Shown piece after piece: positions 1-64,000 of a stretch of DNA of 64,000 nucleotides. The translations under genes were made by a program, and so were the position numbers. Source of the DNA: Billgrantia desiderata. Lineage in GTDB: Bacteria; Pseudomonadota; Gammaproteobacteria; Pseudomonadales; Halomonadaceae. Under the pieces are notes generated by a model. It worked only from the letters and a program-made list of their open reading frames with translations. It did no database searches and was not told the origin of the DNA. Each line of letters opens with the position of its first letter. Within the stretch, counting starts at the first letter, position 1. Where the stretch lies: assembly GCA_011742915.1 (NCBI GenBank), contig JAAQTN010000013.1, forward strand, positions 49,508-113,507, written 5' to 3'.

Positions 1-235
1 TCACGCGATCCGTCTCGAACCGGCGGCGCAGCAGCTCGTAGCCACCGAGCAGAGCCGCCCCCAGCCCCATCACCACGGGGAAGAAGCCGGCCCCGGGGCC
101 GTTGTGCATCCATACCCCATACTTCCACCAACCGAAGCCGGCCCAGGCGAGCCCCATCACGATGATGCCCAGTGTGACCAGCGGGGAGAGCCAGGAGCGG
201 CCCTCATGGGCCGGCTCTTGATTCACGCTTGACAT
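1..235 (-). CDS. tctB: Tripartite tricarboxylate transporter small membrane subunit, TctB family (partial)
   Basis: This is the first 78 codons of a gene that runs off the left edge. The reading frame is open from the ATG at 235 to base 1. The product starts with a short polar N-terminus (MSSVNQEPAHEG), followed by a hydrophobic helix (LVTLGIIVMGLAWAGFGWW). A GPGAGFFPVVMGLGAALLGG stretch then forms the second helix; G-P-G-x-FP is typical of TctB proteins. It lies 100 bases downstream of tctC on the same strand, which is the usual tctC-tctB-tctA order, so tctA is expected just outside the window. TctB is the small membrane subunit of a secondary, binding-protein-dependent carboxylate importer. 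The family call comes from the motif, the size so far and the neighbour. Confidence 0.8.
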   Translation of the reverse strand, partial: MSSVNQEPAHEGRSWLSPLVTLGIIVMGLAWAGFGWWKYGVWMHNGPGAGFFPVVMGLGAALLGGYELLRRRFETDRV

Positions 236-335
236 AGTGTGCGCCTCTTGCGGTAGCGACCGACCGGAAACGAACGAGGTGGCCGCAGCAACGAGCGGGG
301 CGCGGCCACCCATCGGCGGCCGCGCCCCGCGAGCC

Positions 336-1304
336 TCAGTCGATCATGCCGGCTTCCTGGAACAGCGCCCGGTAGCGCTCCTGCTCGCGCTGGTAGTACT
401 CGGCGCTCTCCTCGGCCCCCATGAACGTCGGGATCAGGCCGTTGTTCTCGACGTACTCCTGGGTCCACTTGTCGGTTTCCGCAGCGGCACGGAAGACGTC
501 CTCCCAGAACTCGACGGCCTCCTCGGGCATGTCGGGCGGGCCGGCATAGCCACGGAAGATCATCAGTTCGAGGCCTTCATAGCCCAGCTCGTCGAAGGTC
601 GGCACCTCGTCGAAGGGAGCGTCGAGGCGCTCCTCCGAATAGGTGGCCAGGAAGCGCACCATGCTCTGGTCGACCCGCGAGCCCAGCTTGAAGATGGCCG
701 CATCGATATGGCCGCCCAGCAAGGCGGAGGTGACGTCGCCGGTGCCGTCGAAGGGCACGTACTGGAAGTCGACGCCCAGGTTGTCGTCGAGCATGGCGAA
801 GGCCAGGTGGTCCTCGCCGCCGCGACCGGCCCCACCAACGGTGATGCCGCCCGGGTCCTGCTCGGCGCGCTCGATCAGGTCGTCGAGATTCTCGATGTCG
901 CTCTCGGCCCTGACCCCGACGAACAGCGTGTCCAGCGACAGCGTGGCGAGCGGTGTGAGATCGTCGAGCTGCACCGAGGCGTCGTTGACCACCATGCTCA
1001 TCATCTGACCGCCGTTGAAGGTCGTGATGGTATGGCCATCGCCGCGCTTGCTGTAGGTATAGCTGTTGCCTACCGCACCGGAGCCGCCGGGGCGGTTGTT
1101 GATCAGAATGTTGCGGTTGACCATGCCGGTCTCGCGAATCGCTTCGACCAGCATGCGTGCGTTGATGTCGCTGCCGCCGCCGGCGCTATATGGCACCACG
1201 AACTCCACGTTGCGCTGCGGCTCCCAGGCATGGGCGCCGCCAACCAGCGCCAGGCAGAGCACTCCGCAGAGTGCGGTCTTGCCGACCATCACTGTTTTCG
1301 TCAT
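336..1304 (-). CDS. tctC: Tripartite tricarboxylate transporter substrate-binding protein, TctC/Bug family
   Basis: This is a periplasmic receptor (322 aa) of a Tct-type carboxylate importer. The start MTKTVMVGKTALCGVLCLALVGGAHA is a clear signal peptide with an AHA-W cleavage site. The ATG at 1304 is chosen over an upstream in-frame codon because the signal peptide begins there and GAGAG lies just before it. The mature protein opens with the Bug signature VEFVVPYSAGGGSDINARM, whose PYSAGGGSD loop binds a carboxylate group. It continues through an RPGGSGAVG loop to a C-terminal FMGAEESAEYYQREQERY helix. It is followed by tctB. A perfect palindromic operator lies about 110 bases upstream (1415-1432). 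The locus suggests an acid-sugar or related carboxylate as ligand, but this cannot be read from the sequence. Confidence 0.92.
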   Translation of the reverse strand: MTKTVMVGKTALCGVLCLALVGGAHAWEPQRNVEFVVPYSAGGGSDINARMLVEAIRETGMVNRNILINNRPGGSGAVGNSYTYSKRGDGHTITTFNGGQMMSMVVNDASVQLDDLTPLATLSLDTLFVGVRAESDIENLDDLIERAEQDPGGITVGGAGRGGEDHLAFAMLDDNLGVDFQYVPFDGTGDVTSALLGGHIDAAIFKLGSRVDQSMVRFLATYSEERLDAPFDEVPTFDELGYEGLELMIFRGYAGPPDMPEEAVEFWEDVFRAAAETDKWTQEYVENNGLIPTFMGAEESAEYYQREQERYRALFQEAGMID

Positions 1305-1414
1305 CTCTCGATCACCCTGTTGTCGTTGTCGGTTCAGAAGCCATCGCCAAGACATGGCGGCAACTGGCGTATTCACGGGCACGGTCGGATGGGCGTCTCC
1401 TTCCGCTTAAAAAT

Positions 1415-1432
1415 AATTATGAACTCATAATT
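1415..1432. promoter_or_regulatory. Palindromic operator A, probable GntR-family site upstream of tctC
   Basis: The sequence AATTATGA-AC-TCATAATT is a perfect inverted repeat with 8-base arms and a 2-base spacer. It sits in the 176-base gap between tctC and the lysR gene. Closely related sites occur at 4995, 7605 and 13248, the last in front of a GntR/FCD regulator. Assignment to that regulator is an inference from this distribution. Confidence 0.7.
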
Positions 1433-1480
1433 CATTTCATCAACGTCGACTTTGGTCTAGCCGCGGCGAGTGACAGCGCT

Positions 1481-2440
1481 TCAGGCAGGGCGCGGCACGC
1501 TCGGTCTGGCGGATGCCACCTGCCGGCGCAGCTCCGTCACCAGCTCGGCGGCGGCGCTGGAGAGCGGTTCGCGCTTGCGGGTGATGATGCCGTAGTAGTC
1601 CAGCGGCTTGCCGATGGTCAGCGGCAGTACCGCGTACTGGCCGCTGGACAAGGGACGCTTGAGCACCGACCAGGGCAGCACCGCCAGCATCGGCGCGTTC
1701 AGCAGCAACTGCAGGGTGGTCTGGGTCGAGGTGGTCTCGATGGTATCGTCGGGCGAGGCGATGCCGGCGTCGGCCAGCGCGGCCTCGATGACCTGGCGCA
1801 TGGGGCTGGTGGGCGGGTGCAGGACCCACGGCCAGTGGCGCAGCGCCGCGAGCTCGACCCGCTGCTGGCCGGCCAGAGGATGATCGTGAGCCACCACGAC
1901 GCGCAGCGGCTCCTCGAGCAGCGGCTCGAAGTCGAACAAATTGTGTTGATTCACCGCCGTGAGCCGGCCGATCACCAGATCGAGCTGCTTGTATTCGAGG
2001 GCCTGCAGCAGACGATCGCTGCTCTGCTCGTCGATGCTGACCGACAGCCGCGGCCGCTGTCGCTTGAGGGCGGCAATGGCCGCCGGCAGGATCTCGGGGG
2101 CGGCCGCCGGGATGGCGCCGATCAGCAGCCTCCCGTAGCCGCCCTCGCGCATGCGCTGGACGTCCTCGACCATGCGCTCGATGTCATTGAGCAGGATCTC
2201 GGCGTGCCTCACCAGCTGAGCCCCCAGCTCGGTCGGCACCATCGCCCGCGGCTGGCGCTCGAAGATGGCAAAACCGAAATGGGTCTCCAGGTCGCGCAGC
2301 ATCTTGCTCGCCGCCGGCTGGCTGAGGTGCATGTGCCGGGCGGCGGCGCGCATGTTGCGGCGCTTGTCGAGGTGGATCAGCAGCAGCAGGTGCTTGAAGC
2401 GCATCCAGCCGCACAGGCCGGCCGATGACAGTTTGTCCAC
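1481..2440 (-). CDS. LysR-family transcriptional regulator
   Basis: This is a 319-aa LysR-type regulator. The N-terminal winged helix-turn-helix (about residues 14-70) includes NMRAAARHMHLSQPAASKML and then the usual linker helix. The effector domain carries IGAIPAAAPEILP at its start and resembles the pectin/aromatic-degradation (GbpR/PcaQ-like) branch. Translation appears to start at a GTG at 2440, with AGAGGG upstream; an internal ATG at 2404 is an alternative. It lies 82 bases downstream of the HIBDH gene on the same strand and could be co-transcribed or have its own promoter at the 2461-2484 inverted repeat. Its targets are probably the adjacent tct or dehydrogenase genes (inference). 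Confidence 0.88.
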   Translation of the reverse strand: MDKLSSAGLCGWMRFKHLLLLIHLDKRRNMRAAARHMHLSQPAASKMLRDLETHFGFAIFERQPRAMVPTELGAQLVRHAEILLNDIERMVEDVQRMREGGYGRLLIGAIPAAAPEILPAAIAALKRQRPRLSVSIDEQSSDRLLQALEYKQLDLVIGRLTAVNQHNLFDFEPLLEEPLRVVVAHDHPLAGQQRVELAALRHWPWVLHPPTSPMRQVIEAALADAGIASPDDTIETTSTQTTLQLLLNAPMLAVLPWSVLKRPLSSGQYAVLPLTIGKPLDYYGIITRKREPLSSAAAELVTELRRQVASARPSVPRPA

Positions 2441-2460
2441 GTTTTCCGGCCCTCTGATAA

Positions 2461-2484
2461 CCTATGTCGATCAACCAACATAGG
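2461..2484. promoter_or_regulatory. Inverted repeat upstream of lysR, possible autoregulatory box
   Basis: CCTATGT and ACATAGG form perfect 7-base arms around a 10-base spacer. The repeat lies 21 bases upstream of the GTG start of the LysR gene. The spacing suits a LysR-type box, but no second copy was found in the window. Confidence 0.45.
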
Positions 2485-2522
2485 CGCTGCTGCCAGCGGG
2501 AGCAACCACGCCTTCGCCGCCG

Positions 2523-3419
2523 TCAGGCGTCGTGACTGCCGAGCAGACCGATCAGTTCGGGGAGCGTGGCCTGGGCATGCCCCGCCGCCTCGGCCTGCCC
2601 CAGCACCTCGTCGATACCTGCCGCGGCCACCTTCGCCGCCCCCAGGTCGCCGGCCATGGCCAGGTAGTAGCCGAGATCCTTGTGGGCGTTGGCGATGCTG
2701 AAACGGAAGCCCGAGGTGTCGCGCTCCTGAATGTAGGGCCGCAGCCGCTCGAGCACGGTGCCCGCCCCGCCGCCCTTGGCCAGCACGTCGACGAAGACCT
2801 CCGGGTCGATGCCGCCCCGCTCGGCGCATGCCGCCGCCTCGGCCAGCACGGTGGAGAACCCCACCGAGACGAAGTTGTGCAGCAGCTTGAGCTGATGGCC
2901 GGCACCCACCGGGCCGGCATGGGTGATGTTCTCGGCGAAGCTCTCGAGCAGCGGCCGCTGCGCCGCGAACAGCTCGGCATCGCCCCCCACCAGCAGATTG
3001 AGCCGCCCCTCGGCGGCCTCCTTGGGCGTGCGCGTCATGGGGGCGTCGAGAAAACGTCCGCCCGCCTCCGCCACCGCCTCGGCGATGCGCAGCGTCGAGC
3101 TGGGAATCGCCGTGGAGCAGTCGATGATCACGCTACCGGGCCTGAGCCCCTGCAGCACGCCATCCTCGCGCAGCAGCACCTCCTCGACCTGGGGCGAGCC
3201 GGTCACGCAGAGAATGATGACGTCGGCATGCCGGGCCAGCTCCGCCCCCGTGGCGAACGCCTGCGCCCCGTTCTCGAGCAGGGCAGCAACGGGCTGGTTG
3301 CCGGGGTGCTCGAGAAAGGCCAGCGGCCAGCCGGCGCGCTGAACGTTGGTGGCGATGCCGTGGCCCATCAGGCCGATGCCGATCATGCCCACTCGCTGTT
3401 TCGACTGCGTGTCGCTCAT
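2523..3419 (-). CDS. NAD(P)-dependent oxidoreductase, 3-hydroxyisobutyrate dehydrogenase family
   Basis: This is a 298-aa beta-hydroxyacid dehydrogenase. The N-terminal Rossmann motif VGMIGIGLMGHG (about residues 11-22) binds the dinucleotide. The substrate loop reads DAPMTRTPKEAAEGRLN, where most relatives have D-A-P-V-S-G-G, so this belongs to a distinct subfamily. The catalytic lysine is in GHQLKLLHN. The family reversibly oxidises 3-hydroxyacids such as 3-hydroxyisobutyrate, tartronate semialdehyde/glycerate or threonate. The ATG at 3419 lies 1 base after the stop of the aldehyde dehydrogenase, so the two genes are translationally coupled. A GTG at 3431 is a possible alternative start. 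A close paralogue with the same TRTPKEA substitution lies at 48679-49566, also behind an aldehyde dehydrogenase. The substrate is unknown. Confidence 0.88.
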   Translation of the reverse strand: MSDTQSKQRVGMIGIGLMGHGIATNVQRAGWPLAFLEHPGNQPVAALLENGAQAFATGAELARHADVIILCVTGSPQVEEVLLREDGVLQGLRPGSVIIDCSTAIPSSTLRIAEAVAEAGGRFLDAPMTRTPKEAAEGRLNLLVGGDAELFAAQRPLLESFAENITHAGPVGAGHQLKLLHNFVSVGFSTVLAEAAACAERGGIDPEVFVDVLAKGGGAGTVLERLRPYIQERDTSGFRFSIANAHKDLGYYLAMAGDLGAAKVAAAGIDEVLGQAEAAGHAQATLPELIGLLGSHDA

Positions 3420-3420
3420 G

Positions 3421-4935
3421 TCACAACCCACCCATGCAGAGATACTTGATTTCGATGTAGTCCTCGATGCCGTACTTGGAGCCCTCCCGCCCGATACCGG
3501 ACTCCTTGACGCCGCCGAACGGGGCCAGCTCGCTGGAGATGATGCCTTCGTTGATGCCCACGATGCCGCACTCCAGGGCCTCGGCCACCCGCCACACCCG
3601 GCCCACGTCGCGGGTATAGAAGTAGCTGGCCAGGCCGTATGGGGTATCGTTGGCCAGGCGCACCACCTCCTGCTCGTCGCTGAAGCGCAGCAGCGGCGCC
3701 ACGGGACCGAAGGTCTCCTCGTTCATCAGCCGCGCATCGCTGGAGACGTCGGTGAGAATCGTCGGCTCGAAGAAGTTGCCGCCCAGCGCATGTCGCTGCC
3801 CGCCCAGGTAGACGCTGGCACCGCGCTCGCGGGCATCAGCGATGTGCTCCTCGACCTTGGCCACCGCGGCCTGATCGATCAGCGGCCCCAGGGTCACCCC
3901 CTCCTCCAGGCCATTGCCGACCCGCTGCGCCGCCACCGCCTGGGCGAGGCGCTCGGCGAAGTCAGCGTAGATCCGCTCGTGGACGAAGATGCGGTTGGCG
4001 CACACGCAGGTCTGGCCGGTGTTGCGGAACTTGGACGCCATCACCCCGGCCACCGCCTGATCGAGATCGGCATCATCGAAGATGATGAAGGGCGCGTTGC
4101 CACCCAGCTCCATGGAGACCTTCTTGACCGTCTGGGCACAGGCAGCGAGCAGCACCTTGCCCACCTCGGTGGAACCGGTGAAGGAGAGCTTGCGTACCAG
4201 CGGGTTGGCGGTCAGCTCGTCACCCACCGTGCGGGCACTACCGGTCACCACATTGAGCACGCCCCGGGGCACGCCGGCGCGCTCGGCCAGCTCGGCCAGG
4301 GCCAGCGCCGAATAGGGCGTGCTGGATGCCGGCTTGACCACCACCGTGCAGCCGGCCGCCATGGCGGCGGCGGCCTTGCGGGTGATCATCGCGTTGGGGA
4401 AGTTCCAGGGCGTGATGGCGGCCACCACGCCGACCGGCTCCTTGGTGACCACGATGCGGCGATCTCCGGCATGGGCCGGGATGACGTCGCCGTAGATCCG
4501 CTTGGCCTCCTCCGCGAACCACTCGATGAAGGCAGAGCCGTAGGCGATCTCACCCCGAGCTTCGGCCAACGGCTTGCCCTGCTCCAGGGTCAGGATACGG
4601 GCCAGATCCTCCTGATGGGCCATGCACAGCTCGTACCAGCGCCGCAGGATGGCGGCTCGCTCCTTGGCGGTCCTGGCCTTCCATTGCGGCAGGGCGCGGT
4701 CGGCCGCCTCGATGGCCTCTCGCACCTGGGCCTGGGTCAGGCGGGGTACGCTACCCAGCCGCGTGTTGCTGGCCGGATCGACCACCTCGATGATTGCCTC
4801 GTCGCTGGCATCGACCCAGCTTCCGTCGATGTAGGCGTGCTGCCTGAACAGCGCCGGGTCCTGCAGCTGCGGCTGCCGACCGCCGATCGCGCTGCGCTTG
4901 TCTCCCATGCCCTCGTCTCCCATATCCTCGCGCAT
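3421..4935 (-). CDS. NAD(P)-dependent aldehyde dehydrogenase, succinate-semialdehyde dehydrogenase (GabD) type
   Basis: This is a complete 504-aa ALDH-superfamily enzyme that oxidises an aldehyde to a carboxylate. The active-site set is visible: ITPWNFP for the cofactor, [10 protein letters not shown], the general base glutamate in SMELGGNAP and the nucleophile in GQTCVCANR. The second cysteine two residues after the nucleophile and the overall pattern resemble GabD-like succinate or 2-oxoglutarate semialdehyde dehydrogenases. The latter end oxidative pentose and acid-sugar routes. The start at 4935 has a strong AGGAGGG site. The gene is the first of a minus-strand unit with the HIBDH gene and is divergent from fucD, sharing operator B (4995-5012). 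The exact aldehyde is unknown. Confidence 0.9.
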
Positions 4936-4994
4936 CTTTCTCCCTCCTCTGCTCGCATCACGGACTGTCTGACGTAGAATGATCTTGAACTTTG

Positions 4995-5012
4995 AATTAT
5001 GAATCCAAAATT
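4995..5012. promoter_or_regulatory. Operator B, GntR-type site in the divergent ALDH/fucD promoter region
   Basis: AATTATGA-AT-CCAAAATT keeps the whole left arm and 6 of 8 right-arm bases of the operator at 1415. It sits 59 bases before the aldehyde dehydrogenase start, within the 271-base gap to fucD. The rest of that gap shows no gene. Confidence 0.6.
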
Positions 5013-5206
5013 AAGAATCATACTTTCGTCGAGAGGAACCCGGACGCGCCGCATCCTCAAGGGCCATGGCAGGCCCTGCAGCGCGAATCGATAACCTCTG
5101 GTTAACGTAGATACGAAAAAAACGATTGGCAGGTTATTGAATTGGCCGCCAGGCTGGGTTGGACAACAAATCTTTACTTCTCTTAGACCTTGCTGGAATT
5201 GTCGCC

Positions 5207-6511
5207 ATGACCACCATCACCCGCCTCGAGGTTCAGGACATCCGCTTTCCTACCTCGCGCTCGCTGGACGGCTCCGATGCCATGAACGCGGCACCGGACT
5301 ACTCCGCCACCTACGTCACCCTGCACACCGATGCCGGAAACGGGCTCAGCGGCCACGGCCTGACCTTCACCATCGGCCGCGGTAACGAAATCTGCGTCAA
5401 GGCCGTCGAGTCGCTGGCCTATCTGATCGAGGGTCGCCGGCTCGACGACATCACCACCGAGATGGGCCGCTTCTGGCGCGAGCTGACCAGCGGCGACAGC
5501 CAGCTGCGCTGGATCGGGCCGGAAAAGGGCGCGATCCACCTGGCCACGGCGGCCATCGTCAACGCCGTCTGGGATCTGTGGGCCAAGACGGAAGGCAAGC
5601 CGGTGTGGAAGCTGCTGGTCGACATGCCCCCCGAGCAGCTGATCCGCTGCCTCGACTTCCGCTTCGTCACCGACGCCCTGACGCCCGAGGAAGCGCTGGG
5701 GTTGCTCCGGCGCAATGCCGCCGGCCGCGCCGACCGTGAGCGGGAGATGCGCGAGCAGGGCTACCCGGCCTATACCACCTCGGCCGGCTGGCTCGGCTAC
5801 GACGACGACAAGGTGCGGCGCCTGGCGCGCGAGGCGCTGGCCGAAGGCTGGACGCACTTCAAGCAGAAGGTGGGCGGCAACCTCGAGGAGGACCGCCGCC
5901 GCGCCCAGATCCTGCGCGAGGAGATCGGCTGGGAGCGCGCCCTGATGATGGACGCCAACCAGATGTGGGACGTCGACGAGGCGATCGCCAACATGCGCCA
6001 GCTGGCCGAATTCGATCCGCTGTGGATCGAGGAGCCGACCAGCCCCGACGACATCCTCGGCCACGCCGAGATCCGCCGCCGGCTGGGCTCGATCGGGGTG
6101 GCCACCGGCGAGCACTGCCACAACCGGGTGATGTTCAAGCAGCTGCTGCAGGCCGGCGCCCTCGACTACTGCCAGGTCGACGCCGCCCGTCTCGGCGGGC
6201 TGAACGAGGTCATCGTGGTGCTGCTGCTGGCCGCCAAGCATGGCGTGCCGGTCTGCCCCCACGCTGGCGGCGTCGGGCTCTGCGAGTACGTGCAGCACGT
6301 CTCGCTGTTCGACTATATCGCCGTTTCGGGCTCCCTCGAGGGGCGCATCCTCGAGTACGTCGATCATCTGCACGAGCACTTCTTGCACCCCGTGACGATC
6401 CGCAACGGCCGCTATCAGGTGCCGACCGCCCCCGGCTACAGCATCAGCCTCCACCCCGAGTCGCTGTCGCGCCACGCCTATCCGGACGGCGCCGCCTGGC
6501 AGGACGGCTGA
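5207..6511 (+). CDS. fucD: L-fuconate dehydratase-type enolase-superfamily enzyme
   Basis: This is a 434-aa mandelate-racemase/muconate-lactonising subgroup enzyme that dehydrates an aldonate to a 2-keto-3-deoxy acid in the cytoplasm. The metal and acid/base residues fit Xanthomonas FucD: lysines 219 and 221 in FKQKVGG, Asp249 in DANQMW, Glu275 in WIEEPTS, Glu302 in TGEHCH and His352 in CPHAGG. Each is one residue after the number I recall for FucD. The N-terminal capping domain includes TLHTDAGNGLSGHG. The ATG at 5207 is chosen because it begins the conserved MTTITRLEVQDIR; an in-frame extension to 5159 looks non-coding. The lactonase-like gene at 11580 would supply the aldonate. L-galactonate or another 6-carbon aldonate remains possible. 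Confidence 0.85.
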   Translation: MTTITRLEVQDIRFPTSRSLDGSDAMNAAPDYSATYVTLHTDAGNGLSGHGLTFTIGRGNEICVKAVESLAYLIEGRRLDDITTEMGRFWRELTSGDSQLRWIGPEKGAIHLATAAIVNAVWDLWAKTEGKPVWKLLVDMPPEQLIRCLDFRFVTDALTPEEALGLLRRNAAGRADREREMREQGYPAYTTSAGWLGYDDDKVRRLAREALAEGWTHFKQKVGGNLEEDRRRAQILREEIGWERALMMDANQMWDVDEAIANMRQLAEFDPLWIEEPTSPDDILGHAEIRRRLGSIGVATGEHCHNRVMFKQLLQAGALDYCQVDAARLGGLNEVIVVLLLAAKHGVPVCPHAGGVGLCEYVQHVSLFDYIAVSGSLEGRILEYVDHLHEHFLHPVTIRNGRYQVPTAPGYSISLHPESLSRHAYPDGAAWQDG

Positions 6512-6533
6512 CCCACTGCGAAGGAGACCCAAG

Positions 6534-7550
6534 ATGACCCACGCAAGACCCTGCATCGCCGTACCTCTGGGCGACCCGGCGGGCATCGGCCCCGAGCTGG
6601 TCGCCAAGCTGCTGGCCGAGCGCCAGGCAATCGATGGAGCCGACGTGGTGGTGGTGGGCGACCCCTGGCTGTGGCAGGAAGGCCAGCGAGTGGCCGGCAC
6701 TGCGCTCACGCTGCCCGAGATCGCCTCCTGGGAGCAGGCCCGCGGCCAGGCCGGCCCCGTACTGCTACCGCTGGACACCATCCGGCCAGAGGAGGTCGAG
6801 TTCGGCCGGGTCGATGCCGCCTGCGGCGCCTCGGTGCTGAAGGTGCTGGCCCACTGCCTGGACGCCGCCCAGGCGGGACGCATCGATGCCATCTGCTTCG
6901 CGCCGCTCAACAAGCTGGCCATGAAGCAGGGCGGCCTGCGCCATGAAGACGAGCTGCACTTCTTTGCCGAATACCTCAAGGTGCCCGGCGAGGTGTCCGA
7001 GTTCAACACCCTCGGCAGCCTCTGGACCTCGCGCATCTCCTCCCACGTACCGCTCAGCGAGGCCGCCCGCTACGTCACGCCGGAGCGCATCCTGAACGCC
7101 ACCCGCCTGATCCACGACGCCCTGGTGGCAGCGGGTGTGGCGCAGCCGCGCATCGCCGTGGCGGCGATCAACCCCCACGCCGGCGAGGGCGGCACCTGCG
7201 GTCGCGAGGAGATCGACGTCATCGCGCCGGCCGTCGAGGCCTGTGTCGCCGCCGGCTATCCGGCCCAGGGCCCCTTCCCCGCCGATACCCTCTTTCGCCG
7301 CGCCCGCGACGGCGAGTTCGACGCCGTCGTCACCATGTACCACGACCAGGGCCAGATCGCCCTCAAGCTGCTGGGCTTCGAGCGCGGCGTCACCGTTCAG
7401 GGCGGGCTGCCGATTCCCATCACCACGCCGGCCCATGGCACCGCCTTCGACATCGTCGGCCAGGGCAAGGCCAGCGTCGAGGCCATGCGCCACGCCTTCG
7501 CCATCGCCTGCCGCATGGGCGCGCATCATGCCCGCAACCGCGGCGTTTAG
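6534..7550 (+). CDS. PdxA-family dehydrogenase (4-hydroxythreonine-4-phosphate dehydrogenase-like)
   Basis: This is a 338-aa member of the PdxA family of metal- and NAD-dependent enzymes, which oxidise a beta-hydroxy acid and often decarboxylate it. Recognisable parts are the N-terminal PLGDPAGIGPE, AINPHAGEGG with the metal-binding histidine, and MYHDQGQIALKLLGF with the second metal-binding histidine and aspartate. The C-terminal PAHGTAFDIVGQGKA completes the fold. It follows fucD by 22 bases with a strong AAGGAGA site, so it is in the same operon. Genomic PdxA copies for vitamin B6 normally sit near surA/ksgA. This catabolic setting instead suggests a PdxA2-like role on an acid-sugar intermediate. 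It could be the oxidation step after FucD, for which no short-chain dehydrogenase is present (inference). Confidence 0.85.
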   Translation: MTHARPCIAVPLGDPAGIGPELVAKLLAERQAIDGADVVVVGDPWLWQEGQRVAGTALTLPEIASWEQARGQAGPVLLPLDTIRPEEVEFGRVDAACGASVLKVLAHCLDAAQAGRIDAICFAPLNKLAMKQGGLRHEDELHFFAEYLKVPGEVSEFNTLGSLWTSRISSHVPLSEAARYVTPERILNATRLIHDALVAAGVAQPRIAVAAINPHAGEGGTCGREEIDVIAPAVEACVAAGYPAQGPFPADTLFRRARDGEFDAVVTMYHDQGQIALKLLGFERGVTVQGGLPIPITTPAHGTAFDIVGQGKASVEAMRHAFAIACRMGAHHARNRGV

Positions 7551-7604
7551 CCGACTTGAACTGAGGCGCAGCGATAGGTAGACGAAAGTCTGAGGCATAA
7601 AATG

Positions 7605-7622
7605 AATTATGTGTTCATAATG
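7605..7622. promoter_or_regulatory. Operator C, GntR-type site upstream of the TRAP operon
   Basis: AATTATGT-GT-TCATAATG matches 7 of 8 bases in each arm of the operator at 1415. It lies in the 130-base gap between the pdxA-like gene and dctP, 58 bases before the dctP start. Confidence 0.65.
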
Positions 7623-7670
7623 AAATTTGCACAGCGCTCATTGAAGCCTCTATCAGACAACAAAATGGAG

Positions 7671-7678
7671 AACAACAA
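7671..7678 (+). promoter_or_regulatory. A-rich AACAACAA element between ribosome-binding site and dctP start
   Basis: AACAACAA lies directly between GGAG and the ATG at 7681, so it overlaps the translation initiation region. It fits the AANAANAA pattern bound by Hfq (with Crc in pseudomonads) in catabolite repression of transporter mRNAs. Whether this host uses that mechanism is not known. Confidence 0.4.
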
Positions 7679-7680
7679 TT

Positions 7681-8730
7681 ATGAGACACGCCACCAAACT
7701 CCTGTGTACCGTCACCGCTACGGCGCTATTCAGCCCGCTCGCCTTGGCGCAAAGCTATGAAGCCACGCTGGCTCACCCGCACCAGAACTATGGCGTCAAG
7801 GCCGCGGAAGCCTTCAAGGCGCATATCGAGGCCGCCACGGATGGCGATTTGACCATCAATCTGGTGCGTCACGGCGCCTTGGGTGGCGACCGTGAAATCA
7901 CCGACCAGCTTCGGCTCGGCGAGCTGGAGTTCAATCTGCCCGGTGCAGGTGGCATCGCCAGTATCTTCCCGCACGCTCAGGTGCACAGCTGGCCCTTCCT
8001 GTTTACCGAGCGCAGCGTTTTCTGGAAGCTGCCGCAGGATCCCGAGTATTTCCAACTGACACGCGACGAATTGCTGGATGCCAGCGGTGGCACCATGCGT
8101 CTCCTGGCACTGATGGAGAACTCGATTCGCCACCTCTATACCACCCGCGGCCCGATCCAGACGCCCGATGACATGCAAGAGCATGCCATCAAGATGCGCA
8201 CTCAGGCCGTTCCGCTGCACCAGGAGCTGTTCGAAGCCCTAGGAGCGGCTCAGATCGTCACGGTCTCGGCGCCGGAGCGCTATTCGGCGCTCCAGAGCGG
8301 CTTGATCGACGGTCTGGAAGGCGGCCTCTCATCCGCCTGGGACGCCGGGCTGATGGAGGTGGCCGACTATGTCTCGCTGACCGGCCACATGTATGAATAT
8401 CTGTGGCTGGTGGCCAACAACGACTTCTACGAAAGCCTGCCCGAGGAGCACCGCCAGGCCGTGGACGAAGCCGCCATCATTGCCACAGCCACCAGCAACG
8501 CGATCAGTTATCAGGACGACAACGAGGCGCTGGTGAAAATGGAGGAGGCCGGCAAGACGATCTACGTACCCACTGCCGACGAGCTGAATCAGTGGCAGGA
8601 AATCGCCGTGCCGGCGGCCCGTGCCTTCATCGAGGAGGAAGTCCCGGCGCCCTATGTCGAGGCGACACTGGCGGCACTGGAGCGAACCCAGGAGCGCGTT
8701 GCGGGCATAAAGAGCTCCGCGTCCGACTGA
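7681..8730 (+). CDS. TRAP transporter substrate-binding protein, DctP family
   Basis: This is a 349-aa periplasmic solute receptor. The signal peptide MRHATKLLCTVTATALFSPL ends near LAQS. The mature part starts with the DctP pattern (YEATLAHPHQNYGVKAAEAF), followed by GALGGDREITDQLRLGELEF. The carboxylate-binding arginine is expected in IKMRTQ, within the conserved core that runs on to ALQSGLIDGLEGG. TRAP receptors feed DctQ/DctM membrane subunits that use an ion gradient to import organic acids, often sugar acids. The gene begins an operon with dctM, dctQ, a HIBDH enzyme and a lactonase-type amidohydrolase. A GntR-type operator and an A-rich leader lie upstream. A hairpin at 8753-8779 separates it from dctM. 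Confidence 0.93.
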   Translation: MRHATKLLCTVTATALFSPLALAQSYEATLAHPHQNYGVKAAEAFKAHIEAATDGDLTINLVRHGALGGDREITDQLRLGELEFNLPGAGGIASIFPHAQVHSWPFLFTERSVFWKLPQDPEYFQLTRDELLDASGGTMRLLALMENSIRHLYTTRGPIQTPDDMQEHAIKMRTQAVPLHQELFEALGAAQIVTVSAPERYSALQSGLIDGLEGGLSSAWDAGLMEVADYVSLTGHMYEYLWLVANNDFYESLPEEHRQAVDEAAIIATATSNAISYQDDNEALVKMEEAGKTIYVPTADELNQWQEIAVPAARAFIEEEVPAPYVEATLAALERTQERVAGIKSSASD

Positions 8731-8752
8731 ATCCCGCTGCGGATTCGCCACG

Positions 8753-8779
8753 GCCCCTCTCCTTGCTCCGGAGAGGGGC
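8753..8779 (+). repeat. Intercistronic hairpin between dctP and dctM
   Basis: GCCCCTCTCC and GGAGAGGGGC form a 10-base perfect stem with a 7-base loop, 22 bases after the dctP stop. No T-run follows, so it looks like an mRNA-stabilising or attenuating structure that raises receptor expression relative to the membrane subunits. Confidence 0.6.
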
Positions 8780-8808
8780 GGCTCTCTTGACGGCGTTTAG
8801 GAGTCCTC

Positions 8809-10104
8809 GTGATAGCCGTACTCATGCTCGCCGCCCTCGTCGGGCTCATCATCATCGGGGCACCGGTCTTCATGGCCATGGCCGGCGCTTCGCTGATTCA
8901 CTACTGGGACACCGGCCGCGAGGCCACCATGAACATTCTCACCCTGAGGATGTTCGACGGCATGACGTCCTTCACTTTCCTGGCCATTCCACTGTTTCTG
9001 CTGGCCGGTGAGATCATGTCCCGCGGGGGCCTCACCGACCGCCTCATGGACCTGGCCAGGGCATTGGTCGGGCACTTCAAGGCTGGGCTGGCTCAGGTAA
9101 ACATCGCCTCCAGCCTTTTCTTCTCCAGCATTTCCGGCTCGGCCTATGCCGACGTGGCCGCCATGGGGCCGGTGATGATTCCCGCCATGCAAAAGGAAGG
9201 GTATCCGAAGGGCTTTGCCGGGGCGCTCACCGCCGCCTCGGCCACGCTGTCGCCGCTGTTTCCACCGAGCATCGTGTTGATCGTGTACGGCTCGGCGTTC
9301 GGCGTTTCCATCGGTGCGCTGTTCGCCGCCGGTCTGACCTTGGCCCTACTCCTGACGCTACTGTTCGCCGTGACCAGCTACGCCATGGTCTGGCGCTACG
9401 GAATACCCGCCTATGGCTGGATGGGATTTCGGGAGATGGGTCGTGCCTTTCTCAAGGCCGCCATCCCGCTGGGTATGCCAATCATCGTGGTGGGCGGCAT
9501 TCTCGGCGGATTCTTCACCGCCACCGAAGCCGCTTCGGTGGCAGTGGCCTATGGATTGGTGGTCACCATCGGCATCTATCGCACCATTCGGCCGGCCGAT
9601 CTCATTCCGATTCTACGCCAGACGGCCATCACCAGCGCCGCGATCACCATCCTGGTCGGCGTGGCGGCGATGTTTTCCTATGTCGTGGTGCGACGTAACA
9701 TTCCCACCCAGGTGGTGGACTTCCTGCTGCAGATCACCCAGTCGCCGTTCGGCATCGTCGCGCTGATCGTGCTGGTACTGCTGATCGCCGGCATGTTCAT
9801 CGACCGCAACTCCAACCTGCTCCTACTTGGCCCGATCATCATCCCTATTTTCACCATGGAGCTTGGCTTCAGCGACGTACAGACGGCAATGATCATCATC
9901 TCCGCCTTGGGTGTTGGCCACCTCACGCCACCTTTCGGCGGTACCCTGCTCACCGCCTCACTGGTAGGTCGCATGTCGGTGGCGGAAATCAGTCGCTTTG
10001 CCTGGCCGTTCATTCTGATCAAGATCCTGTTGACCGCCCTGGTCGTGGCATTCCCCGCCCTAAGCGAGGCACTTCCTCGCGCACTCGGCTTCGGAGGACT
10101 CTGA
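8809..10104 (+). CDS. TRAP transporter large membrane subunit, DctM family
   Basis: This is a 431-aa multi-spanning permease of the DctM type with about 12 hydrophobic segments. Typical family stretches are FTFLAIPLFLLAGEIMSRGG, SGSAYADVAAMGPVMIPAM, LSPLFPPSIVLIVYG, GGFFTATEAASVAVAYG and LGVGHLTPPFGGTLL. Translation starts at a GTG (8809) behind AGGAG. The gene order is P-M-Q, with the large subunit before the small one, unlike the P-Q-M order of the second TRAP operon in the window. It acts in the inner membrane with the DctP and DctQ subunits encoded on either side. The substrate is probably an acid sugar or its lactone-derived acid, judged from the catabolic neighbours. Confidence 0.93.
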   Translation: MIAVLMLAALVGLIIIGAPVFMAMAGASLIHYWDTGREATMNILTLRMFDGMTSFTFLAIPLFLLAGEIMSRGGLTDRLMDLARALVGHFKAGLAQVNIASSLFFSSISGSAYADVAAMGPVMIPAMQKEGYPKGFAGALTAASATLSPLFPPSIVLIVYGSAFGVSIGALFAAGLTLALLLTLLFAVTSYAMVWRYGIPAYGWMGFREMGRAFLKAAIPLGMPIIVVGGILGGFFTATEAASVAVAYGLVVTIGIYRTIRPADLIPILRQTAITSAAITILVGVAAMFSYVVVRRNIPTQVVDFLLQITQSPFGIVALIVLVLLIAGMFIDRNSNLLLLGPIIIPIFTMELGFSDVQTAMIIISALGVGHLTPPFGGTLLTASLVGRMSVAEISRFAWPFILIKILLTALVVAFPALSEALPRALGFGGL

Positions 10105-10105
10105 T

Positions 10106-10654
10106 ATGACATCGTTCACCCGAGCAAGCCTCAGGAAGTGGATCGGGCAACTAGTCCAGGGGATCGACCGATTGGCGCACTGGCTGGACTGGCTATTGCA
10201 GTCGATCCTGGTGGCGGTGCTATCCGCCATCTTTCTGCTCATGTTTGCCCAGGTCATCCTGCGCTACATCATTCACTCCCCGTTCGCCTGGATCGAGGAG
10301 GTGGCAGCCTACATGCTGCCGGTGCTGGCCTTGTGGGGTGCGGCCGTATGCCTACGCCATGGCTCGCATCTCAAGGTGGATCTGTTGCTCGAAGCGCTGC
10401 CGCGCCTGTTACGCAGCGCCTTCGTGATCGCCATTCACCTGCTGATCTTCTATTTCGCAATGAAGGTGTATCAATCCGGCCATGCCTTGGTCGAGCTGGG
10501 ACGCAACGAGATGGTCACCAGCCGCACCTTCTCTCTTTATTGGCCCCGCATGACCATCGTCATCGGCGGCGCGCTCATCATGTTCCAGTCGGCGGTCATG
10601 GTCCTTCGAGAGATTGCCGACCTGGCGGGGTACGACCTGAAACCCACCACTTGA
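10106..10654 (+). CDS. TRAP transporter small membrane subunit, DctQ family
   Basis: This is a 182-aa small TRAP permease subunit. It has four hydrophobic helices, including the LLQSILVAVLSAIFLLMFAQ and VAAYMLPVLALWGAAVCLRH regions. The family signature is the FAWIEEVAAYML-to-RHGSHLKVDLLLEALP stretch. It starts 1 base after the dctM stop with GGAGGA inside the end of dctM, so translation is probably coupled. It is followed by an HIBDH-family gene after 17 bases. Confidence 0.92.
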   Translation: MTSFTRASLRKWIGQLVQGIDRLAHWLDWLLQSILVAVLSAIFLLMFAQVILRYIIHSPFAWIEEVAAYMLPVLALWGAAVCLRHGSHLKVDLLLEALPRLLRSAFVIAIHLLIFYFAMKVYQSGHALVELGRNEMVTSRTFSLYWPRMTIVIGGALIMFQSAVMVLREIADLAGYDLKPTT

Positions 10655-10671
10655 TACACAGGAGAAGCGAC

Positions 10672-11568
10672 ATGGCAGCAACGCAATGTATCGGCTTCAT
10701 CGGCCTTGGCAAGATGGGTAGCGGCTTCGTGTCGCGGCTGATCGACGAAGGCTATGCCGTGGTCGGCTACGACATCGAAGCGGCTCACTGCGAAGCGGCA
10801 AAAGCCCGCGGCGCCGAGATCGCCGGCTCGCCGGCCGCCGTGGCCGCACGTGCCGATCTCATCCAGATCTGCGTGACCACCAGCGCCGCCGTGGAGGCGG
10901 TGGTGCTCGGAGAGAACGGCATCGCCGAGGTCGCTCAGGACGGCGGCAAGGTCGTGGTCGATCACTCCACCACGGAGCTGGAGACCACCCGGCGCCTGGC
11001 AGCGGAGCTCGAGCGGCGCAACGGCATGGCGTTCGTGGATGCCCCGGTGTCCGGTGGGCCCGGCGCCGCCGCGGAAGGTCGCCTGGCCATCATGGCAGGC
11101 GGCACGACAGAGGCCATCGCAGCCGTAACGCCGATCATGGAGCGGCTCGGCCAGTTCACTCATATGGGCGAGGTGGGGGCGGGCCAGGCCACCAAGCTGA
11201 TCAACCAGGCGCTGGTGCTCTCGAACTACTGCGTGATCGCCGAAGCCTGCAACCTCGGCAACCGCTTCGGCATCGACGTGAGCAAGATCCCCGAGGCGCT
11301 CTCCTCGGGCTATGCCGGCAGCAACCTGCTCAACGACCTGCTGCCACGCATGGTGGAGAACGACTTCGAGCCGCGCGGCTATGCGCGCCAGATCCTCAAG
11401 GACCTGCACATGCTGCAGGACGCGGCCAATGCGTTGAACGTCGCCATGCCCATGGCCGGCATGGCCAACTCGCTCTACAGCATGCTGATCGCCCAGGGCA
11501 AGGGCGAACTCGATGGCGCCGCCATCGTGACACTGCTGGAAGACCAAGCGCGACAGGGCAATGCATGA
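10672..11568 (+). CDS. NAD(P)-dependent oxidoreductase, 3-hydroxyisobutyrate dehydrogenase / tartronate semialdehyde reductase family
   Basis: This is a 298-aa beta-hydroxyacid dehydrogenase. It has an N-terminal IGFIGLGKMGSG nucleotide-binding motif and the canonical substrate loop VDAPVSGGPGAAAEG. The catalytic lysine is in GAGQATKLINQ, and the C-terminal all-helical domain is intact. It is more canonical than the paralogues at 2523 and 48679, which have TRTPKEA in the substrate loop. The ATG at 10672 has AGGAGA at good spacing. It sits in the TRAP operon directly before the lactonase-like gene, so it likely works on a 3-hydroxyacid from the imported substrate. The exact reaction cannot be read from the sequence; a GarR-type tartronate semialdehyde reductase is one candidate. 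Confidence 0.88.
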   Translation: MAATQCIGFIGLGKMGSGFVSRLIDEGYAVVGYDIEAAHCEAAKARGAEIAGSPAAVAARADLIQICVTTSAAVEAVVLGENGIAEVAQDGGKVVVDHSTTELETTRRLAAELERRNGMAFVDAPVSGGPGAAAEGRLAIMAGGTTEAIAAVTPIMERLGQFTHMGEVGAGQATKLINQALVLSNYCVIAEACNLGNRFGIDVSKIPEALSSGYAGSNLLNDLLPRMVENDFEPRGYARQILKDLHMLQDAANALNVAMPMAGMANSLYSMLIAQGKGELDGAAIVTLLEDQARQGNA

Positions 11569-11579
11569 GAGGCCATAGC

Positions 11580-12491
11580 ATGAACGACTTTCCGATCATC
11601 GATGCCCATCAGCACTTCTGGGATCTCGAGCGCAACTATCTGCCCTGGCTGTGCGACAAGACGCCCATTCCCTTTCGCTACGGCGACTACAGCGCCATTC
11701 GCCGCAACTACATGCCCGCGGATTATCGCCAGGATACTCGGGGCTTCAACGTGGTCGGCAGTGTGTTCGTGGAAACGGAGTGGGACCCGCGCACGCCGGT
11801 AGCGGAAACCCGCTGGGTGCATGAGCTGGCCGAACGTGAAGGGCTACCGACGGTGATGGTCGCCCAGGCCCGGCTCGACCGGCCCGATGTGGCAGAAGTA
11901 CTGGCCGCCCACTGCGACCATCCGCGCGTGCGCGGCATTCGCCACAAGCCCGCCGCCGCAAGCTCGCCCGACAAGGTGTTCCCCGGCGCCCCCGGCTCGA
12001 TGGGCGACCCGGCCTGGCGGCGGGGTTTCGCCCAGCTTGCAGCCCATGACCTCTCCTTCGACCTGCAGACGCCCTGGTGGCACTTCGAGGAGGCCGCCGA
12101 GCTGGCGGCGTCTTATCCCGAAACCCAGATCGTCATCAACCACACCGGCCTGCCGGCGGACCGCAGCGAAGCCGGGCTCGCCGGCTGGCGCCGGGCGATG
12201 GAGCGAGTGGCCGCCCAGCCCAACGTGGCGGTGAAGATCTCCGGCATCGGCGTGCCGGGACAGCCCTGGAGCGTCGAGGCCAATCGCCGTGTCGTGCTCG
12301 ACACCATCGAGGTCTTCGGCGTCGAACGCTGCATGTTCGCCAGCAACTTTCCCGTCGACAGCCTGGTGGCGAGCTTCGAGACGATCTTCTCGGGCTTCCT
12401 GCGCATCACCGAAGGCTTCACGCCCCAGGAGCGTCGCCGGCTGTTTCATGACAACGCGGTGCGTTTCTATCGCATGTCGCTGGAGCAATGA
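11580..12491 (+). CDS. Amidohydrolase family 2 protein, probable L-fuconolactonase-type sugar lactonase
   Basis: This is a 303-aa TIM-barrel hydrolase of the COG3618 type. The metal-site start IIDAHQHFWDLERNYLPWL is characteristic of L-fucono- and L-rhamnono-lactonases. Further conserved parts are VGSVFVETEW, VRGIRHKP, TQIVINHTGLP, VAVKISGIG and MFASNFPVDSLV, whose final aspartate is catalytic. The ATG at 11580 is used because GAGAGG precedes it; an in-frame ATG at 11565 overlaps the previous stop. A lactonase fits the fucD-type dehydratase at 5207: lactone is opened to aldonate, which is then dehydrated. It ends the TRAP operon and is followed by a hairpin terminator. Confidence 0.85.
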   Translation: MNDFPIIDAHQHFWDLERNYLPWLCDKTPIPFRYGDYSAIRRNYMPADYRQDTRGFNVVGSVFVETEWDPRTPVAETRWVHELAEREGLPTVMVAQARLDRPDVAEVLAAHCDHPRVRGIRHKPAAASSPDKVFPGAPGSMGDPAWRRGFAQLAAHDLSFDLQTPWWHFEEAAELAASYPETQIVINHTGLPADRSEAGLAGWRRAMERVAAQPNVAVKISGIGVPGQPWSVEANRRVVLDTIEVFGVERCMFASNFPVDSLVASFETIFSGFLRITEGFTPQERRRLFHDNAVRFYRMSLEQ

Positions 12492-12503
12492 GCACCAAAC
12501 GCA

Positions 12504-12527
12504 GATGCCACCCCTGGGGGTGGCATC
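12504..12527. terminator. Bidirectional hairpin terminator
   Basis: GATGCCACCCC and GGGGTGGCATC form an 11-base stem around TG. It lies between the convergent ends of the lactonase operon (+) and gntR (-). Confidence 0.7.
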
Positions 12528-12564
12528 TTCGCACTGCGTGGAACGGATGGGGGGTCATCTGGCG

Positions 12565-13218
12565 TTACTCGGCCATCTCCTCCAGCGCCGAGACCTCGAC
12601 CTTGTTGCGCAGGTGGCAGCTCAGGATGCTGCCCAGTTCCTTGCCGTCACGCTTTCTCAGCGCCTCGATCATCGCTTCGTGCTCGCTCACGGCCTGAGAC
12701 CAGTAGTCGCTGCTGAGCTCGGCGGTGAACCGCACCCGGCGCACGCGATGGTTGAGATTCTTGTAGACGTCGATGAGCACCTCGTTCTGCGAGGCGACCA
12801 CGATGGCTTCGTGAATCTGCTGATTGGCCAGCAGGTACTCCTGCATGTTGCCGCTCTTGTAGTGCGCCAGCATCTGATAGTGCAGCGCCTCGATGTTGGC
12901 CAGCTCCGCGTCGGAGATCCGCGCTCCGGCCAGCTCGCCCGCCAGGGCCTCGAGGCTCTGCATCACTTCGAAGGTGTTCTTCAACGTGGTGCGGGTCAGC
13001 TTGGCGACCCGCGCGCCCCGATTGGGCAGCAGCTCGACGAAGCCTTCGTGAGCCAGCACCTTGAGTGCCTCGCGCAAAGGGGTACGGGAGACGCCGAACT
13101 GTTCGCACAGCTGTTTTTCGGGAACCCGGCTGCCGGGGGCCAACACGCCCTGCGCGATCAGATCGCGCACCCTTTCCGCCACCTCACCGTGGAGCGTACT
13201 CTGCCTGATCTTGTCCAT
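12565..13218 (-). CDS. GntR-family transcriptional regulator with FCD ligand domain
   Basis: This is a 217-aa regulator. The N-terminal winged helix (about residues 1-75) contains VPEKQLCEQFGVSRTPLREA, the recognition helix typical of FadR-subfamily GntR proteins. The FCD domain follows, with its helices (TFEVMQSLEALAGELAG) and metal/ligand-binding histidines, including ANQQIHEAI and LSCHLRNKV. Such proteins usually repress acid-sugar or organic-acid genes and are released by a pathway intermediate. An AATTATG-type operator (13248-13265) lies about 30 bases upstream of its start, which suggests autoregulation. Related sites at 1415, 4995 and 7605 make it the probable regulator of the whole first region (inference). 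Confidence 0.9.
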   Translation of the reverse strand: MDKIRQSTLHGEVAERVRDLIAQGVLAPGSRVPEKQLCEQFGVSRTPLREALKVLAHEGFVELLPNRGARVAKLTRTTLKNTFEVMQSLEALAGELAGARISDAELANIEALHYQMLAHYKSGNMQEYLLANQQIHEAIVVASQNEVLIDVYKNLNHRVRRVRFTAELSSDYWSQAVSEHEAMIEALRKRDGKELGSILSCHLRNKVEVSALEEMAE

Positions 13219-13247
13219 TGGACTTCACTTCTATAACGAATAAATCT

Positions 13248-13265
13248 AATTATGCATTCAAAAAA
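13248..13265. promoter_or_regulatory. Operator D, GntR-type site upstream of gntR
   Basis: AATTATGC-AT-TCAAAAAA keeps 7 of 8 left-arm bases of the operator at 1415 and the TCA and two AA positions of the right arm. It overlaps the expected promoter of the GntR gene that starts at 13218. Confidence 0.55.
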
Positions 13266-13288
13266 AAGGAGCGTCAATTGAGGCGACG

Positions 13289-13336
13289 CTCTCAGCCCGC
13301 CACTCAACCCTCCTCTCAGCCCGCCACTCTCAGCCC
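13289..13336. repeat. Short tandem direct repeat between gntR and glcC
   Basis: CTCTCAGCCCGCCACTC occurs at 13289-13305 and again at 13313-13329, with a 24-base period. A partial third copy runs into the glcC stop codon region (13327-13336). It is probably a replication-slippage repeat, with no coding function seen. Confidence 0.6.
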
Positions 13337-14106
13337 CACTCGTCGAGACGCATGGCCGAGCGCTCCAGGCGCTGATCCTCGGCCTCGATCTCGCGCAGCT
13401 GCGCCTCGATGCCGTGAAGGTGATCGAGCGCCGCACGCCGGGCAGCCTGAGGCTTGCCCTCCATCACGGCCCGATAGAGCCGCGCATGCTGACGATTGAT
13501 CATGGCTCGCGGCCTTTCACGATGATAGAGGTTCTTCACCGAGGCGAACACGGAGCTGAGCAGCAGATCGGTCAGCGATTGCAGCGTATGCACCAGCACC
13601 GGGTTGTGCGAGGCCTGACAGATCGCCAGGTGAAAGGCGTGGTCGAGGTGGGCCAGCCGCTCCACGTCTATCGCCTGACCCGCCTCGACGTATTCCGCCA
13701 TCGCCTCGTAGCGACGCTGGATCAGCACCCGATCCGCCGGCGTGGCCCGCTCGGCCGCCAGGCGGGCCGACTCCCCTTCCAGCAACGAACGCACCTCCAG
13801 CAGGTCGTATAGAGTGCGCGGGTGGTCGCGGAAGAGATGCATCAGCGGGCTGTCGTCGCGACCGGCCACCAGTTCGGCCACCACCGAGCCCCGCCCCTGA
13901 CGAGTGACGATGATGCCCTTGCTGCGCAGCACGCGCAGCCCTTCGCGCAGCGAGGTGCGCGACACGCCGAGGCGCTCGCACAGGCGTCGCTCCGAAGGCA
14001 GCAGTTGCCCGGGGCGGAACACGCCGTCGAGAATCATCCGCTCCAGGCGTTCCGCCACCGCATCGGGCGTCAGCGTCGCTGAGACGCGCTCATGTTCCTG
14101 CTGCAT
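13330..14106 (-). CDS. glcC: Glycolate-operon regulator GlcC, GntR/FCD family
   Basis: This is a 258-aa GntR-family regulator that matches Escherichia GlcC closely by eye. Shared stretches are LPSERRLCE, SLREGL, SPLMHLF, RTLYDLL, ALEGESARLAA-like VRSLLEGESARLAA, DHAFHLAICQASHN and TLQSLTDL. The DNA-binding domain covers about residues 10-75 and the FCD domain the remainder. GlcC activates glcDEFG in response to glycolate or acetate in E. coli. Here it is divergent from glcD across a 206-base gap that contains a perfect ACTGGT-CAT-ACCAGT site (14208-14222). The start at 14106 opens directly into MQQEHERVSATLTPDAVAERL. Confidence 0.92.
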   Translation of the reverse strand: MQQEHERVSATLTPDAVAERLERMILDGVFRPGQLLPSERRLCERLGVSRTSLREGLRVLRSKGIIVTRQGRGSVVAELVAGRDDSPLMHLFRDHPRTLYDLLEVRSLLEGESARLAAERATPADRVLIQRRYEAMAEYVEAGQAIDVERLAHLDHAFHLAICQASHNPVLVHTLQSLTDLLLSSVFASVKNLYHRERPRAMINRQHARLYRAVMEGKPQAARRAALDHLHGIEAQLREIEAEDQRLERSAMRLDEWG

Positions 14107-14143
14107 TGGTTCTCCCAGGGTCCACAGGCATGCTTGCTAACCT

Positions 14144-14157
14144 GGCGCTTAAGCGCC
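14144..14157. promoter_or_regulatory. Perfect 14-base palindrome in the glcC/glcD gap
   Basis: GGCGCTTAAGCGCC is fully self-complementary and lies 38 bases upstream of the glcC start. It could be an operator or a structural element; nothing else identifies it. Confidence 0.35.
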
Positions 14158-14207
14158 GTAGCTGCCATGCTGTATCATGAAAATAATTTCCAATATAGCG
14201 CCGAACA

Positions 14208-14222
14208 ACTGGTCATACCAGT
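14208..14222. promoter_or_regulatory. Probable GlcC operator (TGGT-NNN-ACCA type)
   Basis: ACTGGT-CAT-ACCAGT is a perfect inverted repeat with 6-base arms and a 3-base spacer. TGGTNNNACCA is the known recognition core of FadR-subfamily regulators such as PdhR, LldR and GlcC. It is centred about 98 bases upstream of the glcD start, consistent with activation by GlcC. Confidence 0.75.
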
Positions 14223-14312
14223 AGACCGCAGGCTGGACAGGGGGCGTACCAGAGCGCACATTGGGCGCTTGGCGTACGAACCCCCTGCCGCATGACTCGC
14301 AGAGAGGCACTC

Positions 14313-15818
14313 ATGAACATCCTCTATGACGAACGGCTCGACGGCCCGGCCCCCGAGATGGACAGGGCCGGCATCCGCGACGCGCTGCTGAAGGCCATCC
14401 CGGGCATGACCCTGCTGCACCGTGAAGAGGACATGCGTCCCTTCGAGTGCGACGGCCTCTCCGTCTACCGCACCCTGCCGCTGCTGGTGGCGCTGCCCGA
14501 CTCCCTCGACCAGGTCCAGCGCCTGCTGGTGGAGTGCCATCGCCTCGGCGTGCCGGTGGTCACCCGCGGCGCCGGCACGGGGCTCTCCGCCGGCGCGCTG
14601 CCACTCACCCACGGCGTGCTGCTGGTGATGTCGCGCTTCTCGCGCATTCTCGAGATCGACCCCGAGGCGCGCATCGCCCGGGTCGAGCCCGGCGTGCGCA
14701 ACCTGGCCATCTCCGAGGCGGCCTCGCCCTACGGCCTCTACTACGCCCCGGACCCCTCGTCGCAGATCGCCTGCTCCATCGGCGGCAACGTGGCCGAGAA
14801 CGCCGGCGGCGTGCACTGTCTCAAGTACGGTCTCACCGTGCACAACGTGATCAAGGTCGAGGTGCTCACCATCGAGGGCGAGCGCATGACGCTGGGCAGC
14901 GATGCGCTGGACGCCCCCGGCTTCGACCTGCTGGCGCTGTTCAACGGCTCCGAGGGCATGCTCGGCGTGGTCACCGAGATCACCGTCAAGCTGCTGCCCA
15001 AGCCCGAGGTGGCCAAGGTGCTGATGGCCAGCTTCGACGACGTGGAGAAGGCCGGCAACGCGGTCGGCGCCATCATCGCCGCCGGTATCATTCCCGGCGG
15101 CCTGGAGATGATGGACAAGCTCGCCATCATCGCCGCCGAGGACTTCATCGGCGCCGGCTACCCGGTAGACGCCGAGGCGATCCTGCTGTGCGAACTCGAC
15201 GGCGTCGAGGCCGACGTCGACGACGACTGCGAGACCGTGCGCCAGGTGCTGGAGAAGGCCGGCGCCACCGGCATCCGCCAGGCCCGCGACGACGCCGAGC
15301 GCGCCAGGTTCTGGGCCGGGCGCAAGAACGCCTTCCCCGCGGTGGGGCGCATGTCGCCTGACTACTACTGCATGGACGGCACCATCCCGCGACGCGAGCT
15401 GGCACGGGTGCTCAAGGGCATCAGCGACCTCTCCGAGCGCTACGGCCTGAAGGTGGCCAACGTCTTCCACGCCGGCGACGGCAACATGCATCCGCTGATC
15501 CTGTTCGATGCCAACCGCGAGGGCGAGCTGGCCGTGGCCGAGGCGCTGGGCGGCGAGATCCTCGAGCTGTGCGTCGAGGTGGGCGGCACCATCACCGGCG
15601 AACACGGCGTCGGCCGCGAGAAGATCAACCAGATGTGCGCCCAGTTCCGCCCTGACGAGCTGGCCACCTTCCGCGCCGCCAAGGCCGCCTTCGACCCGCA
15701 CGACCTGCTCAACCCGGGCAAGAACATCCCCACCCCGGCACGCTGTTCGGAGTTCCGCACCATCAAGAGCGCGGCGGCCGACACCGCCCCCGGCGCGCAG
15801 CAGGGCGGACAGGAGTGA
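14313..15818 (+). CDS. glcD: Glycolate oxidase FAD subunit GlcD
   Basis: This is a 501-aa FAD-linked oxidase subunit that oxidises glycolate to glyoxylate with GlcE and GlcF. The start MNILYDERLDG matches the E. coli protein in sequence and length (about 499 aa). The ATG at 14313 has AGAGAGG before it, whereas an upstream in-frame ATG has none. The FAD-binding loop VVTRGAGTGLSAGALP is at about residues 82-97. The C-terminal oxidase domain has HAGDGNMHP and GEHGVGREK. It is the first gene of glcDEF; glcE starts 2 bases after its stop. Confidence 0.96.
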   Translation: MNILYDERLDGPAPEMDRAGIRDALLKAIPGMTLLHREEDMRPFECDGLSVYRTLPLLVALPDSLDQVQRLLVECHRLGVPVVTRGAGTGLSAGALPLTHGVLLVMSRFSRILEIDPEARIARVEPGVRNLAISEAASPYGLYYAPDPSSQIACSIGGNVAENAGGVHCLKYGLTVHNVIKVEVLTIEGERMTLGSDALDAPGFDLLALFNGSEGMLGVVTEITVKLLPKPEVAKVLMASFDDVEKAGNAVGAIIAAGIIPGGLEMMDKLAIIAAEDFIGAGYPVDAEAILLCELDGVEADVDDDCETVRQVLEKAGATGIRQARDDAERARFWAGRKNAFPAVGRMSPDYYCMDGTIPRRELARVLKGISDLSERYGLKVANVFHAGDGNMHPLILFDANREGELAVAEALGGEILELCVEVGGTITGEHGVGREKINQMCAQFRPDELATFRAAKAAFDPHDLLNPGKNIPTPARCSEFRTIKSAAADTAPGAQQGGQE

Positions 15819-15820
15819 CC

Positions 15821-16912
15821 ATGACCAACGCAACGACTCCCAGGGATCATGACGCCGGCGCCGACCTGGCCGAGCGCATTCGCCAGGCCAGCGCCGAGGG
15901 TACGCCGCTGCGCATCATCGGTGGCGACACCCGCTATTTCTACGGCCGCGAGGTGGAGGGCAGCGAACTCTCCACCCACGAGCACCGCGGCATCAGCTTC
16001 TACGATCCGGTGGAGCTGGTGGTCTCGGTGCGTGCCGGCACCCCGCTGGCCGAACTCGAGGCGGCGCTGGCCGAACAGGGCCAGATGCTACCCTTCGAGC
16101 CGCCCCGCTACGGCATTGCCAGCACCGTGGGCGGCATGGTCGCCACCGGCCTTTCCGGCCCGCGCCGCCCCTGGGCCGGCAGCGTGCGCGACTTCGTGCT
16201 CGGCACGCGGGTGATCAATCACGAAGGCATCGAACAGCGCTTCGGTGGCGAGGTGATGAAGAACGTCGCCGGCTACGACCTGTCGCGGCTGATGGTGGGC
16301 GCCCAGGGCGGCCTGGGGCTGATCACCGAGGTCTCGTTCAAGGTGCTGCCCATTCCCGGCGCCACCCAAAGCCTGCACCTGGAGCTCTCTCTCGACGAGG
16401 CCCGCCTGCGCCTGGCCGAGTGGGGTCGCGAGCCACTGCCGATCAGCGCCGCCGCCTGGCTCGACGGCGCCCTGCACCTGCGCCTGGAGGGCGGGCCGAG
16501 TTCGGTGGCCGCCACCCGCGCACGCATCGGCGGCGACGACCTCGACAACGGCTTCTGGACCGCCCTGCGCGACCAGCGCCTGCCCTTCTTCAGCGAAGGT
16601 CGGGCGCCTCTGTGGCGACTCTCGCTGCCCCACCGCACGCCGGCGCTGGAACTGCCCGACGTCGACGAGCGGCTGATGATTCACGACTGGGCCGGCGCCC
16701 AGCGCTGGCTGCGCGCCGAGCTCGATGCCGACACCCTGCGCCGCACCTGCCAGGCCGCCGGCGGCCACGCCACCTGCTATGGCCCGCGCCCGGCCGACGT
16801 GGAGCCCTTCACGCCGCTGCCCGAGGTGCTGATGAAGTATCACCGCAACCTCAAGGCTCAGCTCGACCCCAAGGGCATCTTCAATCCCGGCCGGCTCTAC
16901 GCGGCGCTCTGA
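15821..16912 (+). CDS. glcE: Glycolate oxidase FAD-binding subunit GlcE
   Basis: This is a 363-aa second FAD-binding-fold subunit of glycolate oxidase. It lacks the large C-terminal oxidase cap of GlcD. Conserved stretches are LRIIGGDTRYFYG, LVVSVRAGTPLAELEAALAEQGQMLPFEPP, STVGGMVATGLSGP and MKNVAGYDLSRLMVGAQGGLGLI. The end reads LDPKGIFNPGRLY. The ATG at 15821 lies 2 bases past glcD and is preceded by AGGAG; a GTG 6 bases upstream is a weaker option. It forms the complex with GlcD and the iron-sulfur subunit GlcF encoded next. Confidence 0.95.
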   Translation: MTNATTPRDHDAGADLAERIRQASAEGTPLRIIGGDTRYFYGREVEGSELSTHEHRGISFYDPVELVVSVRAGTPLAELEAALAEQGQMLPFEPPRYGIASTVGGMVATGLSGPRRPWAGSVRDFVLGTRVINHEGIEQRFGGEVMKNVAGYDLSRLMVGAQGGLGLITEVSFKVLPIPGATQSLHLELSLDEARLRLAEWGREPLPISAAAWLDGALHLRLEGGPSSVAATRARIGGDDLDNGFWTALRDQRLPFFSEGRAPLWRLSLPHRTPALELPDVDERLMIHDWAGAQRWLRAELDADTLRRTCQAAGGHATCYGPRPADVEPFTPLPEVLMKYHRNLKAQLDPKGIFNPGRLYAAL

Positions 16913-16931
16913 GACGCACAGGATTTTCGAC

Positions 16932-18191
16932 ATGCAGACGCATTTCACCGAGGAAGCCCTCAAGCAGCCGCACATCCAGGAGGCCGACCGCGTCCTGCGC
17001 AGCTGCGTGCACTGCGGCTTCTGCAACGCCACCTGCCCCACCTACCAACTGCTGGGCGACGAGCGCGACGGGCCGCGCGGGCGCATCTACCTGATGAAGC
17101 AGATGCTGGAAAACCCGGACGACAGCGAAAACGTCACCGAGCAGACCCGCCTGCACCTGGACCGCTGCCTGACCTGTCGCAACTGCGAGACCACCTGCCC
17201 CTCGGGCGTGGAGTACCACAAGCTGCTCGACATCGGCCGCGCCGAGATCGAGCGTCGGGTGCCGCGCAGCACCGCCGAGCGCGCCCAGCGCTACGCCCTG
17301 CGCAAGGCCCTGGTGGAGCCGAAGCGCTTCCAGGCGCTGCTCAAGCTGGGCCAGACCTTCAAGCCGCTGGTGTCCGGCAAGCTCAAGGACAAGCTGCCGC
17401 CCAAGCCGGTGGATGCCGGCACGCGCCCCGACCACAAGCGCCACGCACGCCAGATGCTGATCCTCGAAGGCTGCGTGCAGCCGGGGCTCTCGCCCAACAC
17501 CAATGCCGCCACGGCGCGGGTGCTCGACCGTCTGGGCATCGGCCTCACGCCGGTGGCCGAAGCGGGCTGCTGCGGCGCCGTCGACTTCCACCTCAACGCC
17601 CAGGACGACGGCCGCGCCCGCGCGCGGGCCAACATCGACGCCTGGTGGCCGCATATCGAGAAAGAGGGCGAGGCAGGGGTGGAAGCAATAGTACAGACCG
17701 CCAGCGGCTGCGGCGCCTTCGTCAAGGAGTACCGCGACATCCTCAAGGACGACCCCGCCTACGCCGACAAGGCCAGGCGCGTGAGCGAGCTGGCCAAGGA
17801 CCTGGTCGAGGTGCTGCGCGACGAGGAGCTGGCGAGCCTCGAGGTCAACGAGGGCCGCCGGCTGGCGTTCCACTGCCCCTGCACCCTGCAGCACGCCCAG
17901 AAGCTCGGCGGCGCGGTGGAGGGCGTGCTGGTCAAGCTCGGCTTCATCCTCACGCCGGTCCAGGACGCCCACCTCTGCTGCGGCTCGGCGGGCACCTACT
18001 CGATCACCCAGCCGGAGCTGGCCACCCAACTGCGCGACAACAAGCTCAACGCCCTCGAGGCCGGCAACCCGGAAACCATCGTGACCGCCAACATCGGCTG
18101 CCAGACGCACCTCAACGGCGCAGGGCGCACGCCGGTCAGGCATTGGATAGAGATTGTCGATGAGGCCCTGCCAACGCCCGTAAACAGCTAG
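16932..18191 (+). CDS. glcF: Glycolate oxidase iron-sulfur subunit GlcF
   Basis: This is a 419-aa electron-transfer subunit. Two 4Fe-4S motifs are complete: CVHCGFCNATCP (Cys 25, 28, 31, 35) and CLTCRNCETTCP (Cys 79, 82, 85, 89). Two CCG-type cysteine motifs follow, in EAGCCGAVDFH and HLCCGSAGTYS, as in other heterodisulfide-reductase-like subunits. It passes electrons from GlcDE to the membrane quinone pool. It lies 19 bases after glcE. The next gene, glcG, is separated by a 201-base gap holding a large inverted-repeat element. Confidence 0.95.
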   Translation: MQTHFTEEALKQPHIQEADRVLRSCVHCGFCNATCPTYQLLGDERDGPRGRIYLMKQMLENPDDSENVTEQTRLHLDRCLTCRNCETTCPSGVEYHKLLDIGRAEIERRVPRSTAERAQRYALRKALVEPKRFQALLKLGQTFKPLVSGKLKDKLPPKPVDAGTRPDHKRHARQMLILEGCVQPGLSPNTNAATARVLDRLGIGLTPVAEAGCCGAVDFHLNAQDDGRARARANIDAWWPHIEKEGEAGVEAIVQTASGCGAFVKEYRDILKDDPAYADKARRVSELAKDLVEVLRDEELASLEVNEGRRLAFHCPCTLQHAQKLGGAVEGVLVKLGFILTPVQDAHLCCGSAGTYSITQPELATQLRDNKLNALEAGNPETIVTANIGCQTHLNGAGRTPVRHWIEIVDEALPTPVNS

Positions 18192-18223
18192 CCTCTGCGA
18201 ATAGTCGCCCAAGGCGAGGGGCG

Positions 18224-18318
18224 CCGGGGACAGGCCGAAGAGGAGGTCCGATGCCATGGATGGCATCGGTAGCGCCCAGGGATGGGTTCACAGCGCCTCC
18301 TCGCAGGCCTGTCGCCGG
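18224..18318. repeat. 95-base imperfect inverted-repeat element between glcF and glcG
   Basis: The outer arms (18224-18246 and 18296-18318) pair at 19 of 23 positions, around the shared cores GACAGGCC and GAGGAGG. Inside lies a perfect palindrome, CCGATGCCAT-GG-ATGGCATCGG type (18248-18269). The rest of the gap shows no gene. It looks like a dispersed intergenic palindromic element rather than a simple terminator, since no T-run follows. Only one copy is in this window. Confidence 0.6.
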
Positions 18319-18392
18319 AACAGCCCCGTGCTTCACCGGGAGAGCTGCTAGCTCCGCATCGCCAATGTTCTTTATTTCAAAAGGAGAACCCC

Positions 18393-18794
18393 ATGAAGAC
18401 CAAACCCGTACTTACCCTGAACGACGTCAACGCCATCCTCGACGCGGCCCAGAAAGAAGCCGAAGCCAACGGCTGGGCGGTGACCATCGCCGTGGCCGAC
18501 GACGGCGGCCACCTGCTCGGCCTGCGCCGCCTCGACGGTGCCGCGCCGATGACGCCGGATGTCGCCACACAGAAAGCGCGTAGCGCCGCTCTCGGCCGCA
18601 AGGAGACCCAAGTCTTCGAGGAGATGATCAACGGCGGGCGCAACGCCTTCCTCTCCGCCCCCCTTTCAGGTCTGCTCACCGGCGGTGTTCCGGTGCTGGT
18701 CGACGGTGAGGTCGCGGGTACCGTCGGGGTATCGGGCGTCAAGCCCGACCAGGACGTACAGATCGCCAAGGCCGGCATCGCCGCCGTCGCCTGA
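18393..18794 (+). CDS. glcG: GlcG/HbpS-family small protein of the glycolate operon
   Basis: This is a 133-aa protein of the GlcG/HbpS (DUF336) fold. The start MKTKPVLTLNDVNAILDAAQ follows AGGAGA. Family marks are WAVTIAVADDGGHLLGLRRLDGA, the TQKARSAALGRKET helix and the glycine-rich PVLVDGEVAGTVGVSG near the C-terminus. GlcG is usually linked to glycolate use; relatives bind haem or corrinoid-like ligands, and the precise role is unsettled. It is the last gene of the glc cluster and is followed by a strong intrinsic terminator. The inverted-repeat element upstream may make its expression partly independent of glcDEF. Confidence 0.9.
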   Translation: MKTKPVLTLNDVNAILDAAQKEAEANGWAVTIAVADDGGHLLGLRRLDGAAPMTPDVATQKARSAALGRKETQVFEEMINGGRNAFLSAPLSGLLTGGVPVLVDGEVAGTVGVSGVKPDQDVQIAKAGIAAVA

Positions 18795-18808
18795 GGCGAA
18801 GCCGAACG

Positions 18809-18856
18809 GGCCGGCCGCGGCACCCTGATCGACAGGGAGCCGCGGCCGGCCTTTTT
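18809..18856 (+). terminator. Intrinsic terminator after glcG
   Basis: GGCCGGCCGCGGC and GCCGCGGCCGGCC form a 13-base perfect stem with a 17-base loop, followed by five T. Confidence 0.88.
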
Positions 18857-18878
18857 CATGGGCAACCGCAGCGCGGGT

Positions 18879-20519
18879 TCACGCCCTGCCGGGGCGCCGG
18901 TGGCGCAGCTCGCCGTTCAACGCCTTGATGATGGTGTAGCACATCAGCAGCATCACGATGGAGAACGGAATCGCCGTGGCCGTCACCCCTGCCTGAAGCG
19001 CGGCAAGCCCGCCGCCGAGCAGCAGCACGATGGCGACCAGCCCCTCCACCACGGCCCAGAACATCCGCTGCGGCCGGGGCGCATCGATCTTGCCGCCGGC
19101 GGTGATGGTATCGATCACCAGCGAGCCGGAATCCGACGAGGTGACGAAGAAGATCAAGGCCAGCACGATGCCGACGGTCGACATCAGCGCGGTCAGCGGC
19201 AGCTCGTTGAGCATGCCGAACAGCGACAGCTCGGGGCGGTAGCTGTCGATCACGTACTCCTTGACCAGGCTGGTCTCCGGCGCGGCATAGAGCTGATCGA
19301 GAGCGACGCTGCCGAACACCCCCATCCAGATGAAGATGAACAGGCTGGGAATCAGCAGCACGCAGATGACGAACTCACGCACCGTGCGCCCTCGCGACAC
19401 CCGGGCGATGAACATGCCCACGAACGGCGCCCAGCTCACCCACCAGGCCCAGTAGAAGATCGTCCAGTCCTGACGATAGGCGTCATCCTCGCGTCCGAAG
19501 GGAGCCGACAGCGGCACGAACTCCGTCACGTAGGTCGCAAGCCCCGTCCAGAAGCCGCTCAGCGCCACCAGCGTCGGCCCGGCCAGCAGCACGAAGAAGA
19601 AGAACAGCACCGCCATGATCATGTTGAACTCGGAGAGCTTCTTCACCCCACCCTCCAGCCCCCGCCACACCGACACCAGGGCCACCGCCGTGACCAGCAG
19701 GATGATGATCACCTGGGCCGTGGCGCTGACCTCGAGGCCGAAGACGAAGTTCATCCCCGCATTGGCCTGCTGCGCGCCCAGCCCCAGCGAGGTGGCCAGC
19801 CCGAACAGCGTGGAGAACACCGCCAGGATGTCGATCACGTGCCCCCACCAGCCCCACACCCGCTCGCCCAGGATCGGAAAGAAGGCCGAACGGATGGAGA
19901 ACGGCAAGCCCTTGTTGTAGGTGAAGATGGCCAGTGCCAGCGCCATCACCACGTAGACCGCCCAACCGTGAATCCCCCAATGCAGGTAGGTGCCGGCCAG
20001 GCCCAGGGCCGTCGCTTCGGGGATCGCCGCCGGGTCTAGCTCGCCGTCGGCGCCGAACGGCGAAGGGATGCCCAGCGGCAGGGAGACGTTGGCGTGATAG
20101 ACCGGCTCCAGCACGCCGAAGAACAGCAGGCCGATGCCGATGCCGGCGGAGAACAGCATCGCGAACCAGGAGAGATAGCCGTAATCCGGACGGGCATCGG
20201 GCCCGCCCAGGCGCACCGAGCCGTAGGGCAGCAGGACGAGGGCGATACAGAACAGGATGAAGAAATCCACCACCAGCATGAAGTACCAGTCGAGGGTGCC
20301 GGTGGCGAAGCCGACGATGGCCTGGAAGATGGCGCCCGCTCTTTCTGGGAACAGTAGGGTGAGAATGATGAAGACGACGGAGGCGAGCGCCGAGACGGCG
20401 AATACCCGGTTGTGGATGTCGAAGCCGATAGGTCCCAGCCGCCCCTCGATGTTGTCCTGACCCACGGTGTAATCCGTATGCATGTCGCTGGTCGATGCTG
20501 GATCGCCTGGACTACCCAT
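18879..20519 (-). CDS. BCCT-family betaine/choline/carnitine transporter
   Basis: This is a 546-aa inner-membrane carrier with about 12 hydrophobic segments. It carries the BCCT signature in TM8 and the following loop (FYWAWWVSWAPFVGMFIARV, then SRGRTVREF). The glycine-rich TM3 stretch is ATSLGLGAQQANAGMNFVFG. BCCT carriers import quaternary ammonium compounds such as glycine betaine for osmoprotection or catabolism. The ATG at 20519 (MGSPGDPASTSDMHTDY) is chosen because AGGGAAG precedes it; the longer frame upstream runs through an AT-rich promoter-like region. It has no long C-terminal extension, unlike BetT at 25353. It is transcribed alone. The substrate among betaine, choline, carnitine or ectoine is not resolved. 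Confidence 0.9.
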   Translation of the reverse strand: MGSPGDPASTSDMHTDYTVGQDNIEGRLGPIGFDIHNRVFAVSALASVVFIILTLLFPERAGAIFQAIVGFATGTLDWYFMLVVDFFILFCIALVLLPYGSVRLGGPDARPDYGYLSWFAMLFSAGIGIGLLFFGVLEPVYHANVSLPLGIPSPFGADGELDPAAIPEATALGLAGTYLHWGIHGWAVYVVMALALAIFTYNKGLPFSIRSAFFPILGERVWGWWGHVIDILAVFSTLFGLATSLGLGAQQANAGMNFVFGLEVSATAQVIIILLVTAVALVSVWRGLEGGVKKLSEFNMIMAVLFFFFVLLAGPTLVALSGFWTGLATYVTEFVPLSAPFGREDDAYRQDWTIFYWAWWVSWAPFVGMFIARVSRGRTVREFVICVLLIPSLFIFIWMGVFGSVALDQLYAAPETSLVKEYVIDSYRPELSLFGMLNELPLTALMSTVGIVLALIFFVTSSDSGSLVIDTITAGGKIDAPRPQRMFWAVVEGLVAIVLLLGGGLAALQAGVTATAIPFSIVMLLMCYTIIKALNGELRHRRPGRA

Positions 20520-20544
20520 AACGATATTCTTCCCTTTTACCCAA

Positions 20545-20562
20545 AATAAATAAGAATTTATT
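20545..20562. promoter_or_regulatory. AT-rich inverted repeat upstream of the BCCT gene
   Basis: AATAAAT and ATTTATT form 7-base arms around AAGA, in the only strongly AT-rich stretch of this gap (20535-20570), 26 bases upstream of the start. It may be part of the promoter or an operator. The rest of 20520-20780 holds the promoter of the small gene at 20781 and no other gene. Confidence 0.4.
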
Positions 20563-20780
20563 ATACACCCTATTGACCCTACCCTCCTGTCACAAGCTCC
20601 TGTCGATTGCCGTTTCATCGTCTCGGTAGGAAGCGCAGCGGCCATCTATACTGACAGCGCCAGACCAGAACACGGTGCGTCACCGGCCTGAGGTGGCGCC
20701 CGGACGATAGCGGGATATCGACAAATTGCAGGGCCGGCCGAATGCAATGGCGGGGCTGCGCCCGACGGGAGGAACCCACG

Positions 20781-21032
20781 ATGATCAAGAAGCTCTTTGC
20801 CGCCATGGTGCTGATGGCCTTCATGGCGCCCGCCTGGGCCGGCCAGTGCCCCATGCTCATGTCCGAAATAGACGAAGCGCTGGCGGACGACGCCAAGGTC
20901 GCCCAGCTCAGCGAGGACGAACTCGCGCGGGTGCGCGAGCTGCGTGAACAGGGCGAGCAGTACCACAACGATGGCGACCACGCCCAGTCCGAAGAGGCGC
21001 TGAACGAGGCCAAGGAGATACTCGGCGTCTGA
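20781..21032 (+). CDS. Small conserved periplasmic protein of unknown function
   Basis: This is an 83-aa product. MIKKLFAAMVLMAFMAPAWA is a clear signal peptide with an AWA-G cleavage site. The mature part is about 63 residues, acidic and helical (MSEIDEALADDAKVAQLSED, followed by ARVRELREQGEQYHNDGDHA), and ends in a tetratricopeptide-like HAQSEEALNEAKEILGV. One cysteine follows directly after cleavage (GQCPM). The ATG at 20781 has GGGAGGA before it. It stands alone between the divergent BCCT gene and a convergent lysR. I recognise the general type of small exported helical protein but no specific function. Confidence 0.75.
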   Translation: MIKKLFAAMVLMAFMAPAWAGQCPMLMSEIDEALADDAKVAQLSEDELARVRELREQGEQYHNDGDHAQSEEALNEAKEILGV

Positions 21033-21037
21033 ACGCT

Positions 21038-21068
21038 GTGCCGGGCGCCTCTTCTCGGCGCCCGGCAC
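21038..21068. terminator. Hairpin terminator between the small gene and lysR
   Basis: GTGCCGGGCGCC and GGCGCCCGGCAC form a 12-base perfect stem with a 7-base loop. It lies between two convergent genes. There is no T-run, so its strength is uncertain. Confidence 0.65.
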
Positions 21069-21114
21069 TCACTTCTGCATTGACTTCCGTACCGCCCCGG
21101 CGTCGCCTGCCGGC

Positions 21115-22026
21115 CTATGTCTGCCTGGCTGCGCACTCCAGGATCCACTCCCATAGCGCCCGCTTCGCCTCACCCGGTGCATCCGGGCGCGCATCGACCA
21201 CGCCATAGCCGCGCGCCGAGCGCAGCCTCATGTCGCTCAGGCCGATCAGCATGCCTTTATCCAGCAGGTCATCGACCAGGCCGCTCCAGCCCATGGCGAT
21301 CCCCTGCCCGGCGATCGCCGCCTGAATCAGCAGCGTGTAGTTGTTGAACGTCAGCTCCGACGACTCGTGATAGGCGATGCCGCCCAATTGCCGGAAGTAG
21401 CTTGGCCAGTCCAGCCAGCGCTGTCCCTGGTCGGCGGTCAGAGTCAGCAGCGGCGCCCGGCTGAGCGCCTCGATGCTCTCGATCGGCCCATGCTGCTGCA
21501 GAAAACCGGGGCTGCAGACCGGAAAGACATCTTCGTGGAACAGCAGCGGCACGCCGCCGGCGAGCGCCCGCTCGTCGCAGAACACGATGGCGACGTCCAC
21601 CTCCTGGGTGCGCCAGTCGAGCACGCCCTGGTTGGTCACGATACGCACGTCCACGTGCGGGTAGCGCTCGCGGAAGCTCGGCAGCCGCGGCATCAACCAG
21701 TACGCGGCGAAGGAGAAGTCGGTCAGGATGTTGACGTGAGGGTGGCGATGCCTGTGCTGAAGCCGCTCGATGGTGCGATCGATACCCGCAAAGCTCTCCT
21801 GCACGCTGACGAACAGCGCATGTCCCGCCTCGGTCAACTTCACGCCCCGGTAGATCCGCTCGAACAAGGGCAGACCCAGTTGCTCTTCCAGCGCCCGAAC
21901 CTGCTGACTGACCGCCGACTGCGTCGAGCGCAGCTCACGTGCCGCCGCAGTGAAACTCAGGTGTCGGGCCGCCGTCTCGAACACCCGCAGGCCGTTGAGC
22001 GACGCCGACCTAGCCATCCACGACAT
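21115..22026 (-). CDS. LysR-family regulator of choline-O-sulfate utilisation
   Basis: This is a 303-aa regulator of the GcvA-like LysR branch. The helix-turn-helix reads LSFTAAARELRSTQSAVSQQ, after LNGLRVFETAARH. The effector domain includes LTDFSFAAYWLMPRLPSFRE, and AGQGIAMGW occurs near the C-terminus. It is divergent from betC across 116 bases, the arrangement known for choline sulfatase regulators in Pseudomonas and Rhizobiaceae. The start at 22026 has AGGTG at suitable spacing. An ATTAG-N5-CTAAT box overlaps that site and would allow autoregulation together with control of betC. The effector is presumably choline-O-sulfate or choline (inference). Confidence 0.88.
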   Translation of the reverse strand: MSWMARSASLNGLRVFETAARHLSFTAAARELRSTQSAVSQQVRALEEQLGLPLFERIYRGVKLTEAGHALFVSVQESFAGIDRTIERLQHRHRHPHVNILTDFSFAAYWLMPRLPSFRERYPHVDVRIVTNQGVLDWRTQEVDVAIVFCDERALAGGVPLLFHEDVFPVCSPGFLQQHGPIESIEALSRAPLLTLTADQGQRWLDWPSYFRQLGGIAYHESSELTFNNYTLLIQAAIAGQGIAMGWSGLVDDLLDKGMLIGLSDMRLRSARGYGVVDARPDAPGEAKRALWEWILECAARQT

Positions 22027-22039
22027 TAGTTCACCTAAT
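22025..22039. promoter_or_regulatory. LysR-type box (T-N11-A) between lysR and betC
   Basis: ATTAG-TTCAC-CTAAT is a perfect 5-base-arm inverted repeat that fits T-N11-A. It overlaps the ribosome-binding site and start of lysR and lies 104 bases upstream of betC. Confidence 0.55.
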
Positions 22040-22142
22040 GATTCCCATAAAAATTCAGCGAGTTTACAGGGGCTGAGATTAGCAGGGAGACTGTCGCAAA
22101 AGCCAGTTACTACACCAGCGTCAGCCCCACAAGAGAAGCCCC

Positions 22143-23684
22143 ATGACCGACAAGCGACCCAATATCCTGTTCCTGATGGCCGATCAAATGACGGCCTCGG
22201 CGCTACCCATCTACGGCCATCCGCTGGTCAAGACCCCCAACCTGTCACGCCTGGCGGCACAAGGCGTGGTATTCGACTCGGCCTACTGCAACAGCCCGCT
22301 CTGTGCCCCCTCGCGCTTCACGCTGATGGCCGGCCAGCTGCCGTCGCGCATCGGCGCCTACGACAATGCCGCCGACTTTGCCGCCGACATTCCCACTTAC
22401 GCCCACTACCTGCGCGATGCCGGCTACCTCACCGCCCTGTCGGGCAAGATGCACTTCTGCGGCCCCGACCAGCTCCACGGCTTCGAGGAGCGCCTGACCA
22501 CCGACATCTATCCGGCGGACTTCGGCTGGTTCGTCGATTGGGAAAACTTCGACGAGCGGCCGAGCTACTACCACAACATGTCCTCGGTCACTCAGGCGGG
22601 CCCCTGCGTGCGCTCCAACCAGCTCGATTTCGACGACGAGGTGGTCTTCCGCGCCAAGCGTTTCCTCTACGACTATGCCCGCAACAGTGCGGTGGGTGGC
22701 GGCGAGCAACGCCCCTTCTGCCTGACCGTGTCGCTGACCCATCCCCACGACCCCTACACCATCCCGCAGGAGTACTGGGACCGTTACGACCACGACGCCA
22801 TCGACATGCCGCGTGTGCCCTACTCGCGCGAGCTGATGGACCCGCACTCCCAGCGTCTGCGTCATGTCTACCAGCTCGACGAGGACACCCTCAGCGAGGC
22901 GCAGATCCGCAACGCGCGCCACGCCTACTACGGGGCGATCAGCTATGTCGACGACCAGCTCGGCGCCGTACTGAAAGTCCTCGAGGAGACCGGACTCGAC
23001 CAGGACACCATCATCGTCTTCTCCGGCGATCACGGCGACATGCTCGGCGAGCGCGGCCTGTGGTACAAGATGAGCTGGTTCGAGGGCTCGGCGCGGGTGC
23101 CGATGATCGTTCACGCCCCGGGCCGCTTCACCCCGGGCCGGGTGCGCGAGTCGGTTTCGACCATGGACCTGCTGCCGACCTTTGCCGAACTCGCCAATGG
23201 CGGTGTCGCGCCGGAATACGCCGTACCCATCGACGGCCGCAGCCTGCTGCCGCACCTGACCGGCAGTGGCGGCCACGACGAGGTGATCGGCGAGTACCTC
23301 GGCGAAGGCGCCATCGCGCCGCTGCTGATGATCCGCCGCGGACGCTACAAGTTCGTGCACAGCGCGCCGGACCCGGACCAGCTGTTCGACCTCGAGGCCG
23401 ACCCGCTGGAGCTCCACAACCTGGCGCAGGAACCCGCCTATCTGGACCTGTGCAAGCAGTTCCGCGACGAGGTCGCCAGCCGCTGGGACTATGCACGGCT
23501 GCACGCCGAGGTGATCGCCAGCCAGCGGCGGCGCAAGCTGGTCTCCCGTGCGCTGATGAAGGGCAGGGTCACGCCCTGGGATCACCAGCCGACGTTCGAC
23601 GCCAGCACCCAGTACATGCGCAATACCATCGACCTGGACGATCTCGAGCGGCGCGCGCGCTTCCCGGCCGCCAGCGTCGAATAG
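22143..23684 (+). CDS. betC: Choline-sulfatase BetC
   Basis: This is a 513-aa sulfatase of the alkaline-phosphatase superfamily that hydrolyses choline-O-sulfate to choline and sulfate. The start KRPNILFLMADQMTASALPI carries the metal-binding aspartate. The sulfatase signature is CAPSR, with Cys54 expected to be converted to formylglycine. The later metal site is VFSGDHGDMLGERGLWYK. The C-terminal tail ending in WDHQPTFDASTQYMRN is typical of choline sulfatases. It begins an operon with a SulP carrier and betT. Divergent LysR control is likely. No betIBA genes lie nearby, so oxidation of the choline to betaine must be encoded elsewhere. Confidence 0.95.
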   Translation: MTDKRPNILFLMADQMTASALPIYGHPLVKTPNLSRLAAQGVVFDSAYCNSPLCAPSRFTLMAGQLPSRIGAYDNAADFAADIPTYAHYLRDAGYLTALSGKMHFCGPDQLHGFEERLTTDIYPADFGWFVDWENFDERPSYYHNMSSVTQAGPCVRSNQLDFDDEVVFRAKRFLYDYARNSAVGGGEQRPFCLTVSLTHPHDPYTIPQEYWDRYDHDAIDMPRVPYSRELMDPHSQRLRHVYQLDEDTLSEAQIRNARHAYYGAISYVDDQLGAVLKVLEETGLDQDTIIVFSGDHGDMLGERGLWYKMSWFEGSARVPMIVHAPGRFTPGRVRESVSTMDLLPTFAELANGGVAPEYAVPIDGRSLLPHLTGSGGHDEVIGEYLGEGAIAPLLMIRRGRYKFVHSAPDPDQLFDLEADPLELHNLAQEPAYLDLCKQFRDEVASRWDYARLHAEVIASQRRRKLVSRALMKGRVTPWDHQPTFDASTQYMRNTIDLDDLERRARFPAASVE

Positions 23685-23689
23685 CCGTG

Positions 23690-25342
23690 ATGGAAACCGC
23701 GACTGACGTTGGCCGGCAACCGGCCAGACCCAAGCGCTGGCTGCCGTTTCTCGACTGGCTGCCGCAGCAGACGTCGCGCTCGCTGCGCGCCGATGCCGTC
23801 GCCGGCTTGACCGGTGCGGTGCTGGTCGTGCCCCAGGGGGTGGCCTATGCCCTGCTGACCGGGCTGCCGCCCGAGTACGGCCTGTATACCGCCATCGTCC
23901 CGACGGTGCTGGCGGCCCTGTTCGGCTCCTCGCGGCAGATGGTCAGCGGGCCGACAGCGGCCCTGTCGATCGCGCTGTTCGCCACCTTGCAGCCCTTCGC
24001 CGAGGCGGGCAGCGGCGAGTTCATCGCCCTGGTGCTGACCCTGACCTTGCTGGCCGGGGTCTTCCAGCTGCTGCTGGGGCTGGCGCGGCTCGGGGTGCTG
24101 GTCGATCTCGTCTCGCATTCGGTGGTGACCGGGTTCACCGCCGGCGCGGCGCTGATCATCGCCACCAGCCAGCTCCCCCATGCGCTGGGACTGGCTCCCA
24201 TGGCGAGCGGCGGCTTCATCGACCTCTGGCCCCAGCTGTTCGCCCGGGTCGGCGACATCCGCTCCGATGCCGTGCTGATCGCCGCCACCACGCTCACCCT
24301 CTGCCTGGCGTTCCAGCGCTGGCTGCCACGCTGGCCGGGCATGCTGCTGTCGCTGGTGGCGGCGTCGCTGCTGGCCGCCTGGCTCGACCCGACGCATAGC
24401 GAGATCCTGCGCATCGCCGAGGTGCCGGCAGGCCTGCCGCCGCTCGCGCTGCCCGACGTTTCCACCGACACCCTGCGTCTGCTGACGCCCGGCGCCATTG
24501 CCCTGGGGCTGCTGGGCCTGGTCGAGGCCGCTGCGATCGCGCGGGCCTTCGCCGCACGCTCGGGCGAAAGGTTGAACAGCAACCAGGAATTCATCGGCCA
24601 GGGGCTCTCCAACATCGGCGGTGCCTGCTTCTCCGCCTACGTCTCGTCGGGCTCGTTCACCCGCTCGGGGCTCAACGCCAGCGCCGGAGCCCGCTCACCG
24701 CTGGCGGCGGTGCTATCCGCGGCGTTCCTGATACCGATACTGCTGGTTGCCGCCCCTCTGCTGCACCACGTGCCGATGTCGGCCATGGCCGGCCTGCTGC
24801 TGCTGGTTGCCGCCAAGCTGGTCGACCGGCACAGCATTCGCGAGACCCTGAAGATCAGCCGCTCGGAAACGGCAATCCTGCTGATCACCTTTTTCAGTAC
24901 CTTGCTGCTGGCGCTGGAGTTCGCCATCTACTTCGGCGTACTGGCTTCGCTGGTCGTCTACCTGCGCCGCACCACCCGCCCACCGGTGGTCGTCTGTGCG
25001 CTGTCCCAAGCCCCCGCGGAGCTTCAGCAGGCCCTGACGGAGCCGGGCTGCAGCGTCGTGCGGATCGACGGCTCGCTGTTCTTCGGCGCCTGCGAGTCGG
25101 TTGCCCGGCAGCTCGAGTCGCACGACCGGCCGAACCTGGTGGTGCTGGCCGCGGGCATCAACTTCATCGACCTCAGCGGTATCCATCTGCTCCAGCACCA
25201 GGCCCGTCGCTGCCGGGCTCGGGGCGGGAGGCTGTACCTGGCCGGGACCAAGCCCGACGTCCTGGCCTGCTTGCAACGCGCCGGCCTCGTCGCTGACGAG
25301 AACGACCGGCCCCACCACAAGCCAATGGCAATAACAATATGA
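23690..25342 (+). CDS. SulP-family sulfate permease with C-terminal STAS domain
   Basis: This is a 550-aa carrier. The SulP signature (GLTGAVLVVPQGVAYALLTG, then PPEYGLYTAIVP) is near residues 35-65. About 10-12 membrane segments follow, with NQEFIGQGLSNIGGACFSAY as the second conserved stretch. A C-terminal cytoplasmic STAS domain (VRIDGSLFFGACESV, NFIDLSGIHLL) ends the protein. The ATG at 23690 lies 5 bases after betC. In this operon it may export or take up the sulfate released by BetC, or possibly import choline sulfate (inference). Orthologous betC-SulP neighbours exist in Pseudomonas. Confidence 0.92.
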   Translation: METATDVGRQPARPKRWLPFLDWLPQQTSRSLRADAVAGLTGAVLVVPQGVAYALLTGLPPEYGLYTAIVPTVLAALFGSSRQMVSGPTAALSIALFATLQPFAEAGSGEFIALVLTLTLLAGVFQLLLGLARLGVLVDLVSHSVVTGFTAGAALIIATSQLPHALGLAPMASGGFIDLWPQLFARVGDIRSDAVLIAATTLTLCLAFQRWLPRWPGMLLSLVAASLLAAWLDPTHSEILRIAEVPAGLPPLALPDVSTDTLRLLTPGAIALGLLGLVEAAAIARAFAARSGERLNSNQEFIGQGLSNIGGACFSAYVSSGSFTRSGLNASAGARSPLAAVLSAAFLIPILLVAAPLLHHVPMSAMAGLLLLVAAKLVDRHSIRETLKISRSETAILLITFFSTLLLALEFAIYFGVLASLVVYLRRTTRPPVVVCALSQAPAELQQALTEPGCSVVRIDGSLFFGACESVARQLESHDRPNLVVLAAGINFIDLSGIHLLQHQARRCRARGGRLYLAGTKPDVLACLQRAGLVADENDRPHHKPMAITI

Positions 25343-25352
25343 GGCTTTCCCC

Positions 25353-27407
25353 ATGACACACCCGCATCCCGACGGCGAGTCGGTCAATCGACTCAACCCG
25401 GCCGTGTTCCACGGCTCGGTGGCCGGCATATTGCTCTTCCTGATCTATGCCATCACCTTCACCGACCACGCCACGGCCTTCTTCAATGCCGGGCTGGACT
25501 GGATCGGCAACACCTTCGGCTGGTACTACATGCTGGCGGTCGTCGCCTATCTGCTCTTCGTGGTGCTGATCGGCTTCTCGCGCTTCGGCAAGATCCGCCT
25601 GGGTCCCGACCACTCGCGGCCGGAGTTCTCGCTGCTGTCGTGGTCGGCGATGCTGTTCGCCGCCGGGCTGGGCGGCGCCATCCTGTTCTTCGTGGTTTCC
25701 GAACCGCTGACCCACTACCTGAACCCGCCCCTCGGCGAAGGCAGCACCGCCGAGGCGCAGCGGCAGGCCATCGTGCAGACCTTCTTGCACTGGGGCATCT
25801 CGGGCTGGGGGCTCTACGTGCTGATGGGCATGGCACTGGCCTATTTCAGCTACCGCCATCGCCTGCCGCTGGCGATCCGCTCGACGCTCTATCCGCTGCT
25901 GGGCAAGCGTATCTACGGCCCCATCGGCGATGCCGTGGACATCGCCGCGGTACTGGCCACGGTGTTCGGCATCGCCACCGCGCTGGGGATCGGCGTGATG
26001 CAGATGAACTACGGGCTGACCTACCTGTTGGGCATACCCGAGGGGCTGCCTGCGCAGATCGGGCTGATCCTGCTGGTGGTGACCCTGGCCACGCTGTCGG
26101 TGGTGAGCGGCGTGAAGCGCGGCATACGCCGGCTGTCCGAGCTCAACCTGCTGCTGGTGGCGGGTCTGGTGCTGTTCGTGCTGCTGCAGGGCGATACGCT
26201 CCGACTGCTCAACGCCCTGGTCATGAATACCGGCGACTACCTGGTGGCACTGACCGGCAAGAGCTTCGATACCTACGCCTATGCTCCCGAAGCGCAGGGC
26301 TGGTTCAGCGGCTGGACAGTGTTCTTCTGGGGCTGGTGGATCGCCTGGGCGCCGTTCGTCGGCCTGTTCCTGGCACGCATCTCACGCGGCCGCACCATCC
26401 GCGAGTTCGTCGCCGGCGCCCTGTTCATCCCGCTCATCTTCGTGATGCTCATGATGTCCGTGTTCGGCAACAGCGGCATCGACATGGTCGAACAGGGCCT
26501 GGTGGTACTCGGCGACCAGGCCGTGAACCGCCCCCCGGCCACCATCTACACCTTCCTCGAGCAACTGCCCATGGTCGGCGTCACCGCCTCGCTGGTGCTG
26601 ATGCTGAGCATCGTGTTCTTCGTCACTTCGGCCGATTCCGGCGCGCTGGTGCTGTCCAATTTCACCTACGTGCTACGCGACGTGAACCACGACGCCCCCG
26701 CCCGGCTGCGCATCTTCTGGTCGGCCATCATCGGACTGATCACCCTGGCCCTGCTGGTCGCCGGCGGCCTGCGCACCCTGCAGAGCGCGGTGGTGATCGC
26801 CGCCCTGCCATTCTCGGCGATCATCTTCCTGACCATGTTCAGCATGTACCGCTCGCTGAAGGTCGAGACCGGTAAGGCCGACGTCCGTCACCAGGTGGTG
26901 GCCAGCGCCGCCGCCAACAGCGATTGGCGCGAGCGTCTCGACCGCACCCTGGATGGCACGACGCAGAACGGCGCCGAGGCCACGCTGCGCCACGCCATTC
27001 GCCCGGCGCTGCTCGAGCTGGCCGAGGAGCTCACCCGCCGCGGCCAACAGGCCAGCGTCACCGAACGGCAGGTGGAGGGCACCCAACTGCTCTGTCCCAC
27101 CCTGCAGGTCGACTTCGAAGGCGCCCCCAGCTTCATCTACGCGATACGCCCGCAGCGCATGCGGCCACCGAGCTTCCTGCCCGCGGATGACGACTACTAT
27201 CTGCGGCTCGACGTTCATCTGGCCGAAGGCGGCCTGGGGCAGGACCTGAACGGCTATACCCGGCTCCAGGTCGTGCATGACGCGCTCAACGAGTATCAGC
27301 GCCACTTGCGCTTCCTGGCCCATGCCAGCGCGGAAGGGTACCTGGCCAACATCCCCAGCAGACCCAGCCGCGGAGATACCCACGCTGAGGCCGAGCCCGC
27401 AGGCTAG
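25353..27407 (+). CDS. betT: High-affinity choline transporter BetT-type BCCT carrier
   Basis: This is a 684-aa BCCT carrier. The membrane domain (about residues 1-500) has the TM8 signature FFWGWWIAWAPFVGLFLARI followed by SRGRTIREF, and the TM3 stretch ATALGIGVMQMNYGLTYLLG. The long C-terminal cytoplasmic tail of about 180 residues is typical of BetT, where it senses osmotic stress. The gene starts 10 bases after the SulP gene and is the third member of the choline-sulfate operon. It is expected to import choline as a betaine precursor. A hairpin follows the stop codon. Confidence 0.93.
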   Translation: MTHPHPDGESVNRLNPAVFHGSVAGILLFLIYAITFTDHATAFFNAGLDWIGNTFGWYYMLAVVAYLLFVVLIGFSRFGKIRLGPDHSRPEFSLLSWSAMLFAAGLGGAILFFVVSEPLTHYLNPPLGEGSTAEAQRQAIVQTFLHWGISGWGLYVLMGMALAYFSYRHRLPLAIRSTLYPLLGKRIYGPIGDAVDIAAVLATVFGIATALGIGVMQMNYGLTYLLGIPEGLPAQIGLILLVVTLATLSVVSGVKRGIRRLSELNLLLVAGLVLFVLLQGDTLRLLNALVMNTGDYLVALTGKSFDTYAYAPEAQGWFSGWTVFFWGWWIAWAPFVGLFLARISRGRTIREFVAGALFIPLIFVMLMMSVFGNSGIDMVEQGLVVLGDQAVNRPPATIYTFLEQLPMVGVTASLVLMLSIVFFVTSADSGALVLSNFTYVLRDVNHDAPARLRIFWSAIIGLITLALLVAGGLRTLQSAVVIAALPFSAIIFLTMFSMYRSLKVETGKADVRHQVVASAAANSDWRERLDRTLDGTTQNGAEATLRHAIRPALLELAEELTRRGQQASVTERQVEGTQLLCPTLQVDFEGAPSFIYAIRPQRMRPPSFLPADDDYYLRLDVHLAEGGLGQDLNGYTRLQVVHDALNEYQRHLRFLAHASAEGYLANIPSRPSRGDTHAEAEPAG

Positions 27408-27438
27408 TCGGCCCTTGGTCCACACGCCATGACGAAAT

Positions 27439-27460
27439 GAGCCCCACCTCGGTGGGGCTC
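27439..27460. terminator. Bidirectional hairpin terminator after betT
   Basis: GAGCCCCACC-TC-GGTGGGGCTC forms a 9-10 base stem with a very short loop, between the convergent ends of betT and the gene at 27496. Confidence 0.7.
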
Positions 27461-27495
27461 GCTGCGTTCAAGTCCGTGCACAGCGTGGGCGTCGG

Positions 27496-27924
27496 TCACT
27501 CGCCGGGCCCGGGGCAGCGCATCAGGATGACCTCGAAGTCCTCGCGATCGAGGTAGGTCAGCGTCAGTACGTCATCTTCCGCCTCGTCTCCCGCTTCGAG
27601 CGACATGCGGATCCGCTCGTCCGTGGCCATGTCGTCGGCCGGACAATCGAGCTGGGCCTCCCAGACGTTGTCGCCCTCTTCCGCGACCTCCATGTCACAC
27701 GAGGCCCCGCCCCCCTCGAAGTGCGATGGACCAAGCGTGATGGCTTGATCCTCCTCCTCGTCTCGCGCACACAGGGCCGGCTCGGTCGCCCAGCGGCCCG
27801 CATAGGCGACGGCGTCCTCGAGGGCAGGGTCGTCGCCGTGCGATTCGGCCTGCACGTGGCCGGCGAAGACGATCAGCCCCAGTGCGGTACACAGTGCCAT
27901 CCATCCGTAGTGTCGATGCTCCAT
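27496..27924 (-). CDS. Secreted acidic protein of unknown function
   Basis: This is a 142-aa product with a signal peptide (GWMALCTALGLIVFAGHVQA). The mature part is very acidic, with many Asp and Glu residues, as is common for exported proteins of halophiles. It contains four cysteines (in ALCARD, ASCDME, LDCPAD and MRCPGP) that could form two disulfides. The ending EDFEVILMRCPGPGE resembles lipocalin-like small periplasmic proteins that start with GRWATEPALC. I do not recognise a specific family. It is monocistronic and convergent with betT. Confidence 0.75.
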   Translation of the reverse strand: MEHRHYGWMALCTALGLIVFAGHVQAESHGDDPALEDAVAYAGRWATEPALCARDEEEDQAITLGPSHFEGGGASCDMEVAEEGDNVWEAQLDCPADDMATDERIRMSLEAGDEAEDDVLTLTYLDREDFEVILMRCPGPGE

Positions 27925-28117
27925 GGTTCACCTCGACGTTAGCGTTGTGTGTATTGGCATAATTCGCCCTTATCAGGGTAGACCAAACCCAGCGAACGCC
28001 AGCCCGACGCCTGGCAACCGGTTAGCTTCCTCATGATTTGCACCCAGGCACCAGACCGATATCATGTGGCTTTCGCGAGCCCCTGCACCGCGGGGCCACA
28101 CCATGTCGAGAGGCACC

Positions 28118-29017
28118 ATGCCGCTGCTCTATTTCCTGCCCCCGCTGGGTGCCGTGCTGATCTGGTCGGGCAACATGACCATCAATCAGCTCACCGTAGG
28201 CGCCATCGCCCCCAGCAGCATCGCCTTCCTGCGCTGGTTGCTGGCGCTGCTGGTGCTCACGCCCTTCCTGCTGCCGGCCGCCTGGCGTCATCGCCAAACC
28301 ATCCGCCGCGAATGGGCCAAGCTCGCCATCCTGGGCCTGCTCGGCATGGGGCTGTGGCAGGGACTGGCCTACGTGGCCGCCGAGACCACCTCGGCCACCA
28401 ACATGGGCATCCTGGCCGCCATGGTGCCGCTGCTCACGGTGTTGCTCAGTGCACTGATCCTGCGCGAAGCACCCAGCCTCGGCGGCACCGTCGGCGGGCT
28501 CGTCGCCCTGTTCGGCGTGCTGGTACTGCTCGGTCGCGGCGACCCGCTCTCGCTGCTGGAACTGGAAGTGGCGCTCGGCGACCTGCTGATGGTGGTGGCG
28601 GCGACCTGCTACGCGCTCTACGGGGTGATGCTCAAGCGCTGGCCGCTGGACCTGCCGCCCTGGGTGCTGCTCTACGCCCAGGTGGTGTTCGCCGTGCTGT
28701 TCCTGCTGCCGCCCTACCTGATGGGGCCGATGACCCCGGTGGACGGCCACAACGTCTGGTTGATCCTGTATGCCGGCATCCCCGCCTCCATCATCACCAC
28801 CTATCTGTGGATGCGCGCCATCCGCCAGATCGGCGCCAGCCAGGCCAGCATCTTCATCAACCTGATGCCGCTGTTCAGCGCGCTGATCGCCATGGCCTAC
28901 CTCGGCGAACGCATTGCCCTGTTCCATCTGGTCGGTGGCGTGCTGGTGCTGGCCGGGGTACTCATGGCCCAGACCCTGACCCAACCGCTCGTCCGCAGAG
29001 CCGCCCGCAGCCCATGA
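28118..29017 (+). CDS. EamA/DMT-superfamily transporter
   Basis: This is a 299-aa inner-membrane protein with ten predicted helices in two EamA repeats. The first begins PLGAVLIWSGNMTINQL and the second LLMVVAATCYALYGVMLKRW. The end of each repeat has the typical ATNMGILAAMVPLLTVLLSA and ASQASIFINLMPLFSALIAM patterns. DMT proteins mostly export amino acids or other small metabolites; the substrate here is unknown. The ATG at 28118 is chosen because AGAGG precedes it at good spacing; an ATG at 28103 is an alternative. Its stop overlaps the chaC start (ATGA). Confidence 0.9.
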   Translation: MPLLYFLPPLGAVLIWSGNMTINQLTVGAIAPSSIAFLRWLLALLVLTPFLLPAAWRHRQTIRREWAKLAILGLLGMGLWQGLAYVAAETTSATNMGILAAMVPLLTVLLSALILREAPSLGGTVGGLVALFGVLVLLGRGDPLSLLELEVALGDLLMVVAATCYALYGVMLKRWPLDLPPWVLLYAQVVFAVLFLLPPYLMGPMTPVDGHNVWLILYAGIPASIITTYLWMRAIRQIGASQASIFINLMPLFSALIAMAYLGERIALFHLVGGVLVLAGVLMAQTLTQPLVRRAARSP

Positions 29018-29583
29018 CGCTCGATACCACACGACTCAACCGGGAAAGGAACTTCTTCGCGACCGGCCAGACGCTGTGGCTGTTCGGCTACGGCTCGCTG
29101 ATCTGGAAGGCCGAATTTCCTTTCCACGAACGCCGCCCCGCCCATATCGAAGGCTGGGCGCGACGCTTCTGGCAGGGCTCTCACGATCATCGCGGCACGC
29201 CGGAGGCGCCGGGCCGCGTGGCAACGCTGATCGAGTCGCCCGGCGCGATCTGTCAGGGCATGGCTTATCGCATCGATGCCGAGGTGCTCGGCCCGCTCGA
29301 CGTGCGCGAGAAGAACGGTTACCTGCGCGAGCGGGTGACGCTGCATTTCGCCGAGGGCGACCATGCCGAGGGGCTGATATATCTGGCCACGGCGGACAAT
29401 GCCGCCTTTCTCGGCGCCGCCCCGCTCGACGAGATGGCCCACCAGATCGCCGCCGCTCACGGCCCCAGCGGCGCCAACCGCGACTACCTTCTGCATCTGG
29501 CCGATGCTCTGGAAGAGCTCGGCGCCGAGGACCGGCACGTCTTCGGGCTGGCAGCGCGGGTAAGAGGCATAACAGAGGCATAA
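29014..29583 (+). CDS. chaC: Gamma-glutamylcyclotransferase, ChaC family
   Basis: This is a 189-aa ChaC-like enzyme that splits glutathione to 5-oxoproline and Cys-Gly. The substrate-binding YGSLIWKAEFPF is at residues 26-37. The catalytic glutamate is in VREKNGYLRE (about residue 99). The rest follows the single-domain ChaC pattern (RRFWQGSHDHRGTPEAPGRV). The ATG overlaps the stop of the EamA gene by 4 bases, so the two are translationally coupled. Confidence 0.9.
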   Translation: MTLDTTRLNRERNFFATGQTLWLFGYGSLIWKAEFPFHERRPAHIEGWARRFWQGSHDHRGTPEAPGRVATLIESPGAICQGMAYRIDAEVLGPLDVREKNGYLRERVTLHFAEGDHAEGLIYLATADNAAFLGAAPLDEMAHQIAAAHGPSGANRDYLLHLADALEELGAEDRHVFGLAARVRGITEA

Positions 29584-29630
29584 AAAAGTTAAGTTAGGCA
29601 TCGATCGGCCGATACCCCTTCCAGAGCACC

Positions 29631-30944
29631 ATGATCGAGAACGGTGCCAGCGATGGGGGACCGGCCGTGAAAGACACCTTATTGAGCGCCGTAGAGGCCG
29701 ACCTGGTCAGGCCCTGGTATCGCCTGCGCTTCAGCCCTGCGGTAGAGGCCCGCTTCGAGGCCGACACCTCCGCCCGGCGCAGCCACCTCTTGGTGATCGC
29801 CGGCCTATTGGCGCTGGTCATCTACAATCTGTACATCTTCAATGACTATGTGATCAGGCCCGAATCCCTGCTGACCGCGGCCTGGCTGCGTTTCGGCCTG
29901 ATGACGCCCTTGGGCCTGGCGGCCCTCTACGCCGTCTACCGCGGACTCTCGCCGATCCTGCGCGAGGCGACCATGGCGGCCACCATCGTCATCGCCATGC
30001 TGCTCTCCAGCGTGAACTTCTACCTCTCGGATTCCCCCTACTCGTTTCTCGATACCTTCTCGTTCGGCTTGATCCTGCTGGTGGGGAACATCGTCTTCTC
30101 GTTGCGCTTCGGCTTCGCCCTGGCCTCCTCGCTGCTCTGCGCCGTCATCATGACGAGCTTCGTGATTCCCTATGGGCATACCGACAATGCCGTGAAGATC
30201 AACACGTTGGTCGTCTTTGCCTCGAGTGCCGTCTTCACGCTGCTGGCCAACTATCGACTGGAGGCCAGCGAGCGCCAGGCCTATCTGCTGCTGCTGCGTG
30301 AACGACTCGGCAACGAAGCCACGCTGCAGGACAACCAGACCCTGGCCAGGATCTCGACCACCGACCCCTTGACCGGGGTGGCCAATCGTCGCCATTTCGA
30401 CGAGGTGTTGGCGCAGCGCTGGAACGAGGCCATTGCCGAGCGAACGATGCTCGGCATGCTGGTTCTCGATATCGACTGCTTCAAGAACTACAACGACCGC
30501 TACGGTCATCTCGAGGGCGACGTCTGCCTGCGCCAGGTTGCGCAGGAGATACAGCACCATGTGCGCCACGAGCTCGACCTGGTGGTGCGCTATGGCGGCG
30601 AGGAATTCGTCGTGCTGATGCCCGACGCCTCGGCCTCCTCGGCGTTCCAGGCCGCCGAGCGTATTCGTCAGGGCATCGAAGCCCTGGCCATACCCAACGC
30701 AGGCGTACCCCACTCAGCGGTGGTCACGATCAGCATCGGTGTTGCCGTGGCCCGCCCCACCTCAGCCATGCCGCCCTCGACGCTGCTGTCGCTAGCCGAC
30801 GAAGCGCTCTATCAGGCCAAGCGCGAAGGGCGTAACCGCTGCGTACTGGCGCAGTTACAGGAGAGTGGCCCCTCGACACAGGCGCACCGGGACACACCCC
30901 ATGCCACCGGCCTTGCGTCATCTGGTGACGAGGCGAAACGGTGA
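29631..30944 (+). CDS. Membrane-bound diguanylate cyclase (GGDEF protein)
   Basis: This is a 437-aa protein. The N-terminal half (about residues 50-210) has five to six hydrophobic helices, starting with SHLLVIAGLLALVIYNLYIF. This unnamed membrane sensor domain is followed by a helical linker and a GGDEF domain (about 240-415). The active-site loop is RYGGEEF (residues 320-326), so cyclic-di-GMP synthesis is likely. DPLTGVANRRHFDE is the domain start. The RxxD inhibitory site five residues upstream is not intact: the expected Arg position holds His in RHELD. Feedback inhibition by c-di-GMP may therefore be weak. It is transcribed alone and convergent with the glutaredoxin gene, with 1 base between them. 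Confidence 0.92.
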   Translation: MIENGASDGGPAVKDTLLSAVEADLVRPWYRLRFSPAVEARFEADTSARRSHLLVIAGLLALVIYNLYIFNDYVIRPESLLTAAWLRFGLMTPLGLAALYAVYRGLSPILREATMAATIVIAMLLSSVNFYLSDSPYSFLDTFSFGLILLVGNIVFSLRFGFALASSLLCAVIMTSFVIPYGHTDNAVKINTLVVFASSAVFTLLANYRLEASERQAYLLLLRERLGNEATLQDNQTLARISTTDPLTGVANRRHFDEVLAQRWNEAIAERTMLGMLVLDIDCFKNYNDRYGHLEGDVCLRQVAQEIQHHVRHELDLVVRYGGEEFVVLMPDASASSAFQAAERIRQGIEALAIPNAGVPHSAVVTISIGVAVARPTSAMPPSTLLSLADEALYQAKREGRNRCVLAQLQESGPSTQAHRDTPHATGLASSGDEAKR

Positions 30945-30945
30945 G

Positions 30946-31713
30946 CTACAGGAGGTACATGCGTAGCGGCATCCATAGCCCCATGGCGATCATGATCAGA
31001 TTCTCGGTGAGCGACACGAAGCCCAGCGGCACCTTGCTGTCGCCACCCACGCAGGCGCACTTGAGTTCTCGCTTGTCGATGTAGACCGCCTTGAACACCG
31101 AAACGGCGCCCACCGTGCCGATGAACAGCGCCACGGGAGCGGCCAGCCACACCAGCGCCCCGGCCAGCATCAAAATGCCTGCCAGCGTCTCGGCATAGGG
31201 ATAGACGTAGCCATAACGCACCTGGCGCTGAGCCAGCAGGTCGTAATTGAGAAACATGGTGCTGAAGCTCTCCACGTCCTTGAGCTTCTGCAGCCCCAGC
31301 AGAGTCATGGCAATGGCCACGAAGTACTCCGGCATTCTCGCGCTCACCAGCGAGCCGGTTGCGGTCCAGCTCACGGCGAAGCCCATCAGCAGCGCCGTGG
31401 CGAACAGCGCGATCACCGGCTGGTAGGTGGTCTCGTCCTCGCCCGGCGAATCCAACCCGAAATGCTCGCGCAGCTCGTCATAGCCGCCGATACGCTGGCC
31501 ATCGATGAAGGCCTGGGGCGTGGTATCGACGCCATGCTTCTCCTTGAACGCCTCCGTCTCCTCCCGCGTGGTCAGATGATGATCCTCCACCTCGAAGCCC
31601 TTGCGCTCCAGCAGGTCCTTGCTCTTGAGGCCGAAGGGGCACAGGTGCTCTTGCATGACCATGCGGTATAGCTTGGCCTGCTTGCCCTGCCCCACTGACT
31701 GTCCTTGAGCCAT
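30946..31713 (-). CDS. Glutaredoxin-MauE/DoxX-type membrane fusion protein
   Basis: This is a 255-aa fusion. Residues 12-85 are a glutaredoxin-like domain with a CPFG active site (Cys25; the second cysteine of CPYC is glycine), a TTPQAFIDG cis-proline loop and IGGYDEL. A membrane domain of four or more helices follows (about 95-255). It resembles MauE/DoxX-type proteins and has a CAC pair in ELKCACVGGDS that could exchange electrons with the soluble domain. MauE-like proteins are tied to periplasmic disulfide or cofactor maturation. The ATG at 31713 is preceded by AAGGAGAG; an upstream in-frame ATG at 31734 lacks a site. The fusion's partner is not apparent from the neighbours. Confidence 0.82.
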   Translation of the reverse strand: MAQGQSVGQGKQAKLYRMVMQEHLCPFGLKSKDLLERKGFEVEDHHLTTREETEAFKEKHGVDTTPQAFIDGQRIGGYDELREHFGLDSPGEDETTYQPVIALFATALLMGFAVSWTATGSLVSARMPEYFVAIAMTLLGLQKLKDVESFSTMFLNYDLLAQRQVRYGYVYPYAETLAGILMLAGALVWLAAPVALFIGTVGAVSVFKAVYIDKRELKCACVGGDSKVPLGFVSLTENLIMIAMGLWMPLRMYLL

Positions 31714-31785
31714 GGCATCTCTCCTTGGGTGCATTCACCCCCAAGGGTAGTCAATGAAAGCGTCAGCGGAACCTCGTGGCGGGAA

Positions 31786-32493
31786 TCACAAATCCAGACT
31801 TGCGCCCTGTTTGCGCAGCCACTCCTTACGCTCGCGCCAATCCGGCATCACCTTGTCCACTTCGTTCCAGAACTCATCGCCATGATGGCGATGATGAAAA
31901 TGGCACAGTTCGTGTACGACGATGTAGTCCACGATTTTGGGCGGAGCCATCATGCACTTCCAGTGGAAATTCAGGATGCCGCTCCTGCCACAGCTAGCCC
32001 AGCGGTAGCCCATGTCCTTTACCTTGATGCCTGCCGTGCCCACACCTACCTTTGGTGCGTAATAATTCACTCGATCATGAAACCGCTGCTGTCCCTTGTT
32101 GGTATAGAAGCGTTCAAAAGCCATACGGGCAGCAGCCGTACCCCCTCGCTCGATAACGTCCCGACTCAGGCAAAAACCCCCCTCCTTCAACTGGAGTGGC
32201 ACATCCTGTTGTGACACCAAAGACAGCCTATAAGCACTGCCCAGATAGAGGAAAGTTTCACCATTCACCCATTCGCGCACCACCGCGCTGGCATTCAAGT
32301 CTCTCCATTCCGCCAGGTTGCGGTAGATCCACATCCGCTTACTCTCGACGACAGCATCCACCTGCTCAGCGGTATAGCTGGCCGGTGAACGCACTACGAC
32401 GCGACCATCACGCTCGATGACAATGTCAGTGGTTTTACGTGGGCTGCCCGACAGCAGCTGATATTCGATATCCCTAACTCGACGGGCACTCAT
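31786..32493 (-). CDS. YgjP/DUF45-type zinc metallopeptidase of the restriction locus
   Basis: This is a 235-aa YgjP-like (DUF45) protein. The zinc motif is VVHELCHFHHRHHGDEFW (HELCH at residues 194-198), in the last third as usual. It is preceded by YRWASCGRSGILNFHWKCMM, the conserved W-G-S/C-x-S-x-x-N pattern. Its start codon overlaps the hsdR stop by 4 bases, so it is the last gene of the hsd/dar operon. DUF45 peptidases are often carried next to type I restriction genes, but their role there is not established; one possibility is processing of a restriction subunit (inference). Confidence 0.88.
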   Translation of the reverse strand: MSARRVRDIEYQLLSGSPRKTTDIVIERDGRVVVRSPASYTAEQVDAVVESKRMWIYRNLAEWRDLNASAVVREWVNGETFLYLGSAYRLSLVSQQDVPLQLKEGGFCLSRDVIERGGTAAARMAFERFYTNKGQQRFHDRVNYYAPKVGVGTAGIKVKDMGYRWASCGRSGILNFHWKCMMAPPKIVDYIVVHELCHFHHRHHGDEFWNEVDKVMPDWRERKEWLRKQGASLDL

Positions 32494-35400
32494 GAGCGAT
32501 CCCCCTTACCACCTTTGAGCAACTCGTCGTGACGGTTCTTGGCAAGTTTCATGATCTCCACAGCAATCCTTTCCCGCTTGGCTTTCAGCTCAGGAATTCC
32601 TGTCAAAGTGATGGCGGCCTTGATCTCACTGCGGGTTCTCTTCTGTTTGTCACTGTTTTGCCAAAAGTCGATACTGCCGATGCTCGCCTGCAGAGTTTCT
32701 ACCACAGCTTCCATCAGCACCTTCATCTTGGGCTTGGCGTCAGCTGGCACCTCACCATGCTCAAATGCTTCATTAGCAATGTGATCGAAAAACGTGGTGG
32801 CCTCGCGGCTCATGCCTTGATCACCCTGCTGGCGCCCCTCAGCGGCCACCTTACGCAGCTTCTCCAGCTCTTCTGCGAGCTTGTCCCACTGGCCCTGATA
32901 CCTATCGATCAGTTGCTCTACTTTTTCCGACAGGCTCTTGTAGAAGGCCGGGTCTTCATCGTGATGGACGGTACAGTGCTTGCGCAGGGCATGCTCCATC
33001 TCACTGGCCTTAGCCTCGTCGTTATCGCCCGCATGCCGGTTGAGCTTTTCGATAAAGTCCTCGGAGAGCAATTCAACCGGTGCCACCTTGGGGTTGATCC
33101 CCAAACTGATCAAGTGCTCGTTGATCAACGAGCGCACCTTCTGACCGGCATCGCCCAAATCCAGACTTTCGTCCTTGTAGCGCTCCTTGGCCACACGCAG
33201 AATATACCCCAGCCTCTTGGCCGGCACCCGATAAGGGTGACCTGCGGCATGCGGCAGGATGATATCCAGGCTGCTCAGGAATTTCTTCAAATAGACATCG
33301 AAATCAGCGCGTACCTTCTCATCCTTCAACGCCTTGACCGCTTCATGTACTACCGCTGCATCTTCTTCGACGGTGGCCAGTTTCCCCTCGACAAATTCGG
33401 ATAGCTGGCTGACCTTGTGACTGGCGAAGAGCTGCAACAAGCGCTGATAACGCTCCTGTAGCACCGGCACTTCGGAGCTGATGTTCTTTAGGCCGCTGGC
33501 CAGCTCATGCTGCTCATCAGTCGCGGCATAGAGCGTTAGCGCATCGGTCAAGTGATGCGTAAGGCCGATATAATCCACCACATAGCCACGCTGCTTGCCC
33601 TTCTTCACTCGATTGGTGCGGGCGATGGCCTGTAACAGCGTGTGCTCGCGGATCCTCTTGTCGAGATACATCACCTGCTCGATGGGTGCATCGAAGCCGG
33701 TCAGCAGCATGTCGCATACCACCAGAAAAGCGATACCTACATAGGGCTTGTCCGGGTCGTCGAAGGCGAAGGGGCGGCAGAAGTTCTCGACCGCATTCCA
33801 GGCCCTGGCCTGCTTTCGTGCTGCGGTGACATAAGCGGCTTCATTGGTGCCATCGCTTGAGATCACTACCGCGGCTTTCAGCGATGCCACCTTCTTAGCA
33901 AGTGCAGGCGAAGCCGACTGCAAGGCGCCAGCCGTATCCGCCAATGCCTGGTGAATGGCCTTCTGATAGCGTACGGCGGCCAGCTTGGAGTGACAGACCA
34001 CCTGGGCCTTGAAGCCATTGGGGAAGATATGTTCGAGGTAGTGCTTGACCATATCCTTGGCAATGGCCTCGATACGCTGCTCAGCTTCCAGCAGATCCCC
34101 CGTGGCGCCGTACTTCTTCTTGATAGCCAGCAGTTCTTCTTCACTACGCTCCTTGAACAGGTTTTCGAACTGCGTTTCGAAGCCATGCTTATCGTTCAGA
34201 GCCGCATCGGCGGTGCGCCCTTCATAGAGTATCTGCAGGGTCGTGCCATCCTCTACCGCATCCATCAGCTTGTAGGTATCGATATACTCGCCGAAACGCT
34301 TGACGGTTTTCTTCTCACCGTGGCGCTCGGTGATCAGCGGCGTACCGGTAAAGGCGATACGCGCGGCATTGGGAAACGCCTCGAAGATATTGTGGCCAAG
34401 GTCGGAGCCCTGCGTGCGGTGCGCCTCGTCGATCATCAGCACGATACGTGACGAGTCATTCACGACGCCGAAGGTCTCCTTGCCAGGAATGGCCTGGTAG
34501 GTTCCCAGCGCTTCCGCTACCGATAGCGGCAAGCTTTGATCCTGCAACTGGAACTTGTGCGCCATGACCATATTGATATCAGAACTGTCATTGGCGAGAT
34601 CGGTGCGCAGATCCCGGCGGCTTTCGATGACATTGACACGGCCACCGATCAGGGTGGCAGTCTCAGCCAGCTGATCCTCCAGATCAACACGGTCGTTGAT
34701 CAACAATATCTTGAAGTCGTGCAGATCACATGAGGCCCGTAGCATGCGCGCCAGGAATACCATGGTCAGACTCTTGCCCGAGCCTTGGGTATGCCAGACC
34801 ACGCCGCTCCGCTCTTCCGCCGTTTGGCCACGGCGAAGCCGTTCGACGATCTTGTTCGCCGCACGGAACTGCTGGTAGCGCCCCACCACCTTGATGCGCG
34901 GACCGCCATCGGTATCCATGAATACCGAGCAGGTACGCAGCAGGTTCAGCAGGTTGGCCTTCTCGAGCATGCCGTTGATCAGGCGCTGCTGCGGATTCAT
35001 CCCTTTAGCCACACTTTCAGGCTGAGGCCACAGAGTCTTCCACGGATAGAAGTGCTCTTCACCGGAAGTAATGGAACCGTAATCCGCCTCAACGCCACTT
35101 GAGCGGATCAGCAACAGATTGCTATGAAACAGCCGGGGCTCGCCCTCCTTCAGCCCCTGCTGGGCGGTGGCCTGGCGGCGGTTCATGTAACGCTGCAACT
35201 GCACGAAGGCCTCGGCCATCGGATTGGCGCAGGTTGGCCCACCCTTCTTGCACTCGACTACCGCCAGGGGAATGCCATTCACGAACAGCACGATATCGGG
35301 AATGATGAACTGCTTCACACAGCCCGGCGTGTCGACACGGAACTGGTTGATGGCAAGAAAGTGATTGTTCAATGGGGTGTCGAAGTCGATCAGACGCACC

Positions 35401-35747
35401 ACCGGGTCTTGCTCGCCGGTTGCATCGTTGACGTCTACCTGTGCTTTGAACAGCAGCTTCTGGACCGCCTCGTTGGCCTCCAGCAGAGAGCGGTTAGGCT
35501 GGCGCAGAATCTGGTCCTGTAGGTCCTGCAGTTGTTTGCCGCTCAACCACGGCTGCCCGTCAGGCAAGCGATTGAGATCGGCAACCGCCTGGGCAAACAC
35601 GCCGGGCAGCAGCCACTGACGAAAGGTATGGCGCAGGCTCTTGGCAGGGTTCGAGGGTATCTCCTGCCCCTGATCGACAATCTGCCAGCCCAGCACCTGC
35701 AACTGCTGGAGAAAGGGCTGCTCGACCTCGGTGTACTCACTCAACAT
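32490..35747 (-). CDS. hsdR: Type I restriction enzyme, motor/endonuclease subunit HsdR
   Basis: This is a 1085-aa restriction subunit. The N-terminal nuclease domain has the PD-(D/E)XK core as PDIVLFVNG (Asp151) and AVVECKKG (Glu165, Lys167). The SF2 translocase motor follows, with Walker A HTQGSGKSL (about 319-327) and DEAH box DEAHRTQGSD (440-449). Motif VI is in LLQAIARTNRVKKGK. A C-terminal helical domain binds the methylase core. Length and motifs are complete, so the subunit looks functional. It lies 16 bases behind darG and shares the operon with hsdM and hsdS. Confidence 0.95.
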   Translation of the reverse strand: MLSEYTEVEQPFLQQLQVLGWQIVDQGQEIPSNPAKSLRHTFRQWLLPGVFAQAVADLNRLPDGQPWLSGKQLQDLQDQILRQPNRSLLEANEAVQKLLFKAQVDVNDATGEQDPVVRLIDFDTPLNNHFLAINQFRVDTPGCVKQFIIPDIVLFVNGIPLAVVECKKGGPTCANPMAEAFVQLQRYMNRRQATAQQGLKEGEPRLFHSNLLLIRSSGVEADYGSITSGEEHFYPWKTLWPQPESVAKGMNPQQRLINGMLEKANLLNLLRTCSVFMDTDGGPRIKVVGRYQQFRAANKIVERLRRGQTAEERSGVVWHTQGSGKSLTMVFLARMLRASCDLHDFKILLINDRVDLEDQLAETATLIGGRVNVIESRRDLRTDLANDSSDINMVMAHKFQLQDQSLPLSVAEALGTYQAIPGKETFGVVNDSSRIVLMIDEAHRTQGSDLGHNIFEAFPNAARIAFTGTPLITERHGEKKTVKRFGEYIDTYKLMDAVEDGTTLQILYEGRTADAALNDKHGFETQFENLFKERSEEELLAIKKKYGATGDLLEAEQRIEAIAKDMVKHYLEHIFPNGFKAQVVCHSKLAAVRYQKAIHQALADTAGALQSASPALAKKVASLKAAVVISSDGTNEAAYVTAARKQARAWNAVENFCRPFAFDDPDKPYVGIAFLVVCDMLLTGFDAPIEQVMYLDKRIREHTLLQAIARTNRVKKGKQRGYVVDYIGLTHHLTDALTLYAATDEQHELASGLKNISSEVPVLQERYQRLLQLFASHKVSQLSEFVEGKLATVEEDAAVVHEAVKALKDEKVRADFDVYLKKFLSSLDIILPHAAGHPYRVPAKRLGYILRVAKERYKDESLDLGDAGQKVRSLINEHLISLGINPKVAPVELLSEDFIEKLNRHAGDNDEAKASEMEHALRKHCTVHHDEDPAFYKSLSEKVEQLIDRYQGQWDKLAEELEKLRKVAAEGRQQGDQGMSREATTFFDHIANEAFEHGEVPADAKPKMKVLMEAVVETLQASIGSIDFWQNSDKQKRTRSEIKAAITLTGIPELKAKRERIAVEIMKLAKNRHDELLKGGKGDRS

Positions 35748-35763
35748 TCATCTCCAGCGAACG

Positions 35764-36843
35764 TTAACCTGCCGGCTGCAAGGCCATGGCTTCGAGCCGA
35801 TTGAGCGCCAACTTCACTTTGCAGAGGTCGAACAGCTTGAGCTTGCGCTGTGCCGAGCGCTCGCCACCCGGCCAGTGGCGCACCCCCTCCATTACCGACT
35901 CGGGGTCTGGTGCGGCTTGCTCTTGGGTTAACAGCCAATCCACCGAAGCCAGCAGCTCCATCCCGAAAGGGGATTCGAAGCCATCGATCAGTGCCGCGGT
36001 CTTTTCCAGCGCCGGCAGATACTGTTTGGCCTCGGTCTTGAGATACAGGGCCACTTTCTCCCGCTTGGCATCATTGAACCAGATGGTGTCCAGCGGCCCG
36101 CAATCATTGATGCGCTTTTCGCTTTTCAGGTAGCTGCCATCCAGGCCGTTCAGCAGATGGCGCAGCCGATCCGCGTAGGGGCCATAGTTATTGGCTTCGA
36201 AACGCAAGTCCAGGGGGTTAGCCAGCCCTTCGGTTTCTATCGAGCGCTCCAGAAACCAAGCCAGCTTCTGGATTTCCAACAGGCTGCACTCCATGCCCAG
36301 CACCCAGTAGCGGCGCACCAGCTCGGCAATCAGCGCTCGAGCCGGCGTCAGTTTTTCCACCCCCTGTCGTTTTGCGACGTTCTGATATTGGGACGTCGGC
36401 TCGAAAACGACGATGTGCACGCCTTCCAGGTCTCCCAGGGCCTGTTCCACCTGCGGCTTGATCTCTGCCCAATCCAGCCCGCCATTGCCCGCCCCCAACG
36501 GCGGAATGGCAATGGAGCGCACCTGATTCTGCTCAATGAAGCGGCGCAGGTCGGCCAGGCCATCGATAATCCACTGCATCTGAGATTTAGCGCGCCAGTG
36601 CTGCTTGGTGGGAAAGTTGACGATCCAGCGCGGGCCCATCAATTCTCCGGTCTCGGTCACGAACACCTGGCCGGTCTTCACCTCGCCGGCCTTGCAGGCA
36701 CGGGTATAGGCAGCGGTATTGGCGGGAAAGCGCTCCTTGAACATCAGTGCAATGCCCTTACCCATGACACCCACCGTATTGACGGTGTTTACCAACGCCT
36801 CGACCTCGGCATCCAGTAGATTGCCTGTTGTATAGGTGATCAT
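35764..36843 (-). CDS. darG: DarG macrodomain antitoxin (DNA ADP-ribosyl glycohydrolase)
   Basis: This is a 359-aa antitoxin. The N-terminal macrodomain (about 1-155) has the ADP-ribose site residues [29 protein letters not shown] and [12 protein letters not shown]. Lys80, in NFPTK, falls at the position I recall as catalytic in Thermus DarG. The C-terminal region (about 160-359) is the DarT-binding part, with [20 protein letters not shown] and [19 protein letters not shown]. It removes ADP-ribose from DNA thymidine and also neutralises DarT. The ATG at 36843 has GAGGAGG before it. It is 10 bases behind darT. Confidence 0.93.
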
Positions 36844-36853
36844 GGCTGCCTCC

Positions 36854-37504
36854 TCAAAAGTACCAGCCGGGAATACAGCGGATATCCAGTTGGACACCCA
36901 GCATCGCGGCCTGTTGTTGTAATTCTAGTTGCACCTGTTGGGTATAACACACTGCCCCAAATAGCGCCTGAATGGGCACCTGCCCATGAACGAGCGCCTC
37001 GGCCTGGTAGCGCTCCACCTTCTCCGGATCGTCCGGATCACGCTGGAAATTGCGCTGTTGCAACAGCGGCCAATCAATGGCGCTCAGGTGCTCCAATGCA
37101 TTGAAGTAATTGGCCGTTACCGGGTAGGCGTGACGGTCGGTGAAGACAAAAGGTAGCCCCAGCTCGGCCACCTTGGACAGGCTGGACACCAGAATGACGA
37201 TATCGGCATTGGCTACCTGCCGTACGCCACCGCGGCCAGTATGAATGTTGTACATCATCGGCGAAAAGGGGGTGAAGTAGAACGGCACGTAATCGTTCAA
37301 CACCCCACCTGGCGGCAGTGGCACCACCCGATGAGCACGACGATTGATCAGTTCTTCATTGCCAATGGTCACCCAATTCGGCGAGCGCGCCCCGCCATTG
37401 CCGGCATGCAGGCCGTTAGCCAGAATCCAGGGCAGGTTCTGACGATGGGTAATGCGCCAGATCAGAGCCTTGTCCGGATTGAGGTTGGGATAACGGCTAG
37501 GCAT
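36854..37504 (-). CDS. darT: DarT DNA ADP-ribosyltransferase toxin
   Basis: This is a 216-aa toxin of the DUF4433 (DarT) family, which ADP-ribosylates thymidine in single-stranded DNA using NAD. It begins near [20 protein letters not shown], with an [19 protein letters not shown] loop and the DarT stretch [12 protein letters not shown]. The catalytic glutamate is expected at Glu169 in [12 protein letters not shown]. The ATG at 37504 overlaps the end of hsdS by 8 bases, the same pattern as the hsdM-hsdS junction, so the toxin is translated from the restriction operon mRNA. The antitoxin gene follows. The active-site positions look intact. Confidence 0.93.
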
Positions 37505-38726
37505 TGACTGCCTCGGGTTCAGCCACGGCATCGACTCGGACCGGGACCTTGCCGGTGAGGAGATCATGCATTAGGCCTGCTTTTTGTTTTTGGAATTTAT
37601 TCAATAGCTCACTCTCTTCAGAAATCACTCTATTAATCGCCGCTGCCCGCGCAACAATTTCTTTTTGCTCATCAATTCTTGGCCATGCAAAGACAATACT
37701 ATTGAGTACCTCTCCATTGGCGACATCACGCCCGCCGGAATTAACCCGGCATCTGATCTGCCTTTTCACTCTTTCATCAAAGGAAAGCAGGCTCTGCAAA
37801 AAGGCAGGATCCGCCTTGCCATCATCCAAATGAATACGCATAAGATTTGATGACATTATCCAACCATCCTGCTCAGGCTCGATAACCACTGATCTTCCAA
37901 CATCAGCCACTCGGGAAAATACCACTTCCCCCGGCCGGATACGATAACCTACGAGATGATTTGCATATATCTCACTAACAAAAAGCAGCTCATCCTCTAA
38001 AAACTCACCTTCACCGAGGGCACCAATTGTGATAACAGGAACACCTTCCTGAACCCAGTGCTCCCCTTTCAGGGAAGATCCAAAGGGGCCTGTTTTGATA
38101 TGCGGTATGCCTAGTTGTGCCATTTCCCGAAGGGACTGGGCTTTCCACTCCTTTGGAACCCACCCAATCGAGGTTTCCTGGTACAGCTCCCGGGCCTGCG
38201 CGCGCGGCGGGCGCAGCTGGCCGTCGGGGCCAATGCCGCGGGTAAACAGGTCGTGCATCAGCCCGGCCTTTACCTGCTGATATTTGTCGATTAAGGCTTG
38301 GGTTTTTTCTATGGCTCGGTCGATGGTTTGCAGGATATCTGCAATTTTCGTTTGCTTTTGGAACCCTGGATTAAAGAAAGAAATTTTTTCCAGCCAGTCG
38401 CGACTGATACTTGGCACCCCTGTAGCTTCATTTAACTTCGAAAGATCGTAGTTGAGAAGGCAATAATATAGCCAGCGAGTATCTACATCCTTAGATGGCA
38501 ACACCGCAAACGTTGTATCCGTGGCCCAGAACGGGGCGAGAGACAGCTGTGGGTTTCCCAGTGAACCCTTTCTAGGAACCACCACTCCAGCCTCAAACAT
38601 GGCTCTTGAGGCGCGACCATACTCGCCACCAGTTCCTATGATGGGCACAGCACCATCCTCATCCACCACCTCAGATGACGACTTCCCATAAACTATCGAA
38701 GACACATCGGCAAGCCTGCTATGCAT
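37497..38726 (-). CDS. hsdS: Type I restriction-modification specificity subunit HsdS
   Basis: This is a 409-aa DNA-recognition subunit with two target-recognition domains (about residues 1-130 and 205-355). Each is followed by a conserved helical repeat. The related stretches [20 protein letters not shown] (central) and [14 protein letters not shown] (C-terminal) are visible. The central spacer also holds [17 protein letters not shown], the usual start of the second domain. GC content falls well below the flanks inside the recognition domains, as expected for domains acquired by recombination. Its ATG overlaps the hsdM stop by 8 bases. The recognised DNA sequence cannot be deduced. Confidence 0.93.
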
Positions 38727-41457
38727 ACCCCAGCTCCACTAAAAACTCCTGCAATTGGCGCGAAGCCTGATCCCGCTCCGCCTCAATCTGACGGGCAGTG
38801 ACCGCGTACTTGCTCCACAGGTTCTCGATAGCCTTGATGCAGGCGCGCTGCTCGGTACGCAGGTAATTCTGATAGATCGCCATCAGCCGCTGACGCAGCC
38901 GCTCGATGATCACCGTGCGTGCCTCGTCCACCGAGATTTTCTTGCGCGCACTCTCCACCAGCTCGTCACGCTTGTTCTCGATGGCCTTGATGGTGGCCTT
39001 GAGTGTCTTGGCTTCGTTCTCCAGGGTCTTATGACCTTCCAGTTCGGCCTCTAGGCGCTGGGCACGGTCATAGGCCCGTTGGCCCTGTTCCATGGCATTT
39101 CGCAGTGCCAGGTCGAGTTGCGTCGTAAAGCGCTGCTGAGCCGCCAGATCGATGATGCGCTGGCCGTTGGCGAACTGTGGCGCCCTTGCCGTCAGCCCTT
39201 CGCTGCAATAGAAAGGTCTCTTGCTACCCTCAGGCAGCTTGCCAGCGACCTTGAGTTCACTGAAAAGGTGTGTCGCCAAGTCCTTGATGCGCTTCAGCTC
39301 GGCTTTCCACTCGGCGTTCAGCGCCTTGTGTTCTTCCTTCTTGGCTTTGACCTCGCTACTCGGCAGCACGCCGGTATCGTCGCTGTCCTCGAAGTCCTCT
39401 TCGTCGGCGGCGGCAAACAGCGCCTGCAATTCGGCAAGGCGAGCCTGAGCTTGCTCCTGCTCCTCCAGTACCTCGGGGAACTGGCTCTGCAGGATATCCT
39501 CGTCCGGGATCAGCTCCGGCCCCCAGCCGCTGGCGGCGATGGACTTGAAGTCCGCCTTGAGATGATCCACGTAGGTAGCAAACGCCCCGCGTATCTGAAA
39601 AGCCGTAAGCAGTTGCTGCTCGGCCAGCGCCCGCTGGATGCTTTCCAGTAGCTGGCTGCGCATGACGTAGACGTTGCGTGGCCTATCCTGCTGGTTGTCG
39701 GCATCCGGCGCCAGCGCCTCGACAATGGGCAGGTTTGCCTGCCACCACTGCTCGAGCGTCTCCATGAAGGCCTGGTTGGCCGTCATCACACCCTGGTGGC
39801 GGTTGACGAAATCAGCAATCTCCCGCTTGTCACTAAGCGCCGGTGAGAAGTCCATATAGCCGGCACCCCGGGGCACGAAGGTATCGGCCTTGAGCTGCGG
39901 ATAATTTTCCCAGTAATGGCCGAGGCTCTCGATCTCGGCGATCGGCACGCCGCCGTGGAGGTGAGCACGGACGTCGTGGGGCTCGGGGGGTGGGGCATTG
40001 TCCACGTAGCGGCGAATATTGCAGTTGTACTCCTCGGCCCGAATCTCCGCTACCGGCACCGGACGAGCGTAACCGGGGATCTCGCCACCGTGGCGGTAGG
40101 CGTAGATGATCTTGTCGATGTCTTCCGGGCGCAGGTGATTCTGAGCCTTGCCTTCGCGGTACTCGCGGTCGGCGTTGATGAAAAGCACACTGCCATTCTC
40201 ACCCCGGCGATGCTCCGCGCCCTGCTTGTTCATCACCAACAGGCAGGCGGGTATGCCGGTGCCATAGAAGAGGTTACCGGGCAGGCCGATCACCGCCTCC
40301 AGGTAGCCGTGGTCGATAAAGTACTTGCGCGCTTCGCGCTCCTCACCACCACGAAACAACACACCATGAGGCATGACCGTGGCCATGCGCCCATCATGCT
40401 TGAGCACGGCCAGCATGTGCTGGACGAACATCAGGTCCGCTTTCCTGCCCTTCTCCGGCATCATCACCGGGAAGCGGCCGCTGAACTTGAGATCCTTCTT
40501 GATGTAGTTCTGGCTGAAGGGTGGGTTGGCCACCACGCGGTCGAACCGTTTCAACTCGTTGTGCTCATCGAGATGCTGCGGTTCACGCAGGGTATCCTCC
40601 TGGCGGATATCGGCGTGGGATATTCCATGCAGCAGCATGTTCATCTTGCAGATCGACCAGGTAGTGCCGATCTTCTCCTGGCCGTAGAGAGCCAGCTCGC
40701 TGGCATCGCCGCCCTTCTCGCGCAGGTAGTCGCGCATCTGGATCAGCATACCGCCCGACCCCACCGTTGGATCGTATACGCTCATCCCTTCTTCGGGATC
40801 GCAGATCTCGACGCACAGCCTGACCACTTCCCAGGGGGTGTAGAACTCACCCGCCTTCTTGCCGGCGGAATCGGCAAAGTACTTGATCAGCCACTCGTAG
40901 GCGGCGCCGAGCAAGTCGGGAAACTCGAAGTCCTCGTCACGTAGCGGGATCTTGTCGAAGTTCAGGACGAAGTCGGCCAGGGTATCGTCATCGAGCGTAC
41001 GCTGGCCGATCTTGCGGTTGAAGTTGATGCCCTTCAACACATCCTGAAGAACCTCGATATTGTCATCTTCGATGGCTTCCAGGGCCTTGTTCAGCGCGCG
41101 ACCGACATCCGTCTTGACGTGCTTGAGCGCAGGCCGCTGTACGATCTTGGTGACACCGTTCTCAACCACCTCCTCCTGCCAAGGCTCATTCCAACGAGCG
41201 CGGGGCGGCACATAGAAGTACTTGCCGGAGTAGTTGTCGGGATCCTCCAGCTCGACGGCAATATCTTCCTCGGCCATGCCCTGAGCCCGGTACCGCTTGC
41301 GCAGTGCCTGGCGACGCTGATCGAACAGATCGCTGGCACGCTTGAGGAAGAGCATGCCGAAGATGTATTCCTTGTACTCGCTGGCATCCATGCTGCCGCG
41401 CAGATCGTCGCAGGCGCGCAGCAGCAGGCTTTCCAGGTGAGGGAGCGTCAGTTTCAT
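38719..41457 (-). CDS. hsdM: Type I restriction-modification DNA methylase subunit HsdM (long form)
   Basis: This is a 912-aa N6-adenine methyltransferase subunit. The N-terminal helical domain starts [17 protein letters not shown]. The SAM-binding motif I is DPTVGSGGM (about 229-237), with upstream [10 protein letters not shown], and the catalytic motif is NPPF (311-314). Most HsdM proteins are about 500-800 aa. Here a C-terminal part of about 250 residues is highly charged and coiled-coil-like ([37 protein letters not shown]). It is the first gene of the operon. The start at 41457 has GGAAG before it; a longer frame upstream is unlikely. The cluster must use this subunit for both protection and complex assembly. 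Confidence 0.93.
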
Positions 41458-41571
41458 CGGTCTTCCGGGGCTCGTCTGTTCGGGGCTCGAAGATGACCGG
41501 TATGGTACCCGGAACATCTTGCCCTGCCCATTGGCATTAGGGCGTCCGCTCAATGCCCAGAGATGAAGCCC

Positions 41572-42414
41572 TTAACGGATCCCCGCCCTGAGGAACGACT
41601 GCACGAACTGGCGCTGGAACAGCAGGAAGGCGACCAGCAGCGGCGCGATGCTGAGCAGCGTGGCGGCGCTGACGGTGGCCCAGTTGACGCCGGTTTCCGG
41701 CGCCGAGAAGATGCCGAGCCCCACGGTGAGCGGGCGGCTCTCCACCGAGTTGGTGACCACCAGCGGCCACAGGAAATTGTTCCAGTGATGGCTGATCGAG
41801 ACCAGGCCGTAGGCCAGGTAGGTGGGCTTGGCCAGGGGCACGTAGACCTTGAGCAGGATCGCCATCCAGCCGCAGCCCTCCACCCGGGCGGCCTCCTCCA
41901 GCTCGCGGGGGATGGTCTTGAAGGTCTGGCGCAGCAGGAAGATGCCGAAGGCGCTGGCCACGTAAGGCAGGCCGATGCCGGTGATGGTGTCGACCAGCCC
42001 CAGTCCACTGGCGATACGGTAGTTCTCCACGATCAGCACCTCGGGGAACACGAACAGCTGGATCAGCACCAGCATGAACAGCACGTCGCGCCCGGGAATG
42101 GGAAAGCGGGCGAAGGCGAAGGCTGCCAGGGTGCAGACCACGAACTGCGCCAGCACCACCCCGGTGACCAGCAGGAAGGTGTTGAGGTAATAGCGGGCGA
42201 ACGGCGCCTGGGCCCAGGCGTTGGCGAAGTTGTCCAGCGTGATCGGAGCGAACAGATCGAAGCGCACCATGTAGGCCGGCGGATGGAAGGCGGCCCAGAT
42301 GGCGTAGAGCAGCGGAAAGATCCAGATGATCGCCAGCAGCCAGGCGGCCGTGGTCTCGAGACTCGGCACGCGCAGGGCGAAGCGGCTGGCGGCGGGGCTG
42401 ATGGCTCGGTTCAT
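41572..42414 (-). CDS. ABC transporter permease, MalG/UgpE family
   Basis: This is a 280-aa inner-membrane permease with six hydrophobic helices. The EAA loop that contacts the ATPase reads ELEEAARVEGCGWMAILLKV, with the usual G then L-x-P pattern (VPLAKPTYLAYG). The start MNRAISPAASRFALRV overlaps the stop of the upstream permease gene by 4 bases. It is the last gene of an ATPase-receptor-permease-permease operon for carbohydrate uptake (CUT1) type substrates. Confidence 0.9.
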   Translation of the reverse strand: MNRAISPAASRFALRVPSLETTAAWLLAIIWIFPLLYAIWAAFHPPAYMVRFDLFAPITLDNFANAWAQAPFARYYLNTFLLVTGVVLAQFVVCTLAAFAFARFPIPGRDVLFMLVLIQLFVFPEVLIVENYRIASGLGLVDTITGIGLPYVASAFGIFLLRQTFKTIPRELEEAARVEGCGWMAILLKVYVPLAKPTYLAYGLVSISHHWNNFLWPLVVTNSVESRPLTVGLGIFSAPETGVNWATVSAATLLSIAPLLVAFLLFQRQFVQSFLRAGIR

Positions 42415-43298
42415 TGATAGTGCGTCCTGCGGTCGATCACGGTGAACTTGAGCGTGGCCACCACCGCCAGCACCAGCAGGATCACCACGGTGATGGTGGC
42501 GGCATAGGTGCGGTCGAAGAACGAGAAGGCATTCTCGTAGACGTAGTAGAGCAGCAGGTTGGTGGCGTTGTTGGGCCCGCCCTTGGTCAGGATGAACAGG
42601 TGATCGACCACCCGCACGGCGTTGATCAGGGCATTGATCAGCACGAACAGCGTGGTCGGCATCAAGAGTGGGAAGGTCACCCGCCAGAAGAAGCTCCAGC
42701 GGCTGGTGCCCTCCAGGTCCGAGGCCTCCTTCAGCTCCGGCGGGATGCTCTGCAGCGCCGCCAGGTAGAAGATCATGAAGAAACCGGCCTCCTTCCATAC
42801 CGTCATCACGATCACCGAGGTCAGCGCCACGCTGGGGTCGCCCAGCCAGTTGACCCCGGAGAGCCCCAGCGCGCCGAGCAGCTTGTTGAACAGGCCGATC
42901 TGCGGTGCGTAGAAGAACATCCAGATGTTGGCCGCGGCGATCATCGGCAGGATGGTCGGGGTGAAATAGGCCATACGCACGAAGCCGCGCCCCGGCAGGC
43001 GGGCATTGACGAACAGCGCCATGCCCAGCGCCAGGGCGATGGAAGTGGGAATGGTGCCGAGGGCATAGATCAGGTTGTTGCGCGCCACCCGCCAGAAGGT
43101 GCGGTCCTCCACCAGCATGGCGTAGTTCTCCAGCCCGACGAACTCCGGCGGCGCGCCGCGAAAGCCGGGCAGGAAGAAGCTGTTGATCAACGTCGCCACG
43201 GTGGGCAGATAGGCGAAGGTGCCGAGCAGCACCGCCGCCGGCAGCAGCAACAGCGCACCGTAGATCTGCATGCGTCGGTCGGCATTCTGGATCATCAT
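42411..43298 (-). CDS. ABC transporter permease, MalF/UgpA family
   Basis: This is a 295-aa permease with six helices. Its EAA loop reads ELKEASDLEGTSRWSFFWRV followed by TFPLLMPTTLF. The N-terminus (QIYGALLLLPAAVLLGTFAY, followed by LPTVATLINSFF) is typical of UgpA-like subunits. It lies 186 bases downstream of the receptor gene, across a gap with a hairpin (43389-43410), and overlaps the second permease gene by 4 bases. Confidence 0.9.
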   Translation of the reverse strand: MMIQNADRRMQIYGALLLLPAAVLLGTFAYLPTVATLINSFFLPGFRGAPPEFVGLENYAMLVEDRTFWRVARNNLIYALGTIPTSIALALGMALFVNARLPGRGFVRMAYFTPTILPMIAAANIWMFFYAPQIGLFNKLLGALGLSGVNWLGDPSVALTSVIVMTVWKEAGFFMIFYLAALQSIPPELKEASDLEGTSRWSFFWRVTFPLLMPTTLFVLINALINAVRVVDHLFILTKGGPNNATNLLLYYVYENAFSFFDRTYAATITVVILLVLAVVATLKFTVIDRRTHYQ

Positions 43299-43388
43299 GG
43301 CCCATCCCGGGGATCGGGGCTATCCGGCGGCAAGGCCCCGGAGTGCCGTACCATCGATGAGGCGCTGTGAATCCTTCCCTGGACGCTA

Positions 43389-43410
43389 CATTCGACATCC
43401 CTGTCGAATG
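43389..43410 (-). repeat. Intercistronic hairpin between receptor and permease genes
   Basis: CATTCGACA and TGTCGAATG form a 9-base perfect stem with a TCCC loop in the 186-base gap (43299-43484). No gene is seen there. It probably protects or attenuates the operon mRNA. Confidence 0.55.
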
Positions 43411-43484
43411 ACCTCCTCTTCGACCTTGCCCCCGGAGCCCTATCTGCGTCGGTTCGATTTTTCGACGTTATGCCCTTCGAAGCC

Positions 43485-44819
43485 TCAGCGAGAGCGTGCG
43501 TAGCGGCGCAGCGCCGCGTCAGCCTCCGCCTGGGCCTGCTTGAGCGCTTCCTCCGGCGACATCTGGCCGGTCAGTGCCGCCTGCACGGCGTTGTCCAGCG
43601 CCCGGCGCACTCGCCCGCCCTGGTAGGTGGCCAGCTCCGCGGTGGCGTGCTCGAGCTGGTCGCGGGCCACCGCCGCCGGGGCGAACTCCTCGACGTAGTT
43701 GCGCAGCGCCTCGGTCTCGTAGGAGGCCGGACTCACGCCCATGTAGCCGGTCTCGATCGACCAGGCTGCGGCACGCTCGGGGTCGGTCATCCAGCGAATG
43801 AAGGTCATCGCCGCGCGCTGCTCCTCCTCGGTGCTGTCCTTGAACAGGTAGAAGTTGCCGCCGCCGGTGGGGCTGCCGCGTTGGGTGTTCATGGGCAACA
43901 TCGCCACGCCGAAGTCGAAGCCGGCCTCGTTGCGCACCGCGGTGAGGTTGCCGGTGGTGTGCCACATCATGGCGGTGGCCTGCTCGATGAAGTTCTGGCG
44001 CAGCGTGCCCCACTCGATGGTGCCGTCGGGCATGGCCTGATGCTCCTGGGAGAGTGAGACCCAGTACTCCAGCGCCTCGATGGCAGCGGGGTCGTCGAAG
44101 TAGACCTCGGTGCCCTCTTCGTTCATCAGTCGGTGGCCGTTCTGGAAGGCGAAGGCCTGGAACATCCAGTAGGGATAGCCGGTGGAGGGCACCATCACGC
44201 CCCACTGCTGGCCGTTGCTGGCGTCGCGCACCGCGGCGGCCATCTCCGCCATCTCCTCCCAGTTCTCGGGCGGCGTCTCGGGGTCGAGCCCGGCCGCCTC
44301 GAAGGCGTCCTTGTTCCAGTAGAGCACGATGGTGGAGCGCTGGAAGGGAATGCCGTAGGTCTGACCGTCGATCTGGCCGTTCTCCATCAGCCCGGGGTAG
44401 AAGCCGTCGAGCCACTCACGCTCCTCGTCGGTTTCGATCACCGAGTCGAAGGAGACGATGGCGTCCTGCTCCAGCAGGTCGAACAGGTCGATGGAGAACA
44501 GCACCGAGAGCTGCGGCGCATTGCCTGCCTCGATGGCCGACATCGCCCGTACCCTGGTGTCGTCATAGTTGCCGGCGTAGATGGCATTCACCGAAATATC
44601 CGGATGCTCGTTCTCGAATTCGGCCACCAGACCGTCGATCACGTCGGTCAGGGCGCCGCCCACGGCCACCGGGTAGTACATGGTCAGCTCGGTCTGGGCC
44701 TGAGCGCTCAGCGAACCGGCGGCCAACAGCCCGGCCACCGCCGCGGCACCCAGCCTGCCGCCCTTGACGAGACTGCCACCGGCTGGACAGCCACCTGCTA
44801 GAGAGAAGCGTGCGTTCAT
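43485..44819 (-). CDS. ABC transporter substrate-binding protein, UgpB/MalE-like (family 1)
   Basis: This is a 444-aa periplasmic receptor. An N-terminal export signal (LGAAAVAGLLAAGSLSAQAQ) cleaves near AQA. The mature start TELTMYYPVAVGGALTDVID, followed by GLVAEFENEHPDISV, is typical of UgpB-like glycerol-phosphate or oligosaccharide receptors. Further marks are GIPFQRSTIVLYWNKDAFEAAG and FYLFKDSTEEEQRAAMTFIR. The mature protein is strongly acidic. The ATG at 44819 has AGGAG before it and overlaps the ATPase stop by 4 bases. The ligand is unknown; sn-glycerol-3-phosphate and glycosides are both possible. Confidence 0.9.
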   Translation of the reverse strand: MNARFSLAGGCPAGGSLVKGGRLGAAAVAGLLAAGSLSAQAQTELTMYYPVAVGGALTDVIDGLVAEFENEHPDISVNAIYAGNYDDTRVRAMSAIEAGNAPQLSVLFSIDLFDLLEQDAIVSFDSVIETDEEREWLDGFYPGLMENGQIDGQTYGIPFQRSTIVLYWNKDAFEAAGLDPETPPENWEEMAEMAAAVRDASNGQQWGVMVPSTGYPYWMFQAFAFQNGHRLMNEEGTEVYFDDPAAIEALEYWVSLSQEHQAMPDGTIEWGTLRQNFIEQATAMMWHTTGNLTAVRNEAGFDFGVAMLPMNTQRGSPTGGGNFYLFKDSTEEEQRAAMTFIRWMTDPERAAAWSIETGYMGVSPASYETEALRNYVEEFAPAAVARDQLEHATAELATYQGGRVRRALDNAVQAALTGQMSPEEALKQAQAEADAALRRYARSR

Positions 44820-46084
44820 CGTTTCACTCCTGAAGAGTCGTTCCCTGCGGGATAGGACGAGGCTCGCGCCTCGCGGTCTTGGGTCGAAGCGCCGGCAAGG
44901 CCCGGCTCGAAGCGATGGCGCCCGGGCGGTGCGGCCAGGTCGTGCCCCGTTATCGCCAGCCGCTGTCCATCGCTTGCATCGAAGAAGTGCGCCGTCTCGC
45001 GCCGCCACTGCAGCCGACAGGGCGAGCCGGCAGCGAGCGACGGCCTGCCGTCGAGGCGGGCGCGCAGCTGCTGGCTGCCGACCTTGAGCCGCACGATGCT
45101 GTCGGCACCGAGGTATTCGGCATCGATCACCTCGGCGGGCACACCGGGAGCGTCGGCCGGCAGCAGGCGGATCTCCTCCGGGCGCAGGCCCAGCCAGTGT
45201 CCCTTGGCCTCGTGGGGTGCCACGCTGCAGCGGGGTTCGCCGTCGATCACCGCGCCGTCCGCGGCAGCGGAAAGCGTCACCAGGTTCATCGCCGGGCTGC
45301 CGATGAAGCCGGCGGCGAAGGCGCTGGCCGGGCGCTCGTAGAGTTCGCTCGGGGTGGCGTCCTGCACGATGCGGCCGTCCTGCATCAGGATCACCCGGTC
45401 GCCCATGCTCATCGCCTCGACCTGGTCGTGGGTGACGTAGATCACCGTCATGCCGAGCCGCTGCTGCAGCGCCTTGATCTCGCGACGCATCTCGCCGCGC
45501 AGGCGGGCGTCGAGGTTGGACAGCGGCTCGTCCATCAGGCAGATGGGGTGTTCGGAGATGATCGCCCGGGCCAGCGCGACCCGCTGGCGCTGGCCGCCGG
45601 AGAGCTGGGCCGGCTTGCGCTCGAGATAGGCTTCGAGATCGACCAGTTGGGCCACCCGCGCCAGCCGCTCGCGGCGCTCGGCCTTGGGCACCTTGCGGCT
45701 ACGCAGGCCGAAGACGATGTTGTCGGCCACGCTCAGGTGGGGAAACAGCGCGTAGGACTGGAACACCATGCTGATGCCGCGGTCGCCCGGCGGCAGATGG
45801 GTGACGTCGCGCCCACCGATCTCGATGCGACCGGCAGTGGCCTGTTCGAGCCCGGCGATCATGCGCAGCGTGGTCGACTTGCCGCAGCCCGAGGGGCCGA
45901 GCAGGATGACGAACTCCCCCGGCGCCACGTCGAAGCCGATGGCGTCGACGGCAGCGGTATCGCCCCAGCGCTTGCTCACGGCCTCGAGCCGGATGCGCTG
46001 GTGATCTCGCATGGGGACGTGCGAACCGGATGGCTGGCGCTGCGGGCTCTGTTCCTGCCCCTGATTATTATTGTCTGGGTTCAT
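44816..46084 (-). CDS. ABC transporter ATP-binding protein, UgpC/MalK family
   Basis: This is a 422-aa ATPase that powers the CUT1-type importer. The Walker A motif is GPSGCGKST. The signature is [15 protein letters not shown], and Walker B is [15 protein letters not shown]-terminal regulatory TOBE-like domain includes [13 protein letters not shown]. The ATG at 46084 is preceded by GGAAG; a frame extending to 46126 has no ribosome-binding site. An unusually long polar N-terminus (about 25 residues, rich in Asn, Gln and Ser) comes before the ATPase core. It is the first gene of the operon and lies divergent from the GNAT-nitrilase gene. Confidence 0.9.
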
Positions 46085-46290
46085 ACTGCTTCCGCGTTGC
46101 CCGTGAAGGCGTGGCATGGCTGTCATCGACTCTCCCGAAACTCAGCGTAGCCGCTAATTCGACGAAGTGCGGCCATGCTGACGACTTTCGATGACAGCGC
46201 CATGACACGGTGACGACTCGGCCATGTTACGGAGGCAGCGAGCCCGGCATGCTAGACTGCTGGCTTTCCCCTGATCAGGAACCGAGCGCA

Positions 46291-47862
46291 ATGTCCCTTG
46301 AAGACCTGCACCTCAATCTCCGCAACCTGACGCAGGACGATTACCCTCAGCTCAAGCAGCTGATGGATGCCGTCTACGACGACATCGGCGGCGCCTGGCC
46401 GCAGCACTCCATCGACCGGCTGATCCAGGAGTTCCCCGACGGCCAGATCGCCATCGAGGACGACGAACGGCTGGTGGGCGTGGCGCTCACCGTGCGGGTC
46501 GACTACGACGAGTTCTCCAACCCGCACAAGTACGACGACCTGGTGGGCAACCGCGAGATCATCTTGAACGACCCCGAAGGCGACGCCATGTACGGGCTGG
46601 ACGTGCTGATCCACCCCGATTACCGCGGCTACCGCCTGGGCCGTCGCCTCTACGAGGCGCGCAAGGAGCTGTGCCGCTCGCTCAACCTGCGCTCGATCCT
46701 GGCCGGCGGGCGCATTCCCCAGTATCACGAGCACGCCGAGGAACTCTCGCCCGCCGAATACATCGAGCGGGTGGCGCGCAAGGAGATCTACGACCCGATT
46801 CTCTCCTTCCAACTGGCCAACGATTTCCAGGTCAAGCGACTGCTGCGCAAGTACCTGCCCGAGGACGAAAAGTCCCAGGGTTACGCCACCCTGCTGGAGT
46901 GGAATAACATCCTCTACGAGCCCGCCGAGCGGGTGCTGGAGAACCGCCCCACCCAGGTGCGTGTGGGCGCCGTGCAATGGCAGATGCGCGAGTGCGCCTC
47001 GGTGGAGTCTGTGCTGCAGCAGGTGGAGTATTTCGTCGATGCCATCTCCAGCTATCAGAGCGATTTCGCGGTGTTCCCGGAGCTGTTCAATGCCCCGGTG
47101 ATGGGCCTGCAGGACCGCGCCACCCAGCAGGACCAGCTCGCCGCCATCCGCTACCTGGCCGGCTTCACCGAGCAGTTCAAGACCGAAATCTCGCGCATGG
47201 CGGTCTCCTACAACATCAACATCATTGCCGGCTCGATGATCGAGGTGGGCGAGGACGACCGGCTCTACAACGTCAGCTACCTGTGCCATCGCGACGGTGA
47301 TGTCGAGAAGCAATCCAAGCTGCACATCACGCCCCAGGAGCGCCGCGAGTGGGTGATCGAGGGCGGCGACGAGCTGCGCGTGTTCGAGACCGATGCCGGT
47401 CGTGTCGGCATCCTGATCTGCTATGACGTGGAGTTCCCCGAACTCGGCCGGCTGCTGGCCGATCAGGACATGGACATCCTGTTCGTACCGTTCTGGACCG
47501 ACACCAAGAACGGCTACCTGCGGGTGCGCCACTGCGCCCAGGCGCGGGCCATCGAGAACGAGTGCTACGTGGTGCTGTGCGGCAGCGTGGGCAACGTACC
47601 GTCGATCCGCAACCTGGACATCCAGTACGCCCAGTCGTCGGTGTTCACGCCCTCGGACTTCGCCTTCCCCCACGACGCGGTGCTCTCCGAGACCACGCCC
47701 AATACCGAGATGGTGATCTTCTCAGACCTCGACCTCACCCGGCTCACCGTGGTGCGCGCCGAGGGCTCGGTGACCAATCTCAAGGACCGGCGCAAGGATC
47801 TGTTCGACCTGCGCTGGCGCGACTGGTCGTGGAAGTCCGGCTCACGCCAGGAAGAGAGCTGA
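46291..47862 (+). CDS. GNAT acetyltransferase-nitrilase fusion protein
   Basis: This is a 523-aa two-domain protein. Residues 1-200 are a GNAT acetyltransferase with the acetyl-CoA motif A at about 108-120 (HPDYRGYRLGRRL). Residues 225-505 are a carbon-nitrogen hydrolase with all three catalytic residues: Glu264 in FPELF, Lys343 in KLHITP and Cys377 in ICYDVEFPE. Such fusions are annotated as carbon-nitrogen hydrolase family proteins, and their substrate is uncertain. The combination suggests amide cleavage coupled to amine acetylation. The start at 46291 begins MSLEDLHLNLRNL; a longer frame upstream lacks a site. It is followed 4 bases later by mtfA. Confidence 0.9.
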   Translation: MSLEDLHLNLRNLTQDDYPQLKQLMDAVYDDIGGAWPQHSIDRLIQEFPDGQIAIEDDERLVGVALTVRVDYDEFSNPHKYDDLVGNREIILNDPEGDAMYGLDVLIHPDYRGYRLGRRLYEARKELCRSLNLRSILAGGRIPQYHEHAEELSPAEYIERVARKEIYDPILSFQLANDFQVKRLLRKYLPEDEKSQGYATLLEWNNILYEPAERVLENRPTQVRVGAVQWQMRECASVESVLQQVEYFVDAISSYQSDFAVFPELFNAPVMGLQDRATQQDQLAAIRYLAGFTEQFKTEISRMAVSYNINIIAGSMIEVGEDDRLYNVSYLCHRDGDVEKQSKLHITPQERREWVIEGGDELRVFETDAGRVGILICYDVEFPELGRLLADQDMDILFVPFWTDTKNGYLRVRHCAQARAIENECYVVLCGSVGNVPSIRNLDIQYAQSSVFTPSDFAFPHDAVLSETTPNTEMVIFSDLDLTRLTVVRAEGSVTNLKDRRKDLFDLRWRDWSWKSGSRQEES

Positions 47863-47866
47863 CGCC

Positions 47867-48682
47867 ATGTTTCGCCGCCTGCGCCGCTGGCGGGCCGAGC
47901 GCTTCGAGGCCCGTCATCCATTTCCCGAGGCAGCCTGGGCCGAGGCCCGCTCGCGCCTGCCGCTGTTGACCTTTCTCGGCGACGAGGAGGCCGAGCGCCT
48001 GGGCCGGCGCGCCTGGCACTTCCTGCATGCCAAGCGCACCAGCATGCATCCCGATCTGGCCGCCCACACCACTTTCGACGAGCCCGCCCAGTTGGCCCTG
48101 GCGGCCCAGGCCTGCCTGCTGACGCTGGGCTGGTCGGACGACGACCACGACGAGGCGTTCAGCGGCTTCCACGAGATCCTGATCCTGCCGGAAGCCTTCC
48201 ACCGCCAGGTGGAGGAAATGGACGAGTTCGGCGTGATGCACGCCTACGAGGACGAGCGCGCCGGCGAGACCTCGGCCCAGGGGCCGGTGGTGCTGGCCTT
48301 CCCCGACCTGATGGAGAGCGGCGACTTCAGCGGCTTCAACGTGGTGATACACGAGCTGGCCCATAAGCTCGACATGGGCAATTCGCTCGACGTCGACGGC
48401 TTCCCGCCGCTGCCTCGCGACATGGACCCCAAGGAGTGGCACCGTGTCTTCACCGCGGTGTGGGACGACCTGCAGGCGCACCTGGAGCGCGGCGAAGAGC
48501 CGCCCATCGACGACTACGCCGCCACCCACCCCGGCGAGTGCTTCGCCGTATGTTGCGAGGCCTTCTTCTCCGCCCCGGACGTGCTCAGCGGCGCCTACCC
48601 TGAGCTCTATGACCTGCTCACCCGCTACTTCCGTCAGGACCCGTTGAAGCGTCTTCCACCGCTCGAGCTCGAGGAAGCCTAG
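47867..48682 (+). CDS. mtfA: MtfA-type zinc peptidase
   Basis: This is a 271-aa M90 family protein. The HELAHKLD zinc motif is at residues 162-169, with the typical downstream glutamate in FAVCCEAFFSAPD. The N-terminus WHFLHAKR and the LPEAF segment are family marks. In E. coli, MtfA is an aminopeptidase that binds the Mlc repressor and raises ptsG expression. Its role here is unknown. It starts 4 bases after the GNAT-nitrilase gene and ends convergently with the HIBDH gene, overlapping by 4 bases. Confidence 0.92.
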   Translation: MFRRLRRWRAERFEARHPFPEAAWAEARSRLPLLTFLGDEEAERLGRRAWHFLHAKRTSMHPDLAAHTTFDEPAQLALAAQACLLTLGWSDDDHDEAFSGFHEILILPEAFHRQVEEMDEFGVMHAYEDERAGETSAQGPVVLAFPDLMESGDFSGFNVVIHELAHKLDMGNSLDVDGFPPLPRDMDPKEWHRVFTAVWDDLQAHLERGEEPPIDDYAATHPGECFAVCCEAFFSAPDVLSGAYPELYDLLTRYFRQDPLKRLPPLELEEA

Positions 48683-49566
48683 ACTCTGCCCTGCTCCAGC
48701 AACCCGACCAGCTCCGGCACCGGCTTGTCGGCATGGCCGGCATCGCTGGCCTGGCGATAGAGTGCCAGTACCGCTTCGGCCACTCCGCCCTCGGCGGCGA
48801 GGTCCTCGGTCATGGTGCGGTAGTAGCCGATGTCCTTGAGCGCGTTGGCCACGCTGAAGCGAAATCCCGAAGGGTCGCCGGCTTCGATGTAGGGGCGCAG
48901 CCGCTCCAGCACCACGCCCCCGCCGCCGCCCTTGCCCAGCACGTCGAGCAGCGCCGCATCGTCGATGCCGGCCCGGCGCGACGCCGCCGCGGCTTCGGCC
49001 AGCACCGCGGTGAAGCCCAGCGAGACGAAGTTGTGCAGCAGCTTCAGCGTATGCCCCGCCCCCACCGGCCCGGCGTGGGCGATGTTCTCGGCGAAGCATT
49101 CGAGCAGCGGGCGCACCTCGGCGAACAGCGCCTCGGGCGCGCCGATGATCAGGTTCAGCCGCCCCTCCTCGGCTTCCTTGGGCGTGCGGGTCATGGCGGC
49201 GTCCATGAAGCGCCCGCCGGCGGCCTCCACCCGGGCGGCAACTCGTTCGGTGGAGCTCGGCAGCGCCGTGGAGCAGTCGATCACCAGCGTGCCGGGCGCC
49301 AGCCCCTCGAGCACCCCGCCCGGTTCGAACAGCACCGCTTCCACCTGGGGCGAGCCGGTGACGCAGAGGATCACCACCTCGGCGGCCTCGGCCACCTCGC
49401 GTCCGCTGCCCTTGGCCACCCCACCGGCGCCGAGCAGGTCTTCCACCGGCTGGTTGCCCGGATGATCCAGAAAGCAGAGCGCATGGCCACCGCGCAGAAT
49501 GTTGGCGGCAATGCCGTGCCCCATCAGGCCGACCCCGATCAGGCCGACCCGGCGTGATGCCTTCAT
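48679..49566 (-). CDS. NAD(P)-dependent oxidoreductase, HIBDH family (second copy of the TRTPKEA subfamily)
   Basis: This is a 295-aa beta-hydroxyacid dehydrogenase. The Rossmann motif is VGLIGVGLMGHG. The substrate loop DAAMTRTPKEAEEGRLN and the catalytic lysine in GHTLKLLHN match the paralogue at 2523 closely along the whole length (for example HPGNQPV and CVTGSPQVE). It is the last gene of the tetronate operon, 31 bases behind the aldehyde dehydrogenase. The ATG at 49566 is preceded by GAGAGGAG. The substrate is unknown; its position suggests a role after or beside threonate/erythronate oxidation. Confidence 0.88.
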   Translation of the reverse strand: MKASRRVGLIGVGLMGHGIAANILRGGHALCFLDHPGNQPVEDLLGAGGVAKGSGREVAEAAEVVILCVTGSPQVEAVLFEPGGVLEGLAPGTLVIDCSTALPSSTERVAARVEAAGGRFMDAAMTRTPKEAEEGRLNLIIGAPEALFAEVRPLLECFAENIAHAGPVGAGHTLKLLHNFVSLGFTAVLAEAAAASRRAGIDDAALLDVLGKGGGGGVVLERLRPYIEAGDPSGFRFSVANALKDIGYYRTMTEDLAAEGGVAEAVLALYRQASDAGHADKPVPELVGLLEQGRV

Positions 49567-49597
49567 GTCTCTCTCCTCTCGCTGTGAATCGTTCGTC

Positions 49598-51058
49598 TCA
49601 ACCATGCTTGATCGCCACGGTCTTCAGCCGAGTGTAGCTGCGCAGCCCCTCGAAGCCTTTCTCGCGGCCGTGCCCGGAGCGCCCCACGCCACCGAACGGC
49701 AGCTCGATGCCACCCCCGGCGCCGTAGTTGTTGATGAACACCTGACCGCTGCGGATGCCCTTGGCCAGACGCAGCTGACGGCCGCCGTCGCGGGTCCACA
49801 CACCGGCACAGAGGCCGAAGTCGGTGGCGTTGGCCAGGCGCAGCGCCTCGGTCTCGTCGCGGAAGACCTGTACCGCCAGCACCGGGCCGAACAGCTCCTC
49901 GCGCAGCACTGCATGGCCAGCGGGGATGTCGGTGAGCAGGTGGGGCACCACGAAATGGCCGCCCTCGGGGGCTCCGGCGGCCAATGCCCCCTGCGCCGCC
50001 ACGCGCACACCGTCGGCCTGGGCGGCTTCCAGGCGTGCCTCCAGGCCGGCCTTCTGGCGCGCATTGATCAAGGGGCCGCAGTCGGCGTTGGCTTCGCCGG
50101 CATCGCAGCGCAGCGCCGAGAAGCGCTCGACCAGCTCGCCCAGCACCGCCTCGGCGCAGCTCGCCTCCACCAGCAGACGGCTGCCGGCCGAGCAGGTCTG
50201 GCCGGCGTTCTGGATGATGGCGCGCACCACGGCATCCAGCGCGACGTCCATGTCGGCGTCGGCGAAGACGATCTGCGGCGACTTGCCGCCCAGCTCCAGG
50301 GTCACCGGCACATGGTGCGCCGCGGCGGCCTGGGCCACCTGAGTGCCGGTCTCGGGCGAGCCGGTGAAGGAGAGATGATCGATGGCCGGGTGCGCAGCCA
50401 ACGCCGCGCCCGCTTCGCGCCCCAGCCCCGGCACCACGTTGAGCACGCCGGGCGGCAGGCCCGCCTCGCAGGCCAGTTCGGCCAGGCGCAGCACGCTCAG
50501 GCAGGCGTCTTCGGCTGGCTTGAGCACCACGCTGTTGCCGGTGGCCAGCGCCGCCGCCACGCAGCGCCCGAAGATCTGTGCCGGATAGTTCCAGGGGATG
50601 ATCTGTGCGCACACACCATAGGGCTCGCGCAGGGTGAGCACGGTGAAGCCTTCGTCGAAGGGCAGCGTCTCGCCATGCAGCTTGTCGGCACCGCCGCCGT
50701 AGAAGCGGAAGTAGCGCGCGCAGGCGCGAATGTCGGCCTCGGCCTGGCTCATCGGCTTGCCGGTATCGGCGCACTCCAGCGCTGCCAGGTTGGCGTGGTC
50801 GGCGTCGATGGCGTCGCCGAACTGCAGCAGCCACTCGCCGCGGCGCTTCGCGCTCCAGCGTGCCCACTCGCCAAGGCTGCCGGCGAAGGCGCGGCGCGCG
50901 GCGTCGACGGCCACCATCACCTCCTCGGCCTGACAGCGGGCGATCTGGGCGATGGTCCGGCCGCTGGAAGGCGTCTGCACGTCGAGCAGCGCCTGGGTCG
51001 GCACCCATTCGCCACCGATCAGGGCGTGTCGGGGCGGTATCACGGGTAGAACGGTCAT
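49598..51058 (-). CDS. Aldehyde dehydrogenase family protein
   Basis: This is a 486-aa ALDH-superfamily enzyme with IIPWNYP, SFTGSPETG, the general base in TLELGGKSPQI and the nucleophile in GQTCSAGSR. The C-terminal GGGIELPFGGVGRSGHGREK is typical of betaine/aminoaldehyde-type ALDHs. It lies between dctM (40 bases upstream) and the HIBDH gene in the tetronate operon, so it probably oxidises an aldehyde made from the imported acid sugar. The upstream leader carries three GACAAN repeats (GACAAAGACAACGACAAG) just before the GGAGG ribosome-binding site. Confidence 0.9.
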   Translation of the reverse strand: MTVLPVIPPRHALIGGEWVPTQALLDVQTPSSGRTIAQIARCQAEEVMVAVDAARRAFAGSLGEWARWSAKRRGEWLLQFGDAIDADHANLAALECADTGKPMSQAEADIRACARYFRFYGGGADKLHGETLPFDEGFTVLTLREPYGVCAQIIPWNYPAQIFGRCVAAALATGNSVVLKPAEDACLSVLRLAELACEAGLPPGVLNVVPGLGREAGAALAAHPAIDHLSFTGSPETGTQVAQAAAAHHVPVTLELGGKSPQIVFADADMDVALDAVVRAIIQNAGQTCSAGSRLLVEASCAEAVLGELVERFSALRCDAGEANADCGPLINARQKAGLEARLEAAQADGVRVAAQGALAAGAPEGGHFVVPHLLTDIPAGHAVLREELFGPVLAVQVFRDETEALRLANATDFGLCAGVWTRDGGRQLRLAKGIRSGQVFINNYGAGGGIELPFGGVGRSGHGREKGFEGLRSYTRLKTVAIKHG

Positions 51059-51098
51059 ACATCCTCCTTGTCGTTGTCTTTGTCCTTGAGGTCGTTCC

Positions 51099-52373
51099 TC
51101 AGTAGACCAGTCTCACCAGACCCAGCGAGATCCACGGCATGTAGGTGATCGCCACCAGGCAGGCCAGCACCACCAGCACGAAGCGCACCAGCCAGGGCAG
51201 CATCTGATCGATGGAGATCTTGGCCACCGCGCAGGCGGCGAACAGGTTCACCCCCAGCGGCGGCGTGATCATGCCCAGCGCCAGGTTGACCACCATGATC
51301 AGACCGAAGTGCACCGGATGGACGCCGAACTGGATGGCAATGGGCGTCAGGATCGGCGCCAGCACCAGGATGGCGGCGGAAGTCTCGATGAACATGCCGA
51401 CGATCAGCAGCAGCACGTTGACCGCCAGCAGGAAGGTCATGGGGCTGTCGAACACACCGGTCACCCAGCCGGCGATATGGCCCGGCAGGCCCGTCCGGCT
51501 GATCAGGAAGCTGAACAGCGAGGCCGCAGCGATGATCAGCATCACCGCGGCGGTGGAGATCACGCTCTGGCGCAGGATCGGCCACAGGTCGGCGACCTTG
51601 AGCTCACGGTAGTAGAGCCCGCCCACCAGCAGGGCGTAGAACACTGCCACCGCCGAAGCCTCGGTGGGGGTGAATACGCCGCCGTAGATCCCGCCGATCA
51701 CCACCACCGGCATCAGCAGTGCCGCCCAGGCGCGCTTGAACGAGATCACGAAGCTGGTGCTGTCCTTGTGGTCCTCCAGGCCGAAGCCACGCACCTTGCA
51801 GAACAAATAGAGGAACAGGATCAAGGCGGTGCCGATGAGCAGGCCCGGCCCCACCCCGGCCAAAAACAGCTGGCCGATGGAGGTGTCGGTGCTCACACCG
51901 AACAGGATCAGCGGGATCGATGGCGGGATCAGCACCCCGAGCTCCGCCGACGAGGCCTGGATCGAGGCCGCCAGCGGCTTGGGGTAGCCATGGCGCACCA
52001 TGGCCGGAATCAGGATGGCGCCGATGGCGAAGGTGGTCGCCACGCTGGAGCCGGACACCGCGGCGAACATCATGCAGGTCAGTACGCAAGTCATCGCCAG
52101 CCCGCCCTGCACGCCGCCGACGATGGATTTGGCCAGGTCCACCAGGCGCTGGGAGATGCCGCCGGCGGCCATCAGATTGCCGGCGAGAATGAAGAACGGG
52201 ATCGCCATCAGCGGGAACTTGTCGATGCCGATGAACATCTGCTGCGGCACCAGCAGCAGCGGCAGCCGGGTGAAGAACTCGATGCCGATGATCGAGGCCA
52301 GCATGATCGACACGGCGATCGGCACGCCGAAGGCGAACAGGATGATCAATGACAGACCGATGACCAGGTTCAT
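51099..52373 (-). CDS. TRAP transporter large membrane subunit, DctM family
   Basis: This is a 424-aa permease with about 12 helices. Typical stretches are FPLMAIPFFILAGNLMAAGG, AAVSGSSVATTFAIGAILIP, LGVLIPPSIPLILFG and MITPPLGVNLFAACAV. The ATG at 52373 overlaps the stop of the DctQ gene by 4 bases. It forms the ion-driven permease with DctQ and works with the DctP receptor encoded upstream. The operon context suggests C4 sugar acids (threonate, erythronate) as substrate. Confidence 0.93.
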   Translation of the reverse strand: MNLVIGLSLIILFAFGVPIAVSIMLASIIGIEFFTRLPLLLVPQQMFIGIDKFPLMAIPFFILAGNLMAAGGISQRLVDLAKSIVGGVQGGLAMTCVLTCMMFAAVSGSSVATTFAIGAILIPAMVRHGYPKPLAASIQASSAELGVLIPPSIPLILFGVSTDTSIGQLFLAGVGPGLLIGTALILFLYLFCKVRGFGLEDHKDSTSFVISFKRAWAALLMPVVVIGGIYGGVFTPTEASAVAVFYALLVGGLYYRELKVADLWPILRQSVISTAAVMLIIAAASLFSFLISRTGLPGHIAGWVTGVFDSPMTFLLAVNVLLLIVGMFIETSAAILVLAPILTPIAIQFGVHPVHFGLIMVVNLALGMITPPLGVNLFAACAVAKISIDQMLPWLVRFVLVVLACLVAITYMPWISLGLVRLVY

Positions 52374-52951
52374 GAGCGCGGCCCTCCGCGCTCGACGTCC
52401 TCGGCGGTCTCGGGCATGGCACGGCGCAGGTCGTGCATCTCCACCTCGGCCTCGCCCAGGTCGGGCCCCACCGCCTCGCGGCCGGTCAGCTGGGCCAGCA
52501 GCCGGGCGATCACCGAGACGATGGCGAAGCCGGCGCCGATGGGAATGGCGGCATAGGCGTAGGCCATGGAGATGTTCATGCCCGACATGGTCTGGTTGGC
52601 GACGCGCCGGGTCATGAGGATGCCGTAGTGGACCAGCACCGCCAGCACCAGCAGGCAGCACAGCACGATGGCGATCTCGAGCACCAGCAGTAGGCGCTGC
52701 GGCACCACCTTGTAGATCGCCTCCACGGCCATCATGTAGCCACCGCGAAAGGTCGCGGCCGCGGCCATGAACACGCACCAGATCATCGCCGTGCGCGCCG
52801 CCACCTCGGTCCAGGTGGAGGGCGCATTGAAGACGAAGCGGGTCAGCACCTGATAGAAGCTGAACGACACCGACACCACCAGCATGACGACGGCGACGAC
52901 CATGGCCAGGCGCGTCAGCTGACGTTCGAAACGAAGAAAGAGATCCACCAT
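52370..52951 (-). CDS. TRAP transporter small membrane subunit, DctQ family
   Basis: This is a 193-aa subunit with four helices, for example LAMVVAVVMLVVSVSFSFYQ. The DctQ loop is PSTWTEVAARTAMIWCVFMA, and RGGYMMAVEAIYKVVPQRLL follows. Its C-terminal tail of about 45 residues is acidic and longer than that of the other TRAP operon. It is separated from dctP by 116 bases with a strong hairpin, and overlaps dctM by 4 bases. Confidence 0.9.
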   Translation of the reverse strand: MVDLFLRFERQLTRLAMVVAVVMLVVSVSFSFYQVLTRFVFNAPSTWTEVAARTAMIWCVFMAAAATFRGGYMMAVEAIYKVVPQRLLLVLEIAIVLCCLLVLAVLVHYGILMTRRVANQTMSGMNISMAYAYAAIPIGAGFAIVSVIARLLAQLTGREAVGPDLGEAEVEMHDLRRAMPETAEDVERGGPRS

Positions 52952-52972
52952 GGGCTCACGATTCCTGCCGAC

Positions 52973-52998
52973 GCGCTCCCGCTATACACCGGGAGCGC
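52973..52998 (-). repeat. Intercistronic hairpin between dctP and dctQ
   Basis: GCGCTCCCG and CGGGAGCGC form a 9-base perfect stem with an 8-base loop, between the end of dctP (53068) and the start of dctQ (52951). No T-run follows on the minus strand. It is positioned like the hairpins at 8753 and 43389. Confidence 0.6.
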
Positions 52999-53067
52999 AG
53001 TTGGGAAACTCAGCGTTAGAGAAGGCCCGCGCGGCGCGGCGACGCCGCACAGGCGTTCACGCTCTGC

Positions 53068-54066
53068 TCAGCAGCTGGCCGCCTTCTCCTGGATCCTCTC
53101 CAGCATCTCGCTGCCGTGCTGGCGGGTGAAGATCTCGTAGGCCGGCTCGACCGCCTGCTGGAAGGGGCCGATGTCGATCTCGGTGTTGACCGTCATGCCA
53201 TTGTCGCGCAGCAGGGCCACGCCCTCCTCCTCGAGCCGCGATACCTCGCCGCGGGTCGCCTCGGCCGAGGCGCGGGCGGCTTCGTGGAACCACTCGCGCT
53301 CCTCGTCGCTGAGCCCATCGAGCAGCAGCGGCGAACCCAGCACGGCGGCGGGCGAATAGACGTGCCCGGTGAGCGAGAGATGATCCTGCACTTCCCAGAA
53401 GTTGGTGGCGACGATCACCGTGATGGGGTTCTCCTGACCGTCCACCACGCCCTGCTGCAGCGCCGTGAAGAGCTCCGGGAAGGCCATCGGGGTGGGCCGT
53501 GCGCCCAACTGACGGAACGCCTCCTGGTGCACCTCGTTCTCCATGGTGCGCACCCGCAGCCCTTCGGCATCGCTGGGGCTGGTCACTTCGCGACGGCTGT
53601 TGGTGAGGTGACGGAAGCCGTTCTCCGACCAGGCCAGGCCGACCAGGTCGTGCTGGCCCATCTTCTCCAGCAGCTCGTCGCCGAGCTCGCTGTCGAGCAC
53701 GCAGCGCGCCTGATCGTAGCTCTCGAACAGGAACGGCAGGTCGAGCACGTAGGTCTCCGGCACGAAGTTGCCGAGCGGGCCGGTAGAAGTGATGACCACG
53801 TCCACGGTGCCGATCTGCAGGCCTTCGATCATCTCGCGCTCGCCGCCCAGCGCGCCGGAGGCGTATTCGGTGACCGTGAAGGCGCCGTCGCTGAGCGCTT
53901 CCAGGGTCTCCTTGAAGGCCCGGGCACCCACCGCATAGTGGGAGGTGGAAGAGAGGGTGTGACCCAGGCTGACCTCCTGGGCGGCCTGGGCATTGGCGAC
54001 CAGAGCGGCGGCGGTGATGCCGCCGATGGCAGCGGTGAGGGCGTGGCGTACGAACTGCGTTTTCAT
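53068..54066 (-). CDS. TRAP transporter substrate-binding protein, DctP family (sugar-acid type)
   Basis: This is a 332-aa periplasmic receptor. The signal peptide (MKTQFVRHALTAAIGGITAA, continuing to AQA) precedes a mature start at QEVSLGHTLSSTSHYAVGAR. The family core runs YASGALGGEREMIEGLQIGT, GLRVRTMENEVHQEAFRQLG with the ligand arginine, PMAFPELFTALQQGVVDGQE and NFWEVQDHLSLTGHVYSP. The gene comes after denD in the tetronate operon. The likely ligand is L-threonate, D-erythronate or a related C4 acid (inference). Confidence 0.93.
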   Translation of the reverse strand: MKTQFVRHALTAAIGGITAAALVANAQAAQEVSLGHTLSSTSHYAVGARAFKETLEALSDGAFTVTEYASGALGGEREMIEGLQIGTVDVVITSTGPLGNFVPETYVLDLPFLFESYDQARCVLDSELGDELLEKMGQHDLVGLAWSENGFRHLTNSRREVTSPSDAEGLRVRTMENEVHQEAFRQLGARPTPMAFPELFTALQQGVVDGQENPITVIVATNFWEVQDHLSLTGHVYSPAAVLGSPLLLDGLSDEEREWFHEAARASAEATRGEVSRLEEEGVALLRDNGMTVNTEIDIGPFQQAVEPAYEIFTRQHGSEMLERIQEKAASC

Positions 54067-54136
54067 TGTTGTGACCTCTTCGTCGTAAAACACCTCGGTG
54101 GTTGTCGGCGGCCTGTCGGCCGCGGCTTTGTGCTCG

Positions 54137-55102
54137 CTATCGGCTGCGCTCCTCGAGGAACGCCATGACGATATCGTGCAGGCTGCGGTCGCCGGCGAAG
54201 CCCAGCGCCTGCGCCCGGCGGGTCTCGAAGCGTGCCGGCCAACTGGCGACGATCGCCTCGATACGCGGATCGGGTTCGTGGCGCACCCGCGCCAGCGCCT
54301 CGTCACCCGCCACCTGACGCAGGGTATCGAGCATCTCGGCCACGCTGACCGTGATGCCCGGCAGCATGAAGGCGCGAAACGGCGCCAGCGCCTCACCCGG
54401 CACCTCGGCGCCGTGCACCAGCGCCTCGATCACCTTGGCCGGCGACATCACGAACAGTTCCAGGGACGGAGCCACGGGACAGATGGCCTCCTCGTCGTTG
54501 AGCGGCTCGCGCAGGATGCTGGAAGCGAAGCTCGAGGCGGCGGCGTTGGGTCGCCCCGGACGCACGATGATGGTCGGCAGGCGCAGCACGCAGCCGTCGA
54601 TCAGGCCGCGTCGGCTGTAGTCGTTGATCAACAGCTCGCACATTGCCTTCTGGGTGCCGTAGGAGTTCTGCGGCTGCAGCGCGGTCATGTCGTCGAGCAC
54701 CGCGGGCAGCTCGCCGCCGTAGGCGGCCACCGAGCTGGCCATGATCAGACGGGTATTGGCCAGCCCCCGCTCGCGGCAGCCCTCCAGCAGTGCCCGGGTG
54801 GCATCGAAGTTGACCTCCATACCGAGATCCAGATCGGCCTCGGCGGCGCTGCTGACCACCGCGGCCAGGTGATAGACGACGTGCGGGCGCGCATCGAGCA
54901 CCGAGTCCAGCGCGCCGGGCTCGGTGATGTCCAGCGCCAGCCCTTCGACATCGACCGTGTCGCTGGGCGGGCACGGCGGCTCGAGCTGATCGACCAGCGT
55001 CAGGCGCTGAACGGCCTCGCCTCTCAGCTCGCCCCGCGCCAGCAGGCGCGCGGCAAGTCGCTGGCCGAGGAAACCGGCGCCGCCGGTAATGACGATGTGC
55101 AT
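54137..55102 (-). CDS. denD: D-erythronate dehydrogenase DenD (SDR-fold epimerase family)
   Basis: This is a 321-aa extended short-chain dehydrogenase. It has an N-terminal MHIVITGGAGFLGQRLAARL nucleotide motif, VYHLAAVVSSAAEADLDLGM and the catalytic tyrosine/lysine pair in NSYGTQKAM. DenD oxidises D-erythronate to 2-oxo-erythronate in the pathway that also uses OtnI, OtnK and OtnC. It is encoded directly behind otnI, as in known clusters. The start MHIVIT at 55102 is used; an in-frame ATG three codons upstream (55111) is equally possible. The 65-base gap before it is CAA-rich on the coding strand. GDP-sugar-type epimerase activity is unlikely in this context. Confidence 0.9.
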   Translation of the reverse strand: MHIVITGGAGFLGQRLAARLLARGELRGEAVQRLTLVDQLEPPCPPSDTVDVEGLALDITEPGALDSVLDARPHVVYHLAAVVSSAAEADLDLGMEVNFDATRALLEGCRERGLANTRLIMASSVAAYGGELPAVLDDMTALQPQNSYGTQKAMCELLINDYSRRGLIDGCVLRLPTIIVRPGRPNAAASSFASSILREPLNDEEAICPVAPSLELFVMSPAKVIEALVHGAEVPGEALAPFRAFMLPGITVSVAEMLDTLRQVAGDEALARVRHEPDPRIEAIVASWPARFETRRAQALGFAGDRSLHDIVMAFLEERSR

Positions 55103-55167
55103 GTCTGGCATCCTGTTGTTGTCGTTGTCGCTGTGTTTTGTCGTGCGGCTTGTTCTTGTCGCTGCGC

Positions 55168-55965
55168 TCAGACCGTGAGCCCGTAGTCGCGCCCCCAGCT
55201 CAGCCCTTCCCGGGTGCCCGCCGCCGGGCGGTACTCGCAGCCGATCCAACCCCGATAGCCGAGCCGCTCCAGCCGCTCGAACAGGGCGGGATAGTGCACC
55301 TCGCCGACGTCCGGTTCGTGGCGCTCCGGTACGCCGGCGATCTGGATATGGGCGATGGCGGTGAACTGCCGCTCCAGATGACGGATCAGATCGCCCTCCA
55401 TGATCTGGCAGTGATAGAGGTCGAACTGCAGACGCAGGCTGCCGTTGGCCCCGACCTGCTCGAGCACCGCCATGGCCTGGGCCTGGCGTGAGAGGAAGTA
55501 GCCCGGCATGTCGCGGGTGTTGATCGGCTCGATCAGCACCTGGCATCCCACCTTGGCCGCCTCGGCGGCAGCGAAGCGCAGATTGCTCACGTAGGTGGCG
55601 TGATGGCGCGCCCGCGTCTCGGCATCGGCGCCGACCGGCAGCAGTCCGGCCATGGCGTGCACCCGGGGACAGCTGAGGGCTTCGGCGTAGCGCAACGCCT
55701 CGACCACGCCATCGCGAAACTCCGCCTCGCGCCCGGGCAGGCTGGCCAGACCACGCTCACCGGCCTCCCAGTCGCCCGGCGGCATGTTGAACAGCACCTG
55801 TTCGACGCCGGCCTCCCTCAGCGCAGCGGCCAGCTCCTCGGGTGCGTAGGCATAGGGAAACAGGTACTCCACGCCGTAAAAACCTGCCGCCGACGCTGCT
55901 CGGAAGCGGTCGAGGAAGTCGTGCTCGGTGAACAGCATGCTGAGGTTGGCGGCCAGTCGAATCAT
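55168..55965 (-). CDS. otnI: 2-oxo-tetronate isomerase OtnI (hydroxypyruvate isomerase family)
   Basis: This is a 265-aa TIM-barrel isomerase. Catalytic glutamate candidates are Glu146 in [13 protein letters not shown] and the glutamate of CEYRP near residue 243. A metal-binding aspartate sits in QFDLYHCQ. OtnI interconverts 2-oxo- and 3-oxo-tetronates, so both LtnD and DenD products converge on the OtnK substrate. It lies 36 bases after otnC. The sequence starts [20 protein letters not shown], typical of the family. Confidence 0.92.
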
Positions 55966-56001
55966 GTTTCGCGTCTCGTGTTCTTGGGTCGTGTGGCGGC
56001 G

Positions 56002-56649
56002 TCAGTCACGTGGAAAGCGGGCTTCGAGCTCGGCGACCTGCTCGGGTGTCAGCCCGCGCGGATTGTGGCCGCGCAGCAGCAGATAGAGCTTGGCAGTCTC
56101 CTCCAGCTCCTCGGTGGCGTAGACCGCCGCCTCCAGGTTCCTGCCCGCCACCACCGGGCCATGGTTGGCCAGCAGCACGGCGCTGTGCTTGCCGGCCAGG
56201 CCGCGCACGGCGTCACCCAGCGCCGGGTCTCCCGGCACGTGATAGGGCACCAGGGGCAGGCGCCCCACCCGCATCACGTAGTAGGCGGTGAGCGGCGGGA
56301 TGCAGTCGCAGGGGTCGATGTCGGGCAGGCAGGAGACCGCCACCGAATGGGTCGAATGCAGGTGCACGATGGCGCCGGCGCGGGGGCGCTCGGCGTACAT
56401 CGCCATGTGCAGGAAGTGCTCCTTGGTCGGGGCGTCGCCGTCGAGCAGGCGACCGTCGCGGTCGAGGCGCGAGATCCGCGCCGGATCGAGCCGGCCCAGG
56501 CAGGCGTTGGTCGGCGTCATCAGCCAGCCGCCGTCGTCCAGGCGCACGCTGATGTTGCCGCTCGACCCCATGGTCAGGCCGCGATCGAACAGCGACTTGC
56601 CGAGCGTGGCGATCTGCTCGCGCAGGCGGTTCGCGTCGTGGACGCTCAT
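56002..56649 (-). CDS. otnC: 3-oxo-tetronate 4-phosphate decarboxylase OtnC (class II aldolase fold)
   Basis: This is a 215-aa class II aldolase/adducin-domain enzyme. GSSGNISVR is at residues 29-37. Metal ligands are His96 and His98 in VHLHSTHS and His163 in ANHGPVVAG, with acid Glu77. It decarboxylates 3-oxo-tetronate 4-phosphate to dihydroxyacetone phosphate. The ATG overlaps the otnK stop by 4 bases, so the two are translated together. Confidence 0.93.
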   Translation of the reverse strand: MSVHDANRLREQIATLGKSLFDRGLTMGSSGNISVRLDDGGWLMTPTNACLGRLDPARISRLDRDGRLLDGDAPTKEHFLHMAMYAERPRAGAIVHLHSTHSVAVSCLPDIDPCDCIPPLTAYYVMRVGRLPLVPYHVPGDPALGDAVRGLAGKHSAVLLANHGPVVAGRNLEAAVYATEELEETAKLYLLLRGHNPRGLTPEQVAELEARFPRD

Positions 56650-57941
56650 GGCAGCACCTCGAAAGCACGCAGGAAGAAGTCCTTGCCGCCGAAGTTGCCC
56701 GACTTCAGCGCCAGCGACAGCGGCGCCTGGCGGCCGGCAAGCATGGCCTGGGTCCAGGGCACGCCGGGGTCGATCTGCTCGCCGATGCGCAGGGCGCGTA
56801 GACCCAGCGCCGACACCACGGCACCGGAGCTCTCGCCGCCCGCCACCACCAGGCGTCCCACGCCCTCGTCGACCAGCCGTCGAGCGAGTTCGCCCAGCGC
56901 CTTCTCCACCAGTTCACCGGCCCGTTCGCGTCCCAGCGTCTGCTGCACCCGACGCACCTGCTCGGCATCGGCCGAGGCATAGATCAGCACCGGACGGCCA
57001 CCGGCCAGGTGACGGCGAGCGAAGGCCAGCGCCCGCTCCAGATGATCGGGCCCTTCGGCCAATGAAACCGGATCGAGGGGAAAACCGGGAAAGCGCGTGA
57101 GAAAGACATCCACCTGGGCCAGGGTGGCCCGCGAGCAGCTACCCGACAGCACCAGGGCGCTGCCCGATGCCGGCTGCAGCGACCCCGCCGCCGCGACCTC
57201 GCCCAGCCAGCCGCGCCGGCGGTACGCGGCGGGCAGCGTCTGGCCCAGCCCCGAGCCGCCGGTCACCAGCGGCAGGTCGGCCGTCGCCTCGGCCAGCACG
57301 GCCAGGTCGCGCTCGTCGAGGGTGTCGCAGATCGCCTGCCGCACGCCCTGGTCGGCCAGTTCGTCGAGCCGTGCCCTGGCAGCTTCGGCACCCTGGGCCA
57401 GCGTCGGCCACGGCAGCAGCCCTACCGGATGTCGGCTCTGACGCGCCAGCACGCGGACCAGGTCGGCGTCGTGCATCGGATTGAGCGGGTGATGCTGCAT
57501 GCCACTCTCGTTGAGCAGCCTGTCGCCGACGAAGAGGTGGCCCTGATAGACGGTACGACCGTTGGCCGGAAAGGCCGGCACCATGACGCTCAGCGGTGCG
57601 CCGAGACGCTCCAGCAGCGCCTCGCCGACCGGGCCGATGTTGCCGGCCTCGGTGGAGTCGAAGGTGGAGCAGTACTTGAAGAAGAGCTGACGCGCGCCCT
57701 CGGTGCGCAGCCACTCCAGCGCCGCCAGCGAATCGCGTATGGCCTCGTCGACCGGACAGGAGCGCGACTTCAGCGCCACCACCACCGCATCGATCCGCTC
57801 CACGTCCTCGACCAGCTCGGCCAGGGGGCGCTCGGGCACGCCGATCAGCTGCACGCAGCGCATGCCGCCGCGCACCAGATTGTTGGCCAGGTCGGTGGCG
57901 CCGGTGAAGTCGTCGGCAATGGCGCCCAGCACGATCGCCAT
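56646..57941 (-). CDS. otnK: 3-oxo-tetronate kinase OtnK (four-carbon acid sugar kinase)
   Basis: This is a 431-aa DUF1537 kinase. The N-terminal substrate domain begins VLGAIADDFTGATDLANNLV. The C-terminal nucleotide domain has LVVAGGESSGAVVSALG and ends in a LALKSGNFGGKDFF tail. It phosphorylates 3-oxo-tetronate at O4 before OtnC acts. The ATG at 57941 is 1 base after the ltnD stop; a longer upstream frame overlaps ltnD and is unlikely. It belongs to the tetronate operon with ltnD and otnC. Confidence 0.93.
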   Translation of the reverse strand: MAIVLGAIADDFTGATDLANNLVRGGMRCVQLIGVPERPLAELVEDVERIDAVVVALKSRSCPVDEAIRDSLAALEWLRTEGARQLFFKYCSTFDSTEAGNIGPVGEALLERLGAPLSVMVPAFPANGRTVYQGHLFVGDRLLNESGMQHHPLNPMHDADLVRVLARQSRHPVGLLPWPTLAQGAEAARARLDELADQGVRQAICDTLDERDLAVLAEATADLPLVTGGSGLGQTLPAAYRRRGWLGEVAAAGSLQPASGSALVLSGSCSRATLAQVDVFLTRFPGFPLDPVSLAEGPDHLERALAFARRHLAGGRPVLIYASADAEQVRRVQQTLGRERAGELVEKALGELARRLVDEGVGRLVVAGGESSGAVVSALGLRALRIGEQIDPGVPWTQAMLAGRQAPLSLALKSGNFGGKDFFLRAFEVLP

Positions 57942-57942
57942 C

Positions 57943-58869
57943 TCAAGCTCCCTCGTCGTTGGCCGCCTCGGGCAGGGCAATGCCCGAGAGGCGTTGATAG
58001 ACCTTGATCACCGCCGCGTCGTCCTCGCGGCCGAAACCGGCACCCTTGGCGGCGGTGAACTGCTGCAGTGCGCTGGCGGCGACGGGCGTGGGCATGGCCA
58101 GCTCGCGGCCGGTCTCGTGGACGATGTTGAGATCCTTGACGAAGATGTCCACCGCCGAGAGCGGGGTGTAGTCGCCCTCGAGAACGTGCGGCACGCGGTT
58201 CTCGAACATCCAGGAGTTGCCGGCGGATTGGGTGATCACCTCGTACACGCGGCGCGGCTCCAGCCCCATACGAATGCCCAGCGCCACGGCTTCGGCGGCG
58301 GCGGCGATATGCACGCCGGCCAGCAACTGATTGACCAGCTTCATGCTGGAGCCGATGCCCGGCGAATCGCCCAACCGATGCACGATCTCGGCCATGGCAT
58401 CGAGCACCGGGCCGGCCTTGTCGAAGGCTTCGGCGCTGCCGGATGCCATCACCGAGAGCCGCCCTGCCCGCGCCTTGGCCGCCCCGCCGCTGATCGGCGC
58501 GTCGAGCATCAGCAGGCCACGCTCGGCCAGCCGGGCGCACAGCCGCTCGGCCAGACTCGGCGCCACGGTGGCGCACTGAATCACCAGCGCACCCGGCGCC
58601 AGAGCGTGGGCGAGCCCGCTCTCGCCGAACAGCACCTGCTCGACCTGGGCGGCATTGACCACCACGACCAGCACCACGTCGCACTGCGCGGCCAGCTCGG
58701 CGGGCGTCGCCGCGCAGCGTCCGCCGGTCGCCTCGAAGGCGCGGCAGGCCGATTCGGCGACGTCGCAGCCGACCACCGTCAGGCCACGTTCGTGCAGCGC
58801 CGTCGCCGTACCCAGCCCCATGGCGCCCAGGCCGATGACGCCCACTCTTGGAGTCGTACCGTCGCTCAT
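57943..58869 (-). CDS. ltnD: L-threonate dehydrogenase LtnD (HIBDH family)
   Basis: This is a 308-aa beta-hydroxyacid dehydrogenase. The Rossmann motif is VGVIGLGAMGLG. The substrate loop DAPISGGAAKARAGRL and catalytic lysine in GSSMKLVNQLLAGVH are canonical. The C-terminal DIFVKDLNIVHETGRE pattern is the one found in LtnD-type enzymes. It oxidises L-threonate to 2-oxo-threonate, feeding OtnI, OtnK and OtnC. It is the first gene of the minus-strand operon, reading away from the divergent LacI-family repressor. Having both ltnD and denD suggests use of L-threonate and D-erythronate. Confidence 0.92.
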   Translation of the reverse strand: MSDGTTPRVGVIGLGAMGLGTATALHERGLTVVGCDVAESACRAFEATGGRCAATPAELAAQCDVVLVVVVNAAQVEQVLFGESGLAHALAPGALVIQCATVAPSLAERLCARLAERGLLMLDAPISGGAAKARAGRLSVMASGSAEAFDKAGPVLDAMAEIVHRLGDSPGIGSSMKLVNQLLAGVHIAAAAEAVALGIRMGLEPRRVYEVITQSAGNSWMFENRVPHVLEGDYTPLSAVDIFVKDLNIVHETGRELAMPTPVAASALQQFTAAKGAGFGREDDAAVIKVYQRLSGIALPEAANDEGA

Positions 58870-58977
58870 CGCCGCTCTCCTGTTTGCCTATGTGCCTGTT
58901 CGCGCTAGCGTTCTGCCCACTCCATCCGCTCGGCGACCGCAACTTCCGGTGTCTTTTCAGTGCTGGCCGAATCCGAT

Positions 58978-58993
58978 ATGTTAGCGCTATCAT
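58978..58993. promoter_or_regulatory. LacI-type operator, first copy (near palindrome)
   Basis: ATGTTAGC-GCTATCAT differs from a perfect palindrome by one base. It shares two bases with the second copy, so the two sites are spaced 14 bases apart. Confidence 0.7.
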
Positions 58994-59007
58994 GTTAGCG
59001 CTAACAT
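58992..59007. promoter_or_regulatory. LacI-type operator, second copy (perfect palindrome)
   Basis: ATGTTAGC-GCTAACAT is a perfect 16-base palindrome with the central CG expected of LacI/GntR-class operators. It lies between the divergent starts of ltnD (58869) and the LacI-family gene (59062). The remaining bases of 58870-59061 show no gene. Confidence 0.85.
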
Positions 59008-59061
59008 CGTTGTAGTAGATTCACCGATTCGCAGCAAGGGGCGGCCAGGAGGATACGACCA

Positions 59062-60090
59062 TTGTCTAACGATGCGCACAACTCGCGTCGACGACGCAGC
59101 ACCGAGCAGCCCACGCTCAAAGAGGTAGCCGACGCTGCCGGCGTCTCGGCCATCACCGCTTCGCGCGCACTGAATCGCCCCGATCAGGTCAACGAACTCA
59201 CCCGTGCGCGGGTTCTCGAGGCCGTGGAGCGCCTGGGCTACGTGCCCAACCTGGTGGCCGGCAGCCTGGCATCGGCCCGCTCGCGCTTCATTGCCGTCAT
59301 CGTGCCTTCGCTGGCCAACAGCGTGTTCATCGAGGTGATCCAGGGGCTGCAGGAAACCTTCGAGGCCCAGGGCTACCAGATCCTGCTGGGCAATACCGAG
59401 TACGACCTGGAGCGGGAATACCAGCTGATTCGCACCTTCCTCGGCTGGTCCTGCTCGGCGCTGATCACCGCGGGGCTGCGCCACAACGAGGCCTGCCGCA
59501 CCCTGCTCGCCAACTGCGACAAGCCGATCATGGAGGTCATGGAGCTGGGCGAGGCGCGGGATCTCAACGTGGGGCTGGACCATACCGAAGCCGGCCGCTG
59601 CATGGCGCGCCACCTGCTCGAGCGGGGCCATCGCCAGACGCTCTTCATCGGCGCACGGCTGGCCGGCGACTATCGCGCCGGGATGCGCTACGAGGGCCAT
59701 CGCGAGATATTCGAGCAGGCCGGCCTCACCGCACCGCTGCTCGAACTCGAACGGGGCGGGCTCGACGCCGGCGCCGCCGGGCTGGAACGGGCGCTCGCCG
59801 AGCATCCCGACATCGGGGCGATCCACTTCGCCAACGACGACCTGGCCACCGGCGCCCTGCTCCACGCCCAGCGCCTGGGCCTCGCGGTGCCGCAAAGGAT
59901 AGCCATCGCCGGGTTCAACGGCCTACCCATCGGCCAGCACGTGACCCCGCGTCTGACCACCATTCGCTCCCCGCGCCACGCCATGGGCGAACTCGCCGCC
60001 ACGGAGGTGATTCGCCGCCTCGAGGGCCAGCGCGTGCTACGCCGACAGCACGACGTGGGCTTCGAGCTGCTGGTGGGCGAGAGCACCTGA
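59062..60090 (+). CDS. LacI-family transcriptional repressor of the tetronate operon
   Basis: This is a 342-aa repressor. The N-terminal helix-turn-helix is TLKEVADAAGVSAITASRAL, and the hinge region follows (LVAGSLASARS). A periplasmic-binding-protein-like effector domain completes the protein (IAVIVPSLANSVFIEVIQGL, HFANDDLATGALL). It resembles gluconate-type GntR repressors. The start is a TTG at 59062 with AGGAGG upstream. The two operators above lie 55 and 69 bases upstream of the start, so it probably controls itself and ltnD together. The inducer is expected to be a tetronate or its oxo form. Confidence 0.92.
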   Translation: MSNDAHNSRRRRSTEQPTLKEVADAAGVSAITASRALNRPDQVNELTRARVLEAVERLGYVPNLVAGSLASARSRFIAVIVPSLANSVFIEVIQGLQETFEAQGYQILLGNTEYDLEREYQLIRTFLGWSCSALITAGLRHNEACRTLLANCDKPIMEVMELGEARDLNVGLDHTEAGRCMARHLLERGHRQTLFIGARLAGDYRAGMRYEGHREIFEQAGLTAPLLELERGGLDAGAAGLERALAEHPDIGAIHFANDDLATGALLHAQRLGLAVPQRIAIAGFNGLPIGQHVTPRLTTIRSPRHAMGELAATEVIRRLEGQRVLRRQHDVGFELLVGEST

Positions 60091-60167
60091 ACCGCACGCC
60101 GTCACCATTTGGTCAATGCAGAAGGGGCAGCCTATGCTGAAGCCACGTTTCCGTGCAGGCAGCCCGC

Positions 60168-60857
60168 ATGTCCCGCAAGGTGCTTCTCGTCCTCGCCGCC
60201 CTGGTGACTCTCGCCCTGCTGGGCTTGTTATGGCGCTGGCTGGCCGCGCACGACCTGTTCGACGCCAACACCCTCTTCGCCCTGCTGCAAGGCTCGCTGG
60301 CCTGGCGCGATACGCCCTGGGCCGGCGTGGTGGTGGTGGCAGCCTTTCTCGCCGCCTCGCTGACCCTGTTCCCGCTGAGCGTGCTGGTGGTACTGGCGGG
60401 CCTGCTGTTCGGCCCGTGGTGGGGGTTCTTCTATTCGCTGATCGGCACGCTGGTCGGCTCGATCGCGACCTACTGGCTGGGCCGCAGGCTCGGGCGCGAT
60501 GCCCTGCTGTACTACGGCGGCACGCGCCTCCTCAACATGTCGCGCTATCTGGCCGGGCACGGGGTACGCACCATGACCGTGCTCAACCTGCTGCCCCTGG
60601 CACCTTTCACCCTCACCAACCTGCTGGCCGGGGCCTTTCACATCCGCTTTCGCGACTACATGCTGGGCACCTTCATCGGCGCCACGCCGGGGTTGGCCGG
60701 TATCATCCTGCTGAGCAGCCAGCTCGGCACCCTGCTGACCGCCGAGGACCGCCGCGAGCTGGCCTGGGCCGCCGCCGGCATCGTGCTCGCCCTGGCACTG
60801 CTCTACGGACTCAAGCGCTATGCGGATGCCCGTCAGCGACGGCGCCGCCGCGCCTGA
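60168..60857 (+). CDS. VTT/TVP38-family (DedA-like) membrane protein
   Basis: This is a 229-aa protein with about six hydrophobic helices. The VTT-domain core reads LSVLVVLAGLLFGPWWGFFY. The second conserved stretch is LNLLPLAPFTLTNLLAGAFH, followed by FRDYMLGTFIGATPG. The family includes proteins that scramble or transport lipids and small solutes; the function here is unknown. The ATG at 60168 has AGG at suitable spacing; a GTG at 60153 is an alternative. Its last 47 bases overlap the convergent lysR gene. Confidence 0.88.
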   Translation: MSRKVLLVLAALVTLALLGLLWRWLAAHDLFDANTLFALLQGSLAWRDTPWAGVVVVAAFLAASLTLFPLSVLVVLAGLLFGPWWGFFYSLIGTLVGSIATYWLGRRLGRDALLYYGGTRLLNMSRYLAGHGVRTMTVLNLLPLAPFTLTNLLAGAFHIRFRDYMLGTFIGATPGLAGIILLSSQLGTLLTAEDRRELAWAAAGIVLALALLYGLKRYADARQRRRRRA

Positions 60858-61788
60858 TTGCCGAGGGCCCAGCATCGGGCATCGGCGGCACCCGCTCGGG
60901 CATCCGCTCCTCGAGAAACGCCACGAAGGCACGCAGGCGTGCCGGCACGTGCCGGCGCTGCTGATAGACGGCATGGAAGTCGGCCGAGATGCCCCGCCAC
61001 TGCGGCAGCAGCTCGACCAGCGAGCCGCTGGCCAGGTGTTCATGCACGTCCCACCAGGAGCGCAGCGCCACGCCGTGGCCATCGAGCGCCATCTGCACGA
61101 TCACTTCGCCGTCGTTGCTGGCCAGCGGACCCGCTATCTTGACCGCCTGCTCGCGCAGCGGGTCGTCGCGGTGCTGAAAGCGCCACACGGCGTAGTCGCT
61201 GTCGTTCTCGCGCAGTATCAGGCAGGGATGCGCGGCAAGATCCGCCGGTGTCGTCAGCGCTGCCATGCGTGCCAGGTAGTCGGGGGCGGCACACAGTACC
61301 CGTCGATTGGTCAGGATGCGTCGCGCCACCAGGCGCGAATCGGGCGGCTCACCGACGCGAATACCGACATCGAAGCCCTGCTCGCCGAGACTCAACGGAT
61401 AGTTGGTGAGCTCCAGCACCCCTTCGACGCCCGGATTGAGGGTACAGAACGCCGACAGCAGCGGCGCCACGTGGCGGCGGCCGAAGCCGAAGGTGGCGTT
61501 CACCTTGAGCGGCCCCGAGAGCGCCGCCTGCTGTTCGCCCAGCGCCTCTTCCAGCTCGGAGAGCTCTTCGAGGATCGCCGAGCCGCGGGTGAGATAGCGC
61601 TCCCCTTCCGCCGTCAGCGTCAGGCGCCGGGTGGTGCGGCTGGCCAGCTCGACGCCCAGGCGCGCCTCGAGCTGCTTGAGGCGCTTGCTCACCGCCGACA
61701 GCGACAGGCCCAGCTCCCGCGCCGTGGCCGTCAGGCTGCCCGCCAGGGCCAGCTGGCGGAAGAAAACCAGGTCGTCGAGCTGAGCCAT
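60811..61788 (-). CDS. LysR-family transcriptional regulator
   Basis: This is a 325-aa regulator of the CrgA/DmlR-like LysR branch. The helix-turn-helix is TARELGLSLSAVSKRLKQLE, after VFFRQLALAGSL. The effector domain has LKVNATFGFGRRHVAPLLSA. The ATG at 61788 is preceded by GGAGAG; a GTG at 61800 is the alternative. It is divergent, by 104 bases, from the dehalogenase and tartrate/D-malate dehydrogenase genes. DmlR controls dmlA in E. coli, so control of that pair is plausible. Its C-terminal end overlaps the VTT gene. Confidence 0.88.
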   Translation of the reverse strand: MAQLDDLVFFRQLALAGSLTATARELGLSLSAVSKRLKQLEARLGVELASRTTRRLTLTAEGERYLTRGSAILEELSELEEALGEQQAALSGPLKVNATFGFGRRHVAPLLSAFCTLNPGVEGVLELTNYPLSLGEQGFDVGIRVGEPPDSRLVARRILTNRRVLCAAPDYLARMAALTTPADLAAHPCLILRENDSDYAVWRFQHRDDPLREQAVKIAGPLASNDGEVIVQMALDGHGVALRSWWDVHEHLASGSLVELLPQWRGISADFHAVYQQRRHVPARLRAFVAFLEERMPERVPPMPDAGPSAIRRGGAVADGHPHSA

Positions 61789-61892
61789 GTGACTCTCCAC
61801 TTTCAGTCAACAATACATTTCCATATAGCCTGATTATTCCCACCAAGCCAAGGGCTAGACTGGGGACAGCCAAAGATTCGGAGGAAGCACTC

Positions 61893-62774
61893 ATGTTCGA
61901 GGGATTCCGCACGTTCGACATCGCCTGCGGCGACATCAACATCCATGGCCGCATCGGCGGCTCGGGACCGCCGCTGCTGCTTCTCCACGGTCACCCCCAG
62001 AGCCATGTGATCTGGCACCGTCTGGCCGAACCGCTGGCAAGCCGCTTCACGGTGGTGGCCACCGATCTACGTGGCTATGGCGATTCGTCCAAGCCACCCG
62101 GCGAGCCGGACCACGCCAACTACAGCAAGCGCGCCATGGCCGAGGATCAGGTCACAGTGATGCGTGAGCTGGGCTTCGAGCGTTTCTTGCTGTGCGGCCA
62201 CGACCGCGGTGGACGTGTCGCCCACCGCCTGGTCATGGATCATCCGGACAGGGTAGACAAGCTGATGCTGCTCGATATTGCCCCTACGCTTGCCATGTAC
62301 GAGCAAACCGACCGTACCTTCGCCACCGCCTACTTCCACTGGTTCTTTCTGATCCAGCCCTCGCCGCTGCCGGAAACCCTGATCGAGGCTTCACCCAACG
62401 ACTACATCACCCGCACCATGGGCGGGCGGCATGCCAGCCTCGACGCCTTCGATCCGGCAGCCATCGCCGAATACCAGCGCTGCCTGGCCCAGCCCGGCGC
62501 CGCCCATGCCCTGTGCGAGGACTATCGCGCCAGCAACGCCATCGACCTGGAACACGACCGCGCCGACCGTGAAGCGGGACGCCGTATCGCCTGCCCAGTC
62601 AGCGTGCTGTGGGGCAAGCACGGCATCATCGAGCGTTGCTTCGACCCACTTACGGAATGGCGCGCCGTGGCCGAACGGGTCGAGGGCGAGGCACTGCCCT
62701 GCGGCCATTACATCCCCGAGGAGGCGCCAGAGGCCCTGCTCGACCGTATCAACCGTTTCATGACCCACACCTGA
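61893..62774 (+). CDS. Haloacetate (fluoroacetate) dehalogenase-like alpha/beta hydrolase
   Basis: This is a 293-aa alpha/beta-hydrolase. HGHPQ (about 32-36) forms the oxyanion hole. The nucleophile Asp104 and carboxylate-binding Arg105/Arg108 are in GHDRGGR, and Asp128 is in LLDIAP. His149-Trp150 in FHWFF, Tyr211 and the catalytic base His272 in CGHYIPEE complete the pattern of fluoroacetate dehalogenases. A second Trp (Trp185 in the Rhodopseudomonas enzyme) is not apparent. An epoxide hydrolase role is less likely with HW in place of the usual cap residues. It is followed 24 bases later by the tartrate dehydrogenase gene. Confidence 0.85.
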   Translation: MFEGFRTFDIACGDINIHGRIGGSGPPLLLLHGHPQSHVIWHRLAEPLASRFTVVATDLRGYGDSSKPPGEPDHANYSKRAMAEDQVTVMRELGFERFLLCGHDRGGRVAHRLVMDHPDRVDKLMLLDIAPTLAMYEQTDRTFATAYFHWFFLIQPSPLPETLIEASPNDYITRTMGGRHASLDAFDPAAIAEYQRCLAQPGAAHALCEDYRASNAIDLEHDRADREAGRRIACPVSVLWGKHGIIERCFDPLTEWRAVAERVEGEALPCGHYIPEEAPEALLDRINRFMTHT

Positions 62775-62798
62775 CCAACACCACCCGAGGAACCCACC

Positions 62799-63872
62799 AT
62801 GACCCATCGTATCGCTGTCATTCCCGGCGACGGCATCGGCAACGAAGTGATGCCGGAAGGCCTGCGCGTGCTCGAAGCCGTTGCCAAGCGCTTCGACATC
62901 GACCTGGCCTTCGAGCACTTCGACTTCGCCTGCTGCGACTACTATGCCAAGCACGGCAAGATGATGCCCGACGACTGGTTCGAGCAGCTCAAGGACTTCG
63001 ACGCCATCTTCTACGGCGCGGTGGGCTGGCCCGACACGGTGCCGGACCACATCTCGCTGTGGGGCTCGCTGCTGCAGTTCCGCCGCCAGTTCGACCAGTA
63101 CATCAACCTGCGCCCGTGCAAGCTGCTGCCGGGCATCAAGAGCCCACTGGCCGACCGCAAGCCCGGCGACATCGACTTCTACGTGGTGCGCGAGAACACC
63201 GAGGGCGAATACTCCAGCGTCGGCGGCAAGATGTTCGAGGGCACCGAGCGCGAGGTGGTGATCCAGGAAACGGTAATGACCCGCCACGGCACCGACCGGG
63301 TGCTCAAGTTCGCCTTCGAGCTGGCCCAGAGCCGGCCGCGGAAGAAGCTCACCTCGGCCACCAAGTCCAACGGCATCGCCATCACCATGCCGTGGTGGGA
63401 CGAGCGGGTCGTGGCCATGTCGGGCAACTACCCCGAGGTCAGCGTCGACAAGTTCCACATCGACATCCTCACCGCCAACTTCGTCATGCACCCCGACTGG
63501 TTCGACGTGGTAGTGGCCAGCAACCTGTTCGGCGACATCCTCTCCGACCTGGGCCCGGCCTGCACCGGCACCATCGGCGTGGCGCCCTCGGCCAACATCA
63601 ACCCCGAGGGCACCTTCCCCAGCCTGTTCGAGCCGGTTCACGGCAGCGCTCCGGACATCGCCGGCAAGGGCATCGCCAACCCCATCGGCCAGATCTGGTC
63701 CGGCGCCCTGATGCTGGAGCATCTGGGCCACAAGGAAGCCGCCAAGGCTATCGTCGATGCCTTCGAAGCCGTGCTGACGGAGGCCGACCCAGCGGTGCTG
63801 ACGCCGGACATTCGCGGCCAGGGCACCACCCAGACCCTGGGCAAGGCCATTGCTGAGCGGGTTGCCCAATAA
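62799..63872 (+). CDS. Tartrate/D-malate dehydrogenase (decarboxylating)
   Basis: This is a 357-aa member of the isocitrate/isopropylmalate dehydrogenase family, of the DmlA/TtuC type. The start IAVIPGDGIGNEVMPEGLRV is the nucleotide part. Substrate loops include INLRPCKLLPG and YVVRENTEGEYSSVGG. Metal-binding aspartates are in ANFVMHPDWFDVVVASNLFGDILSD, with the key DILSD element near the end of that stretch. The C-terminal FEPVHGSAPDIAGKGIANP is complete. It oxidises D-malate to pyruvate, or tartrate to oxaloglycolate/glycerate. It follows the dehalogenase in one operon. DmlA and TtuC cannot be separated from sequence alone. Confidence 0.9.
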   Translation: MTHRIAVIPGDGIGNEVMPEGLRVLEAVAKRFDIDLAFEHFDFACCDYYAKHGKMMPDDWFEQLKDFDAIFYGAVGWPDTVPDHISLWGSLLQFRRQFDQYINLRPCKLLPGIKSPLADRKPGDIDFYVVRENTEGEYSSVGGKMFEGTEREVVIQETVMTRHGTDRVLKFAFELAQSRPRKKLTSATKSNGIAITMPWWDERVVAMSGNYPEVSVDKFHIDILTANFVMHPDWFDVVVASNLFGDILSDLGPACTGTIGVAPSANINPEGTFPSLFEPVHGSAPDIAGKGIANPIGQIWSGALMLEHLGHKEAAKAIVDAFEAVLTEADPAVLTPDIRGQGTTQTLGKAIAERVAQ

Positions 63873-63890
63873 GCACCGCGGCTCTCCCTG

Positions 63891-63917
63891 CCCCGGCCGG
63901 ACATCGTCCGGCCGGGG
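63891..63917 (+). terminator. Hairpin after the tartrate/malate dehydrogenase gene
   Basis: CCCCGGCCGGAC and GTCCGGCCGGGG form a 12-base perfect stem with an ATC loop, 18 bases after the stop. No T-run follows. A group II intron end lies 8 bases further on. Confidence 0.7.
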
Positions 63918-63925
63918 CCATCGGA

Positions 63926-64000
63926 ATCGGGTAGGGGCCGGGGTCACCCCCGGCGCCCTCCCACACCACCGTACGTACCGTTCGGTATACGGCGGTTCAT
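63926..64000 (-). mobile_element. 3' end of a group II intron (domains V and VI, partial)
   Basis: On the minus strand the sequence reads from the window edge as domain V: ACCGCCGTA pairs with TACGGTGGT around an inner stem and GAAC loop. Domain VI follows, with a GGGAGGGC...GCCCCTACCC stem, a candidate branch-point A in the CTACCC side and an end at GAT (63928-63926). This matches the 3' ends of bacterial group II introns. The reverse transcriptase gene and 5' end lie outside the window. The intron boundary abuts the hairpin-containing downstream region of the dehydrogenase gene. Confidence 0.7.

Follow-up and report, generated by a model that had tools for sequence, protein, structure and literature searches.

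Candidate operators of an FCD-type GntR regulator in a putative sugar-acid gene cluster of Billgrantia desiderata

A 64,000-nucleotide stretch of the genome of Billgrantia desiderata, a salt-loving bacterium (contig JAAQTN010000013.1, positions 49,508 to 113,507; the window hereafter) carries four related palindromes among genes for transporters, enzymes and regulators. This raises the question of which protein, if any, reads these sites, and which genes it would control. An earlier note had placed the sites before tctC, the divergent ALDH/fucD unit, the TRAP operon and gntR. These positions were confirmed in the sequence, as were the common AATTATG start of all four sites and the perfect symmetry of the first. 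The sites and genes are listed below, with mismatches to the palindrome counted over 16 scored positions.

336..1382, minus strand: TctC receptor of a tripartite tricarboxylate transporter (Pfam TctC); the true start may be further in
left of the window, after tctC: tctB and tctA (Pfam TctB, TctA)
1415..1432, no strand: perfect palindrome AATTATGAACTCATAATT, candidate operator 5' of tctC (minus strand), 0/16 mismatches
1481..2440, minus strand: LysR-family regulator, rejected below as reader of the sites
2523..3431, minus strand: GarR1, 3-hydroxyisobutyrate/tartronate-semialdehyde reductase-like dehydrogenase (below the NCBIfam cut-offs)
3421..4935, minus strand: aldehyde dehydrogenase (ALDH) of the succinate-semialdehyde dehydrogenase type (above the NCBIfam cut-offs)
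4995..5012, no strand: AATTATGAATCCAAAATT, candidate operator between the divergent ALDH (minus) and L-fuconate dehydratase-like (plus) genes, 2/16 mismatches
5207..6511, plus strand: enolase-superfamily acid-sugar dehydratase close to L-fuconate dehydratase (phmmer)
6534..7550, plus strand: PdxA-like dehydrogenase
7605..7622, no strand: AATTATGTGTTCATAATG, candidate operator 5' of the TRAP operon (plus strand), 2/16 mismatches
7681..10654, plus strand: TRAP operon DctP-DctM-DctQ (DctP by PDB matches; DctM and DctQ by translation and gene order)
10669..11568, plus strand: second GarR-like dehydrogenase (below the NCBIfam cut-offs)
11565..12491, plus strand: amidohydrolase distantly related to L-fucono-1,5-lactonase (NCBIfam 108.7 bits, cut-off 400)
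12565..13218, minus strand: GntR-family regulator of 217 aa, the presumed reader of the sites, whose GntR and FCD domains pass their Pfam cut-offs (PF00392, 69.6 bits; PF07729, 88.3 bits)
13248..13265, no strand: AATTATGCATTCAAAAAA, weaker candidate operator 5' of the gntR gene, 4/16 mismatches
13330-14106: GlcC, encoded next to gntR (NCBIfam 382.7 bits, cut-off 301)

The substrate of the cluster is probably an acidic sugar. It may resemble L-fuconate, to which the dehydratase alone points within the cluster: its phmmer matches were 4a35 (E 7e-181), 4ip4 and then the L-fuconate dehydratase entries 2hne/2hxt/1yey (E about 2e-168). Left of the window lie a second TRAP system and genes for a CoA-transferase, an enoyl-CoA hydratase (ech) and a carbonic-anhydrase-like protein, together with three more sites. 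One of these is a second perfect copy 4.1 kb from the window (C12:45392), and the other two have 4 mismatches each (C12:45513 and C12:43176). The predicted regulon also takes in these left-hand genes, and is larger than the two transporters and about eight enzymes linked in the earlier note.

The strong sites were confined to the cluster. The window contained 3 matches at up to 3 mismatches, where 100 shuffles averaged 0.01. Sites with at most 2 mismatches in 16 occurred at 4 places in the 4.89-Mb genome, all in one 12-kb stretch of this cluster, and allowing 3 mismatches added two places, both on contig C53. A motif matrix was trained on 31 sites from 8 other genomes, with the present genome and the three closest to it left out, and was run over 82 kb plus 15 candidate stretches. 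The four window sites and the three to the left were the top seven in the 82 kb, while one place outside the cluster, AATTATTAAGTAAAAATT on C53, scored 17.8. The earlier note had taken numerous sites of equal quality at unrelated promoters as evidence against a regulon; this pattern was not seen. The matrix did not single out the weak tier: with C53 at 17.8 and the 13248 site at 19.5, the weak-tier sites are not genome-specific by score. The 13248 site is weak by itself, and its score compares with at most 10.0 for 12 random sequences, which do not model A/T-rich intergenic DNA. The 14-base inner core was discarded as a genome-wide search word, giving 19 places at up to 2 mismatches and 17 with the reversed control.

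The sites were also compared among relatives. In 12 orthologous loci we found 62 sites (up to 4 mismatches), none within genes mapped by tblastn, which cover 72% of the DNA in these loci, with 30 bases allowed at gene ends. The identical 18 bases of 4995-5012 recurred in G009 and G076, and ALDH kept its own site despite an inverted operon in six genomes (G006, G033, G065, G069, G039 and G059). The TRAP promoter site persisted even with TRAP genes of another kind (27-39% to our own proteins). In an alignment of 12 TRAP promoters, 7605-7622 had a mean column identity of 0.94 and ranked 7 of 243 windows; the aligned region as a whole averaged 0.42. In the ech/carbonic-anhydrase region the strong site ranked 8 and the weak carbonic-anhydrase-like site 48 of 333 windows. 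No footprint emerged from the tctC upstream alignment, in which the site scored 0.59 and ranked 93 of 203 windows; this alignment was probably badly anchored and was not counted as support. Where a locus had a pair of sites, the two were 120-122 bp apart in 7 of 9 cases. The site upstream of gntR is the weakest of the set. With 4 mismatches allowed, 11 of 15 orthologue loci had one and G069, G005, G079 and L081 lacked it, and a strict GAnnTC test was passed by 6 of the 15, the window's own locus not among them.

The GntR protein at 12565-13218 has the architecture of an FCD-type regulator, with an N-terminal GntR winged helix-turn-helix and a C-terminal FCD domain. Its scores against the NCBIfam GlcC equivalog (64.3 bits, cut-off 301) and phnR_burk (TIGR03338; 102.6 bits, equivalog cut-off 271.5) fell below both cut-offs. 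N132, H136, H180 and H202 were invariant in 21 proteins and match the Asn/Asp plus three His pattern of the FCD domain; by analogy with the sections of the Atu1419 paper used here (PMC7797058), they may serve as metal ligands. The VanR group has a six-helix effector domain, at which the length of 217 aa does no more than hint.

The distribution of the sites followed this protein. At least three sites (up to 2 mismatches) occurred in 11 of 11 same-genus genomes with a GntR orthologue (84% or more) and in 1 of 78 others, although these genomes are related to one another, so that Fisher values overstate their independence. At least one site was present in 20 of 29 genomes having only a 54-60% relative, in some of which it did not adjoin the paralogue (G075 and G066), and in 7 of 49 having neither. 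Five same-genus genomes without a close GntR relative (G010, G044, G062, G067 and G084) had one site each, and the hold-outs L081, L088 and L089 had 2, 2 and 3. When distinct proteins were compared over the 600 bases upstream of gntR-type genes, a GAnnTC palindrome preceded 23 of 23 in the 55-60% clade, 13 of 13 in a halomonad clade at 43-48%, and none of 10 further relatives at 37-45%. No upstream site was found for L111 and L112, relatives at 49-50%.

The cluster-encoded GntR, LysR and GlcC were compared as candidate readers. Both LysR (1481-2440) and GlcC (13330-14106) are encoded within the cluster and adjoin sites, but a search of 12 genomes argued against them. At a threshold of E<=1e-60, G059 and G065 gave nothing for LysR, and G069 yielded no more than a 51% match at another place; GlcC had no match in G059 and was encoded outside the locus in G069, G039, G005 and G079. 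Genomes without LysR or GlcC still have GntR and the sites, and the palindrome core also precedes distant gntR genes. We therefore rejected both as readers and consider such a role extremely unlikely. It is also improbable, though slightly less so, that the common AATTATG arm is simply a -10 element, CATAAT, with no operator. Promoter-like matches numbered four in 12.2 kb (1.7 expected), and two of them do place their -10 inside the 1415 and 13248 sites, and a CATAAT box may lie behind part of the arm conservation. As the whole explanation it was ruled out: the second arm is conserved as well, the intact arm in the tctC promoters of G006, G033, G069 and G039 is the gene-distal one, site number follows the presence of the regulator, and the third clade's site TTTTGAATTCAAAA lacks CATAAT. 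A single GntR regulator, as the earlier note had proposed, best fits the phyletic pattern, the sites 5' of gntR relatives and the fact that some genomes have lost LysR or GlcC. Judged from these comparisons, the sites are very probably operators of the GntR/FCD protein.

We propose that a dimer, possibly a tetramer, of GntR binds the palindrome AATTATGAnnTCATAATT, mainly through ATGAnnTCAT, at up to seven sites across a 20-kb catabolic cluster. The bound promoters would be those of ech/CoA-transferase, the carbonic-anhydrase-like gene, tctCBA, ALDH/fucD-like, TRAP, the second TRAP operon and gntR. A predicted -10 box, CATAAT, falls within the operators at tctC (1421-1416, minus strand) and gntR (13254-13249, minus strand), where the bound protein would block RNA polymerase; repression is therefore the likely mode of action. 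A carboxylate or sugar-acid intermediate might then occupy the FCD domain, releasing GntR and switching on uptake and breakdown. Binding, repression and induction are all inferred from sequence. Activation, throughout or at some promoters only, seems unlikely. A weaker site just 5' of TTGACG, a possible -35 box seen by eye in the ech/carbonic-anhydrase alignment, would suit an activator, and deletion of HypR, an FCD protein with six helices, reduces the output of one promoter, an effect its authors consider indirect (PMC6608401, in the part used here). On the other hand, the same part reports that HypR represses most targets tested, and Atu1419 is described as a repressor with palindromes that lie across -10 boxes (PMC7797058, sections used here), as the predicted boxes at tctC and gntR do with our sites. 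The proposal supplies a candidate regulator and operator for an unassigned cluster that has three transporters and would handle a sugar acid or hydroxy acid, and predicts genes that are induced jointly.

The operator word can be compared with those of other GntR proteins. The FadR-subfamily consensus is the palindrome NyGTM-N0-1-KACNy with a GT/AC core (PMC4494728). In our matrix the core is GAnnTC (G 0.96, next base A 0.82 and T 0.16) and departs from that consensus. It shares with GTnnAC-core operators an A/T-rich palindrome and a conserved G and C at the same spacing, and differs in GAnnTC itself. From a hand alignment to the FadR sequence, we took Pro47 and Asn66 to be positions 40 and 59 of the FadR-subfamily code; on this approximate alignment both fit T/A at site positions 6/14. 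That code relates helix-turn-helix positions 28, 40 and 59 to site positions 6/14 (PMC4494728). Across relatives it does not seem to hold at positions 28 and 40: T/A is unchanged in five 55-60% relatives that carry Arg35 at position 28, and the GGAATTCC clade retains Pro47 yet has G/C. A literature search returned no related paper for AATTATGA or ATGAATTCAT with GntR, or TGAATTCA with FCD; the motif may already be listed in RegPrecise or the supplements of PMC4494728 and PMC5507952, which lay outside that search. In the part of the latter paper used here, AraR2, GguR and other GntRs of Halomonas HL-48 and HL-93 are predicted for sugar-acid clusters. These resemble our system in pairing a GntR with TRAP or Tct transporters and sugar-acid enzymes, with different gene sets; the comparison concerns gene content, not motif.

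The closest parallel in DNA reading is Atu1419 of Agrobacterium fabrum, a VanR-group FCD-GntR with a 10-bp operator, ATGTATACAT, as described in the sections of PMC7797058 used here. The earlier note was right that our operator differs from TGGTNNNACCA, but the operator is less odd than it implied because it is close to ATGTATACAT. According to those sections, helix 3 of Atu1419 contacts DNA through Ser44, Arg45, Thr46 and Arg49, and an essential G at operator position 3 is read by Arg45, itself found essential. The same four residues occupy the same positions in our protein, and position 3 of its 10-bp palindrome is also G. In both systems palindromes lie over -10 boxes, which here are predicted ones, and a strong and a degenerate palindrome are paired, 109 bp apart there and 120-122 bp here.

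We also offer a wider reading, tentatively and as somewhat doubtful. An FCD-GntR lineage of halomonads and Aurantimonas would read GAnnTC rather than GTnnAC, a preference kept in three clades. In one sub-clade Pro would have replaced the key Arg45 (and Gln replaced Glu50) alongside a shift of the operator TGAATTCA to GGAATTCC; nature would here have run its own experiment on GntR DNA specificity. A tetramer may link the two members of a site pair, about 121 bp from each other. With clades in which operator and recognition helix changed in step, a handful of proteins would be enough to test the GntR DNA-reading code, among them one that lacks the arginine essential in Atu1419. As far as the sections used here describe it, Atu1419 differs from our system in its word, ATGTATACAT as opposed to ATGAnnTCAT, through one symmetric position (T at position 4 of the solved Atu1419 operator, A in ours), in a degenerate palindrome located inside a gene instead of between genes, and in its hydroxycinnamate genes. 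The resemblance would lie in the mechanism of DNA reading, with no claim of orthology. Overall, the cluster appears to represent a new regulon of an already known type, with a slightly unusual operator word.

All four candidate operators proposed in the earlier note (1415-1432, 4995-5012, 7605-7622 and 13248-13265) were found at these positions on re-reading the sequence. The cluster continued to the left of the window, where our own locus (L005) held three additional sites.

Cluster features in L005, left of the window (C12 is the contig of the window)
Class-V aminotransferase
Second TRAP system
CoA-transferase III
Enoyl-CoA hydratase (ech)
Hexapeptide protein, gamma-carbonic-anhydrase-like
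FAD-linked oxidase
tctA and tctB
C12:43176, weak site preceding the second TRAP operon
C12:45392, second copy of the perfect site, between ech and the carbonic-anhydrase-like gene
C12:45513, weak site, 121 bases beyond C12:45392

The GntR protein (12565-13218, minus strand) has GntR and FCD domains, and shared 99% identity with its Billgrantia ethanolica counterpart and 94% with that of B. aerodenitrificans. The dehydratase was close to L-fuconate dehydratase, and the lactonase-like protein scored far under its family cut-off. At 13330-18794, a GlcC-type regulator (382.7 bits, GlcC model) lay beside glycolate-oxidase-like frames, named from translations. Among relatives, the second gntR clade had such glycolate-oxidase-like genes as neighbours, along with genes for an aminotransferase, a CoA-transferase and a TRAP system.

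The sites were more numerous than expected by chance. With up to three mismatches, the window held 3 matches against 0.01 expected. In the 4.89-Mb genome, all four places with up to two mismatches fell within the cluster; two additional places, both on contig C53, had three. We scored 82 kb with a matrix whose 31 training sites came from eight other genomes (our own, G009, G031 and G076 excluded), and the seven cluster sites ranked first (35.4, 35.4, 30.3, 26.8, 20.5, 19.5 and 17.4). Across 12 trials with random sequences of equal length the maximum was 10.0, under a null reflecting overall composition rather than A/T-rich intergenic DNA. Of two extra matches, one (15.7) overlapped the site preceding the second TRAP operon. 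The other (13.1), AAATAAGAATTTATTATA at 20548-20565, is within or just past the start of a BCCT-like transporter frame (18879-20645, minus strand) and is probably a chance match. Fifteen out-of-cluster candidates topped out at 17.8, for one without the G/C core, and 14.7, so the four strong sites outrank all candidates examined. The weak sites need comparative evidence and not score alone.

The regulon is real and conserved. The 12 orthologous loci (our own and 11 others) held 62 sites with up to four mismatches, none within tblastn-mapped genes, which made up 72% of the sequence; at matrix scores of at least 13, one of 72 matches lay in a mapped gene. Loci with an inverted ALDH-GarR1 had a separate site at ALDH. 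Several relatives carried a TRAP cassette (window 7605-10654) of another kind, 27-39% identical to our own proteins, with the site and flanking genes kept. Site columns in 12 aligned TRAP promoters averaged 0.94 identity versus 0.42 overall. In the ech/carbonic-anhydrase region of eight loci, the strong site reached 0.96 and the weak site 0.83, versus 0.72 overall. The starts of this pair (L005 13885-14023, C12:45392-45530) were 121 bp apart; the spacing was 120-122 bp in 7/9 loci having both, 99 in G005 and 113 in G079. The tctC upstream alignment gave no footprint at the site, and the gntR promoters of G069, G005 and G079 showed no site.

A GntR relative (E<=1e-30) occurred in 60 of the 145 genomes examined. 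Among 89 same-genus genomes besides our own, 11 had an orthologue with 84% identity or more, and each of these carried between 3 and 6 sites with no more than two mismatches (41 sites versus 1 for a reversed-pattern control). Genomes with only a 54-60% relative had at least one site in 20/29 cases (21 sites, control 6), not always beside the relative (exceptions in G075 and G066). With neither, the count was 7/49 (10 sites, control 7). Of these seven, the G024 assembly is 85% complete, with other cluster genes on its contigs, and in G001 the palindrome precedes a 46% relative, leaving five without such an account. Ignoring shared ancestry, Fisher tests gave 3e-13 for three or more sites (orthologue genomes versus the rest) and 1.5e-6 for one or more (paralogue-only versus neither). 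Three hold-out genomes, named Litchfieldella, Vreelandella and Aidingimonas, carried 2, 2 and 3 sites respectively with four mismatches or fewer.

The cluster's other regulators could also be considered as readers of the sites. At E<=1e-60, LysR (1481-2440, minus strand) went unmatched in G059 and G065, and GlcC (13330-14106) was missing from G059; the sites were kept in these genomes. Of the cluster's three regulators, GntR alone occurred in 12/12 genomes, and the sites tracked its orthologue (11/11), which supports the earlier suggestion of one GntR regulon; judged from these sequence comparisons, the regulon is very probably under a single regulator. No second member of the lineage was found in our own genome, the next best match being 36%. 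Among 70 distinct GntR relatives, we looked for a GAnnTC palindrome within 600 bases 5' of the gene. It preceded 6/15 orthologues (not that of the window, whose gntR site falls short of this strict criterion), 23/23 genes examined of the 34 identified in the 55-60% clade, 13/13 in the 43-48% halomonad clade and 1/1 in Aquamicrobium. It was absent upstream of 2/2 relatives at 49-50%, 10/10 others at 37-45% and 6/6 Aurantimonas gntR genes. In these alphaproteobacteria (L090, L092-L096, about 6685-6930), 6/6 had the same palindrome at a distance of about 3 kb from gntR, in front of a class-V aminotransferase.

A sub-clade of four GntR proteins had Arg45 replaced by Pro and Glu50 by Gln, and their upstream palindrome was AATTCGGAATTCCAAATT or one base off. 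In these halomonad relatives (L141, 9404-10185; L142; L143; L144), VSPTPLRQ replaces VSRTPLRE, and a GGAATTCC-centred palindrome lay upstream of 4/4 such proteins and 0/66 other relatives examined. The AATTCGGAATTCCAAATT palindrome, with up to two mismatches, occurred in 5/90 genus genomes; four were exactly the sub-clade genomes, and the fifth match was a TTTTGAATTCAAAA site. Since three of the proteins are 74-89% identical to the fourth, the four probably represent one event.

The VanR-group repressor Atu1419 of Agrobacterium fabrum shares Ser44, Arg45, Thr46 and Arg49 of helix 3 with this GntR. In Atu1419, these residues contact DNA and Arg45 reads G3 of ATGTATACAT (PMC7797058); that G is also present in ATGAnnTCAT here. 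A predicted -10 CATAAT lay within the 1415 and 13248 sites (2/4 promoter-like matches in 12.2 kb, 1.7 expected), which suggests repression through polymerase block, in which bound GntR would keep polymerase off. The spacing of the strong and weak ech/carbonic-anhydrase sites resembles that between the Atu1419 palindrome and its degenerate partner, and the paired sites could possibly be bridged by a looped tetramer.

Compared with the FadR-subfamily consensus TKGT/ACMA (PMC4494728), the G/C pair and the spacing of the 2-nt group are kept, and the core is GA/TC, in line with the earlier claim that it departs from that subfamily. The operator is mildly unusual. Pro47 and Asn66, which we take from hand alignment to FadR to be positions 40 and 59 of the published residue code, agree with T/A at site positions 6/14. 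That T/A also occurs in five 55-60% relatives that carry Arg35, and the next clade retains Pro47, yet has G/C at 6/14. The code (PMC4494728) appears to hold only partly among these proteins. In Halomonas, regulons that place TRAP or Tct transporters under GntR regulators were already known (PMC5507952).
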